This document shows, piece after piece, positions 1 to 64,000 of a DNA stretch of 64,000 nucleotides (position 1 is the stretch's first letter; each line of letters opens with the position of its first letter). Source of the DNA: Pisaster brevispinus (Eukaryota > Echinodermata > Asteroidea > Forcipulatida > Asteriidae); NCBI GenBank assembly GCA_023634235.1, contig JAMKCF010000013.1:17237705-17301704 (forward strand), given 5' to 3'. The position numbers and the translations under genes are program-made. Below the pieces are notes generated by a model, which searched no databases, was not told where the DNA came from, and was given only the letters and a program-made list of their open reading frames with translations.

Positions 1-92
1 ATAATCAGGGAGATTTTCAAATTTGTTCAATTGGAAGATTGGTTCATTTTCAGGAAACTTTCAGCAGAATCAGGGAGAGCTAGCAGCTCTGG
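1..92. repeat. Partial MITE copy cut by the window edge
   Basis: This stretch shares the phrases ATCAGGGAGATTTT, AAGATTGGTTCATTTTC and GCAGCTCTG, in the same order, with the element at 8652-8848. It is the right-hand part of another copy whose left end lies outside the window. Confidence 0.65.
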
Positions 93-456
93 ATAAAGAA
101 TACTCTATACTGCCCTCTGGCGGATACGGAATGTCGTGGGATATGATCGCGCATGCACAAAACCAGGAGCGAACGCAAATTTACGAGGTTTTTGTTCATT
201 AAACCTTACCCTAACCCCAATGGGTGAGGGTGACATTAGACATATAGACACTGCCAATGGCTCACAAAATCAAGAAACAACAAAAACAGGAGAAAAGGAC
301 AATGTCATTCACAGACACTGAACAGCAAATGTGACTCATACAGAAAACACATGCAATTACATGCAAATCACTGGGTTTTAACTGATTGACGTTTGCGACT
401 TAATTAATTTAGTAATTGTGGCAATGCATTCCAAAAACTGACAACAGTTTATATCT

Positions 457-740
457 TCAAGCAAACTTGAACCCTCGATTCTGATTGGTTGATCCATGGC
501 AACAACAGTGTGATACTAATTTGGTATACAACCATAGCGTACAGTCCATATCACACCACCTTGGGTATGGGGCTGGTCTTACTCTGTGTAATGCGCTGTG
601 TGTAAAGTTTGCTTAAGGATACATTTTTTATGGCATGGGGGCTCCTGGAAAATGGAAAAAAATATAGCGCATCTTGTATGCTTATGTGATGCAGAAGCCC
701 TATATTTTTTTAGCAATCCTCTTGAACTTGTGTGATAACT
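457..740. repeat. Interspersed repeat, family A, copy 1
   Basis: Starts with TCAAGCAAACTTGAA and CCTCGATTCTGATT, continues with a TGATCCAT and GTGTGATA segment, and ends with TTGTGTGATAACT. The same ordered blocks recur at 27995-28235. The ends are partly complementary (AAGCAAACTT against AAGTTTGCTT near 606), so it may be a decayed hairpin element. No coding capacity. Confidence 0.6.
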
Positions 741-795
741 AATATTCAGGAAAGTTTATTTCCGGTATTGTTTTATGAGCCAAGAAAAATTATGA

Positions 796-990
796 ACCAA
801 GAAAAATGTACAAGAGCGAGACTTGAACCTGAATCAGAAACCTCAGGATTAATGTATGAACGCTCTACCAACTGAGCTATCTAGCCACAGGGTGGTATCC
901 CTATTTTGTCACTATCTTTATTCGGGGTGCCAGTCAGAAGCCATTCAGCCTGAAACTGCCGTGTAGCCAGGGATCAAACCCCAAGCTGTT
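796..990 (-). mobile_element. tRNA-derived SINE copy
   Basis: Read on the minus strand it begins with a tRNA-like head (about 890-811) containing TAGCTCAGTTGGTAGAGCG, a box A match, and GGTTCAAGTCTCGC, a box B match. It continues into a conserved body (TGGCTTCTGACTGGC) also seen near 34860, 38950 and 63865. The tRNA head is too degenerate in its stems to be a working tRNA. Confidence 0.8.
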
Positions 991-3029
991 GTTTATTACC
1001 TGCCATATGTTTAAGACATTAAAAATGTTATGCTCTCGTATGCGAGACACATACATGTAAGCATGAATCCTACGTAAACAGTTTTTGATGATGTTGCAGT
1101 TTCTGGAATACTGTCTGGTTTTGGACTGAATTATTTATAATGGTATTCCATCGATAGATCGCGTGTTAATAAAATCACTGAAGACTGATGTGCCATTTGG
1201 AAAGATGGGGCTATATTGGCAGGAGATGCATCGGCCCGACCACAAGTTGCCCCTTGTTTAATTGGGGCAACTTTCTCAGGCATCTAAAAGCACATACTTC
1301 CACGCAACAAGGGTGTTTTTTTTCTATCCTTATTTTCTTGCAGCTTCGATGACCAATTGAGCCCAAGTTTTCACAGGTTTGTTATTGTATGCTTATGTTT
1401 GGATACACCAAGTGATGATACTGGTCTTTAACAATTACAAAAAATACCCCCTACCTTTAACCTTTTCCAAATTTTTAAGAGAGAGAGAGAGACTAACGGG
1501 CCATTCAAAATGATTTTAAAAAAACTTTTTTTTAAATAAATTGTTTTGACCCACCCTCTCACCCAAAATTGTCTTGTTTAAATATTGACTGACTGTTCAA
1601 TGAAGCATACACTGAAGAACAAAGTAGTGCCTGAAATGAAGCAGCTATTTTAGATCAATGTTCTCCCAGCTCAGGAGTTTTCAATGCCTTTTCCTGGCTT
1701 CGAGCACGCGAACACTTTATAGTAGAAACAGAAGATGAACCCCATACACACAAAACCTTTACATTGGTTTTGTCTGTTATCTTAACTGAAAACTGAATTC
1801 CGATTTTCAGTACATTTCTTTCGACACAGCCACCCACAATTTTGAAGAAAAAAAACAAACTAAAACCGGATATTTGTAAACATGGATTGTTTTGAATGGC
1901 CCCAAACTAACACTTGATAATATCACTAGCATCATAAAGATTATGCTATCTGAATACAAAGCTTCATGCATACAAAAGCTACGAAGATGTACAGTGTGCA
2001 TAACAATAGCTGTTTTTAAAGATAAAATGATAACAAGGATCTGAAGCTATTCCAAGCATACAATGCTACGCATGATTTCAATGATCTTGTTATGGGCTAG
2101 GGTGAGATATTGTTACTTTGCGGCCTTCCAAAGTTCGCAAAATTTTCAGAGTCGTTCAAAAAGAACATCAGAGTGGAGTCAGAGATTGTGTATAACTTTA
2201 ACAGGTCTGGACCAATTTTCACTCTAGCAGAGTCTTTCTAAAAGGCTAAAAGTAAACCGTGTTTAAAAAGTTCATATTTCTACAATAGCATCAAAAGAGA
2301 ATACAAGTAAAAGGGGGGGGGGGAAATGCTGACAAATCAATCAGGCAGATTTTGTACAATTTGTGTAGTTCGTGTGTCACACTGTCTGCGTTTTATGGCA
2401 CCAGTGCAGTGGTGCACGTGGGCAAACAGTCAATTGTGTTCATGCAAAACACTCAGGGTGTTTTTTGTCCGAGAAAGACTTTTGTTGGCCAGAAAAGCAT
2501 TTTGGTTTTGTTTGAAGTTGTAAATTCAAGTTGTAAATCTGCAAAAGTACATATACAAGTCCGAATGAGTTGATTCTTGATATGTCCGTCCTTAGACAAG
2601 GACGTAGTGAAGTTGAAAATTGAAATGTGATGGTGTCGTGATTGCATCATTCCTTAGTGTATGCATCTATGAGTAAGCCTGCTGTAAACAAGAATTTGAA
2701 TTGTAACAAGTTTCACTAGCAAGATATAAGGTTAATCAAAACTTTAACAATTCCTAAAAAGAAAAAAAAAACATACAGATGTCATGAATTCATTATGTGA
2801 CAACCTACACATGCCAGCACATTAAAGGTGCACTTTTTGAAGTCGTATATCTACAGAGGTACAAGTTTGATTGAGTTGACGCTTGGTGTGTCCATAGACA
2901 GGGGGGTGTTTATGCGCAAAATTAGATGTCATGGTTTTGCTCTGATTTGTACGTTTCCTTTTTAAAAAACATGTACTGAATTTAAGAAGAAATTGGGAAA
3001 ACCCTGTTTCTGTTTATCAAACAGACACC

Positions 3030-3314
3030 GGGCCAATTCCAAAGTGCTGCTTAACGGTAAAGCAAACTTTTGTGCTAACTATAGCAGACAAAAATTTGCT
3101 TAAGCAGAAGCGTATTTCACAGGTTAGCAAAAAATTAGGCAGCCATCTTGCGCGTTCACCATGTATTTGTATTGTTACGTTATTCATTTTCATACAGTAA
3201 GCACCGGAAGGTTAGCATGCCTTTTGGTGTGCTTACGGTTAGCAGCGATATGAAATGGAAATCGCACAGTAAGCACAAAATCGGCCAGTAAGCAGCTCGA
3301 TGAAATTGGGCCCT
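3030..3314. repeat. Hairpin-type MITE, GGGCCCAATTTCATAGAGC family, diverged copy
   Basis: The right end reads CAGCTCGATGAAATTGGGCC and the left end CGGGCCAATTCCAAAGTGCTG, which is its approximate inverse complement. Interior blocks such as GCTTAAGCAGAAGCG match the family at 6378, 22952 and 34931. There is no open reading frame. Confidence 0.7.
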
Positions 3315-3689
3315 GGACATCTAGTTTCAATTGGAGTTCTTAAGCTACAAATGAAGGCCAGTCTCAATATGGAGCTATTTTAAGCTCCATTGAGAACTGG
3401 TTTTCAATACTTCAGTGACCATAACTGAATAGTAGGCTATCCACTGCACGAGAGAATCCAGGGTCACAGTAATACACAAAGTTGTCTCTGGTTGCTAATT
3501 GAATAGAGGATTAAGATAACAATTGGATTACACCAATCAATGATTCTATCAACCCACTGATAAAGGGACAATCCTTTTCACCACCCCAGCTATGGATCCT
3601 CTCGCTGAAAACTCAATATATATTAGCTGTATAATGTGACATCTACCTCCACCGTACAGGAACAAACAAGCACTAGCTCATCAGATCCA

Positions 3690-4250
3690 TTACCATGCCA
3701 CAATGGTAGAGCAGACAGCAGGCCTGATACCCCTGGTCATTGCCTTGTTGCCCTTTCAAGTGTTCCGATTGAAAGCTACAATTTCCTCCTAGAGGTGCCC
3801 TTTAACGAGCCGAGAAATGCCTCTGCGCCCTTGGCCTTTGAAACATAAAGCCTCACGCCCGAGATGAGGGACACATTTGGGGAAATTCTGCCTGGCATGG
3901 ACTTTGGTACCCAGTCAAAGTTATTTCCTTTCTTCATGGTCAGGGTTTATCATGACATGGAGGATTTGGCTGTTGGGGTATCACATACATGTATTTGTCC
4001 TTTGTATAAATAAAGGTAAAGTAAAAAGCAACTTTAAACAATTTCAAAAATGGTTGCCACTGCTTGTCATCACGCCTGGAATTAAATGGAGGCCACAGTA
4101 GATGTCATGACCTTGTTGCCCCTGATCTTGGCCTAGGTGCGTGCCCCTTCAAAAGTTTCCAAACGACCTTCAGATTTTTCAACGGAATTGCCCTTTGCAA
4201 AATGAAAACGGCTTTGCCCTCTCTAAGACGAAATTCCAGGCCTGTTGTTA
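3690..4250. repeat. Two diverged copies of a CCTTGTTGCCC repeat
   Basis: The segments around 3735-3850 and 4100-4240 share a pattern (CCTTGTTGCCC, then CCCTTTCAA or CCCCTTCAAA, then a run of short GCCCTTTG-type words). A third short copy lies near 59507-59550. These look like pieces of one interspersed repeat. A 122-codon open frame crosses the second copy but resembles no protein I know. Confidence 0.4.
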
Positions 4251-6227
4251 AATCATGGAGGAAGCTATGGTTATATTACCTAGATGTACACTCAAAGGAA
4301 AAAACTCTGATCATAAAGCAAGGAACATGCTCTGGCTGTGTGCCAAATGCCACGCTTGTACCATCACCTAGGCACAACCCCATCAGCCACCTGCCGTACT
4401 ACATGGACTGTACAGATTTCATGCAAGAGTAAGCTTCTTTGTCTTGCTACGGTGGCGCCAAAGATTGTTAGTTTGCAGGCACCCATCAATCTCACAAAAA
4501 TACTAGAAAGGCAAGCTTATCCCAAACGTGTTGTATGAATAAAAATCCTCCTGTACACTTTTCAGTTTAGAGAAAATGTAAAAAATTGAAAGACCACAAC
4601 CCATAAACTCAATTTGCATTTTTGGTGGAAAGCTATATGAACCCAACAGCTGATAAAGTATGTTGATTAATTTGTTTTCAAAGCTAAAAAAAAAGGTTTC
4701 AACCAGAGCAGGGTTGTTCTCGAAGGCTAAATGACGACACAACACAAACATGTATTCTGGCGTAACAAAAGAAGTCAAGTGAAAATAGATTGTAGAGATA
4801 AAAGCACACAGTGGGATCAAAGATGAGGGTAAAAAAGGAGGTGGGGGTAGAGAAAGGGGCTTGTTGACCACAAGAGGTTGGGAAAAGAAAAGACAAAATC
4901 AATGATGGGAAGAGAGAGAGAAACTCAGTCACAAATTGCCAGTGATCTTCAAACAACTTTACATTTGTATGTACACAGTACATAAATGACCAGCCAACAA
5001 AAGTACACATTGTGATTTTAAATTACATCTGGAGTTTTGTACTGTTCTTTTTTTCTCTTTTTTTTCCTTTTCTTTTTTTTTTTTTTTTTTTTTGGGGGGG
5101 GGGTTGTTCAACGTATTTATTAGTATAATGCATTTTATTATTTTATCTTGATGTACTTTTGATAATTATGTTTTGTGCATCTGTATTGTAATCCATCCTG
5201 CTGGCTACGACAAACAGATATATTTTTATAAACCAGATTTTGTTTGCTTATTTGTTTGTTTGCTTGTTGGTTAAATACTCAACTGAAATTTCAGTGGTTC
5301 CAAGAGCAGGTTAATGTCTTTTACACATTGTTTTTTTCAAATTCATCATCCATGTGAAACTCCTGCAGGACTTGCAAATACGTGGAAACTGTTGCAGTCA
5401 TAGGAGCAGTGAAAAGGTTAAAGGTCAAGATTGCCTGTATCAGTTTCTGTTATCGTACCTGGCACAGGACAGCAGCTCAGCTCCTGAAGGTACAACGCTA
5501 ACATGACTAAAGTTGATGTAACTCCACGCTCTAATCCTATGAAAGTGTGTTAATACCTTTGCCGTATTTGTTAAAGGAAACATACATCATTGTGTTTTTT
5601 TTATTTAAGAGTTGATTTCTTGCCATCCCTTATCAGGGGAATTCACGAGACCGATTGAAGCTCAAATGTGGAATGGACCAAATTTCAGTTCAAATTCACC
5701 AAAATCATAAAGAAACCTATAAATTTGTTCCACAGTATGGCTTTTTAAACCAAAGATAAACACAAAGCAGACAGCATTCAGAGGACCATGTTTTAAATTG
5801 ACAGGCACACTTAGGCCAAACTTCCAAAATTTGGTTCAAACAACAAAAATCCCAAGGAGAACCCTGAATAGGATCATGATGTTTGTTCCCACATGACGCC
5901 ACATGCCAGGAAGAAACATCTCAACATGCACTGAAAACAGTGGTAAAGAATGCGCAAATTGGTTACCTAATAAGCATATTCTGGGCTCGATTTCACTTCA
6001 AAAGAAAAAAAGCTGAATTGGCGGCTAAAGCTTTGGCTGTTGCTAACGGTGTTGCCGACAGCAACCTCTACACATTTAAGGTAGTGATCCAGTCACAGCT
6101 ACAGCCACTAACCCTCTTAAGATTCATCTTAATTTAAAATGAGTTGTCAATATCGTCATAGTGATTTGAAATGTGACATTGATACTCGTCTATGATCCAT
6201 CTTAGCTCTCGATGTTGAGCTCCTGGG

Positions 6228-6373
6228 GCCGATTTCACAAAGAGTTATTAATTAAGTGCAAACCAATCTTACATGTAATTGCTAAGCAAAGTATGTTGTC
6301 AAATTTACTATGGTGATATTGACAACTCATCTTAAGATGAATCTAATTCTTAGTGCTTTGTGAAGTCGAGCCC
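6228..6373. repeat. MITE with GGGGCCGATTTCACAAAG ends
   Basis: Left end GGGGCCGATTTCACAAAG and right end CTTTGTGAAGTCGAGCCCC are inverted complements. Inside are further paired words (GACAACTCATCTTAAGATG). A second copy with the same order lies at 43074-43215. Confidence 0.7.
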
Positions 6374-6377
6374 CGAA

Positions 6378-6564
6378 CCCAATTTCATAGAGCTGCTTAT
6401 GCACAAAAAGTTACTGAGCACACACAAATTATGCTTATCAAAATAAGATAACCAGCCAAAATACCACGTCACATACTATTTGTGGCTGGTTCCCTGCTTT
6501 TTGCTAAGCAGAAAATTGTTAAGCACCATTATCTGCTTAAGCAGCTCTATGAAATGGGGCCCTG
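6378..6564. repeat. Hairpin-type MITE, GGGCCCAATTTCATAGAGC family
   Basis: Left arm CCCAATTTCATAGAGCTGCT and right arm AGCAGCTCTATGAAATGGGG are inverted complements over about 25 bp. It is similar in length and interior to the copies at 22952-23147 and 34931-35127. Confidence 0.8.
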
Positions 6565-8259
6565 GTTTGGTGTGTACATAAACTGGCTTTGGTGACATCT
6601 ATCCAAATATTGAGAAAAACCTTTCAAAGGCCGCGTCAGAATGAATGCCTTCTGGCTGCGGCTGGTGAAAAGTCCTATTCAATCACTTCAAAAAAAGTCA
6701 CTTGACTCAGACAGGCTACAGTACCAAATTAACCCTGCTCTTTCACTTGAAAAGTTAACCTGGAAGTAATGGCCTGGGGTGAATTTCAAAATGGTACAGT
6801 AGATGGCCCACGGAACGCCAGGTGTCAAGCACCCCATTTGGTGTGTGTCCAAATGCAAGCTTCCTCAAGATCGTGGCAAACACTGACATTATTTGACCCT
6901 CAGGGAAAATGTACAAACATTTTATTGAGCACAAGGAATCTAGAAATGGTAAATGCATCTATTTATTTCTAGTTTTTAAATTGTCAGGTAATTATTATAC
7001 AAAATGCTTTGACTTTCTGAACACACAAGAATTGAATCCTAAAAACTGAATCCTCAAAATTTGTTTTTTCCGTACACTCAGTACTTTCCTGAGCTCTGTT
7101 GAGAAAAAAAAAATCCACAGGCAAGTACCGAGTATACAGTGCTTGATGCACATCGGTGTAAGAGTAAAAAACAAATTAAATTCTTTATCCCCGATGCAAA
7201 AATTAACATCTATTGAACTGAACCCTTGTTTGAATAAAATACCATTCTTTGTTCACATGAGGCCAATGATTGCCAATTCCGTATATCTTAACATACATAG
7301 ATGGTAAATATTGAATTTTAATTTAGTTTAATTATCCTGTTGGCAATGATTATATTGTTATGAAAGCATCCGCTGTACATGCAAGGATTTGGCTACTTCC
7401 GACTCAAAACGTGCAAAATCTGCAATATTGTAAATTTTTCACCAAGTCACTCCTTTCGCCTCTCCAGTCATGTCAGAAACATGTGAGAGTTTATCAGAGA
7501 AAGGCAAACCTGTTCCAGGCATAACGCCTTATCGGTCAAAGGTTGAATGATCTAGGTTTGGTGGGGGAAAGATAAGTAAATGGACTAATTCATTTGATTG
7601 TTATCTGCAGTCTTATTCCCTTAACACAAAGGTTGTTAGTTACACAAGAATGTAATGATGGTGTGTCGAACAGTGGCGTATCCATTTTCATTCCGGCGGG
7701 AGGAGGGGAGGAGGGGGGCAGCAGGGGGAAGTGACATAATTTTTTGCTGGTTATTTAATGTTTGGAATAATTTATTTGTGCATTTCTTGTGTGTGTTGTC
7801 TTCTTTCTTTCTTTTTTTTTTTTTTTTTTGGGGGGGGGCAAAAGGGGGTAAGTAAAAGGGTTACACCCTTGGTGTTGAGCTTAAGGTTGTGTAGGCCTGC
7901 AATATTGGTGCCTTGGGCATTTAAGGTATTGTAAGTCTGTCATGTTGGTGCGTTGGGCATTCAAAGTTGCGTATCAAGCATGTAATGTTGGTGTTGATCA
8001 TCTAGGCACACCTGCAGTGAAAAGTCTTACAGGTAACTGTCCAGCCCATGCAAGCAGGTTTGGTGCACACATGGAGGAAGGAAATGCATCCTTCCTCAAT
8101 GCATGGGTGCTATGACTTGTGCAGATATTTGAGTCCATTTGCAGTTGGCAACCTTTCTAAATAAAATGAACAAATTCTTTACTCTTGGTGTCGATAAGGA
8201 ATGAATTTGCGATTGTTATTACTGTAGTAGTCCTTAAATATTTTTCTTTGTTCCATTAA

Positions 8260-8545
8260 AATCGCCCAGGCGGCTCTCATGCATTCCTTTTGTTACGCAA
8301 CGCCAGGTGCGTTTCTCCAACTCCACACACGCACGCGTATATAAAACTTCACTGCACATTCACTCCGTGCTCACATATACCTTTTCGACCCTGGACGAGG
8401 ATACAGCCCAGCCGGCACCAGAGCGTACGTATATTAATAACCTAGGCTTCAATTTATCATTTGCTATTAGTATTACTTTCTTAAACTTCTTGTTGCTGTG
8501 GTGTGCCAAAGCGTTGTAACAAATCCGGCACAGTGTTGCCCCCTT
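8260..8545 (+). promoter_or_regulatory. Promoter-like block, possibly a solo LTR
   Basis: A GC-richer patch in AT-rich surroundings contains GTTACGCAACGCCAGGTGCG, then a TATA-like CGTATATAAAAC at about 8337, then a CACATTCACTCC initiator-like stretch and a GACCCTGGACGAGG downstream segment. The order TATA, initiator, downstream element suits a core promoter or the U3-R part of an LTR. No clear TG...CA ends or target-site duplication could be found, so this is tentative. Confidence 0.25.
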
Positions 8546-8651
8546 CTTAGTTATTTGTAAAAGGCAAAGCAGCCAAGCTTCATTTTAGTTTTTATAATTT
8601 CCTTTCATATATATTTATATAACGCAAGAACACGCTACCAAATTACTATCA

Positions 8652-8848
8652 CAGAGCTGCCAACATTTGCATTACTGCAATCAGGGAGACTTTGTGAAAC
8701 AATCGGGAAGATACTTGGAATTACATTCAACATTAGAGGAAAATTGTCCATAATCGGAGAGATTTTAAAACTTGTTCGTCATTAACATGGAAAGATTGGT
8801 TCATTTTCTGGGAACTTGCTGTAGAATCAGGGAGATTTGGCAGCTCTG
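8652..8848. repeat. MITE with CAGAGCTGCCAA terminal inverted repeats
   Basis: The left end CAGAGCTGCCAA and right end TTGGCAGCTCTG are exact 12-bp inverted complements. The interior has the ATCAGGGAGA and ATTGGTTCATTTTC words also seen at 1-92. Confidence 0.75.
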
Positions 8849-9950
8849 CAATCATACTATTGGTAACTTTCAACGAGGCGATGTAATGTATGTTGTGTGG
8901 CAGCTACGGGGGGGGGGGGGGGGGGGGTTTAGTTACTAAGTACGCCAAAGTACGGTAGTCTCACTTTCAAATAAAATGTGGATGAGAGGAACTGTGAGCT
9001 AGAAGAAAGACAACAACCTCCAAAGGCATCAAGTTGGTTAAAGCTTTCTAAAAAGAAGTTTCCATTGATTCCAGCTACATTTCTATTGTGTCTATCTACC
9101 TAAGTAACAGGCATCAGCTTTGTTAACACACTCTAAAAACAAAGTTTAAATTGCTTACATCAACTGACAATCATTAACAACTGAATTCACCCTCACATTC
9201 ATTCTCCTTTGAACCTATTCCACAAACCTCTTGATTGTGGTGTATGTACAGTTGTTTACTATTCAGCATAAATCATGTAAGACTAAGAGACATGTAACAT
9301 GTGAAGTGTAAAAAAAAACCAATGCTTTATGAGCTCTGCCCATAAGTTACTTGCATCTTTGAACCTTTTCTATAATGTTTACTTTTTCAATGTTCAAAGA
9401 CAAAAAAGAACTCCAAGCATAAATCATGTAAACACAAAACTGCTCTTTGAAGTTTCCATTCTGAACATGAAAGTGAAATTCTAAACCTAAAACACGTCAA
9501 CTTATGTTTATGAGCTTTGCCCAAAAACGGTTGCATCTTTGAACCTGTTCTACAAACAAAACATTTCCATAAGTCACTTTGCACATACCCACATTTATCC
9601 AACACTACTGCAATTGGAATACAAGCATAAATCATAAAAATAACACGCAGTCTCAAATTTATTCATGAACCAAGAGCTGTGGTAAACAATTGACTATAAA
9701 ACGCACTGAAGGGAACGAAGGAAAGCTCATGCTAGTTTGAGTTAGTCTTGCAGGTAGGGTCATTACTTTGGTATTGATATGAATGACCTTGACAAAAAAA
9801 GTAATTTCTATTTGAAAACTTACTTGTTATAAAGATGGTAACGGTAGTAAGCATCCTACAAAATTATTTCGCCTAAAATAGGCCTGTTGATTAGACATCA
9901 ATAAAAGTGTGTCAAACACTTTGAATCTCCAAAACTCACCTCAAAGCAAG

Positions 9951-10152
9951 TTATGGAGATTCAAATTCCTGTGGTGTACATTCTAGAATGCTGCAGCTGG
10001 AGATGCGGTTGGTACGGGGCCCAGTCATCTCACTAAACATGGATGGATTTGACGTTCTTGATGAAAATACTGTGACAGATTTCTTTGGCTGTTTTCTCAA
10101 CGAGTAGGCACTGTATTCAGCTGTATCTTTCACAGGTGACTTATAAGTTGGC
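9951..10152 (-). CDS. Orphan 3'-terminal coding exon, product unknown
   Basis: On the minus strand an AG acceptor at 10154-10153 opens a frame of 66 codons ending in TAA at 9953-9951. The peptide is Ser/Thr/Pro/Lys-rich, with words such as TYKSPVKDTAEYSAYSLRK, FSSRTSNPSMFSEMTG and a C-terminal QEFESP. A strong donor-like GAG|GTGAGT follows 15 nt after the stop, which would fit a 3' UTR intron. Against it: the acceptor has a weak pyrimidine tract, and no upstream exon could be linked although a phase-2 donor is required. I do not recognise the family. It may be the tail of a disordered protein encoded upstream on the minus strand, or a chance frame. Confidence 0.3.
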
Positions 10153-11225
10153 CTATAATTTAACATTTCGTCCAGCATTACAGTCAGCCAAAAAAAAAAA
10201 ACAGTCTCTGACCCAACCTCTTGAAGTGCTTCCACTCCCATTTATTGTTTGTTCTACCAGGATCAGACTATTACGGCTAACTCTATCATTACCAAAGTTA
10301 AGACAATCTAAACTAAGAAGCACACAAAAATCACATATCGATTATATTAATTGAAGCAATCAAAACTAGCCAAAATGTGGATGTGTAAAAATATCCACAC
10401 ACAAAAATTAAAGGCTGGAAATGAATCTAAGCCCGGGTCCAACTTCACTAACTTCATCATGTCATTGGCTTCGCAGTCAAAACGGGTTTGACTTTTCCAA
10501 CAACCTACATTATCAGGTATTACCCCTTCAACCATTAAGTGCCTGGAGAAATACAAATTCAAAAACAGTATTTTTGGTCATACTTACAGGTAAAAGACAA
10601 CCAAAGTTACTCGCAGCAAATGAACGGAGTAGACTCAACTGGAAAGAAAACAGATTGATAAACATTTCACAAGGTGTTCAATGTTGACTTGTACAAACAA
10701 GATGAAAACAGAAAACTCTGAACCAAGTACAACAAAACCAACACATTATATAGCAAATGTTGTCTAAAAAAAGCATATAGGCTTGTTTCCTTTTGGCTTT
10801 CTTTGAAAACTGTTTTCCCATAAGGTACATTGTACACCGCACACAAAAATCCTGAGTCATTTAACACCATGCCTCATTTTGTGTCACACTTTTTTGCCAT
10901 GTAATTACTGCCGCAACACACGATGCTCCAAAATTTAATATAGGAGTCCTATCATGCCTATTATTGGTAAATACAGGATGCTTGGGACACTTCGCAGCGA
11001 ATCTTTGAGACGTCATTTACCAAATAATCGTCTCTGCCCGTCTGTCCCAATGAAACAAAGTCCTGTCACCGCAGACAAGATTGGTTTCTACATGTTGCTA
11101 AGAAGGGATTTTTAGAATGTGGGGTTGGCGAGTTTCTGTCTACTGTGTTTATTGTGAACAAAAATTCAAATGACAAGGATCTATGTGGGAGTTATATAAA
11201 ATGAATATTGAATCGTTTCACTAAT

Positions 11226-11351
11226 GCACTGTGGCAGAATAAAATCACTCCGTGAAGTCTGTCTTTCCGATTTCACTCAGCTCGCCTCGTAAAATGGAAA
11301 AGTCCAGATTTCACCTCGTGATTATATTCTGCGACAACGCAGTAACGCACC
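11226..11351. repeat. Short hairpin MITE
   Basis: Left arm GCACTGTGGCAGAATAAAAT and the inverse complement of the right arm, GCGTTGTCGCAGAATATAAT, match at 16 of 20 positions. The element is about 126 bp and non-coding. Confidence 0.6.
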
Positions 11352-14300
11352 CAAATGCACCCAATATTTGTACAGTATTGACCATATTTTTGACCGCATG
11401 AGGGCGCTTTCATCAGGGAATGTCTTGCATCACAATAGCAGTTTTAGCTTATTATAATTGCCTGTTTGTAGTTTTCTTGCACCAATGAAGAAATACATAA
11501 AAAATAGCGATAAAAAAGGGAAAAAACCCTGTTTGTTTACTTGTTTTTCATCATGTGAAATTTATCCACATACGCCCTCGCGTGGTCAAAAATACGGCCA
11601 ATTGCACAGGCCAATATGAAGGATTCAGAAATGAGGGCAAATACTGGGTCAGGCTGTTCCAATCTGATTGAAGTCCAAACAATTTTGTATGCAGCGTTCT
11701 CCTATAACAGTGGTCCGCTGGCCAAATGCCAGTTTAAACACCCGAGGACCAGTCAAAAGTCACTCCAAGTGGTCTGGCAGGCAGCCTCGCTACCATGGGC
11801 AGCGCGCCGTATCGATACCTCTCGTCACTAACCCCTGGTAGGGATGTACTGAAAAACAACGCTGATTGGCTCCCACAGGGTGACTGCTTTGCGTGCACGC
11901 TTGTTAAAAACTTTCGCTTTAGTCACATGCATCCATGATGTGTAAAACAGGCTTTATTTTTCTCTGTCAGGGGTGTGATTGTAGAAAATTTGCCAATCCT
12001 TAAAAATTGGAAGTGGACTCCCTTGAGTCTAGAGATAAATCCTGATGAATTTTGAGGGTGTTCCAGTGCTGAATGTGCAGACACTCTACACCAGCATGAA
12101 TGGAAAGCCAGAGACTTGCAAACTTGTTTACGTCTTCAAGAAAGTTTCGAGGAAAAGGAAGATTCTTCAAAAGAAATATTGACAAATCACAAGCCTGCTT
12201 TATGGATTTCAGCTTTTAAGGATCCCTCCCTCATCAATAACTTCACTGTTACAGCTGCATGGCTCGATTTTCGCGGAAAGAAATGTTTTTGAAGAGATTT
12301 TTTCTCCGAATGAAATTTAGTTTTTAACAGATGATGCTGTTTCAAAGTGTAAAACATACAAAAACGTTCATATAATACCAAGAACAAAGCACAAATAAAT
12401 GTATTGTGTACAATAAGTACATGGCTGATGGACATGAGATAATGCCAACATGCCGACAATAAGTAATTTTTAGTGGTCCAACATCACATATCATTTGCTG
12501 ATTTTTTCGTGCAATACCTCATGTAAGCTTATAACTTTCTGGAATCTATAAAAAATAACTTGTTAATATTTAAATCTAAATTTTTGGGTGGAATAGGCCA
12601 AAAATAATAATATAATAATAATAATAATAATAAACAGAACATGTGGCCTTACATCTGAAACATAAACCCCAAAGCGCTTAACAAGGAAGGGAATACCGAT
12701 GGAAAATTTTTTTTTTTAAAGGACTAAAACCACAAACACTTTACAACAAGAAGCACTTCATTATCGAACATGTAATAAAGTAAAGCAAATATAGTATAAA
12801 CAAGAACAGCAAGACGTTTTTAAAAGGAACTAAGCCGCAGACAGGGTCATTCACAAAGAGAGTTCCAGTTTGTTTTAACAGCAAAATTGGACCTAGCATC
12901 TTTAATCTCTCGGGCAAAAATACGTGACCTGTCCACCATTTTATGAGAGTACGCACAGGTGGTGTTTTTAACAACTGAGATTACAAGATCTCTAAAGTCG
13001 AGAAAGCTTTCCATTGGCTTTATACACTAGGGACTTAAAATGCTAAGTCACGTAAGTATGTAAATACCGTCTGGGGATGGCTAAATAAATTAAATTATTA
13101 TAATTCCTTTTTGGTCACATCATTTGTTGATTTCTTTTAGGAAGAAGCCGGCGGTTCTGCAGAGAGCCAGCTGGTAATGCTCTCCACATTTCCACCACAA
13201 CTTAAGTGTGCGCTTGTTTTCATCATAAATGATGAATGTGTTGAACAGGGAACATAGTTGGCCTTCGGACAAATGAGCTATGCAGTAATTGAGTTGAGCT
13301 GGATATTCATGTGGCGTGGGCTTTCACACACTTAATTTTCAATATCAATTTTACTGAAATTGAAAATCAGACTGAAGTAGGGAGATTATTATGCAGATTT
13401 AGATTCATTAGATTCATAATTGGACACCGACGGCCAGATGTATAAAACAGGGTAACACGGTCATGTAACAAATCTATTTTTAGCTTCAAAAATAAATGTT
13501 GCTCGTCTTTTTATGGTTTGCCATTGTACAGTAACAGATACAGATTGTTCTGTTACTTTTTGATGGGAAGATACCAGTACAAGGGGCACCAAGACAAAGA
13601 TAGGGGCCAGATCTCGATGTAAGGACCAAGTTGCGTTTCTTTTAATTTTTCTCATACCTGCGAACTAATTCACCCCTGACATCATATTGGTTCAGCCTTC
13701 TCTCCTGACATAGCCATTTAGCCGCTCGTGCGCATTTACTTTTGATGCTTCTAGACTCCCTCTGCCGCTAGTATCTTTCCAGAGGGGGTGAGGGTGGGGA
13801 CATTATAGGACACGCTTTCTGTTGTAACAGTAATTTACGTAAGAACACAGGCCATAGCTTTTATCCAAACATATTTCCGGTTGTTGTTTCGTCTGTCTGT
13901 TTTGTTAGCTTGTTTCATTTGTTGGTTTTTTGCTGTTTGTTGAATTCCATGCAGATGAATAATGTGTGAGTTTTTGGGAAATCGAGTGCTTTTGAGGGTT
14001 GATCAGAATGATCTTGATCGGCGAGCTCTGAACAACCAAAAGAGAGAGGGAGAGCAAGAGAGATTGAGCAGGAGTGACTGTACCGCATGCCAAGAGGCCC
14101 CTGAAGCAGCAGGAGTGGCAATCCGCCATAGACATTCAGTCCTGGCATGATTAACAGCGTATAACAAAAACTTGAAAGGAACCAGTTAAGGAAACATTCA
14201 AGCAAACTAAGAAGATCGCAAACAATACCCAAAGATGAAACCATCCAAGAATCAAGGACTCGAAAAGGTTTAGAATCTGCCTTGGAAAAGAACATTTTAC

Positions 14301-15013
14301 ATAACTATTGCAGACTACATGTAAATCCACACAAAAAGGTTGGTCAAGTAAGGAATGTGAATATTATTGTATCCATTACTTTATGCACAGTCAAATCATA
14401 AAGGGATGGTATGTACATGGAGGAAGAGTCCTTCATGGTTAATGAACAATCTCAAGACTCAAAATCATGCTAACTGCTAACCGCGAATTCTGCACATATC
14501 GGGCGTCATAAGCACAGATTTTCACAATGAGCAACACCCTTGGGCCCACCTGATTACTTGCTTTGTGGAATGCTCAAAGCATTTAGATTACAATAACATA
14601 TTCAGACGATACGGCAATCACATCACCAAACCAAGCACATTATAAACACGAGTACACATGCTCATCCAAATATTGTCTACATGGAGAGGCTGCACATCTT
14701 CATGCGTTGTGCTCTACAACATCTTGAAGGAAAGCAATAACTACAGCTCACCAAAGTTACATCATCCTCGCTCATGATTAAAATACGACCTCATCAACGT
14801 CTTGGGGTTGGAAAATTGTAGGCATATCTTATCAGTGGTGAAAACCAGGGGGAACCCTAGCCACACCCCCAACGAGATCAAAAACAAGCACAAACGAATG
14901 GTTCAATACATTAAATAGCCCAACAAATTACGTCTTTGCTTTCGTTACCTCATCCATCAGGCCAAAGATCCTGGACACTGGACATACTTGTATCAGTATG
15001 CAATCTTAGAAAC

Positions 15014-15349
15014 AGGCATGCAACTGCCCGATGAAAAAAAAGAGGAAATTTTCAAAGGCACAACGCAAGCGCGGAGCGAGGCAGCCAAAACGCCAAGGGA
15101 CATGAGATCCACAATGGTACCCTAGAAAATTTTGAGGTTTATTATGCTCTTAGGTGCATTCTTAGCATGTACTAGGCTTATTTCACATTATTGTGGTTGT
15201 ACATTGTTGTTGCCAAGCATATATAAGGCTTTAAAAAAAAAAATCGCAATTTTTTATTATTTTTTTTTTTTTTCGATTTTTTTTAATTTTAGCGCTGATC
15301 ATTTTAAAAAACGCGGAAATCCGCAGAAACGCGGAAGAGTTGCATGCCT
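15014..15349. mobile_element. hAT-like MITE with AGGCATGCAACT ends
   Basis: Left end AGGCATGCAACT and right end AGTTGCATGCCT are exact inverted complements. The flanks TTAGAAAC and GTAGAAAC form an 8-bp duplication with one mismatch, as expected of hAT elements. The interior is AT-rich with a long T run (about 15250-15273) and has no transposase. Confidence 0.65.
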
Positions 15350-17459
15350 GTAGAAACGAACAAGTGTTTATAAATGCCACCCAGATCTCTACTTACATAC
15401 AAGACAACCATGCAAATTTGGAGGGCTATGTAGCACATACATCATCACCTCAGCTGGTTTTACATACAGGTCCATATTTGTTGTGCATTTGTTCCAACCT
15501 ACCATCCAAGCACATCGTTAAATTACATCCTATCCTTGTCGAGATAAACATCACCGTGCGTGTCAGTTCAAGAATACAAATTACAAGCGTACATTATGTG
15601 CATGAGGACGGCTCAGAATGACTACAGCTAGCTGTGCATAGACGGTGGAAGAAGAGACTACATGTACATGTAAGCGAGGAATCCATCTACGGACTTCTGG
15701 TCACCTTCCTGCAGACATCTGCTTGTACAAACACAACGGCCTGTACACTACCTACTGTACATTTGAACTCATTCAGGGCACCATGTAGTAAGTTGAACAA
15801 GACAAGGTACATGTTTTGTACTCATGTCAGGGTGTGTACATGTACTAAAAGACAGACAGACCTGGGAACCGTGTGACCTGCTCCAGGGTCAAGGATGCTG
15901 GGGAGCTTTCTCCACCTCCTAGGATGTCTACAGAATTTACATACTTTTCACTCTTATTACAGTGCGCAAATTTCCTTGACACACACACATGTACACACAA
16001 ACATACCGACAAGATACAACTCAAAGTACACTGATTCAATGCTGCAATAAATCACAAGAACAGTACAAAATGTTACCTAACTAAACTGAAAAATAGTATT
16101 AGCTGTTGCAAACTGCTTACCAACCAAAAGGGCCGATGGTATAAATGCAAAAAAATAGGTAGTGGCCTGTCGTTTCGACCCTAGCAGAGTCTTTTTCGAA
16201 GGCTAAATGACTATTAAAACTGACACTACATGAACATCAATATTTTACAAACTGATATAATAGTGAACCTAAATCGAATGGCAACATCTAGGACCAAAAG
16301 CAACAGCTTTTGTACCCCAGGCTATGGACGGACAGACAAATGACAGACATATTACGTGAAAAGACTGATTTTATATGAACATGAAAAAAAAAAACACACT
16401 GACCTGGGGCTTACTTTGGATCTGTCCTTGTACAAGAGCAGGTGTGAACACACATTGCCCATAACTTCCAGGTGGTATATAGTAAACACATTGAATGCAT
16501 CAATGTACACACAAGTCCTCCCAGTTTTAAATGCACAAATTTGTAAATAGGGCAGTAGGGTGTCTACAGTACACATGGTGGCCCTCCTCCCACTGAGACC
16601 ACTCCAGGGCTTGGTGGTCTCTGGCCTCCTGTACAAACATTGTGTTGCTTGTCAGTGCAACAAGGTATGTCTCATTTTGGGTGAAACTTACAGTAGTTTG
16701 AATAATATACAAAAGGTGCTTTATTTTTGTCTGAATGAACTGTAAAAGTAACAAGTTTGTCCAAAAAGTAATTAAAAAGATACAGGTCATTAACAATAAA
16801 TGATGTCTTAACTCATTGATGTGTTCCGATCATTGTCGTATCTCACACATACGACTTTGTTGCACTGAGAAATATGACGTTATTCCCCATTGATTGCATA
16901 CCATCCAGGTTTGCAACAAGGTCGTAACTCCAAGATACAACCTTTTGACCAGTCTAAAACCGCGTGCAGTGTCCGTGCAACAAGGTCGTACCTACAATGT
17001 TCATGGCAATTAAGACACAAACTTGTTTTATAACTTAAAATCTTTTTATTATAAATTTCTTAAAAACTGTGGTTTTGCCTTTAAAAACAACCAGTGATTG
17101 TTTAAAACTGACTGATTGGTCCAAAGGACAAGTCAACGTCTAGAAGCCTATAGTATGTAACCGCTGTGACTTATCCAACACATCCGATCTAACCTCACTT
17201 GAATTGTCTTTATCTTTCTTATAATTAATTTATATGTAAATATTGAATAAAAACAAATATTTTCTCTGTCAGATGCTATTAAAACTAGACATATTGCATT
17301 TGTGCACAAATGCCGAGCTGTTTCACCTTAACTTTTTGAAATTAATCAACTGAATATGAAAGTTTTTTGTATTCAAAGCAGTTATGACGTATCAATCCTG
17401 TTTAAAAAAGAATTTGGATTATACCACGTTTTGTTAGCAATTTATGACTTAAAGGTGCA

Positions 17460-18100
17460 AAAAATGAAAAAATCATAAAAAATCATGTGATGACGTCATC
17501 ATGACGTCATTTCAAAATTTACAAGAACTTGCCAATATCTAACGACCTACCAAGTTTCAACATGATCGCACTTATACTTCGGGAGATATATGACTTCAAA
17601 AAAGGCACCTTTAATGCCGCATCACGTGACCCCTGATGACGTCATTGATCTGAAACTTCACACATATGATGGCTGCCTGACGGTCAACATGTGTGTAAAT
17701 TTTGAAGTGATTACACAAAACTTCCCCACACACATCTTCAAAAAGTCCATTTTGATCAGTTTTCAACCTGCCGCTAGAGGGCGCTCTTGTGTGTTGTGAC
17801 GTCATCGGTATTTTTTTTTTTAATTGCCCACCCTTGCCAGACAATAACATTGTTGAAAGCAACTTCATAAGTATTTCCACTTTTGAATTACAAGGCACTT
17901 CCTGTTTCGACCGGAAGTAGAGGTCATGTAAGGTCACGCACACTGAATAAAATGAAGACCTAATTTATCCCCACCCAATCCCGCAAACAGAAACCTACGG
18001 TCTTTTGTGGTTGATTTGATATAGATTTTCAAACATTTAAAATAGAAACCTTTAAGATGACGTCACATGACTGGTGATGACGTCATCATGACATCATTGT
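17460..18100. repeat. Block with six exact TGACGTCA palindromes
   Basis: Exact TGACGTCA, the consensus CRE octamer bound by CREB/ATF proteins, occurs at 17491, 17502, 17637, 17797, 18058 and 18078. A CACGTGAC word lies at about 17624. The surrounding sequence has repeated clauses (GATGACGTCATCATGAC twice, GGCACCTTTAAT and ACCTTTAAGATGACG), so the block is probably an internally repetitive mobile element rather than a single enhancer. Confidence 0.6.
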
Positions 18101-18252
18101 TTTAGGATCATTATTGCACCAATGCCTTTCATCACTGAAAGTTTCATTTCAATTGCTCTTTGGGAACTATGCAAAAGGCCGCTTAGAACGAACGTGTGTT
18201 ATCTCAATGGCTTTTTTTACTGAAACAGACAAATAACTTTAACAAAAACAAG

Positions 18253-18285
18253 AGCTGTTTCGCTGCGCTATGCTGCGAAACAGCT
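18253..18285. repeat. Perfect 11-bp-stem hairpin
   Basis: AGCTGTTTCGC and GCGAAACAGCT are exact inverted complements separated by an 11-nt loop. It closes the TGACGTCA-rich region and may mark the end of the same element. Confidence 0.6.
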
Positions 18286-20080
18286 ATTAAATTACATGTA
18301 TATTGCAATTGAACACTTCAGAGACAAACCTTGATAACCAAGACTAGTGTTATACATGTATATTATTGATATTTTTTATTAAATCTGTTATAACTTTGAC
18401 TTAGTGTATAAAATGATGATAATGCGTTCACTTGTATGATGATGTCAATTAAATAAAATGTTTTTATTGTGCTGGTACCACTAGGTACATGTTTATTACC
18501 AAATGAAATCTTGGAGATTTTTCTCTTCTCTGAACTGTAACTTTCACAGAATTGTGACCATAAAACTAAGTTTTGAACTATTCCATGATCGCAGTAACAT
18601 ATATATAATATGTTTTAAATGATATGAGTTTTTTATTATCTTTTTCTGGAACTTTCAGAACCATCACAGTTCCTCAGCGAGATTAATTCTCCTAATTTTG
18701 GTTCTGTCTAACTGTAAAACTAGTTGAAAAGGAGGAACCATAAAGAACTAACAATCCACCAGGCAGAAAGTGTCCAATTGTCCAAAGTTAGAAACTTTAA
18801 TGTGAACTTAAACCTTTGAATTCCTTAAATATTGAAGAATTGTTCACCTGAGAGTGCACAATATGGTCTTTCATCAACTTAATATTGGGAGTGGGCCGAG
18901 TGGGCCACCCAGGGCTTAAATTCGGGGGGAAGGAAACCACTTATCCCGAGGACTTGAAAACCAAAAGTTGTCACTGAACCAGAATTTTATTTTTTACAAA
19001 AATCTGAATCAAAATGAGAAAAAAAACCTATCCACAGTTTAAACACGGTTTAACATACAAACTGTTTCTATTTGAACAAGCACTACGAGAAGATTGATCT
19101 CTTTTAAGTCTTCAATGGGTAATACTTTGCTACTCAATTAAAAAAATTCTCCACATCAGACTCAAAGTCAACATGTGGACATTATTTTTGTTAAATTTCA
19201 GATGATATACAGTGAGGTATTATCATTCAATTGAAAAACACAAAACTGCCAGACTCACTTGTCCAGACTCTAAAATCACTGGCCTCAGGCCTGCAGTCTA
19301 ATGTAAATGTTTAGCCCTGATTGGGGCGGTAGGTTATCTGTACGTTGTCACATGTACTATGCGAACATGTACTGTATGTAGGTAGGCCTACTATTTAATT
19401 TATGTGGTTCTTAAACAAAAACAAAACAAACAAACAAACAAACAAACAACATTCTAAAAACTGAAGACTGTCTGTCGGAAAATATCCAAGCATACTCATT
19501 CAAAGTCACTCCTGATAAAAATATACAAATTTGTTTAATAATTTTAAAAGGTACAAAGCACAAAACAGCTCAGTCCTAGACTAACAACAATCAAATCTTG
19601 CTCTATTTCACAGTTCTTATCTCCATAAATTACTCTAAGATTCAAAATGATTTGCAGCATCTAAAGAGGAGCCGTAGATTTTACATGTTACACCAGTTTC
19701 TTAGTTGCCTCATTCAACCCACCAAATTTTGGTTGTTTTATTTGTATTTTAAAAAAGGGGTCTGACGTTTGAACAGTAATGCTGTGCACTTTGTCTAACA
19801 CCAGGTACACACAGGTACAAGTTTACAACATTCTGTGAAACTATTTTACTGAGTAATTTTTCAGGAAGCTTTCAAAAATAAGGAAGAATGGTGTGCAACG
19901 TTTGCATTTCCTGTTATTAATTCTACACCACCAGATTTCGACAACGTCACTGAAATTCTTATAAACGCTACACATGGTATCACTGTATCAGGTGAAGTGG
20001 GCCTTATGGTGTGTTTCCCTGTGTTTTACCTCTTTATAACCCAGTTCAAATCCCACCTACATGTAGGCACTTTCAAATTG

Positions 20081-20117
20081 TCTGATAAATCTCTGATAAA
20101 TCTCTGATAAATCTCTT
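20081..20117. repeat. Short tandem repeat, 11-bp unit
   Basis: The unit TGATAAATCTC is repeated three times in a row, followed by an inverted word (TTTATCAGACA). Confidence 0.7.
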
Positions 20118-20365
20118 TATCAGACAAATTGTCTGCTAAATCTCTTTCAGTTCTGTTGAGTATTGAAGAATTCTCACCCATAATACAAATAAGATAAATT
20201 TTCTCTTAGTGCTCGTTCAAATTAAAACAGTTCAAATGTTAAACTGTGTAGGTATTTTTATTTATTTTGTCTCTCATTTCAATCTGGTCTGGTAAAAGAA
20301 ATTCTGGTCCAGTAAACGTTTCGAGCTACAAGCCCTACAGTCTTGTGATTTTTTTCCCCACGAAT

Positions 20366-20500
20366 TCGAGTAGTGGTGGTTCTGAGAAGAGCCGGTGGTT
20401 TGACAACTCACTCGGACAACTTCTCAGATTTTCAAAAAGAGATTTTACACATGGTGTCCCCACAAACCTTGATTCTCCCACAATGCAAAGTTTCAAATCA
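20366..20500. repeat. Diverged copy of the GGTTCTGAAAAGAACCGGTGG MITE family
   Basis: Shares GGTTCTGAGAAGAGCCGGTGG-like and TTTTACACATGGTGTCCCC-like words, in order, with the intact element at 58977-59116. Its terminal repeats are decayed. Confidence 0.5.
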
Positions 20501-21479
20501 GCCCAATTTTAGGGGTGTGGGTGACAGCTACCCTGTGTTTTGGGGGAGACTGGAATGCAAACTGCATTACAGTGTAGGTCTACAAGTTTTATTTTCAAGG
20601 CAAGTTTGTTATTTCTGATGTATACATATTTTTTAATGTCATGAACCAAAGATTTCAGAAAATTCGTAAGACTCAGAATGTTGTGCTAAAGTTCTACATG
20701 CAAGTCCTGTGTGTAGTATTGAAACTTGTTGGATACACAAGTCATCACACAGTTAGTTTACAATGTACATGTACATGTACAAAAACATATTGAGAGTTTG
20801 AAGGTACATGTAGGGGGTCAACATGCACCTCAAGTCACTAAAAGGGGATTAATGTAGGCTTTTAAGATGGTTTCAGATGTTGAGATTGGTTTGACTTGTA
20901 CATGAGCTAACAAAAGCAGCAACTGTAGACAGAGTCAGGAGTGGAATAAACCCCCACTGGCACTCTCATCCTCAGAGGATATGAACAATTAGTAAAGGAC
21001 CACTGTTTAAACAGTCAATGGCGCACTGAAAGGGGTTGATGGCCTGTGCAAGCCAATCGTACCATTACAGTGACATTTCAAATCCTCAAAGTTCATCAAA
21101 TCTAAGCCAATCATAACACTACATAGAACAGGGTCCAAAGAAAAGCCATTACCAAAATCTTTGTCCACATTCAAAGTTTAGTTTCAGAACTTTCGGTGTT
21201 AATGGTGACAATCATCGAAAATGTCATTGAAAGATTGAGCACCCTATTGGTCTAACCCTCCCAAATCCTCCAAACCCCTTCCCAGAACTTATCAGATTGT
21301 GATGGATTTTGGGGACTGCAGGTCCAAATAACAAAATGCTTACCACTGGGCCAGGCATACCAATGTTCTGCAAGTCCAAACGTTTTAGTGTTTGGTGACC
21401 ATGGACATAATAAAGTTTGTATAGAATAGGATAGTGGAGGATTGAGGTTGCATACTCAGAAAGTTGCAGTGTTGTAGTC

Positions 21480-21640
21480 GATGAGCACAAAGTCCGAGAC
21501 CCAGATCTCTCTGGGACCGAGACCTCAACATCCAAGACCAAGACCACAAGACAGAGACCACAAGACCAAGACCACAAGACTGAGACCGCAACACCGATAC
21601 TGCAAAATCAAGACCGAAAGAACAAGACCGCAAGACATAC
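21480..21640. repeat. AAGACC-type simple repeat
   Basis: Degenerate tandem array of AAGACCACAAGACC-like units. It produces low-complexity open frames on both strands that are not genes. Confidence 0.7.
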
Positions 21641-22648
21641 ATGTAGATCTCAGTCAAATCAGTAATTGTAAACAATAAAACAACTTTCAAAGCCAACTTT
21701 CTTTATTTTCAATGATTTTTTAATGCTGAAACGCTGCTTTGCCTTTGCTCAGCCTTCACTAAGGTGCCACACAGCCCGAGGCTAAGACCTAGTCTTCAAA
21801 ATCAACAACCATAACCCCAACAATCTGGGCCTCCGTCTTGAGACCTACAACACTGGCAAGTGGACCAAGAGAATAAGGGTCACAAACCAATGCTTGACTT
21901 TAAAAAAAATCATTTGAACCCTTCCTTTGGAAAGCTCAGTTGCTTCAATTACATTATTTCAAAGATCTGTCAACTAACGCGCCAATAATACGAAACAAAA
22001 CTATGGAAACCCAAACCTTTGGACTTTAATATAGATTAGTTTCTATATGTAGTTTCAGCTTTACATGTATCACATTGTTTTGATTGCAAGTAAAGAGTGT
22101 CTACAGAAATTTGATTCTGTTGAGTTAAGTACAATGTATCTACTATGTAGTCCAAAAAATTCTTTAGAATGTTTGTTGTTGTCATTTGTGGTTTTAATTT
22201 TTAGGAAAATGTTACAGTACACAATACACATTATAATTCACAGAACGATTGAATGTGCGAGGGCGTACATGTATGTGAGCTAAATTGATGTGGTAATAAA
22301 CAAGTTAAACCAACTGGTTTTACAACTGTTGTCATCATTATTTATTTGGCCATTGATACAAGAAAAGAACAAACAGGCAAGGCATAACAAAAACTTGTAT
22401 TGAATTTATAGAAAGTTTTTGATAATGCATATCTATGAAAGAATATGCTCAATTGTTGTTAAAATACAATATTTAAGTTTGGTGAAGCAAAGCTTTTGTA
22501 CCTCGAGCCTACCTTATTAATATTATGCAAGCCATAATTTGTGTTTGAGTTAGATTTGAATAATTTCTGGAACAATGGCTCGCTTGGTCCCAAGTTACCA
22601 CTTAAGTTTGAATTTCTCAGACTGTCGCTTGAATTTTAAGAGCGCCAT

Positions 22649-22677
22649 GCATTCATGCATTCATGCATTCATGCATC
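22649..22677. repeat. ATTCATGC octamer repeat
   Basis: About three and a half perfect copies of the 8-bp unit ATTCATGC. Confidence 0.85.
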
Positions 22678-22951
22678 AGACATGCTGTAATTTGAAGAAA
22701 AAAAAATACTTTGTACAGTGTTTTTTAATCTCCAATGGTACAGAGCTTTAAAACCCATAATGAGGAAACCAGCTGATCAGCTGAAAGGTTGAGTAAATGT
22801 TGTTAAGGTTGTCGAGAGTAGGAGGGGCCTCAAATGTAAACAAAACATGTTACCGGTACCATGTTTATCACAGATTTGACATATGAGGCTTTCTCTGCGG
22901 TTGAGGTCAAGATTGGACTATCCCTAAACAAGGTACCATACGTTTGATGCC

Positions 22952-23147
22952 TAGGCCCAATTTCGTAGAGCTGCTTAAGCACAAACATTAGCTAAGCACA
23001 AATAAATTATACTTACCAGAATAAGGTTGCCAGCCAAACTACCATGTTACATGTACAATTTTTCACTGGTGTCCTGAACATTTTTGCTAAGCAGAAATTT
23101 GTTAAGCAATATTTTCTGCTTAAGTAGCTCTATGAAATTGGGCCCTG
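22952..23147. repeat. Hairpin-type MITE, GGGCCCAATTTCATAGAGC family
   Basis: Left arm GGCCCAATTTCGTAGAGCTG and right arm AGCTCTATGAAATTGGGCCC are inverted complements with one difference in the core. Interior words (AATAAGGTTGCCAGCCAAAC) match the 34931 copy. Confidence 0.85.
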
Positions 23148-23514
23148 GTGAGGATGGGGGCAGGAACCGTGTTAAATGTTTTCATGTTGTAAAGGAGTCA
23201 GAATAATTATGATTTAAATTTAATCGAATGTGCAATTCGACTTTTTACTTTGTAAATAATTAAATCTAGAAAAAGTTCAAGTGTCAAGTGCATGAAATTT
23301 GGCCTTGGGACCTTGTTGATACCAAACAAATCGTTTCAGCTGTCAACTTCAATCAACATCATGAGAGGGTTAAACTAACAAAACTGGTGTTTGAATGGTT
23401 AGGGAATCTTCCGCACTGGTGTTGGGAACTTTCAGGGGAAATGTCTTGTGGGGCAGAGCTGAGTAAGCAGTTGAGTTAAAAATTACTTATTTTACATTCT
23501 TTTGATACATAAAT

Positions 23515-23755
23515 GGAATGAATTCGTTTGGTAAGCACTCTTACAATCAAGGGCAGTAAAAAAAGCCTACAGCAGCTTTCGAAAGTAATTTTAAGCATTT
23601 TGAGAAACATTCCACTTCGAAGTAATGTGGTTAATGTAAAAATATATCAGTTGATATGCCCCAAAAATCTCAGACTGTGTATTCCTATTAATTAGGGAAT
23701 TCTTCCTGCATCGACATTTTCGCTCTGGATTTTCGACAATTCTCAAAAACGAAAT
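23515..23755. repeat. Interspersed repeat, family B, copy 1
   Basis: Shares with 26695-26930 the ordered words TTTGGTAA, CACTCTTA, CATTTTGAGAA, CACTTCGAAGTAATG, TGTGTATTCC and TTTTCGACAATTCTC-like ends. The two copies flank the dehydrogenase coding region on either side of its first three exons. Confidence 0.65.
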
Positions 23756-24778
23756 GAAATGAAATGTGCACTGTACAACTACATGTCTCTACATTCCTAG
23801 ATTTAAAACACAATCGAACAGTTCCAAAAACCAAAGTTATACTTTGCCTTTAACAATAACAAAATTACATGTTACTTATAATTATTACAAATTACAAATT
23901 GCCTGTTTATCTAGACTCCACCAATGTCAAATATGTTAACATTTTGTGAACCTTTCTAAATTATACAGAGGGTATAATAATATGCCGAGTAAATGAACAT
24001 ACTACAACTTTAAACTTGCACTTGATGGAGAAATATAGTGAAGGTGATACGGCATTTGTTCCAACAATTGATACATACCAGAAAATGAAAATGCCGAGTG
24101 CATGCATGTACCTGTCCTGAACGGTGAATGTGATCTACCGATGTTATCTCGATATCGTCTTCAAAGTTAAATATATATAACAGGGATCGAAAGAAACGTC
24201 AAAGAGCTGTGGACTCAACATGTCTTTGAAGATGGAGGAGGAGGAGCTCAATATTGGAGATTATTTCATCTCTGATTGATGGTTCGTCCGATGGTCCGAC
24301 AAACTGACATTGACAACAAATACAATTGATGTCAGTGTCTTGCATGCTGCATTAAAACCCAGCTGATGTCTTTTTCAACATTAACAACAGTCAACATGTA
24401 AAACCGTTCGAGGTGTCGTGTTTCACAGAAACAGTAGCTAGCCTAGAGTGGGACTGAATCGGTGAGGTGACCAGACATGGCAGATGATGGCTGCCAAACA
24501 CCGCACGGACGGCGGTCGACATCGCTTGTTTGCGTGTGTATGTAGTGCAATGGGTTTGTTTCATGTTAATAGCGCTGAAGTAGAGCGCCCTCTTTTGGTA
24601 ATGCATGCAAAAGCTGGACTGGTCCCCTGTCGTATGAAGTGTTACGTAGGTTTTTCGGGCAAGAGAGGATGACAGCTTTGGCCGGCCCCCGGGGCCGTGC
24701 GCTACGGGCCGGCCCCATCAGGGGCCGATCAAGCACACGCTGCCCTGTTCGTTGATCGAGTAGACCGGTGTCTGTGTG

Positions 24779-27528
24779 ATGGGACCGCTGAGCACTGGAG
24801 TTGTTGTTATGATGATACTTATCGGCAGTTTGGCCGTTTTTATCGGTTTACTTTGTGTTGTGTATTATGTGTGTGTTCTTCGTTACAGTGCCTACCGAGG
24901 TACGAATTCTCTGAGGGGCAACACTGTTGTTATAACAGGTGAGTGACACTGACCATGGAGGTAGACAGTGACACTGACACATTGGAGAAAAGAGGAAAGA
25001 GAATAACAGGCATGACAGGGGGCAATTCCAAATTACTTACAACTTTACAACAACTGCTTAGCAAAAAAACGTACAGGATAACAGTCAAAAATCCTTCACA
25101 TGTTGCTGTGCTTAAAAGCAGCAGTCTATATGAAAAATGACACTATAATTAAGGTAAAATTACGGTTCGTATCCGCAACTGCCACTTTTTCATTCATTAT
25201 GAAATAAAATAGTATTCCTTCCTACACAGTGCTAGTGCTACATGATCTCAGCCTTCCCATAAACGGTTTAATTATATGTTGAGCTTGTTCAGTTGATATC
25301 GCACAAGCACGACTGGAATACAGAAAAATATACTATAGCACTCTTCGTCCTATATCCATTGGCCTCATTGCATATGGGGAGCAGAAGTACTATATTTTTG
25401 TATATTCCACAATTTCCTGTATGTTCCTTTACTATCGTATTAAACAAATAGGCCTACATACTTGCCAAAGAGGGTACCGTCCACATCTATCTGTCAATAG
25501 ATGTCAAAATGCTTAGAACTGATTGGGGGGGGGGGGGGCTTATGCCATTTTCTCTTTATAAAATATAAAGTCTAGCTTTTTTGTCATCCTTTCTTCAGGG
25601 GCTTCATCTGGTATTGGCAAGGCAACTGCACTGGACCTCGCCCGCCGTGGTGCAAAGGTTATTCTCGCCTGCCGAAATGAAAAGAAGACCTCTGAAGTCA
25701 TTAAGGAGATCAGAGAAACGGTAGAGAATGCTGATGTTGTGGATTACCATCTTGATCTCGCCTCGCTGAAGTCGGTTCGTTCGTTTGCTGAGAAAATCAA
25801 GCAAGATGTGTCAAAGCTAGATATCCTCATTAACAATGCTGGTATGTTCTAATTTATTAAGCTAATCTGGTGAGACGTTAAGCAAGAAAACAATTATACA
25901 GACCTTGTGATATAACACTTTGCACATTTCAACTTAAAACCAAGGACTTTTAAGAAGTAACTATAACTTGTAAATTGATAGGTACAACCATGTGTAAATC
26001 TCTTTTGGGGGAAGTGTTGGGTGAGAGGAGAGAAGGGCTGGTCAGATCTCTAGACGTTTTGAACAGTGTACCCTACTCATCTTCTGGAAAAGACAACCAG
26101 AATATACTGTTTGAAATGTCGAGGCCACACCCGCTCTTTTCAGAGCCAACACTCATCCCAAAAGGGATTTACACATGATGGTTGTACCAGCATTTTCCCA
26201 CACTATGCAGAGCTTCAAACATCACTTACGTGGGCTTTTACTTCACAACAGGTATCGGAGAAGAAGGCAAGACTGAAGATGGGTTTGATCTTATGTTTGG
26301 AGTCAACCACTTTGGTCCTTTCCTCCTCACAAACCTCCTCCTGGACCTACTGACAAGATCTGCACCAAGTCGCATCGTCAACCTGTCCTCTCTGGCACAC
26401 AGATTCTCCCCTGAATTTGACTTCACAGAGGAGGAGAAAGATGGGGTTCGATACCCCCACCTAGCCAGCTACCCCATCAGCAAGATGGCAGTGAACCTCT
26501 TCACACATGAGCTTTCTCGCAAACTTGACAATACCGAAGTCTCTGTATGCTCAGTGCATCCTGGAATTGTCTATACGGGAGGTATTGATAAGGTTTTAAG
26601 AAGAGGTGGATGTTGCCGAAAGCTTTTTATCCCATTTTTCAGGTGTGTATTTTTGTTCCTTGCTATTTCTCACTTTAAAGTTTAAAGTTGTTAAAGGGTC
26701 TTTACGTTTGGTAATCACTCTTAAAATTAATGGCAATAAAAACTTACTAGGTTAGAAGTACAGAAGCTTTCAGTAGTATAAAACATTTTGAGAATCATTT
26801 CACTTCGAAGTAATGGAAAAAGGTATCAGTTATCCCCCAAAATTTGAATCTGAGATTGTGTATTCCAATTACGGATTTTTCTTCTTGCGTGGACGTTACC
26901 ATTCCGGACTTTTGGTGATATCTTAAAAAAGCTACCACCTTTTGAAATTAAATTGTCACAGGTTAGTTTTATTGTGTATATCTACATTTATATAGGATTA
27001 AAACAATCACTAGGGTTCCAAAAACCAAAGGAATACGTTTCCTTTAAAGATAGAACAGTTTCTTTGGACTTCGTACTTATATATGAACTTTATCATCAAT
27101 TGAATAAAAAATTGACTGGACTGGGATTCAAGCTAGCAACCTCCAGGTTTATGTGCAAGTGCTGTCCCAACTGAGCTAACTTGCCCTACCTTTGTCGGGG
27201 GGGGGGTATTACTAATGAGCTCTCCAAGATTTAGACAAATCTTCTTTTTGACAATGATTAACAATCCTGTGCTTTGTTGTCTTTAACTGAAACATTTTTC
27301 TTATATTTGAAGACAATGAATTTCTTGATTTTTTTCAGGTCCATTATGAGATCTCCGGAGGCTGGGGCCCAATGTGTTATCCACTGTGCAGTGGAGGAGT
27401 CGGTGAAGGAGCTGTCGGGGTCATACTTTGTTGATTGCCAACTTGGGAAAGAAAGCAGCAAAGCATCGGATGAAGAACTGGCTAAACAGTTGTGGGATGT
27501 TAGCTGCACTGCAACAGGCTTCATGTAA
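24779..27528 (+). CDS. Membrane-anchored short-chain dehydrogenase, retinol dehydrogenase 11-14-like
   Basis: Four coding exons join in phase: 24779-24938, 25599-25841, 26252-26642 and 27339-27528 (984 nt, 327 aa). Residues 8-36 are a hydrophobic N-terminal anchor. The Rossmann motif TGASSGIG is at 53-60, NNAG at 132-135, the serines at 180-181 and the catalytic YPISK at 208-212. The C-terminal half contains the DEELAKQLWDVSC segment seen in RDH11-14 proteins. These enzymes are NADP(H)-dependent retinol/retinal or lipid-aldehyde oxidoreductases on ER or mitochondrial membranes; the exact substrate cannot be read from sequence. The start at 24779 follows an in-frame TAG at 24761 and has G at -3 and +4; two in-frame ATGs follow at 24809. 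Exon 1 was found by reading frame because it is too short to show as a long open frame. The NNAG-to-TEDGF linker is slightly shorter than usual. No broken motif is seen. Confidence 0.93.
25524..25539. repeat. Poly-G run in dehydrogenase intron 1
   Basis: Uninterrupted run of about 15 G residues. Runs of this kind recur at 8911, 27197 and, as C, at 56174. Confidence 0.8.
26050..26190. repeat. Diverged MITE copy in dehydrogenase intron 2
   Basis: Shares CTCTTTTCAGAGCCAACACT-like and GATTTACACATGATGG-like words with the elements at 20366-20500 and 58977-59116. It makes an open frame running into exon 3 that is not part of the protein. Confidence 0.45.
26695..26930. repeat. Interspersed repeat, family B, copy 2
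   Basis: Second copy of the repeat described at 23515-23755, in the same orientation, inside the last intron of the dehydrogenase gene. Confidence 0.65.
27110..27205 (-). mobile_element. tRNA-derived SINE fragment
   Basis: On the minus strand it shows TTAGCTCAGTTGGGACAGC and a degraded box B, followed by AGTCCAGTCAATTTTT as in the other copies. The head is truncated and ends in a G run at 27197-27206. Confidence 0.7.
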
Positions 27529-27757
27529 ATCTTCCTTGAAGCCGCCCGTAATTTTGAGTATGTGTGATACAATGACTTGAATTCCTCAAATTGAACACAG
27601 TAATGCATATTAAGGATTTGGTAGCAACACCCTGGGTTCAAAACCCTATTAAGCAGATGTTTTTGTGCTTACGGCGCGACCCTTATCCAGTTTCTATTTC
27701 ACAAATACTGTTGCAATGAAACCAGGCGATTTAAATATCTAACTTGTTGAACACTCA

Positions 27758-27767
27758 AATAAATAAA
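27758..27767 (+). terminator. Polyadenylation signal of the dehydrogenase gene
   Basis: Two overlapping AATAAA hexamers (27758 and 27762) follow the stop codon by about 230 bp, on the coding strand. Confidence 0.6.
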
Positions 27768-27994
27768 GACTAGAGGCAATGGATAAGTCCTCCGTTGAAA
27801 TCCTTCTCAACATATATTTATGAAAATATATCAAAAATGTGCCAGTATGGAGATGTTTTAATATAAAAGTGAAAAACTTTTGAGCACCATTTTACATTTT
27901 ACATGTTACTTTTTAAACAATTTATACAACTTTTAATAAATGTTACACATCTTCATTAAGGGTTGCTGTAAAGTTTTAATGGTTTTTTTTATCC

Positions 27995-28235
27995 TCAAGC
28001 AAACTTGAATCCTCGATTCTGATTAATTGATCCATAGCAATAAGAGTGTGATATAAAGCTATATTGCACAGCCCATATCAAACTCTGTTCTAACTCTGCG
28101 TGTTGCGCTACTTTAAGCCAAGCTTCATATTTTGCTTGAAGATAAATTGGTTATCATACTTGTGCTCATGGATAAAGGCAAAAGTGCAGAAGTGCTTCGT
28201 TTGTCCATATTCCAATCGTGCTTGTGTGATAACTT
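27995..28235. repeat. Interspersed repeat, family A, copy 2
   Basis: Ordered words TCAAGCAAACTTGAATCCTC, GATTCTGATT, TTGATCCAT, GTGTGATA and CTTGTGTGATAACTT match 457-740. Confidence 0.6.
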
Positions 28236-28244
28236 ATAACAATT

Positions 28245-28585
28245 AAGCACACAGTTTTAAGCAATTAGTTCTTTGTCTTTTTCAAGCACGTGGTTTAAAC
28301 AATTAGTACTTTGTCATTTTTATGAAAATACTTTAAGCACACAGTTTTAAGCATTTAGTACTTTGTCTTTTTTTAGCACATGATTTAAACAATTAGTACT
28401 TTGTCATTCGTATGAACATATTTTAAGCACACAGTTTTAAACAATTAGTACATTGGCATTTTTTGGTATGAAAATATTTTAAGCACACAGTTTTAAACAA
28501 TTAGTACATTGGCATTTTTTGGTATGAAACTATTTTAAGCACACAGTTTTAAACAATTAGTACTGTGTCATTTGTATGAAAATAT
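28245..28585. repeat. Minisatellite with 90-bp then 56-bp periods
   Basis: The word AAGCACACAGTTTTAA recurs at 28245, 28335, 28425, 28481 and 28537, each followed by CAATTAGTAC or TTTAGTAC and a TTGTCATTT or TTGGCATTT stretch. The first two periods are 90 bp and contain an internal half-unit; the next two are 56 bp and nearly identical to each other. Confidence 0.85.
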
Positions 28586-29175
28586 ATTTTTGTATCTTTC
28601 TGAGGTATTGGTTGGTAATAAATTCTATTTAAGGAAGGAATATAAAAAGATTTCGTATAATTTCTTGTACAAAATTCAGGAAGAAAAAGTAAACTTTGGC
28701 ATCAAAATCTCCGAGTACTTAACTTTCTCATTTTGGAATGGGTTCACATTAGATAAACTGTGCTTCACTTTTAAGGCCAATTTCCCAGACAAGAAAAGTC
28801 TTCTTTGGAAAGTCATTAATGGCCTCTTGTTTTGACCATAGCTGAATCTGTCTCAAATGCTAAAATCTGTTTTTCATAAACTAGATGATTGGGAGGAATA
28901 AGCTCTCTAATCATCACAATAAGGGACGATATGACAGAATTTGCCAATAAATTCATTAAGTAAACAAAGCACACCTTTTATGGTACCTAATTGGCAAGAT
29001 CATTATTATGCCTTATACACTGCAGAGTTAAATAAGATTTTTATGTACGACAAAAACAGTACAGATCATGGCTCTTTGTTAACCAAAACATTGACCTTGT
29101 AAGTCCAGGGTATTTTCTGGCAAGTGGCAGGCAAGATGCTGCACTGATCAAGTGAGAATTGTTTCATTTTGAGCA

Positions 29176-29476
29176 ACACCCGATTCACACGGGCGCCTGA
29201 GAGTCGCGCCGCACCAAATACATTAGGAGCGGCTCTAGATCGATCCAAAAAATTTTTGTTTTAGACGGGCGAACTGAACATAACATTTACATTAGGTTCG
29301 GCTCATGACAAGATCGACGTCTGATACCAAGGTGCTACAGAGTCGCTCCGAACGACTGCAACAGTCGATCTTTCGACTTCCAGTGCTCCTAACTGTTTCA
29401 GACGTCAAACTTTTTATGTACTTAAATCAATAATTTGGTTTGGCGCGACTCAAGAGCGCCTGTCTGAACCGGGTGT
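29176..29476. repeat. MITE with ACACCCGRTTCASACRGGCG ends
   Basis: The left end and the inverse complement of the right end match over about 35 bp (shared ACACCCG, GGCGC and GTCGCGCC blocks). Length is 301 bp and there is no coding sequence. A related ~390-bp element is at 35975-36365. Confidence 0.75.
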
Positions 29477-30404
29477 AAGTACCACATAAATTCAAGAATA
29501 ACACAAATACAGATAAACAAATTGAAAGACTTGCCTCCCTTTTTTACATATCAAAATCTGAAAATTCATTCAGTGCATTTTTCATCCAATTTAAGCTTTC
29601 ATGTTCTCTTGCATTGAGCTTTGTACAGATTGTCCCTGCAGGAAGTCCAGGCTCTGTGGATCATTGTGTAAACATGATGTCTCAGTTTACATGGTCTATT
29701 AGTTAGCAATAAACTATGCTGTGTTACATAGCACCTAGCAAGTATACATAGCAATGGCAAGTAATTTAATCAACATAGGAAATAGAGAATTCATATGAGA
29801 ATTAATTGCCTACCCTCCCGCTCCCCGCCCCCCCCCCAAACAAACAGTACCAGCTCAAGCCTCCCTTCTCCCCCTTTCTCTCTCTCACACACCTATCATG
29901 CCCAACCCCCTCCCACCCAAACCAACAACCAGTACCAAATCAAGTCAGTTTCTTTTACCTACTCCCCCACTCCCACCCCAAACAAATCTCAATATGAAAA
30001 GACACCTTGGTCAAGCTTGGTTTTACTAAACAATTATGTTAATGGTATAAAAACGTTGGGAATCAATATCCCATAACCAGGCATATATGTATTCTCCTCA
30101 ACAATTATCTTGGCATATTTGCTTTCTCTTCAACTCCACCCCCCCCCCCAAACCAATTTCAATTTCAATTCAGCCTCCCACTAGATTCATACTTTGTCCT
30201 TTATGTTCAATTCTGCAATGTAAATCAATTTCACGCTGCGTCCGAATTGCCAGCTACAGCAACGGCTAGTTTTCCACATCAAAGAGGTTTTTTTTTTTTT
30301 TTGCACCAGTCAGAAAGGTCAAATTCAAAATGCCGTCTTGATTAAATATCATCACAATTCAGGAACAAACAGAAACATTCTCCGTACAAAAATGTACAGA
30401 CCAT

Positions 30405-30410
30405 TTTATT
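30405..30410 (-). terminator. Candidate polyadenylation signal of the cytokine-receptor gene
   Basis: TTTATT on the plus strand is AATAAA on the gene strand, about 415 bp after the receptor stop. If used, the 3' UTR contains the hAT MITE at 30637-30822. Confidence 0.4.
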
Positions 30411-30636
30411 TGAAATGTGACATTATCAAACGTTTTGGATTCCGACAAAAAATTCCACTTGACGGGTATCAAACAATTGCTTTTTATGCAACCTGCGATT
30501 AGAGACTTGTAATTTTCTTCCCCCATTTTCATAAGGACTCCATCAGGAAAACGAGTCGGTCATAAAACTTAATTTGCAATATCTGCCGACTGTTCAACTG
30601 CTTAACATTTGATCCATGGTGGAACTAAGTCAAGGG

Positions 30637-30822
30637 CAGTGGCATAACTAAGGGGGGGGGGCATGTGCCTCCAATTGATGTCAGTGACCCCCCCAATTTG
30701 GAACCGCCATTACGTATATCAAGATGCAGTTTTTTTTAAAGTGCAAATGGAATCTGTAATAGATTTGCCAGTAGTGCCCCCCCCCTTGTGCCCCCTAACA
30801 ATTTACCTTAGTTACGCCGCTG
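30637..30822. mobile_element. hAT-type MITE inserted at the receptor stop codon
   Basis: Left end CAGTGGCATAACTAAGG and the inverse complement of the right end, CAGCGGCGTAACTAAGG, match at 15 of 17 positions. The element is flanked by a perfect 8-bp duplication GTCAAGGG (30629-30636 and 30823-30830). The 8-bp duplication and CAGNGGCG-type ends are diagnostic of hAT elements. The 186-bp interior is G-rich on one side and C-rich on the other and has no transposase. The receptor stop codon lies inside the right-hand duplication. Confidence 0.9.
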
Positions 30823-30823
30823 G

Positions 30824-33800
30824 TCAAGGGTCACTTCTAGGGTCACTGAAGTTATGGTTGATTGTGCGAGTCGGTGATGATATTGGAGAGATGTTTGCAA
30901 GCTGTGCTTGATCAATGTAGGTACCATTACTGCATGAACCTGGATACATGTGGTTAGAGGGACGCTCTGTATCAGATGAACTCCTCACTGTTAACAAGAT
31001 TTCATCTTCAACAGTTTCTCTCTTCACTTCCGGGTCAGCAATGTCTTCCTCGTCGCTGCCCTCATCGTCTTTACAAACGGTAATGTAATTCAAAATGAAG
31101 TCAGGTTGGTCAGTGTGACACAATGATGCATCCTCTGCAAACATTTCCGTGCTTGCTCCCCCACCCTTATCGACATCATCTACCGTGCTTTGCACATTCT
31201 CTGATGGAATCTTAACACCATCGTCTTCTTTTGCATCTTGTACCCTCTCTGATGTGCCAGACACTCCTACTTCACTCCCAGCTTCTTTGACTTCATCTTC
31301 ATCTTCTCCTCCGTTTTTTCCTTTCGTGTCATCACTTTCCTGGAATGGTCCAAGGCTCTCCACTTCCTGCTCCTCAGTGACTTCATCCAAGCCAAAGAGC
31401 CCTGCAGTATCCCTGGATTTAGTGGGAGAATAAGCGGCAGCCCTCGGCTGTCTAACTTCAGGATCAGTCAAATTAGATAGAACATGCTTGCGTGTGTACA
31501 GAATCTGTTCCGGTGAACCAAACTTGCGTTTTTTTTTCTTAGACAAACCAAAGATTGAAACTTCTCCATCTGAATCATTCTCCAAGTCCGAGCAGTGAGG
31601 TGTCAAGGCCGCAGCTGGTGACCCTACGCCAGGGAGCTCCAGATCCCGAAGATTGTTTTCCTTTACTGGGGAGAAGCCATCCTTAGCTAGGATGCAGTAG
31701 CTGGTGGAGTCAGATTCATGTAAGACGAAATAGCTACCCCCACTCCCAACGCTGATGGGACTGTTGAGAGATGAGGTGCAAGTCTCAGAGGACCAGTGTC
31801 TATGTCGGTTTGCATCTCTTTCGGTAGGTGATGAGGGGGAGAAAGGGATGTTTAGTTCATCAACGTTGGCCACAGGGAAGCTTGCTTCAGCTTGTTGGGG
31901 TGTATTTCCAATATCAAATGTGCCTGAGAAAGCTAAATTACTGTTAGGTCCTGGACTAACCCCCGGGCTATCAAGAGGTATTTTCTCAGCTGGCGGGAGA
32001 TCGACAAATAGATTTTTACTTGAAACGAGTTCATCGTAAACTTCTTTGTCTCGTGTCAGGGTCCGATGAGGACTTCGTGCAGAAAGGTACAAGTTGCCAT
32101 TCTGTAAATGAGACATACAAATTTGTGTTAATTTATTACAGGAAAGGATATATTTTCATTGATTAGATTTTACTTTTTCTTCTCCTCAAACTCGCCTAGC
32201 AACCTATAGAGACCAGGATGAAACCCCTTGCCAGACAGAACTGAAGAACTTTGAAGAACTTTAGCGATTTTTTTTTCTCCATTCAAGGACCATCCTAGGA
32301 CAAATCTTTTCAATATGATCATTCAACACATGGTTAGTATTGTTTCATTGACCAGTGCCCTTGAAATGAATGGGCAATCAGATATGCCTTTTACAAATAC
32401 TCTGTTGGTATGATTACCGGTTAAAACTAAAGTATGACCCACTCACCCCAAGATGTGGCGGAAGTTGAAAGTCCGGAAAACCCCTCGTAACCTTCTTGTA
32501 GAGCTTAAAAATCATCCAAACGAAGACTGCGAACAGACAAATACCGATAACACATACAACAGTCAGGGACACAGAAGAAAAATCACCTGCTGGGAAAAAA
32601 GTAAACAATTAATAAATAACAATAATAATAATCGATTCTTATATAGCGCTTTATGACAGCCTGAAGGCCATATCAAAGCGCTTCTGACATTATTACCCCT
32701 GGTCACTGGGCCATATATTTCATTCCTTAAACCATCTCAGCTCCCTGGGGAGTATACAGCCGGTGCTGCGAGTTTACCGCGCTCCAAGCTAATCATTCAC
32801 ATAAACCATCTCTGCCCTCACAGGTACCCATTTTACCCCTGGGTGGAGAAAAGCAATTATGGTTAAGTGTCTTGCTCAAGGACACAAGTGTCACGACCAG
32901 GATTCGAACCCACATACCTGAGTCCGATGCTCTTATCCGCTCGGCCACGACACCCCATAAATCCACCATACGTAAGTTAAGGACGAGGCATGAAATGTGA
33001 CGAGTGTTGGTGAGTCAATATTGTATTTTTCAACACGAGGTTTTCAAAATTGTGAATTGTGAACGGCATGGAATGACTCGGGGTAAGTAACTTTTTTTTT
33101 ATATTCAGCAAACCTTCAACTAAGGGGGGTCATTGATTCAAGATTCAGTAGTAAATGCAGAACCCATTCAGAATGGTTTATCACTTGTGCAGGTAAACCA
33201 ATTAAGTGCGACACTCAATACAGTAGCCGTAGCTTCGGCTTGCAGAGTTGCGAGGTATTCTGCCATTGAGGGAAGAATCACAAACAACGCTCATTAGTCT
33301 TGACAACCGGAAGTTCAGCTTCTCGCAAAGTATCATCGATACATAGAACAGTCTGCCTCCTGATACTGTACAGGGTTCTCCCCGGGTGTTTTCAAAACTG
33401 TGGGGCATTCTGGACCCATTTTTTTAATTTTATGGTTGGACGAAGCACGTTTAATTGAAACAACGTCTTTGGAAAGTTTTCTACTTGAAAAGTTTTAAAA
33501 GCCCTCCTGTGCAGTCTGGAGCATTCTTTATGGTTTTTCCCTCGATTTTTTGAGAAATGTTTTTTCATAATTTTTGTTTGCGCGTATCTGCACGCAATTC
33601 GCGTGTATCGGCTTGATACACTAGCTTGTGCATGGGGAGAACCCTGCTGCATCAGTGAAAACCGTCAACGATTTCAAGGACCCCGACTCGATAAAATCCT
33701 CAGACATAGAAATTTGGGAGCGTTTATGAGCCAGCGGGTTGCCGGCTCCCTGCTCCGGGCATCCTCCACGTCTGGAGGTGAAGGTCACAGGTACATACAG

Positions 33801-36800
33801 GTTGATATGATATGACAGACTTGGAAGATTATCACTTTGTAGAAAGTTGAAACAGACTGTCAACTGTAGAGTCTATTAACCCCAATATCATCATCGCACC
33901 ACTCTTGGTTGCGCCATTTTGGGAGGCGAGTTCATATTTCACCAAAAAAAAAAAAACTTAAACTGTCGAGTCCTTTGCAATTTTGTTTTTCTTTTGCCAT
34001 TCATTAGGCCTAGATGTAACCCTTGAGTTTCAACAAAGATTTACTGATTCTCTGCATCGCAACGAAAATATTAGAGACAAAATGGAACTCTCTGTCAGTT
34101 TCTCCCGGATGGTATTTCCAGTTAAAAAAGAAACATTTGAAGGTAAAGACCCGTGACCAAATCCTGACTAATGAAAGGTCTCTAACTATGAATAAATTTC
34201 TTACCTGTTTGAATCAGCTGAGCGTTGCAAAGACTGTAATTCTCTGATTCTCTCACTGAGTTCCGTACTCGAATGGAGATTTCATACTTTTCCTCCAATT
34301 CCATATCTGATGATAGCAAGGACAGCAACAAATCAATGGCAAAATTGTCAAGTTAACCACTTCTACAAAGTTACAGATACCTTTGGATTGGAGCAAACAT
34401 TGTAAAGCCCTTATTAAAAAGGGTAACCATAGCATTAACCTATGGCTAATGGATCATAAGCCGGAGTGGAAGTCATAGCCAAGATACTCTTATTACCTTT
34501 CAGTGTATAACTGGTCTCATTTGGTCCCACCGTCAATTGATCTGTTGTATCTTTCATGTGAACCATTTGCCTTACTCGGATGATCTGATCGACGATTTCT
34601 CCATTTCTCTTGAATTTATTCGGCAACAACTGAAAAACAGAAACAATACAAACATGAAGCCTATTTTATGAAAACTTTATGCACTGTACATCTTTACAAA
34701 GTAACTGTTAGAAAGTAACAAACAATTTTGGGTTGAACAAAGAAAATTGACTAGAGCAGGATTTAAAGCTGTGACCTCTGGACTAACGTGCCGGCGCTCT
34801 ACCAACTGAGCTACATGTATCTAGCTTTCGGCAGTCTCCCTATCTTGTCATTCTCTGTTCAGGGGTACCAGCCGGAAGCCATTTAACCTGTAACTGCCGT
34901 GTAACCAGAGATGCAGTTCACGGTACAACCCTGTGCCCAATTTCATAGAGCTGCTTAAGCAGAAAAAAATGCTTAACAATTTCCTGCTCAGCAGAAATGA
35001 GCAGGATACCAGTCACAAATTGTACACGTGACATGGTAGTTCGGCTGGTAACCTTATTCTGGTAAGCAAAATTTTATTGTGCTTAGCAAATTTTGTGCTT
35101 CAGCAGCTCTATGAAATTGGGCCCTGGTAAAGGATGTGACTTTTTTTGTTCAAATATCAAGTAATGCACTGGTACATTTATATATAACTTTGGGTAGAAT
35201 AAACAAAAATATTACAGTCAAGTTTTTCTTTGCTCAACCCAAATCTATTTTAAAATTCACCCAGTCAGTTTCCCTTGTGGTTTATTACTGAGATAAATGT
35301 GATCAGGAAACTAGCATTAACAGCCAGTGCACTGATAGTGGCAGTACCACCTATATACCATTGTTTTTTAATAGTTTTGAATAGTTTTTGAATAGTTTTT
35401 AAGTATAAAAAAAGTCAGTTTCCCTTGTGGTTTACAACTGAGATAAATGTGATCAGGAAATAAATTTTAAACTAGCATTTACAGCCAGTGCACCGATAGT
35501 GGCATTATCACCTAAATACCATTGTTTTTTAATACTTTTTTAAGTATAAAAATGACTTTACCTCCCATGACAAGTGAATATTTCTTTTGCGGGTTGTTTC
35601 CAGGATTTCAGAAAAACAGCTAAAATTTCCCGGAGCGTCAACAGGCGCTGTGAATGAAAAGTAAACAGTTGATCTTATTCACATTGAGAGGTTCCACTGT
35701 ATTCATTTTATTTTGTTGAATTTTTGGACGAGCTGGTGGTCAAAGTCTTTCCCATTATAGAGTTGCGGTAATCATTCTTTACATTTTTCTTTATTTATTT
35801 ACTTGTTAATTTCAAACAAAACTTCCATAAAAGGAGAGGATAACATAAAACAAAAGGTACAAGTAGATAAGTAAAGCAAAATGCAAATCATAATAGCCCT
35901 GACACGCAGGGGCGACCACACAGCCCATACAGGGTAAAGAGTGTCAAAACAACTCGAGCAGCTGACTTAGAGGTCGTTCAGACACAGTACTTAAGTCGGT
36001 TTAACTCATGGTTCAACCCGATCGAGTTCAACTCTGTGTGTCTGAATGGTTCTAAAGTTAGACCGTCGAGCTGGGGGGTTTATCTTTAGACCGCTTCGGG
36101 TTTATCTTTTAACATTGTGTGTGGACAGAATAAAAAAAGACCCCATCTGGTTTAACTCACAACAGATGACACACGCACACGCCCAGAAAGTTGTTTTTGT
36201 TTACCAGCGCGCTGGTATACGGTCAGCAGGCACTCGGCAGCAGTATCTCGGCGCGCGGTTTCTGTGAATCAACCGGATGTTAGAGTAATGGGGTCGCGTC
36301 TGCTTTGACCTCTTAAAACCGAAGATAAACCGTATCGGGTTTAACTCCGTGCTGTCTGAACGCAAGGGGAACCAATTTTTACAACCACCCCCTCCCCCAG
36401 GCAAGCGCCATGTCTCGTTTAAGCTACACTCCGTTCTTTTACAAACATTACAGTGAGAGGCAAACCAAGATAGAGAATACAGTATCACTAGAAGAGGGTC
36501 TTGTTCATCACCTACCATCTTCAGATGTCCGTCCAGTGGCTACTCCAGAATATTTACCATGTTCACTTGTAGGATTATCAATCAAAGAACACTTGACTTT
36601 GACATAGTAGAGGCCATAAGGGTTACACAACCCGGTTAGCAAAACTGCACTCTTCTTGACTTCCTTCCTCTGGAAAATACATTGAATAAGAGCTTAGGAT
36701 TTCCATAAAACAATACTCCTGAGCGAGGTTAATGCTGAATTTTTGAAAATGAAATGATTAATTTGGGTCAACCAGTGGCTTTTGGTATGTTTTGTTTGTT

Positions 36801-39800
36801 TGGGGTTTTTTTTTTGGGGGGGGGTGTTCTGTTGGGTTTTTGGGTTTTTTTTTTAATAGATTCTTCTTCTTTTTTAAGAGAAGGAGGAAACAATAATTTA
36901 AGAGTTTTTCAAATCCAAAATTCAGTAAATACACACCCAAAAAAAACAAGGAAACGGTTCTGGTCTTGTTAATTATTTGTGGTTCAATGAAAGCTAGGTC
37001 TAAGCTCTCTGGTTTTATAGTGGAGACCTCCACCAAGCCGAGTCCTACTACACTAGACAGGGTATGTACTGAAAACCATAACACCTCACACATTTCAAGT
37101 TTACCTGGAATACATATATGTTCAAATTGATGCCAAATGCCAAATGTTCGTTGAAAAAAAGAAATGAATAAAAAGCAACTACCAAAAGACCAAAAATAAC
37201 AGGAAAAGGAACCAATTGCTTAGAAAAAGGAAACATGTTTCCCTATGTTTAAAAGATGTGCCCAACTGATAAATCTAAAACACTGCTTCCCTGGAAAAAA
37301 AAATACTTGGGAATGTTGGTTTGGGGTTTTTTTTTAAATCTTTGTTTAATTGTGATTTTTAATAGGATGAAAAGTGCATGCAGATAAGATTTCAAATTAC
37401 CGCAGGCAACACGTTGCCTACATATTTCTCACCCAAAAATTAAATGTGTGAACGTGATAAAACTTGTTGCAGACTTAATTTTGTTTGTGATTTTGTTTTT
37501 ATCAGAAAAACTGATTGATTAATGCAAAAACTTTGCTGTTACTTTTGTTGCTGTTTGTTTATTTATTGTTATTATCCCTCTACCTAAGGCATGTCAAGAA
37601 CGTAAATACTGGATTGCGTTAGGGCCTTCGCACAGTCTGCAAACGTATTTATTTGTTTAGCAACTACTACCAACAAGTAGTAAGCAAAACCAAAACGGTT
37701 GAAGACAACTCAAACCCAAGACATCTGGCACCCTTTCATATGTGATACACATCATTTACAATATATACAAATATTTATGTGTAAATACAAACAATCAAAA
37801 ACAAGTTCAACAAGTTAACATGCGACAATGGAGAATTACTAAATAAACAGCAGATGCAGTTGTAAATTTAAACGTCATCATCGTAACTGTAAACATCGTC
37901 ATCGTCGCCGTCTGCAATGTCATCGACCTCGTCATCACCATTGCCTACATCGTCACAGCCATCATCGTCATCGTCATTATCATTGCCTTCATCGCCGTTG
38001 TCATCATCGTTCATCATCGCCGGTGTCGTTGTCATTGTCATCATCGTTCATCATCGTCGCTGTTGCCATCATTGTCATCGTCACCATTGTTTTCATTGTT
38101 GTTGTTGTTATAATCTTTTACCTTAGCCTTTACTTCCGTCCAGTCCTCATCCCCTTCCCAACAGTATTGCAGAAAGTAGTCCACCAGGAGTTTTTTATAC
38201 TCTGCTTCCACTCCCCGGTCTGGTATCCATGTTATTAGCAGTGAAGAGACCGACTTATTCTGGACCATAATGTATAATGGCGGATTGGGTATTGCTGCAT
38301 GTATCAAGGCACAGAAGAGGAGTTTTTCAAAATAATTACATTTTTAAAACATGATCATTAAATGGTGATAATGTGATACTAAACTTGTGTTGATATAGAC
38401 GCTATCCTTGGAGCACTTGGCACCATACCATTCTGAAGGCCTTGAAGAGACATCTCGACTAAATTGGTACAACTTTGAGGGTACAGATCTACTGCTGAAG
38501 ATGCACTCTCAGGAACAGCAACGATCCTGAGCAAGACCCTCAAGGCTGCAAGGTGTAGCCCGAACCAAAGAGTTACAGGTACAAAGGAAAATAAGATCTT
38601 TCGATGACATCAGAACATAATAATAATAAAAATAGAAAGATAAGAAACTATAAGATTATCAACTAATAAACCACAAGGGAAACTGACCAAATTTTAAAAT
38701 AATTTGTGTTTGAACAAAGAAAAATTGACTGGACCGGGACTTGAACCAGTGACCTCCAGATTAACGTACCGGTGCTCTACCAACTGAGCAACTTTTTAAT
38801 AATAAATATCAAGTAATAAACCACAAGGGAAACTGACTGGGTCAATTTTTTTTTAATTTGTCGCATCCCCTTAAGGTGATCTCGTGGCTGCCGCTTCCCA
38901 GGTTGTATTGTAAACTTGGGTGTGATCCCTGGCTACACAGCAGCTAACAGTTGAATGGCTTCTGACTGGCGCAGCCCCCGTATTGACTATTAGGGAGACC
39001 GCCAACATAGGGCTGGATAGCTCAGTTGGTAGAGCGCCGGTACGTTAATCTGGAGGTCGTTGGTTCAAGTCCCGCTCCAGTCAATTTGTCTTTGTTCAAA
39101 CACAAACTATAAGTTTGGCACAACTATGAGGGTAGCCGTCTTGGAGGGTGATACTCACTTGAAAGTGGCAGAGATCCTGCACAGACGCTTTAGATCTAAG
39201 GTCACGGGAAGCTTTACATCAGTTTGTGCACAACATTTGAACGCGCAAAAATGGCTTCAGCAAGCAAAACAAAACAGCACTTTACAAAGAGTTTCCTTGG
39301 TCAATCCTTCAGTAGCTACAAACAATTTACATAAAACTGTCTTCTTTTATCTGAAAGCTTGTTTCAGCTTCGTTTAATCAATATCAGCTATATGATGCAA
39401 AGGTCGCAAACTAAGTGATCAGTGACTATCTAAATTAGCAATGTTAGAATTGGTTTTGTTCTGGCAAATGGTAATATACACTTTCAAAGTAAAGGTTTTT
39501 CTTTTTGAAAAAAAGTTGTGTTTTTTTCCAATCTATGCGCTCATTTCCTCATGGTAATAAACATTGCTAGTGATAAATTAAACCCCTGATGCTGCTTTAA
39601 ATGATACCGAATAATAAACAGGCAAAAGGAATAACTTACTCTCTGTAGCAATATTAAAGTAGAGTTCTTCTGAGAGCTTTGTGTAGTTTGCCCCGAGAAG
39701 ATTTGTAGAAATGACTCGATATCTGGCACCCATGCTTTGGTTGTAGCATTCAACAGAACATGTGGTTTGATTGCAAATAGGTGACTTGGACGAAACACCC

Positions 39801-42420
39801 TTAATATTTTCTGTACACACCTTCCACTCCGATTCCCTTGAACAGAACAAAATTATAAGTTAAAATTAATTAACTGTAACTCCCGAGTCCAGTCGCTTTG
39901 AAGTCAACTTGTCTGAGTCACCTGCATTTGAAGTCAACTTGGTCCGAGTCACCTGCATTTGAAGTTAACTCGGTCCGAAGTCAACTCAGTCCGAGTGTCA
40001 ACTCTGTCCAAAGTCAACTTGGTCCAGAATTAACTCCGTCCAAGTCATCTCGATCCCAAGTCAACTTGGACCGAGTGGGATAACAGCGGGTGTTTGGTAA
40101 ATGGAAACGGAACTGCCATCTTTTGCAATTGCGCAGACTTTTTTTCAAGAACATGCTTTTGGCACAGTGTCTCACCTACGCGCCATTCGCTCAACTGTGT
40201 CCTCAGTCAGAAGGTTGCTATGCTGGCCTCCTCGATTCCATGTACAAATGGCGTTATCAAAGTTAGAACTTGAACACTTCAAAGCAGTTGCTGGTTCTGG
40301 AGGTACTGAAATATGAAACATCAAAACATAAAAGTTTAACGTTGAGCTATGATGAGAGGAAATCCTATAACGAGCGAAAACGTTCACAGATTCAAAAGCC
40401 GAGCTTTAATCTCATGTAAGTTGTAGAGTGAAATCCTTTAGACTTCATTCACAAGTCGTGACCTTAAAACTTCTTGATGAGTCCATGGGTTCGAGATGGG
40501 TACCTTCGTGTCTGTTAACCCCAAAGCACACAAACACACACACAAAATTTAGGGCACCAACCACAACAATTGTTTTTGAATTTGTTTTTATGCAAGTTTG
40601 CCCCAAATAAGGCTAAAAGCTACTCACGGTAAACTTAAAGGAGCTACAAGAAGGAAACAATATAACAAATTACGGCATTTTCAGCTGGCTTCATATTTCT
40701 GCTTATTGTTACAGGCCCTACATGTAGACTATACAGAGGAATGTTTGCGCTAACTAACAGTGTAAGCTTTAAGAAAATTGGCACCGATTAGAAATTCTAA
40801 TATGACTTACAACCAACACTGATGTCAATTCTTGCAAATGTCCGAGCCTCAATCAGGGAGCAGGAATAATTACCGCTGTCATCAAACTGAACATCATGGA
40901 GAACTAGAACGGAGGATGTCGCATGTAGGATTGGATTCCGGACTCCAACCAGAGTGGTTTCATTGTGGTACCACTTTATATTGACTGGTGAGAAGTTAGT
41001 CTGGTTGAGCAGTTCCAGACTGCAGTTAAGTCTAACCGTACTGCCTACTAAGAAAGCTTCTCCATCTGAATGCAGCGCTAGGTTAGATTTGAAGATGGAT
41101 CAATTCAAAGTTGTCTCAATTGAAACAGAATCAACCAAATTAAGGAAGCTTTGAGGATCATTAATTGTAGTGCTGCTTAATGGAAATCATGTTATGGAAA
41201 TAGTGAATCGTAATTTTTAAAAAGAACCAGTCACAAACATTTTAGCCAGTTGACTTAAAGGGAAGTTTTAAACACAATTTACATCATTTATTTAGACGTC
41301 GAGCGCTACTGACAAAAAGATCTAGCTGTGACCAATATTCTTGAGTGATCTGGCGTACATTGGCATTTGCACTATTTTAAAACGTAATGTGGATGGGTTC
41401 AAAGGAAATGACAGTTGCAGTTGGGCCATCCTGGCTAAACACTCATTGCTATCGGGACCAGTCCCAACTTTGGACCATGAACATTTTGTTCCGTCCCAAC
41501 TTGACAGTTGTCCCAACTTGAGTGTTAAAGTTGGGGTGCCCAACGGAAACCAGTCATCTCGCCCCCCGGCAAAGTCGCCCCCACAAAGTCGCCCCCTGCA
41601 AAGTCGCCCCCAGCAAGCTCGCCCCCTCCAGGTACAAAGTTGCCCCCTAACAAAGTCGCCCCGACACAGTCGCCCCCTTGGTTGATAAAAGGATTGTATG
41701 CGGTGGGTCGTGAATACCACCAGAGTTTTGTTTTCCTTTTTGCTTTGCCATTTGTGAATCAGATTGCTGCGTTCTTTAAAGATACTTTGCTTGTGATTTT
41801 GTTTATCTCTGGTTTTTTTTAATACTATACAGTATATTTTTGTGAGAAATCTTTTATGTTTATTAAGTAACTGTTAAGCTTTGTTGATTTTGTACGTTAT
41901 GGCTTTTATTACAATTTAATTGATGTACATTAAGTACTGATTCCAAAGGCAGAATTTTTGTCACACAAAGTTTGTTTAAATTATAATGTTTCTTGAATTT
42001 CTTTTTAAAATTAAAGACCGAGTTAAAAACAACAAAATTTCCCCTTAGAAAATCATTGCAACAATAGCAAAAGAATGCATAGGGGGCGACTGTGTCGGGG
42101 CGACTTTGTTAGGGGGCGACTTTGAACCCAACTTTAACACTCAAGTTGGGTCCAGTCCCAACTATAGTTGGGACGATTGTCAAGTTGGGAGGGAACAATT
42201 TTACTTACTTCAGTTCCGGGTCTACATAATCGAACAATCCACAATGTTAATAACAATAACATTTAACAGTACTGTTTTTAATCTTTTATTAAGCTGCCAA
42301 CTTAATGCCCTCGTTCGGTCTTTATAGTGACGTTAGTACATAACAACAAAACTTACATAAATTTGCCAATGTTTGTAGAGTTAGAAGACAGCCAAAAATG
42401 ACATAAATTGAGGCAAACAT
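30824..42420 (-). CDS. gp130/Domeless-like class I cytokine receptor
   Basis: Eleven coding exons join in phase on the minus strand: 42420-42357, 41065-40811, 40305-40176, 39836-39640, 38294-38122, 36669-36516, 35647-35562, 34629-34497, 34306-34205, 32589-32447 and 32101-30824 (2715 nt, 904 aa; human gp130 is 918). Order: signal peptide 1-20; Ig domain 22-106 (C36, W53, DDSGNYSC ending at C90); FN3 107-215 opening LPPEPATALKC with the C-x9-C-x-W signature C117/C127/W129; FN3 216-325 in which the WSXWS site is degenerate (YSGVA, 313-317); FN3 325-431; transmembrane helix about 438-459; Box1-like FPDFQLPP at 469-476; acidic tail 480-904. The tail has LNYITV (Tyr818, ITIM/SHP2-type) and YIDQ (Tyr874, YxxQ STAT-type). 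Known family role: dimeric surface receptor signalling through JAK and STAT; the ligand is unknown. The first exon was chosen because it gives a signal peptide and a phase-1 donor. Earlier non-coding exons may exist. Confidence 0.88.
32611..32956 (-). mobile_element. SINE with tRNA head, AGCGCT core and ATT tail
   Basis: On the minus strand the tRNA-like head (about 32956-32870) carries TGGCCGAGCGGATAAGAGC (box A) and GGTTCGAATCCTGG (box B). The body ends with AAAGCGCTATATAAGAATCG and an ATT-rich tail at 32637-32611. The head type differs from the SINEs at 38700-39100. It sits in receptor intron 9, its tail about 20 bp before the acceptor of exon 10. Confidence 0.8.
34731..34920 (-). mobile_element. 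tRNA-derived SINE copy in receptor intron 7
   Basis: Minus-strand head with TAGCTCAGTTGGTAGAGCGC, then AGAGGTCACAGC and a decayed box B, plus the TGGCTTCCGGCTGG body. It directly abuts a hairpin MITE at 34931. Confidence 0.75.
34931..35127. repeat. Hairpin-type MITE, GGGCCCAATTTCATAGAGC family
   Basis: CCCAATTTCATAGAGCTGCT at the left and AGCAGCTCTATGAAATTGGG at the right are perfect inverted complements. This is the best-preserved copy of the family in the window. Confidence 0.85.
35266..35550. repeat. Tandem duplication of a ~150-bp segment
   Basis: CAGTTTCCCTTGTGGTTTA starts two copies at 35266 and 35416. Both contain GAGATAAATGTGATCAGGAAA and a TGATAGTGGCA segment and end with TTTTTAAGTATAAAA. 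The leading word matches SINE tails elsewhere (38815, 45105). The second copy ends about 12 bp from the 3' edge of receptor exon 7. Confidence 0.8.
35975..36365. repeat. MITE with CGTTCAGACA ends
   Basis: Left end CGTTCAGACACAGTAC and the inverse complement of the right end, CGTTCAGACAGCACGG, share ten exact terminal bases and then match partly. A GGTTTAACTC word follows at the left and is mirrored at the right. It lies in receptor intron 6. Confidence 0.6.
37872..38110. repeat. ATC/GTC trinucleotide microsatellite
   Basis: Degenerate (ATC)n/(GTC)n tract ending in TTGTTGTTGTTAT 11 bp from the 3' edge of receptor exon 5. If the intron were retained, translation would add an Asn/Asp-rich tail before a stop. 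Confidence 0.85.
38660..38835 (-). mobile_element. tRNA-derived SINE copy
   Basis: Minus-strand box A-like TTGCTCAGTTGGTAGAGCAC and box B-like GGTTCAAGTCCCGG are both intact, followed by TCCAGTCAATTTTTC. The tail word AAACCACAAGGGAAACTGAC is present at both ends, which suggests a duplication of the tail. Confidence 0.8.
38860..39108 (+). mobile_element. tRNA-derived SINE copy, plus strand
   Basis: The tRNA-like segment at 39016-39090 has TAGCTCAGTTGGTAGAGCGC and GGTTCAAGTCCCGCTCCAG with a readable anticodon region, preceded by body sequence (GTGATCCCTGGCTACACAGC). It is inverted relative to the neighbour at 38660-38835. The head keeps both promoter boxes and is the most tRNA-like sequence in the window, but it lacks a clear acceptor stem. 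Confidence 0.75.
39893..40080. repeat. Degenerate tandem repeat, GAAGTCAACTTGGTCCGAGT unit
   Basis: Eight to ten imperfect copies of a unit of about 18-30 bp built from AAGTCAACTTGGTCC and GAGTCACCTGCATTT. It lies in receptor intron 3, just upstream of exon 4 on the gene strand. Confidence 0.8.
41485..42200. mobile_element. Foldback element with long internally repeated arms
   Basis: The left arm (about 41485-41681) and right arm (about 42078-42200) are inverted complements: each carries GTCCCAACTTGACA-like and CAACTTGAGTGTTAAAGTTG segments and the segment AACAAAGTCGCCCCGACACA. Within the left arm the motif AAAGTCGCCCCC is tandemly repeated about six times. About 400 bp of AT-rich spacer separates the arms. 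It lies in receptor intron 1. Confidence 0.8.
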
Positions 42421-43073
42421 TATCCTGCCATTTGACTGCAAGATGATTTGTGGCTATTATTACATCATGGAGGAAGCTCTCGATCCTCCATGGTCCTTTC
42501 TCTATGGTAGGATCGATCACATACACACACCTGTTGAAGTTGTTTACATGCAGGTGGGACTCTCTCCGCGGATAGAGGGCGCGCTCACATGGCTTGCTCC
42601 AGAGCCGTCCCAATATACGGCTCTGGCTTGCTCTACGATGAGTGCCCCGCAAGCGTGGTGGGACGATGTGGGCGGAGATTTTGTCATGATTGCGGGGTGT
42701 TCCGTAAAACATGTGTACATCTTCTTCGTTCAGTCTTTTTGGTGTAATCATGTTTAAACTCTAAAAGAACGTCTAGCCCATTTGTATATGTGTATCTTTT
42801 GGAGGGGAATAGGCCTATCGTCATAAGGCATAGGCCTTTCATTATCTAAATAAACAGAATGACGAGAAAAACAGAATGAAACATTTCGATAACGAGGAGT
42901 TTAAAGTTAGCATCTTGAATAAAACAACGCTGGTCACCTCTTCCTTTCAAGGTGCTGCTATACAGTATAATAAGTGACTCTGTTAAATGTTAAAAATCTG
43001 CATAATTATTATAATAGGCTACATAACATGTCTTGACGCTCAGAGACGCTCGTTAGATATATGTATATTATGG

Positions 43074-43215
43074 GGCCGATGTTCCCAAAAAGCTAAAGAT
43101 TTCAGTGCAAATCCATCTTAACTGCTAAGCAAAGTGTGACGTCACAATACAAATCACTATGGTAATACTGACAAATTACCTTAAGAAGAGTCTTAGTGAT
43201 TTGTGGAATGGAGCC
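43074..43215. repeat. MITE, second copy of the 6228-6373 family
   Basis: Same order of words as 6228-6373: GGGGCCGAT, CAAATCCATCTTAA, CTGCTAAGCAAAGT, CTATGGTAATACTGACAA, CTTAGTGATTTGTGGAATGG, ending in GAGCCC. Confidence 0.65.
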
Positions 43216-44716
43216 CAGTGGTAATTGTTACCACCACATATAACAATAAACATGGAGAAACATGGCTGATGCAAAAAAACTGGTTTCACAAACACCAGCA
43301 TGTATTTGTAGTAACTGGTACACACCGTCAATGATTTGTTTGTGTAATTGCTACTCGGGTTAACCGAAAGTATGAACAGACTTACAGTTGTTGTTGTTTA
43401 CCTTTGAATATAATATATTATGATTACTTCTGAACGATTCTGCATCAAAAAGAAAGAAGCAATCATGTTCGTACAAAAACAGGCTATTGACAATGCCACT
43501 GGGAACAGTGAACTTATTTCTTGGTTTACACCAAAATCTGTGTGTGTTTTTTTTTTAAAGTAGGGCCTACTACAGTTAAGAAAACTTGGTTTCTTGGGAG
43601 GGTCGGTCACTTTTTTTTCTTCAGTAACACAGAGCATGTACAACCCTTGCTCTATGCGTCCTTATGCTCTCGACAACACAAACCAACCTGTGCAAATGGT
43701 TTGTAGAGATTTGTTCCCTGTTATACCTCTCATTTCAATTGTGAAAATCGAAATAAGCAACATTAGTAACTTTAGGTTCTTCAAAAAGATGGATCACCTT
43801 TGACAGTATTCCAGACGTAAATGTTGCTCTGGGTGTTTGAAAAGGCGCGTACTTTGTAATCGCTATATCATGGCTTCACATTGTAAGCCACCACTCCCAG
43901 TTACCTATCCAATGTATAATTGGTCTGTAACGTGTACATATCAAGTCACCAGAGTATACTTGTTGGGAGGGCAGTTTGGGAAACATGTAGGCCTACCTTC
44001 TTTTATCTGAAAACAAAACATCGCATCTCTTCATTTACATATTGTTTAACTTTGACTATAGTTTCATAATCCTTACGCCAAATATTTAAGCACGAGAAGA
44101 GCGGGAATTTTGACGCTGTTTACACAAGGTTACACTTCAGGTTTTTTTCTTCTTTTTCTTATTTTCACTTAGGGCCTACTCAATAATATTGACTAGAGCC
44201 TGGCTAGCAACGAACGAAACAGTGTCCAGTAATATCCCTTTTCGGTTAAATAATATTTGGCGGCAATATTGCTCCTAGATAATACCCCCCCCCCAACCAG
44301 TCCCCCCATCTCCTGTGGCCTTCCCACTTTCGACGAGTTACAGCGAGGTACGGTACTACAGCAGGACTATAGGCCTACTGCACATTGCACAATATTAATG
44401 ACGTAGGCCTAAATTAATCAACTGGATACAGCTTGTTAAAAAAATGCCATTCACTTACAAACGCCGATGGCATTACGAAGTCAGGTTGCTACGGAAGCGT
44501 AAAAGGGACATTGAGAAATATTTGTCATACTTATGAATTATGAGCCATAGGACTTAACCATAAAATACACCGGAATGCAGAAAAACTGGTCCTTTTTTAA
44601 AATTCGTTACTTTGTGTGTTCGCGTGTTGGTTTTTTCCCCTATCTTTTATACACTTTTTTTTCTTCTTTTTAAACGGTGTTTGTAACTTCGATACAAATT
44701 CTTGTAAAACGCAGCA

Positions 44717-44757
44717 ATAATTAATTAATTATCTAATTAATTAATTAATTAATTAAA
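44717..44757. repeat. TTAA tetranucleotide repeat
   Basis: Array of AATT/TTAA units with one interruption (ATCTAATT). Confidence 0.85.
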
Positions 44758-45017
44758 ACGTATCCGGAATGGAGGCATTTTCACGATCGTGTCGTTGTTT
44801 ACGGACTGTCTAAAAGATCGTGTCCCCTTATCATTTACACTGATACTCAATATTTTTTATTTTTAAGAGACCAGTTATATTTCAACTTGACCCTATGTTT
44901 TTATTTACCGATATTATGAGAGATGATTGGTGTCCTAATGAGAGGTTGACCTAACAGCAGAAAGACAAGAAAAATTAACGAATTAAGTAAGTTGGGGACG
45001 AAAAAATAAACATTTCT

Positions 45018-45130
45018 AAAGGTCGTTGGTTCAAATCCTGCTCTGGTAATTTTTTTTTTTTTGGGGGGGGGGGTTCAACCCTAAATTGTATAAAAATTTA
45101 CCGGGTCAGTTTTCCTTGTTGTTTATTTAA
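45018..45130 (+). mobile_element. SINE 3' fragment
   Basis: Begins with the box B half AGGTCGTTGGTTCAAATCC, passes a T run and a G run, and ends with CGGGTCAGTTTTCCTTGTTG, which is the SINE tail. The box A half is missing. Confidence 0.65.
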
Positions 45131-48100
45131 CTTTTTATGAATGAAGTTGACCGAATCAAACCAAAGAGCAAGGACTGGTCTCTGTCCTTGATTTATGGTC
45201 TGACATGCGTGTCGTCACGGTGACGCATCCAGGATATCGTTTTGATGGATCTGTGGATATACTGCCTTCACTAGCTTGGGTTGGCAGGGGCATGTTGATG
45301 GGTGTTTGTTATGACACATGTGGAGTTGTGTAATGGCAAAGGATTGGGCCAAAAACCTATAGCCCCGGCTTCCCTTTTTCGAGCCCCACAATTTCTTGTT
45401 ACGTCACTGTATTGTTGTTACCAGTGGTGGGAACTTTTAAGCATATATGACAATGTTTAAATGCAAATGGACTTTAAAAGAAGAAGACAAAACACAGGGA
45501 AAGGGACGAAAATAAAAACACTAATTCTAATCAGAAATCAATGTTCCTCGTTTTCCAATTAAATCGATTTCTTTTAAAAGGCCTATCAATGTCACAAATC
45601 AAAATTAAGCAAGCGTTTAAAATAAATGTTGTCCTGTTTTGTGATTATTTATCCGGCTTCCGTGTAAATTGTTCGTGTCACTAGTACGTTTCTATAGTTC
45701 GCCACATGCATATAATATTTGTTATCATGTACCCACGATGTACAGTACACATGTACTCAATTGTGGCAACATTGAAATAAATGTATTATCTATCTAATAA
45801 AAATTAGGTTTGAAATTTACGGTTCGCGTTGCAATAGGTTGGATCTGCTCACTCAGCCAACGACTATGTAAATAACTGGTTTATTATTTTGTATTTTACT
45901 TATTTATTTTTATTTTGTGGGTTGAAGATTTGAATCTTTTCTCCCTGTTATCAGAATGTTATCCGATTGATTAGATTGATTTGACATGGAACAAAGAAGT
46001 GGCATTCATTTATATTCTTTCTTTTTCACAAACGAACTGTCGACTTCACCTCCAAGATCTGACTCGGAGATTGATCACTCGCTTTCCCACATCGCGTCCC
46101 CTCCGAAACAGAATCCTCCATGATTCCTTCCCACCAGTCAATTAATTCTGTTTTCTCTCTCCATCTTAAATTAAAGCAAACGCAACCGTGAAGCTTTTTC
46201 TTTGCACAAGAAGGCTTTCCAAAGAAAGAAAAAAAAGCCTGCTAAGTCCAGTCCTAAAGCCCTTTTCTATACAGAGCATGTTGGGGACTTTGTTGAGTAT
46301 TTGAACTGGGGTCCGTGGAGCGTTGGTCTGCGTTGGGGTTTGCCGTATCCTGGGCGACACAATCGGGCCTCACTTGGTGTGGCATTGTTATGCGTAAAGC
46401 ATCTAAAACCGGATTAGTATGAATTCCTGTGATAGATAATTAACACTGGGGTTCACTAGCAATTGTTGCCGGTCATCTAAATCCCGCCCATTTTGGCCCG
46501 GTTGTGTGACTGGATGCAGCGTCCTGTAGAAGACACCACTTCTACTGATGCGTAGCCGTCGTCACGCATATACATTGTTCATTGGGTCAAACAAAACACA
46601 AAGCTTAACTAATTTGAATGTCAATCGTATACGTAAAACGCCCATAATACACAAACGATGTATACAATGGACCGGTGGAATGCTGCATCGTGAGCATACT
46701 CCATTTGCCCAGTGAATAGGAAACCTCACTAGTGACTGGCATGGCACCTATTCACTTGTTGAAACCGAATGGAATCGAAATCCACCCAGCCGTGCAAATT
46801 TAAAGGTGGGTAAGGGGTGCGCACTGTGGCATTCTCGGCGTGGTTCCGAAATGGGCACCATCCCATGTATTGGTGGTCGCTGTTTGCAATCAAGGATGCC
46901 CGAAACTTGACCTGGCCAAGAAACCCACCGGGCTGCAGCACCTAAAGTTTACAACAACTCAACCCCTCATTCGTGTTACACCAAGAGAGCAGACCAGACA
47001 GCATAGCCGACTCTTCAGTTCAGTGGTGAGTATGATGATTGAAAGTTGATTTGAATTGATTAATGGGATGTGTCATCTGATCCTTCTTCCCCTGCCCTCG
47101 CCGATGTTTGTTGCCCCATTTTTTACTGAAGTTCCCGATTAGACAATCCTATCAACAACGAATTGAATTTTGATTTTGTTTTATCTTGTACCATCATCAG
47201 TTGCATTTATTGTCAAATTTTCAACTATGTATTGCCCTAAGTTAATAACAAATGAACGAAGCATTCGTTTCCAACTAGTGATACATGTATCATACGACAA
47301 AAGTTCAATAATCTATTAAAAAATTCCAAACGAAACACCATCATGGAATGTGAAGCATGGACGATTTTTATTAATTCCTTGTTGACCTCCATTACTTTAC
47401 GTACGAGCTTTAAGTGCGGTGTGAAGCTACACCTGTGTATGTGACCACCATCGTGGTAGTGGTACGGCATGTTCACTGACCCGATAATATGAATTCATAT
47501 AAAGTAGCCTATTGTTCAGCCTTTGTCAGTGTCTTTGAAAAAGAATCTCATGAAAAGAATAACTTGAAAATCTCATGAAAATAAACGCAAGTCACTGCTA
47601 ACGTTATCTACCGTAAATATAGGTAGAGTGTTCTCTAGTCTTAGCTTCGTTAGGCCTATATGTATTCGATGTTTAAACATTTCAGGTTTAGTTTGCGATC
47701 CAGGTTTTAACATTTTGTCTCCAAATTCTTGCGAAATGCTCTTTTCAGTTAATGCATGGAGGAAATTGAAAAATATCCTCCATGTTTAAAATATTTATTT
47801 CAACAACCTGTTGCATAATCACAAATGAAGACACTCGTCAAACTCGAGTAAGAACGTTGTTCTTTTCACAAAGTTCAAGTTTCATTTTTAGTCGGCCAAT
47901 AATTGTGAGTATGACATTGCTTGTTGCTGCGGTTTTTTCCCGCCAATTTAACATTTTCTCAGAAATTGTTTCCACACGTGCATTGTTGGTTGGTGATCAG
48001 TCACAACCAATCGTTGCTGTGTATAGCTCTATGGTACAATCGTGTTTTGTATACCTTCAGTCAATACGCAAGCAATGGGTACAAATGTTAGTTACGTAAC

Positions 48101-49233
48101 GTCTTATCTTCACTTGTTGGTGGAGGGTGACTCGGTCGATTTGGAATGGGAACATTGTCACGAACCTCAAGACCTGTGCTTTGGGATGAAAGCATGTTGC
48201 ATGATAAGACTATGATTATAGAGAAACCATAGAGCAAGGAAAGGCAAGATGAACACGATGAAGGTCTGGTAGATCGGATCACCTATCACTAAAGTGTATC
48301 AAAGATTACTATATATTTTGTCAAATTTATGTTATTGTTGATGTGTGTTGATGACCTGTGCTATTAATAAGTTGTTAATTCTTACCGGAATGAACGACTA
48401 TGCACTAAACGTGGCGATACTCAAATCAATAAGGTAAATAAGCCACGCAACGTATTTTTTAAACCGACCTGTATTGTATACATAAAACACACCCCGGCTT
48501 ATCTTTATCGCAGTGCAAAGAAACCTTTGGTCCACAGGTAAATGCCGTGGATATTCGGCCTTCTCTAAGCGTTCCGTACGAGAGCATTTCGACTGTGGTA
48601 AAATCATGGTGGCATACCAAGGTCAGTTCACACACGGGTTAATTTCAACACAACTTGATTGTGTAGGTACGTATATACTGTACACTGTGTAGAGTAAGGT
48701 ATTTTTGTTGATGAACCAGAAAGGCTTTTAGGCTGTGTTCAGTGAGCTGAAATACCACATTTTCGGAAGTACTACTCAGAACTATCAGATAGTGTCCTTG
48801 CCATGTGATCAGTTAAAATTGTCTAGTACATTTTGCGGTAATTTACTTGTTTAACAATTACTTATGCAGGCATTTTGATGTACATACCAAAGTAGCTGTA
48901 CATATGATCATATCTCTTTCAAACTCTGCCCAATATTATCAACAAGAGCAATGCTTTCACCGGCAGTTTAAACATCATTTAGTGTGTTGTTTTTTACTGA
49001 ATGGCCACCGAGCTAATGGACATCTAATAGTATGGGTTCTAATTGACTTGTACAGTCGCTTGCACCTTATGAAGTCTACACCCATCATTCTTAATTAGAT
49101 CTAATCAATGTACGAGTTACCGGGCATTTCTAATGGGTTGTTACTATACCAACTGGCCGTTGCTGTGAGGCAATGTGATACCTGAGGCAAAGTGATGCCC
49201 ACGGTTGGATACTTCATCTTTGCGTGCCAAATT

Positions 49234-49316
49234 CGAGTGTCAAAGAGGCAAGATGTTGGCATAGCTGTGTGGTGTTAACTTTCAGCTGTGCCCACGTACT
49301 GCCATTTTGTTTCTCG
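49234..49316 (+). ncRNA. mir-31: miR-31 precursor hairpin, copy 1
   Basis: The 5p arm at 49246-49266 begins AGGCAAGATGTTGGCATAGC, the miR-31 sequence known across bilaterians (seed GGCAAGA). The 3p arm at 49283-49305 starts CAGCTGTGCCC and ends ACTGCCAT. It pairs with the 5p arm apart from a few mismatches, which are typical of this precursor. The lower stem is extended by CGAG and CTCG pairs at 49234 and 49313. The loop is about 15 nt. Copies 2 and 3 follow on the same strand, so the three are probably processed from one primary transcript. Confidence 0.93.
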
Positions 49317-49640
49317 TACTTGCTTCGGGGTCGAGCTACTTCAAACAACCTTCGAACGCTTGAGAGACTCTGAGACGCCATTTTTATGTTCTTCAGTGAC
49401 TTTGACTATTTGTTGTAGCCACCAAGGCTTCTTCCTTGTGTAAAAGAAGCCTCACCTTCCGTGAGTTGCCCGCCATTTTTGTTTGCTCATGCTTATTGCC
49501 AGTGAGGTGTGTCAACATGGCCACGGAGTCTTACGTAACATCATTAGAATTTCAAAGCGGGTATGAATGATGCGTGCACACAGGTACGAGGTAAGGTACA
49601 GTACAAATGGTTGGAGTATTCGCAGGCTTTCTCTCTTCAA

Positions 49641-49725
49641 GATGCAAGTGTACAGAAGGCAAGATGTTGGCATAGCTGTTTTTTCCATTCAGCTGTACCA
49701 ACGTATTGCCATTTGTGCAGTTGTT
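49641..49725 (+). ncRNA. mir-31: miR-31 precursor hairpin, copy 2
   Basis: The 5p arm at 49657-49677 is identical to copy 1 and stays identical for 23 nt. The 3p arm at 49690-49712 starts CAGCTGTACCAACG and ends TATTGCCAT, giving the best-paired stem of the three. The loop is short and T-rich (about 12 nt). Centre-to-centre distance to copy 1 is 411 bp. Open frames crossing this hairpin are incidental. Confidence 0.95.
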
Positions 49726-50245
49726 CTAAACAACTGGGACAGTCGGATAGTTCATGATCCAACCTGTTGCTTCTGTGATTGTAACACCGTCATTGGTTGA
49801 TAGTTAAATTTGTTAAGTAGGCCTACTGTTTAATGTACACAATACATTTTTGTGTTTATTGTTCTAAGAAAATATTTCTCATACTTCCAACAGCGTAATT
49901 GAGACCCGGCCTTGAATTGCGCTCTGCATTGGGAAATTTGTATTTGTTTGTAGAGGAAAGTTTGCATAATGTCTAATGTATTGGGCACACACTTTCCCCT
50001 GCAGTGTTTGCCTCAAAGTGGTTGCTATTGAAATAAGGGTGTGGTTATAAGTGTGTTAATGGGAACGAGATGAGAAATGCTAGCTCGGAAAGGAATTGTA
50101 TTAATGTTCAGGAACTGGCAACAACTAAATGGTGTCTGCACTTGGTTTGTGATATTTTTCGTTTTTGTTTTACAATTCCTATAGATGCTGGGTCGTTTTT
50201 GTTGCTTCACGATGTTTGGATTTGCCGGCGTTATTCTTCATTTCT

Positions 50246-50327
50246 CGAGTGTGGAGAAGGCAAGATGTTGGCATAGCTGTCTTTTTCTACTTTCAGCTGT
50301 GCCTGCATACTGCCATTTACGCACTTG
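50246..50327 (+). ncRNA. mir-31: miR-31 precursor hairpin, copy 3
   Basis: The 5p arm at 50258-50278 is again identical to the other two. The 3p arm at 50294-50316 starts CAGCTGTGCCTGC and ends ACTGCCAT, with different mismatches from copies 1 and 2. The lower stem pairs CGAGTG with CACTTG. It starts 601 bp after copy 2. Flanking sequence is not alignable with the other copies outside the hairpin, so the duplications are old and the 5p arm is under strong constraint. Confidence 0.93.
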
Positions 50328-51305
50328 TAAAAATCACTTGCTTCAACCATAGATGAAGTCGTCAACCTGTTCAAGTTTTTTCTTACTGCAGAGCGTGGGT
50401 CAAACGATGAGGGCGACGTTTGGGCGTGAGGATGACGGCACGTGATCGAGTCATACATTAATTAATACCTGCTTGTTATTTATATTAATGCACCGCGGAG
50501 GTGATTTGTTGCTCCGTGTTAATTTACTGGAACTACACCGTATGAGTATGATGAATAAAATCAAAAATTTGCTGACCTTAAAAGCAAATTTGTGCCGACA
50601 AGTTGGTAGAATCATACGTAGATCATAATAACGTCATATTTTTAGTTTTTTTTTCAAAAGTAATTTGAATAAATTGTATTCCTCCTACTTTTGGGGATAG
50701 CTTTCCAACGAGAAGCCATTCAACTGCACACTGGCTGTTTGGTGGTAGAACTGCGCGTGCACTGTGTGATGATTGCAGGCTGTCATACATGTAGGCCCTA
50801 GTGTACTGTCATTTAAAACCTGGAGTAATTTATGCAGTAGGTCCTTGTCATTTGAATCGAAGGTTGTAGGTCACGCCCGTATGTCCCTTTTCATTAATCA
50901 AACCATTTCATTAGCTACGACATCAGCCGTGCATTATTGTACATGCAAGTACACATTCACCATGCATGTATTGATGTATACCACTCCATGCGTTTTACAC
51001 AGCTTGTTTAATATATATATTTTGTACTCTTCAACCAATGAAAGAGATATATGCGTTAAATGGATAATTCTGTGTTTTAACTTGACTCTCACCATTTCAG
51101 TCATCAACATTCATTATCAGTGCTACGTATTAAAAAGTACCCGATTTTATCGACTAAACGTTTTACAGATGCAAAGTCTGAATTGTTCGCTTTTAATGTT
51201 TGTTGGATGGAAACCATATACTTGTTTTGTTCGCTTAGGAAAATATAGGTCGACTTAATAAAACTCACAGAATCGCAACTTCCACAGTTTTTGATTTATC
51301 ACTAT
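50328..51305. other. Spacer between miR-31 cluster and peroxidase 3' end
   Basis: A plus-strand frame of 161 codons (50773-51258) runs here but has no recognisable domain and no family resemblance; it is judged non-coding. The rest is AT-rich with no repeat that I could name. Confidence 0.5.
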
Positions 51306-51315
51306 TTTATTTATT
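51306..51315 (-). terminator. Polyadenylation signal of the glutathione peroxidase gene
   Basis: Two overlapping TTTATT words on the plus strand read AATAAA on the gene strand, about 255 bp after the stop. Confidence 0.55.
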
Positions 51316-51566
51316 CGCTTTTGCATAGGTAGCTTTTAAAACCACAGGGGGAGAAAGTTTGGAAGATATTAAAATTCTCTTATCCTGTCACGGTTTTTTG
51401 CATACATTATTTTGTAAGTAAGAAAATTCAAAGCATACTGTAAAGCAGATTTAGATGGTGAAAAAGATTTTTAGTCATATTCAGTTGAAACGCTCAAGTA
51501 ATTTATTTATATATTATTAGTATTGAAGGTCAAGAATACAGCTCTATTTTGAGTACAGGTTGTTGA

Positions 51567-54500
51567 TCAAAACTCATCTCGTCTCACAAGGCGTGGGGTC
51601 TGGGTGCTGGCAATTAGAAAGTCATATATTTCTGTAACTCGAGTAGTCGGTCCCCATGCATCGATGACCCTCCCCTGCCTATCGACCAGATACTTCCAGA
51701 AGTTCCAGTCTGGTGCTTGACCACTGGTAGCACCTGTTTTGTATAAAAGTTAGGAAAGAATGCCGTTACAATAACTGAATTATATATATATATATATGGA
51801 TATGTTTGTGTTTGTTCTTGTTTATGCCTCTGACGAAGGTCCGGATTGGATCGAAAGCTAAGGCCATCTCCCCTACTAATAAAAATTATATATATATATA
51901 TATATACACCCCCAAAAAATTGAGTGCATATCAAAACCTGATACCTATAATCAAGGTATATCCTATGCAAGTCTCACGCGAATTCGATACTTTAGTTAAA
52001 CTTTAGTTTATGGATATACATGTTAATATGACATCATATTCTTGGGAAAGTAAAATTTAGCCAGGTAACATAAATTTAACAAACAAGCAAAGAAAACCCA
52101 AGAACCGGTTACTTGTAAACAATTGAGAATTTTGCCCAACTGACGTTCATGGTTTTTTTTAATTTAAAGGAACTTCATACTTAAATACTTGTAGGCAGGA
52201 GCAGCATAATCTCCAATCACGTCAATTTTTCCGAAGATGGGGAAAGTAACCCCGTACGTCTCCCGAGCAAAGGCGATTATTTCCTCGTCACCCTTCGGCT
52301 CCTGTTGGCCAAATTGATTACAAGGAAATGCTAGAATGTGCAATTCTTCATCTATCCCTGGTTGTTGACTGGCCCACACAAGATCCTCATAATGGCTTTG
52401 TGTGAATCCACACTCACTGGCTACGTTGACAACAAGAGCTGGCTGTTAAAATAATAATAATAATAATTAACGACTTTGGATTCTTATTTGTGAAAGCTGT
52501 TAATGTTTTGTGTAAAACTGCTGAAAAATCATATCGAGCTGTCTGTATTTGACAGAAAAGTGTACTTCATAGAACATTCCCGAAATTTGTCAGACAACTT
52601 TTGGCAGATGGTCTCTACATTCTGACGTGTAGGCCTAGATGTATTACACAATTGGCTTAATCCACCATTTCGGCAGAGCAACGAAACTAGTGTGAAATTT
52701 TAGGGCAGGAGAGGGAACGCAGTTTTACCTAGAGGGCACTTGTGGCCAAACAAAACTGTAGTTTCCATTTTCTTAGACATGCCCCTTTCCATGAACTATT
52801 TTATAACATTATGTGACGTGGAAGTAAAAACAAATATACTGTCCGTGTGTAGGCCTAAACACAACATCGTTTCAAAAATACTTGAATTACTAAATAAAAG
52901 CTTATACAGTGTACACAATGTACATTTATCTTGGACTATACAAATCTAAAAAGTCAACAATTTCAAATGGGGGACCTGGACATTTATGGGGGTGGGAGTA
53001 TACGAGCCCCGGCCGGCCCCGTGATCCCTCCCCGCGTCTCGCCGCCGTTTTTGGAAAAGGTTCAGTCAACTGTAAAACTCGATGCTGAAGTTTTGGGAAT
53101 ATATACAATTCTTTTAGATGCTTTAAAATGACACATATTTTCCTTCATGCAAATTTCATGTTAGATGAAAGCAAATTTAGTAGGCCTATGTATAGATGGG
53201 GATTTCACATGACGGGTGGGTTAGCTGTTGTGATTCACTGTTTGTCGTGGTACTTATCAATCCAAGGTTATTTCCTATTTTGTCTTTACAGCCCCCATAC
53301 ACCACCGTAAACTGCTCCAATTGTAACCCCAATCAACTGACGAATACCAGTCAACAAAGAAACAAAGACCACCGTATAGACATTTTAATTTCCCTAACAT
53401 CTACTTATGAAAGATGCCTCCACGCAAACAGTCACGACTTGAGTTGGTTGGCCCAATGCAAAATGCGTTCGAGATCAGATTTGATGAACTTGCAAATACC
53501 TTGGCTTGCTGGTCTGGGTTGCCCCTAAGTCTAAACCCGTAACCTCCCAGATGTTACAATCCAGGATGTTCATACACTCTTAAACCCCGAAATATAACAC
53601 CTGGTTTGGGCATAATGTGTCTATCTCTTCTTCTTCCTTTTTTTCTGATGCTTTACTTCTTTCAAAAAGAATTCATGGCTGAAGCAGATTTTGAAAAAAT
53701 CCTGAAGTTGGAGAAAAATCCATAGAAATTAAATATCTGCCAGCTCTGTAGTCATTGGAACAAAATAACTGACATTGAGATGCCAAACAATAACATCGAG
53801 TCTAAACCTGCGTTTTGAATAGGCTACGTATTTTGAAAAAGTAACGTGAAAAACTTATTCAAAGGTAGACCCAGTACTGGGGCACTGTAGGCCTACTCCC
53901 GCAGATGTCAACATTTTGAAAAATCAGATGCCCCAGTTACTGGGTCTTCTTCAAATCAAAGGCAGTTTTAGTGCAAGATACTATTTTGGGTAAACTTTCT
54001 CATGATGCGAGTCAAACTCTACGCATTGAACTTTCACAAGATTTGAGATGCCTCTGCTGTAACATAACCAGTTAGATTAATTAGATAAATCGTTTTGTCA
54101 AGTGTTTGTATGTAATTGAACAAAAATAATCAATTCTAAATATTGTTATTTGAAATACTTGTAAGTTGTACTCACAATGACTTTTCATCGTGACCTTTTC
54201 TTTTCATTCTTGTATATAAATGTATTTTTTAAGTCCTCAAATGTATTTTCCTTCCTCTCTCTAATGCAGCAAATACCCCAAATACACGCATAAGAAATTG
54301 CATAATTATAATGTTCCTACCTACACGGCTAAGTCAAGGAGGAATGTTATGTTAACACCATAAACAGATCAAAAATAGGGGCGGGCTCGGTAAAAACATG
54401 GCGGTTGAAAACAATTAGTTTATAGTTTATAATCATTCTGTACCACCTATTTAGTATAGCCTACTTATTCCATGTAAAACCCAAGAGCTCTAAAGAATGG

Positions 54501-55137
54501 TGAAACCATGGAGATAGAAACAAATGTTGACGATCCTCCCCCTTTCTTTAGTTTAGGACAATTATAAAATAGTAATGCACGTTAATCCCAAATTAGGCTA
54601 GCATGAGACTGGAGGGGGTGGGGGAGGGGGTTTTGGTGGCAGACAGACTAATTGTGATATAGAATGACACAATTAGCGTGTACACATTCTCAACTAAAAA
54701 GGGTTTGAAACCATTATCCATGCATACAAATCAAACATGATGACCGTTGACAAGCACTACACATATTATAAATGTGACATTCTAATCTACTGCACAAACA
54801 CAATGGTAAACCTCCATGCAACAACCAGTGATTGATGAATTGAAGGGCCCGATTACATGCAGGGAATGCAATGTGTGTCAGCAGTGTAGTGTGTTATAAA
54901 ATAATGCCATGATCGATGGAGCTCGGAGCGAGAGGAGATTACAAAATCCATCACCTTTCCCCGAAAAACCTCCAAGGAAATCTCCCTTCCTTGACCGTCC
55001 ATGACAAAGTATGAATAGAAATTGCCATTCGTAAGGTTAACGAGAGCAAATGTGAGAAAAATTGAATAGTTAATTGACAGGAAAGATATAAATCGAAAAC
55101 GGTTTTGACACGTCAAATTTCTGCTGGGGGCTGCCAT
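51567..55137 (-). CDS. ER-type glutathione peroxidase, GPX7/GPX8 class
   Basis: Three exons join in phase on the minus strand: 55137-54955, 52442-52181 and 51733-51567 (612 nt, 203 aa; human GPX7 is 187, GPX8 is 209). A hydrophobic segment at about 16-37 is either a signal peptide or a GPX8-like anchor. The catalytic motif ASECGFT places Cys72 where selenoproteins have Sec. FPCNQFGQQEP follows at 100-110 with the second cysteine C102 and Gln108, and DWNFWKYLV at 157-165 supplies the conserved Trp and Asn. The wording of the first two motifs is closest to GPX7. The protein ends in RDEF, resembling a KDEL-type retrieval signal. Family role: ER peroxidases that use H2O2 to oxidise PDI or GRP78. 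The start at 55137 sits in CAAGATGG; an upstream in-frame ATG at 55200 would add 21 residues. The gene is head to head with cdc20. Confidence 0.95.
51779..51905. repeat. Paired TA microsatellites around a repeat fragment
   Basis: TA runs at 51779-51798 and 51885-51905 flank about 85 bp containing GCCTCTGACGAAGGTCCGGA and TCGAAAGCTAAGG. The inner words resemble the gene-poor 3' ends of retroelements; the assignment is tentative. It is in peroxidase intron 2. Confidence 0.6.
53868..53955. repeat. Diverged copy of the AGACCCAGTAACTGGG hairpin element
   Basis: TAGACCCAGTACTGGGGCACTG on one side and GCCCCAGTTACTGGGTCTTC on the other are inverted, as in the better-preserved copy at 56715-56832. 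It is in peroxidase intron 1. Confidence 0.65.
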
Positions 55138-55536
55138 CTTGAATAGAAAATAACGTAGTAAAACTCGAACGTAACGAGATTGTGAACGTGACGATAACAT
55201 TTTTCATTATTCCCTCATTTAACATAAAAACAACAAACTAAATATATTTCATATCAGGACTAATTACTATATTATATTAATTTTTTGTTGTTTAAAGAGT
55301 AAATATGAGTCCTTTTTAATGGTAAACAAAAATAAAGCTTGTTTTCAAAGCGACTTCCCATATGGCCCAATCACAATGAAGAGCTCTGCGTCTCTGCGAA
55401 CCAATCAAAACGCGGGTCATTTAAAACCCACGCTTAACAAACAAAACAAAATACACGCTACACATCGACGTTGGGCATGCAAAGCCAATCTTTCGATCCT
55501 CTCTTGACGGCTAGACGGCAGATTTTGGTTGAACAG
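55138..55536. promoter_or_regulatory. Shared promoter of peroxidase and cdc20, with cdc20 non-coding exon 1
   Basis: CCAAT boxes lie at 55367-55371 and 55401-55405, 34 bp apart, both in the cdc20 direction. At 55411-55425 CGCGG, a 4-nt spacer and TTTAAA reproduce the spacing of a CDE/CHR cell-cycle element; TTTAAA is a known weaker CHR variant. A donor AACAG|GTAATC at 55536 would end a non-coding exon 1. A strong acceptor at 56332 would begin the exon carrying the start codon. The first-exon call is inference. Confidence 0.55.
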
Positions 55537-56173
55537 GTAATCAAAATACAGTGAACTTACAATATTTCGATCGTAACAGAAATATCAAGCAAAGAATGAC
55601 TGTTGTATCACTATGATCAGTCTTGTAATTATACATTCAAAAAGGGCAAACTTGACACATATTTGAACGATGTATGTAGAACATGTGTAGAATGGGGGAC
55701 GTACAGAATTTCTTCCGGGTTCGTTCTCTCCTCGGATGCCCTTCTTCTCTACTCTGCTAAAGACAAGTACTACTATAGTGCTAGTGCTAGTGCTGATGGA
55801 GACGATGGTGGAACTCGTTCAACATGTTCAATTAATTATACCACTACTATTTTACTAATAATAGTCTACTAATTATATAGCAGTAGTTCCTTTAGTTTAT
55901 CCTTGTTTAATAGGTTATTGAACCCTGCGAACGAAATAAGTAGAACTTAGAAAAATTTCCATATCTGACTGGACTGCCACTTCAAATTTCACTCATTATT
56001 TATTATAACAAAGCAATCTCATGATGTTGATTTAGTGTTGAATTAAAGCATGTAAAAATTGGCAGCCGGATGAAACAGACATTTTACACCCCCCCCTCCC
56101 CCCATAACCAGCTTGGCCCTATCTTTTTTGGGTCATCTTGTGGGTAAATTGATAGTTTAATGTTTTACAGATG

Positions 56174-56194
56174 ACCCCCCCCCCCCCCCCCCCC
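56174..56194. repeat. Poly-C run
   Basis: Run of about 20 C in the inferred 5' UTR intron of cdc20. A shorter CCCCCCCTCCCCCC block is at 56090-56103. Confidence 0.85.
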
Positions 56195-56379
56195 GTGACC
56201 AGTGCGTAAGGAAACCTGGAATTTTGCCTCCTAGCAAGATTACCCCAAATAAAGTTGCACCATCCAACAGCTGCCCACACCAATGACCCCCCTAATAAAA
56301 TAGTTTCCTTTTTTCTTTTCTTTTTTCCAAAGTGAAAAAGATTACTTTGCTGGCAAGACTATTAGTAGTTCTGCCAAAG

Positions 56380-59300
56380 ATGTCGCAGTTCAACTTTGAC
56401 TCGGATATCAACAGCCTGTTGAGGTTAGACGGTCCAACCGGGGGTCCAGCAATGCGTTGGCAACGTAAGGCAACAGAGACATCAATGTGCAATAACATCT
56501 CCATGAACAAGAGCATGAATAAGAGTCTTAATAAAAGCCTCAACAAGAGTCTCGGCAGCGTCTCACCGATGAAGACATCCAATCAGTCCTTCAGCTCAAA
56601 AACACCGTCTAAGTCAAAGACTCCCAATGGAAAGAAGAGCAAAACTCCAGGTACACAACTCATTTATAAAGGATCAAAACCAAGACTTGTAAAGTTGTAA
56701 GTTCACATGTGGTGAAGACCCAGTAACTGGGTCGCTGTACTCCTTTTTCCAAATTTTTTACATCTTCGGTAGTAAGACCGAAGATGTCAAAAGTTGACGA
56801 AAAGGAGTACAGCACCCCAGTTACTGGGTCTCCTGTGTAGTGCATGACTAGTTGTGATAATCATACAGTAGCAAGTAGTAACCAGGGCTAATTTTATGGC
56901 TCTGCTTACCGTAAGCAAAGAATCAGTGCTTATTAACACGTTGACTGCCGCCTACGAGAATATTCGTAGTAACAGGTGTAACGGATTCTGCCACTACGAG
57001 TATACTCGTAGAGAATAAAAGGCTTTTGTATTGTTAATTGAACACACTGGCATCACTGAGAACGCAACAAATACGCTTCTGGCAGTGGTGAGGACATACA
57101 TCCTGAGAATTTGTATTACAACAATGTAGACACAAAAAAGTGTAACCTACTTGGTATGCACGCATGCGCGCATGCGCACCACTCTTGGCAAATGGGAACG
57201 CCCTACGAATCTATGACCGGCAGTCAACATGTTAAGGAAGCAGGGAATTCTGTGCTTACATCAAGCGTATTTCACAGGTTAGCAGGGATTGTTTGCTTAT
57301 GTGAGCATGCGTACGTACTCCACATTACTTGGCATTCTTCACCTACACAGCTAGCGCAGAAGTTCGGCGCTTGCCCTGTAAGCGAAGAATGGTGATCGCA
57401 AGCACAGAATTCAGTGTAAAGCAGAGCCATGAAATTGGGCTTAGCTTAGTCTCTGCACAAGAACAGCTTTATCAAGACTAAGCCTTTGAAATTCAGTTTG
57501 AAACTTCCATTTGTTAATGTTGAATTTTAGAGGATCAATTTTAAGGGGTGCCAACACTAAGGATAATGTAGGTGTTGATTGCTGATTGATACATGAAGAA
57601 CTACGTTAACAAACTTCACCTCCATTGTTTCTTGATCTAGGTAAGACACCTTCCAAGTTACCCATCGGTGATCGCTTCATTCCTAATCGCAGTGGCACAA
57701 ACTTTGACGTCAGTGCCTTCAAACTCCAGAACTGCTCCGTAAACCAAGAGAACCAAGCCACACAGAGCCCACAGAAGATTGACTACTGCAAGACGATGTC
57801 TGACAATCTGAATGGAGAACTACTCAATGCTAAGATCTTATCATACAAGTGCAAACCCCCAGATGCTCCTGAAGGTAAAAAATGTCATCTTTGGACCTTC
57901 ACCTTATTTTTATTTATATTAGATTTGTAAAACTTATTTGTTACACATCATCCAACAGCAAAATTTGCATCAATAACAGGACGAAAAGGAAGTGAAAAGA
58001 AACGTTCAGTTTTAAATGTGTGAGGAAAACCACAATAGGGAAGACCAGTGCAATCAGTTAGGGACTGAAAAGCGAATCCACTTGCAAGGCTCGGGTCTGA
58101 GGTGGGATTCGAACCGGGGTCCATAGAGGTGATAGGCAGGCCAAGAAACCACTGAGCCAACCTGATTTATTCAAAAGGCATGCTTGAATTTCAATTAAAA
58201 TTCAACAAAGCATTTTGAATAAATATAATGAAATAGATTAATGTAGGCATATGCCCAGCCATATTTCAAAGTGTTTGGGTTGTAAGTATGACTTTATGAA
58301 AGTGAAACAATAATGAACTGGAAATTACACAAAAGTAGTATTTTATGGAAAAATATACAATCAACTAATACTATAAATTGTGCATGAATTTAAACGACAA
58401 AGGAAAATACAAAGTTCAATGTCCAGAAACAGGAGCATCAAAGTTTGACCACTTCTAAAACCACGTGTCATTCTTACAACAGATTGTTAAAACAAGTCCC
58501 TTTGATAAAGCATACTAGCTCCCTGACGATGTACAGTGAAATGATCAAATCCAACCAAACTTTCCCAAACCACAGGTTTCCAGAACAACTTGAGAGTGTT
58601 ATACAGTCAGACCAAGACGCCAGGCTCAACCAAGAAGTCAGTTCGACATATTCCACAGGTTCCCGAGAGAATATTAGATGCCCCTGATATCCTGGATGAT
58701 TACTGTAAGTCAAGAAGAAAAAAACAATTTTAAGAGTAGACACTTTATTGAAAACTAGTATTGTACTTTTCTTTATAGGAGAATGGCTAAGTCAGGTACA
58801 CGGATATAACAAATTTTGAATTTTAAAACTATTCTCATATTTTAATTATTGAATAAGAAAAATTGTGGAGGTTGGAATGTCATGTTTTTATTTGTTTCTT
58901 GTTTGTTTTTTCACAACTGCGCAGTTACTACTATGTATTCATTTTTGCTGTACATACCTATTTGAGTATATTTTGAATAACTAAGAGAGGTTTGCGGTAA
59001 CTCCATGTGAAAATCTCTTTTGAATATCGTTGGTTCTGAAAAGAACCGGTGGTTAACAGAACCAACACTACTCAAAAGAAATTTTCACATGGTGTTACCG
59101 CAAACCTCTTAGTTATACTTCCACCATGAATCCCACTTATATTTTGAATGAATATCTCATAATTCAGTGGCTTAGCATGTACCTTTCTTCACAAATCATT
59201 GAGACAATAGATATAAGAGCACTAAATGAGACTGATTATTTTTGTAACTATTATTTCAGATTTGAATCTGATAGACTGGAGTAAAAACAACCATCTAGCC

Positions 59301-62300
59301 GTAGCCTTAGCCAATAACGTCTACCTGTGGGATGCCAGCTCTGGTGGTATCAATCATCTCATGCAGCTCGAGGGACAGGAAGAGTACATCTGTTCGGTGT
59401 CTTGGATACAAGAAGGAAATTTCCTGGCTGTTGGGACCAGTTCAGGAGAAGTTCAGGTCAGCATTCACAGTCTTTCTGTCTTAGAAAGCACCCTTTGAGC
59501 GGACGGAGGCCATTGGCCTCTGTTGCCCTTTAAAAGTTTCCATCTCTGGCCGTAGCATTCAAAAACGGACACCAACCCTCAGAGATCCGCTAAGAAACGA
59601 TTCATGCTTGAATCTCAGACTCAAAAGTTTCTGGGTGAAAAATTACTTAAACCATTTTTTGTTCTTTTTTTTTTTTACTTCGAAGGAAATCCTTTCTCTA
59701 AAATGTTATACTATCAACGGCTGCAGTGCTGCCCATTAAGTTCTCAGGCTTTTAGGTTTTTTATGGTAAATATCTTTTGGAGTGTTTACACATCTATCAC
59801 CCTACCTGACATTAGGTGATTAATCAGGACTGTGAATTCAGATTAGTCCTCCTACATTCAATGATTATTATATTACATGTTTTTGTTTGCAGCTGTGGGA
59901 TGTAGCTGCTACTAAGAGGTTACGGAATATGACAGGTCATGCCGCTAGAGTGGGATCACTTGCGTGGAATAGCTACATTCTCAGCAGGTAAGACCTCATT
60001 GTTGGAAGACGATCAACAATTTAAGTCTTATGGTGATCAGAGCAGAGCAAACTGTTCATAATGATGAATAGTACTTATCACGGCATGCAAAGACTACAGG
60101 GCTTGTTGCTCAACATTTTTTCCTGGCCCAGAATTGTTCTAACAAGACCAGACAGTTTAACATGCATACTGGGTTTTTTAAAGGTTTTTTTTACAGGCAC
60201 TATGACATACGGTGTAAGAGAAGATTTATCTCATTTTGTCTTTATGGTTATCAAACTTCATTACTCAATAGAACTGAAAGGTGTTTATCAGACTCACAGT
60301 CAACATTTGTCAACATTTTTTTATAGATATTACACAGTGTGGTTTGTTCCATCTTGTTAAATGTACTATTTAAATAATTAGCAGCAGTCAAACCAAGTTT
60401 CATTTTACGAGTATGCATCATTTCATGTCTCCGCAGTGGTTCACGCTCAGGAGCTATCCACCATCACGACGTACGTGTTCAGAACCATCAGATTGCCAGC
60501 CTAGCGGGGCACACCCAGGAGGTGTGTGGGCTCAAGTGGGCGCCGGATGGTCGGTACCTAGCCAGCGGGGGGAACGATAACCTCTTGAACATCTGGCCAT
60601 CGGCCACACACGGCGATCCTTCTAAACCTGTGCATACATTCACCCAGCACCAAGCTGCCGTTAAGGTCAGTGCTGACATTTAACAGTGGTTCAATTTGTG
60701 AACCGTTTTGGAACCTGTTTTGGAATGTTTACTTTAATGGTGTGTATCCACCATAATAATTGAAAATAATTTTTTGGTTAATGTCTTTTGAAAACTGCTG
60801 TGGAATTCTGCGCGATTCACCACCTGAATTTCAGGTTGTTATGCCTGTAGTTGATCCTTTGGCAGAGTGGTCCTTTCTATTTCATAAACGCCGCTTAAAG
60901 TACAACAAAGCAAAACTAACTTTCTCTTTTAAACAGGTGACTGAAGCAACATTTCAATTCCACTGTGTACACTAACGTTTATGAAATACTTGTGCTTAAT
61001 AAACACATGTTCCTGTTGTAGTTGGTAAAAAAAAAACCATGTTACCAATTAACAGCTTCATGAAATAGCCCATATTGAACAAGTGCCATCTATAAAGTAT
61101 ACTGCAATGCATCTTGGGAAACTGAGTACAATGATCAAGCTACCAAGATGGATGCCAAGCTTTAGTTTACATGAAACTATGCCAGGTTTTGTGGTTGTGT
61201 GCAGCATTGCTTCAAAATCAGGGCACCATGATGGCTGCTGGTGTTGCTTGGCCTCGGATTTCACCCAGAATGCTTTGCGCGTCGATCATGCGCTTTGGGA
61301 CATGCATGGGCTATTGGACCAAGTTTTGAAGCAACAGGAATTTAAGAGGGTTGGGGTTGAAATTACAAGAATCTGACTCTGTATGTGGTTGTCTTTTTAC
61401 AGGCTCTAGCCTGGTGTCCCTGGCAGCCTAGTGTACTTGTGAGTGGGGGAGGTACAGCCGACAGATTCCTCCGCTTCTGGAATGTCAGCAACGGCAACTG
61501 CCTGAACAGCATCGACACTAAATCGCAGGTATTTCATTTTTTATATTTTGATTGTTTATTATGTACAGTCAAGCCGTGTTATAAAGAGCACTGTTATAAA
61601 GAGGTTCTGCTTATAGAGTACATTCTGAAGTCCCAAAATCTCATTTCTGATGCTTCTTTGTTTTGCTGTCCTCTTTTAAAATATGAAAATTCTGTTCCTG
61701 TTATAAAGGGTAATTTGGCCAGTTCAAGCGATCTAGTTATAACGAGAGTGGACTGTGTCAGGATTTGAAGTGATTCTTTCAGATGATATAAGTGTTAATA
61801 TCTAGGAATGACAATGACTCTTGCAAGTGCTAGTTGCATGGTTTTATTCTCAATTATTCGAGTGTGCTCTATTTTGACTTTTTATTTTGTAGTTTATTGA
61901 TCCAGTTATCTTGTCAGTCTCTGGATTCTGACAAGAGCGCCCATGCCGAAACTTCACTCAAAAAACCGATTGTAACGTAATACACAGTAGGCTGGATCAG
62001 GGGTGCGTTTTCGCCGCCGTAACCAACAGCTGTTTCGGTTGACTTGGCCATTGGTTAATCACTGGCCAGTGACCAAAACAGTTATTGGCATGCAACTTTT
62101 CAGCTGATCAGCTGATCTCCTCATTTTTGGTTAACTCGGCTGTAAAATTGATAAAAACAACGTAGACTTCGAAGTCTTTTTAACAAACTGCAGTTGCATA
62201 CCAGTCTGTGCTGAGAGCAAGCAAAACATTTCAAAGTTAAAGGAAAGGAGTACAAGAAACATGGACACACAATCTCATAGGGATGGAATCACACCTACAT

Positions 62301-63150
62301 TTTGTTTTGTCTTTCATTGCGATAGGTCTGTTCAGTTCTTTGGTCCAAAGAGTACCGTGAGCTGGTGTCAGCCCACGGCTATGCACAGAATCAACTCGTC
62401 ATCTGGAAGTACCCAGCGATGACAAGAACAGCTGAACTCCTCGGTATGTCTGTTGATGAGAAATGTGTACACATATTTTAAACATGAGTAAAGTTCTTTC
62501 TGACCTGGGCGAAATGCTATAGAGCTGTTTGTACAGAAAATCTTGTATCATAATGTTTATGCAGTTATGATTGCTCTGAGGCTTCACTTTGTTTTTAAAA
62601 CTGTAATCTTCAAATTATGCAGAGACATGTTTTCAAATATTGTTTGGTTTTACCCATACACCAATGTGTGTAAAACTCGGTAATTCCCGAATCCACTGGC
62701 ATATTACTCAGGTGGGATTTGAATCCACAGCCTTCGTCATTCCAGAGCAGATGTTTTAACACTAGACCACCAAAATTGCCTGGTAGCTAGAGGCAGTTTA
62801 AATCCTTTGTTTTAGCAGCGGGTACCAAAACAATTTAGTAGATGTTATATTTGCATCGGAATAAAGAATACTATTTGGTTTTGCACACATACACTGATGT
62901 TTTCAAATGAAATTTTTGAGCAATAGGTAATTTGTCCACCCTCTTTACCCTCGTAAATGTAGGCCATACCTCGCGCATTCTTCACATGTGTATGAGTCCT
63001 GATGGGTCAACAGTGGCTACAGCTGCAGGAGATGAGACTCTGAGGCTATGGAAGTGTTTTCAGAGTGAAACCCACGGGAAATCAGCAAAGAAGACGCGAG
63101 ACCCAAAAGCCATGTCGGGCACACTCAAACTCAGGCAGAGCATCCGCTAA
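56380..63150 (+). CDS. cdc20: CDC20/Fizzy, APC/C activator
   Basis: Nine coding exons join in phase: 56380-56650, 57641-57874, 58576-58704, 59260-59456, 59893-59987, 60437-60665, 61403-61528, 62326-62443 and 62963-63150 (1587 nt, 528 aa; human CDC20 is 499). CDC20 recruits substrates such as cyclin B and securin to the anaphase-promoting complex and is the target of the spindle checkpoint. Visible elements: C-box DRFIPNR at 101-107; KILS at 155-158 before the MAD2-binding RVLYS at 175-179; a WD40 propeller from about 185 to 500 ([20 protein letters not shown], the HHHDVR and SGGNDNL blades); and the C-terminal IR tail at 527-528. Residues 42-57 are four MNKS/LNKS repeats. The KEN box position reads QEN (126-128) and the CRY box reads VRHIP. 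The start at 56380 is the first ATG after a strong acceptor and gives the conserved N-terminus. Confidence 0.97.
56715..56832. repeat. Hairpin MITE with AGACCCAGTAACTGGG ends
   Basis: AGACCCAGTAACTGGGTCGC at the left and its inverse complement at the right match over about 33 bp with few differences, through CTGTACTCCTTTT. A second, inner palindrome (ACATCTTCGGT and ACCGAAGATGT) sits in the middle. It is in cdc20, just after the first coding exon. Confidence 0.85.
56884..57445. repeat. Older hairpin element interrupted by a TTAA-flanked MITE
   Basis: Left arm GGGCTAATTTTATGGCTCTG and right arm AGAGCCATGAAATTGGGCT resemble the GGGCCCAATTTCATAGAGC family. Between them lies the insertion at 56933-57235. 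It is in cdc20, downstream of the first coding exon. Confidence 0.6.
56933..57235. mobile_element. piggyBac-like MITE with TTAA target duplication
   Basis: TTAA at 56933-56936 and 57232-57235 flank ends CACGTTGACTGCCG and, inverted, CATGTTGACTGCCG (13 of 14 identical). TTAA duplication is the hallmark of piggyBac elements. Inside the left end, GAATATTCGTAG and GAGTATACTCGTAG form sub-palindromes. No transposase is present. Confidence 0.75.
58090..58165 (-). mobile_element. tRNA-like SINE head, second type
   Basis: On the minus strand it contains TTGGCTCAGTGGTTTCTTGG and GGTTCGAATCCCACC, a box A and box B pair with a different head from the GTTGGTAGAGC family. It lies in cdc20, between coding exons 2 and 3. 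Confidence 0.6.
58977..59116. repeat. MITE with ATAACTAAGAG ends, intact copy
   Basis: Left arm AACTAAGAGAGGTTTGCGGT and the inverse complement of the right arm agree over about 35 bp with a 2-bp gap. The centre holds GGTTCTGAAAAGAACCGG. The element is flanked by TA-rich sequence. It is in cdc20, between coding exons 3 and 4. Confidence 0.85.
62705..62790 (-). mobile_element. tRNA-like SINE head, third type
   Basis: On the minus strand it has TTTTGGTGGTCTAGTGTTAA and GGATTCAAATCCCACC, matching tRNA box A and box B positions. It lies in cdc20, between coding exons 8 and 9. Confidence 0.6.
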
Positions 63151-63335
63151 AAGAACAACACTAAAAAAGAGGATATGTAGAGGAAGTGCTTGCGCACGCC
63201 AAAGAGAAACAGCAAAGCAGCGAGACTTTGCATTGATTGTTAACCACAATTGTCGATCAGCAATCCATTTCACCATACTTGTTTCCTTCACTTTTTTGCA
63301 TTTAAAAAACAAGATCATTGTGAAGTTTGATTTTA

Positions 63336-63341
63336 AATAAA
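63336..63341 (+). terminator. Polyadenylation signal of cdc20
   Basis: AATAAA lies 186 bp after the cdc20 stop codon on the gene strand. Confidence 0.7.
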
Positions 63342-64000
63342 ATCTACAGAAGTTAAGAGTAAGGAACAAAAATTAGTTACAAATTATGCCTTGTGGTTAC
63401 TTGTAACCGTAATTCGATCACAAAATGTTTCAACATGGGTTTTTTTTTAATGTGAAAAGTTCCCTTTATATCATTTTCTTCTTACTCTGGTCAGCTTTTT
63501 AACTTTTTAAGTGCCACATGAAGGAAATATATTAATGCCTTTTTATTATTTTGACTGCTGATAACATGTACCATTATTCAATACGGATCAATGTTTCTGT
63601 AGGCTCACTACATATTAATCGTGAACCAAGTATTTGTACTTGCTGCTTGTTCTTTTACAACTTTAAATATCAAGTTATTTATTATAAGAAAAACTGACTG
63701 GATACAATTTTTTTTTTTATGATTTGGGGTTTAACAAAGAAAAATTGGCTAGAGCAGGATTTGAACCAATGACCTCCTGGTTTAAGGTGCTGGTGCTCTA
63801 CCAATGAGCTATCTAGTCCTATGTTGGTGATCTCCCTAGTTTGTCAATATCTTTGTTCAGGGTGCCAGTCAGAAGCCATACTGCCGTGTAGCTACACAGC
63901 ATCTATAACCAGGCAGATCTAGTCAATTTTTCTCTGTTCAACTGCAAATCACAACAAGTGCTGGTTTTGCCTGAACCACACTACTTCAAATATATGTAAC
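63342..64000. other. Downstream of cdc20
   Basis: AT-rich sequence up to about 63680, then the SINE listed separately. No gene is seen before the window ends. Confidence 0.6.
63680..63945 (-). mobile_element. tRNA-derived SINE copy
   Basis: On the minus strand: body with TATGGCTTCTGACTGGCACC, then box A-like TAGCTCATTGGTAGAGCACC, box B-like GGTTCAAATCCTGC, and the AGCCAATTTTTC join. A tail word (AAAAACTGACTGGATACAAT) lies at the low-coordinate end. It is one of the fuller copies. Confidence 0.8.

Follow-up and report, generated by a model that had tools for sequence, protein, structure and literature searches.

Three tandem mir-31 hairpins with one shared 5p sequence in the genome of the sea star Pisaster brevispinus

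The window, that is, the entire 64-kb stretch of Pisaster brevispinus DNA that was analyzed, contains three mir-31 hairpins that lie inside 1.1 kb on the + strand; their 5p strands are identical, and their loops, 3p sides, and flanks have diverged. We are confident, short of certainty, that the deeply conserved animal gene mir-31 has been duplicated locally and in tandem in this sea star to give three functional genes, most likely carried by one + strand primary transcript. The triplet is real and fairly ordinary, an enlargement in tandem of a family already known.

mir-31 hairpin, copy 1: 49234..49316, + strand; fold −39.3 kcal/mol, z −6.75; Rfam RF00661, 62.3 bits; 14-nt loop
mir-31 hairpin, copy 2: 49641..49725, + strand; fold −41.8 kcal/mol, z −8.26; Rfam RF00661, 61.8 bits; 10-nt loop
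mir-31 hairpin, copy 3: 50246..50327, + strand; fold −40.3 kcal/mol, z −6.84; Rfam RF00661, 66.3 bits; 13-nt loop

Position, fold, and family assignment of the hairpins

Scanning the whole 64 kb with Rfam (cmscan) gave five matches above cut-off: two are tRNA-like elements (vide infra) and three are to mir-31 (RF00661), at 49235-49316, 49646-49723, and 50247-50327. All three copies score above the gathering cut-off for this family (51 bits), and in each the match covers model positions 1-83. The 22-mer AGGCAAGATGTTGGCATAGCTG is present three times in the window, compared with 0.00 occurrences expected from 100 shuffles; three exact copies of AGGCAAGATGTTGGCATAGCTGT place GGCAAGA at positions 2-8 of the 5p strand, counted from its predicted 5′ end. 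We take GGCAAGA to be the miR-31 seed, in agreement with the ascidian sequence. All copies are on the + strand with spacings of 411 and 601 nt, inside the few kb by which microRNA clusters are defined.

None of 200 dinucleotide shuffles of any hairpin was as stable as the native fold (0/200 for each). A bona fide animal microRNA hairpin has at least 16 pairs between its arms and a loop of at least 8 nt; here, 18 of the 30 consensus pairs join the two arms and the loops are 14, 10, and 13 nt in copies 1, 2, and 3, lengths that depend on the chosen arm boundaries. The original prediction that three stable mir-31 hairpins occupy one strand of this interval was therefore borne out by both the folding and the family match.

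When 43-56 kb was scanned on both strands as 1300 85-nt pieces (the 20-nt steps were not centered on the mir-31 hairpins), copy 2 ranked first by z, copy 3 fourth, and copy 1 eighth; among 4000 85-nt pieces drawn at random from the window, 10 folded at −39.3 kcal/mol or better. Near-perfect palindromic repeats also occur in the window. Because fold energy by itself does not single out the copies, they are identified by the family match and the fold together.

The + strand is supported but not proven as the coding strand. Considered as candidate antisense miRNAs, the reverse strands fold less stably (−25.5 to −26.6 kcal/mol), and their scores against the Rfam mir-31 model (48.9, 48.4, and 37.9 bits) are all below the cut-off of 51 bits; proof falls short because a covariance model derived from the three copies is matched by the reverse strands too (44.1, 43.8, and 42.7 bits), as is expected of hairpins.

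We found no further copy in the window. The 22-mer search gave no extra match in the window at up to three mismatches; no fourth or decayed copy was detected by a lax Rfam scan of 44-64 kb or by the three-copy covariance model, applied to the whole window or unfiltered to 46-53 kb. Leaving aside the three copies and their reverse strands, the best match in the unfiltered search, at 46703-46764 (14.2 bits, E 0.033), falls in a two-part-stem hairpin at 46690-46775 (+; fold −23.2, z −2.2) and was rejected because the sequence is unlike miR-31. Also rejected were AGGCAAGA at 48242, located in a segment (48230-48320) that folds no better than chance (z +0.75), and two repeats, at 49376 and 49471, with some likeness to the 3p tail, which are not part of a mir-31-like hairpin. 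A short stem of 9-10 bp lies between copies 1 and 2 (z −1.4 on the + strand, −2.5 on the − strand). The exact 23-nt 5p sequence has no match in viral contigs and its 21-nt core has none in prokaryote genome contigs, as expected because these collections are viral and prokaryote.

Constraint and divergence among the copies

The predicted products of the three hairpins are the following; the 23 nt of the 5p strand are identical in all copies, with predicted end positions, and the 3p strands were placed by assuming 2-nt overhangs.

predicted mature miR-31-5p, copy 1: 49246..49268, + strand
predicted mature miR-31-5p, copy 2: 49657..49679, + strand
predicted mature miR-31-5p, copy 3: 50258..50280, + strand
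predicted 3p strand, copy 1: 49284..49306, + strand; register chosen among several candidates
predicted 3p strand, copy 2: 49691..49713, + strand; seed unlike those of copies 1 and 3
predicted 3p strand, copy 3: 50295..50317, + strand

When the copies are aligned by the starts of their 5p and 3p strands, the columns identical in all three number 23/23 in the 5p strand, 19/24 on the 3p side (five differ), 7/14 in the basal 5′ arm, and 4/12 in the basal 3′ arm; in the upstream flank (−120 to −21) and the downstream distal flank they number 6/100 and 9/100, respectively, with 7.2 expected by chance in each. This gradient suggests that constraint tracks the anatomy of a microRNA gene, that is, it is strongest in the guide, weaker in the partner strand, weaker still in the basal stem, and not detectable in the distal flanks. 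If both strands varied equally, the chance of complete 5p identity would be (19/24)^23 = 0.005. Local alignment of the 160-nt flanks gave no score above those of random window pieces in any of six comparisons (p 0.19 to 0.75, against a null that contains a few overlapping window pieces). Because the flanks have lost their similarity, selection explains the 5p identity better than recent duplication does.

The stem is also preserved. The consensus structure has 30 pairs, and standard pairs occupy 94.4% of the 90 cells, a value that falls to 28-44% when the partners are slid by one to three columns. Eighteen pairs are invariant, five vary on one side, three have changed on both sides, and in the other four the sole departures are unpaired cells; the covariation is modest, as three sequences only are compared and three double-changed pairs are also attained in 37 of 500 shuffles. 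Thus, the expectations of the original prediction that the 5p strand would be identical over 23 nt, that loops, 3p arms, and flanks would have diverged, and that the 5p strand and stem would be constrained all agree with what was found. Its further claim that the copies are old is reasonable, because the 160-nt flanks do not align above chance; it rests on this lost similarity and not on dating from other species.

One or two stem pairs are missing from every copy (5/90 cells). As assigned by eye on the alignment, copy 1 lacks two basal pairs and copy 3 lacks one, and copy 2 lacks one basal pair and has a mid-stem C-A mismatch (columns 33/63); the middle of the copy 2 stem pairs differently, with two extra pairs where copies 1 and 3 have internal loops. 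In copies 1 and 2, CNNC motifs are located 17 and 18 nt past the end predicted for the 3p strand; copy 3 has none at 16-18 nt, and a basal UG at −14 is present in copy 2 only. The lost pairs and the missing CNNC could be read as signs that one or two hairpins are active and that the remaining one is a decaying duplicate in which the 5p strand is still intact. However, every copy retains all 23 of the 5p positions and a stable fold even though its flanks align no better than chance, and a dead copy of such age should have drifted in its 5p strand; for this reason, we consider decay of one of the copies unlikely and three functional copies the better explanation.

The full predicted 3p sequences are different in the three copies. 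Their seeds (positions 2-8) fall into two types in three start registers, with copies 1 and 3 alike and copy 2 off by one base; if the 3p strand starts one base further (a 21-nt 5p strand with a 2-nt overhang), all three seeds read from the sequences differ. The earlier suggestion of three different 3p species therefore holds for the full sequences; for the seeds, there are two or three types depending on the start register. The distinct seed of copy 2, and of every copy in the shifted register, would be expected if the 3p arms had diverged through use as different guide RNAs, that is, by functional diversification beyond free drift. Against this, copies 1 and 3 share their seed in the three registers, relaxed constraint, bounded by the need to pair, would account for the divergence, and end stability slightly favors 5p as the guide (a small bias, −5.8 vs −6.4 kcal/mol); we regard diversification of the 3p arms as distinctly unlikely. 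A more elaborate version, to which we attach little credence, is that the 3p arm of the middle copy provides a second functional guide with a new seed and that the three-gene cluster, sea-star-specific or older, amplifies the dosage of one invariant guide. If this were true, the copies would divide roles among themselves, with guides drawn from the two opposite arms of these hairpins.

The 5p identity could also have been maintained by gene conversion between the copies instead of selection on the guide; copies in tandem at distances of 0.4 to 0.6 kb lend themselves well to conversion, and the identity over 23 nt is complete. However, the bounds of the identical stretch are those of the mature miRNA: the bases just before and just after it already differ between copies, as do the loops, five of the 24 3p-side columns, and the distal flanks, which are at chance. 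Selection is preferred because identity stops at the mature edges and the partner strand has changed, whereas conversion tracts would carry neighboring bases with them; we consider conversion very improbable. It is very unlikely that a single mir-31 locus was written three times by the assembly, because no similarity is detected outside the hairpins, the loops, 3p sides, and basal stems of the hairpins themselves are not the same, and the window is free of N.

Genomic neighborhood and other elements of the window

The sequence surrounding the cluster contains two candidate transcript signals and two protein-coding genes.

47498..47530, + strand: possible promoter, ~1.7 kb 5′ of copy 1, with a TATA-like box and an initiator-like TCAnT; speculative
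50554..50559, + strand: first AATAAA 3′ of copy 3 (from a motif list), possible end of the primary transcript; speculative
51567..52445, − strand: glutathione peroxidase gene, 3′ coding part, convergent with the cluster; Pfam GSHPx, 9.7e-27 for 52164-52445
~56380 to 63150, + strand: exons of the Cdc20 gene, assembled by eye from the window

By analogy with known animal microRNA genes, the three hairpins would reside in one non-coding + strand primary transcript; Drosha and Dicer would cut each of them, so that each would release the same guide, miR-31-5p (AGGCAAGAUGUUGGCAUAGCU...), and one transcription event could yield up to three guide molecules. Selection has preserved every letter of the guide and the pairing of the stem, and the loops and flanks have drifted. 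No stop-to-stop open frame of at least 90 aa overlaps 49234-50327. TATA-plus-initiator matches number two on the + strand and four on the − strand of the whole window. AATAAA is also found at 50668 (+), at 51306, 51310, and 51502 (−), and, inside the cluster interval, at 49855 (−). The last coding exon of glutathione peroxidase ends at ~51567 (by eye in the translation), with its stop ~1.2 kb from copy 3; the AATAAA motifs between the cluster and this gene could keep the two transcripts apart, and such motifs are common. The Cdc20 protein from the window is 94% identical to that of Asterias rubens, 85% to Patiria miniata, 69% to the brittle star Amphiura filiformis, and, among sea urchins, 68% to Lytechinus variegatus and 66% to Diadema antillarum. 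These values point to a sea star, probably a forcipulatid like Asterias but other than A. rubens, and agree with the echinoderm origin supposed in the original prediction.

Several other hairpins were noted in the window. A near-perfect palindrome of ~138 nt (58978-59115; fold −85 kcal/mol, z −16.9) is located in a Cdc20 intron; it has below-cut-off matches to unrelated Rfam miRNA families and to the histone stem-loop, and it is possibly a small inverted-repeat transposon (MITE-like). The long hairpins at 56719-56828 and 53861-53945 have a common palindromic motif (CCCAGTAACTGGG / CCCAGTTACTGGG) and may be copies of one inverted-repeat element. The hairpin at 51581-51665 (+; z −5.1), opposite the last glutathione peroxidase exon, has no Rfam match in the lax scan and is probably a chance fold over coding sequence. 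The remaining features are:

39011-39083 (+) and 63746-63818 (−): tRNA-like elements of similar sequence (Rfam)
39883-40074, 41558-41677, 28243-28563, and 21533-21637: minisatellite arrays, units of 14 to 90 nt
30824-32155 (−): 443-aa open frame

ARAGORN accepts the element at 39011-39083, as tRNA-Asn, and not that at 63746-63818; the two may be tRNA-derived repeats rather than genes. For the 443-aa open frame, Pfam gave no match and a protein search that scored 7991 candidates gave no homologue; the frame may be an exon that codes for part of a protein of low conservation.

Comparison with known mir-31 genes

Human has one mir-31 locus, and Drosophila has mir-31a and mir-31b. In the report on the ascidian Halocynthia roretzi (PMC5399378), the miR-31 of this species shares GGCAAGAUGUUGGCAUAGCUG with the window copies and is listed with one locus, whereas the window has three copies in 1.1 kb. 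For the sea urchin Strongylocentrotus purpuratus, passages of PMC3247247 use both the names miR-31 and miR-31b, with miR-31b different by one base at position 11 (embryo vs adult data); the urchin is also an echinoderm, but its two sequences differ, whereas the 5p sequences in the window are all identical. These sources, with one locus in the ascidian and two names in the urchin, lend weak support to the original statement that most animals have one or two miR-31 loci. The same passages of PMC3247247 describe sea star small RNAs at a time when the genome of that star was unavailable, and the relevant part of PMC1388199 reports mir-31 in an early urchin assembly and leaves the copy numbers open. 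In a further echinoderm class, miR-31 was identified in the sea cucumber Apostichopus japonicus by small-RNA sequencing, according to excerpts of PMC5677170 and PMC4526669; the names miR-31a-3p and miR-31b-5p used there are not by themselves proof of separate loci.

A parallel in arrangement is let-7 in Halocynthia roretzi, for which the same part of PMC5399378 describes four hairpins within ~1 kb on one strand of scaffold S93, like the cluster in the window; thus, tandem clusters of microRNAs of the same family are of a known kind. However, the four let-7 mature sequences differ (PMC5399378), whereas the 5p sequence in the window is the same in every copy. Among the literature matches listed, the titles and opening lines of abstracts describe no three-copy mir-31 cluster, and MirGeneDB or miRBase may catalogue it; ‘mir-31’ does not occur in the main text of the MirGeneDB 2.1 paper (PMC8728216). 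An apparent oyster mir-31 in PMC7488030 was rejected because the matches were to mir-315.

The mir-31 triplet provides a clean example, within one genome, of a guide that is fully constrained, an opposite arm and basal stem that are partly constrained, and distal flanks that are not detectably so. The embryonic skeleton is very different in sea stars and sea urchins. In the sea urchin, the portions of PMC11076791 and PMC10312921 that concern miR-31 tie it to skeletal patterning, via the regulator Alx1, and to cell division. The sea star triplet, with its invariant guide, is a natural case for asking whether the dosage of a microRNA has changed as well.
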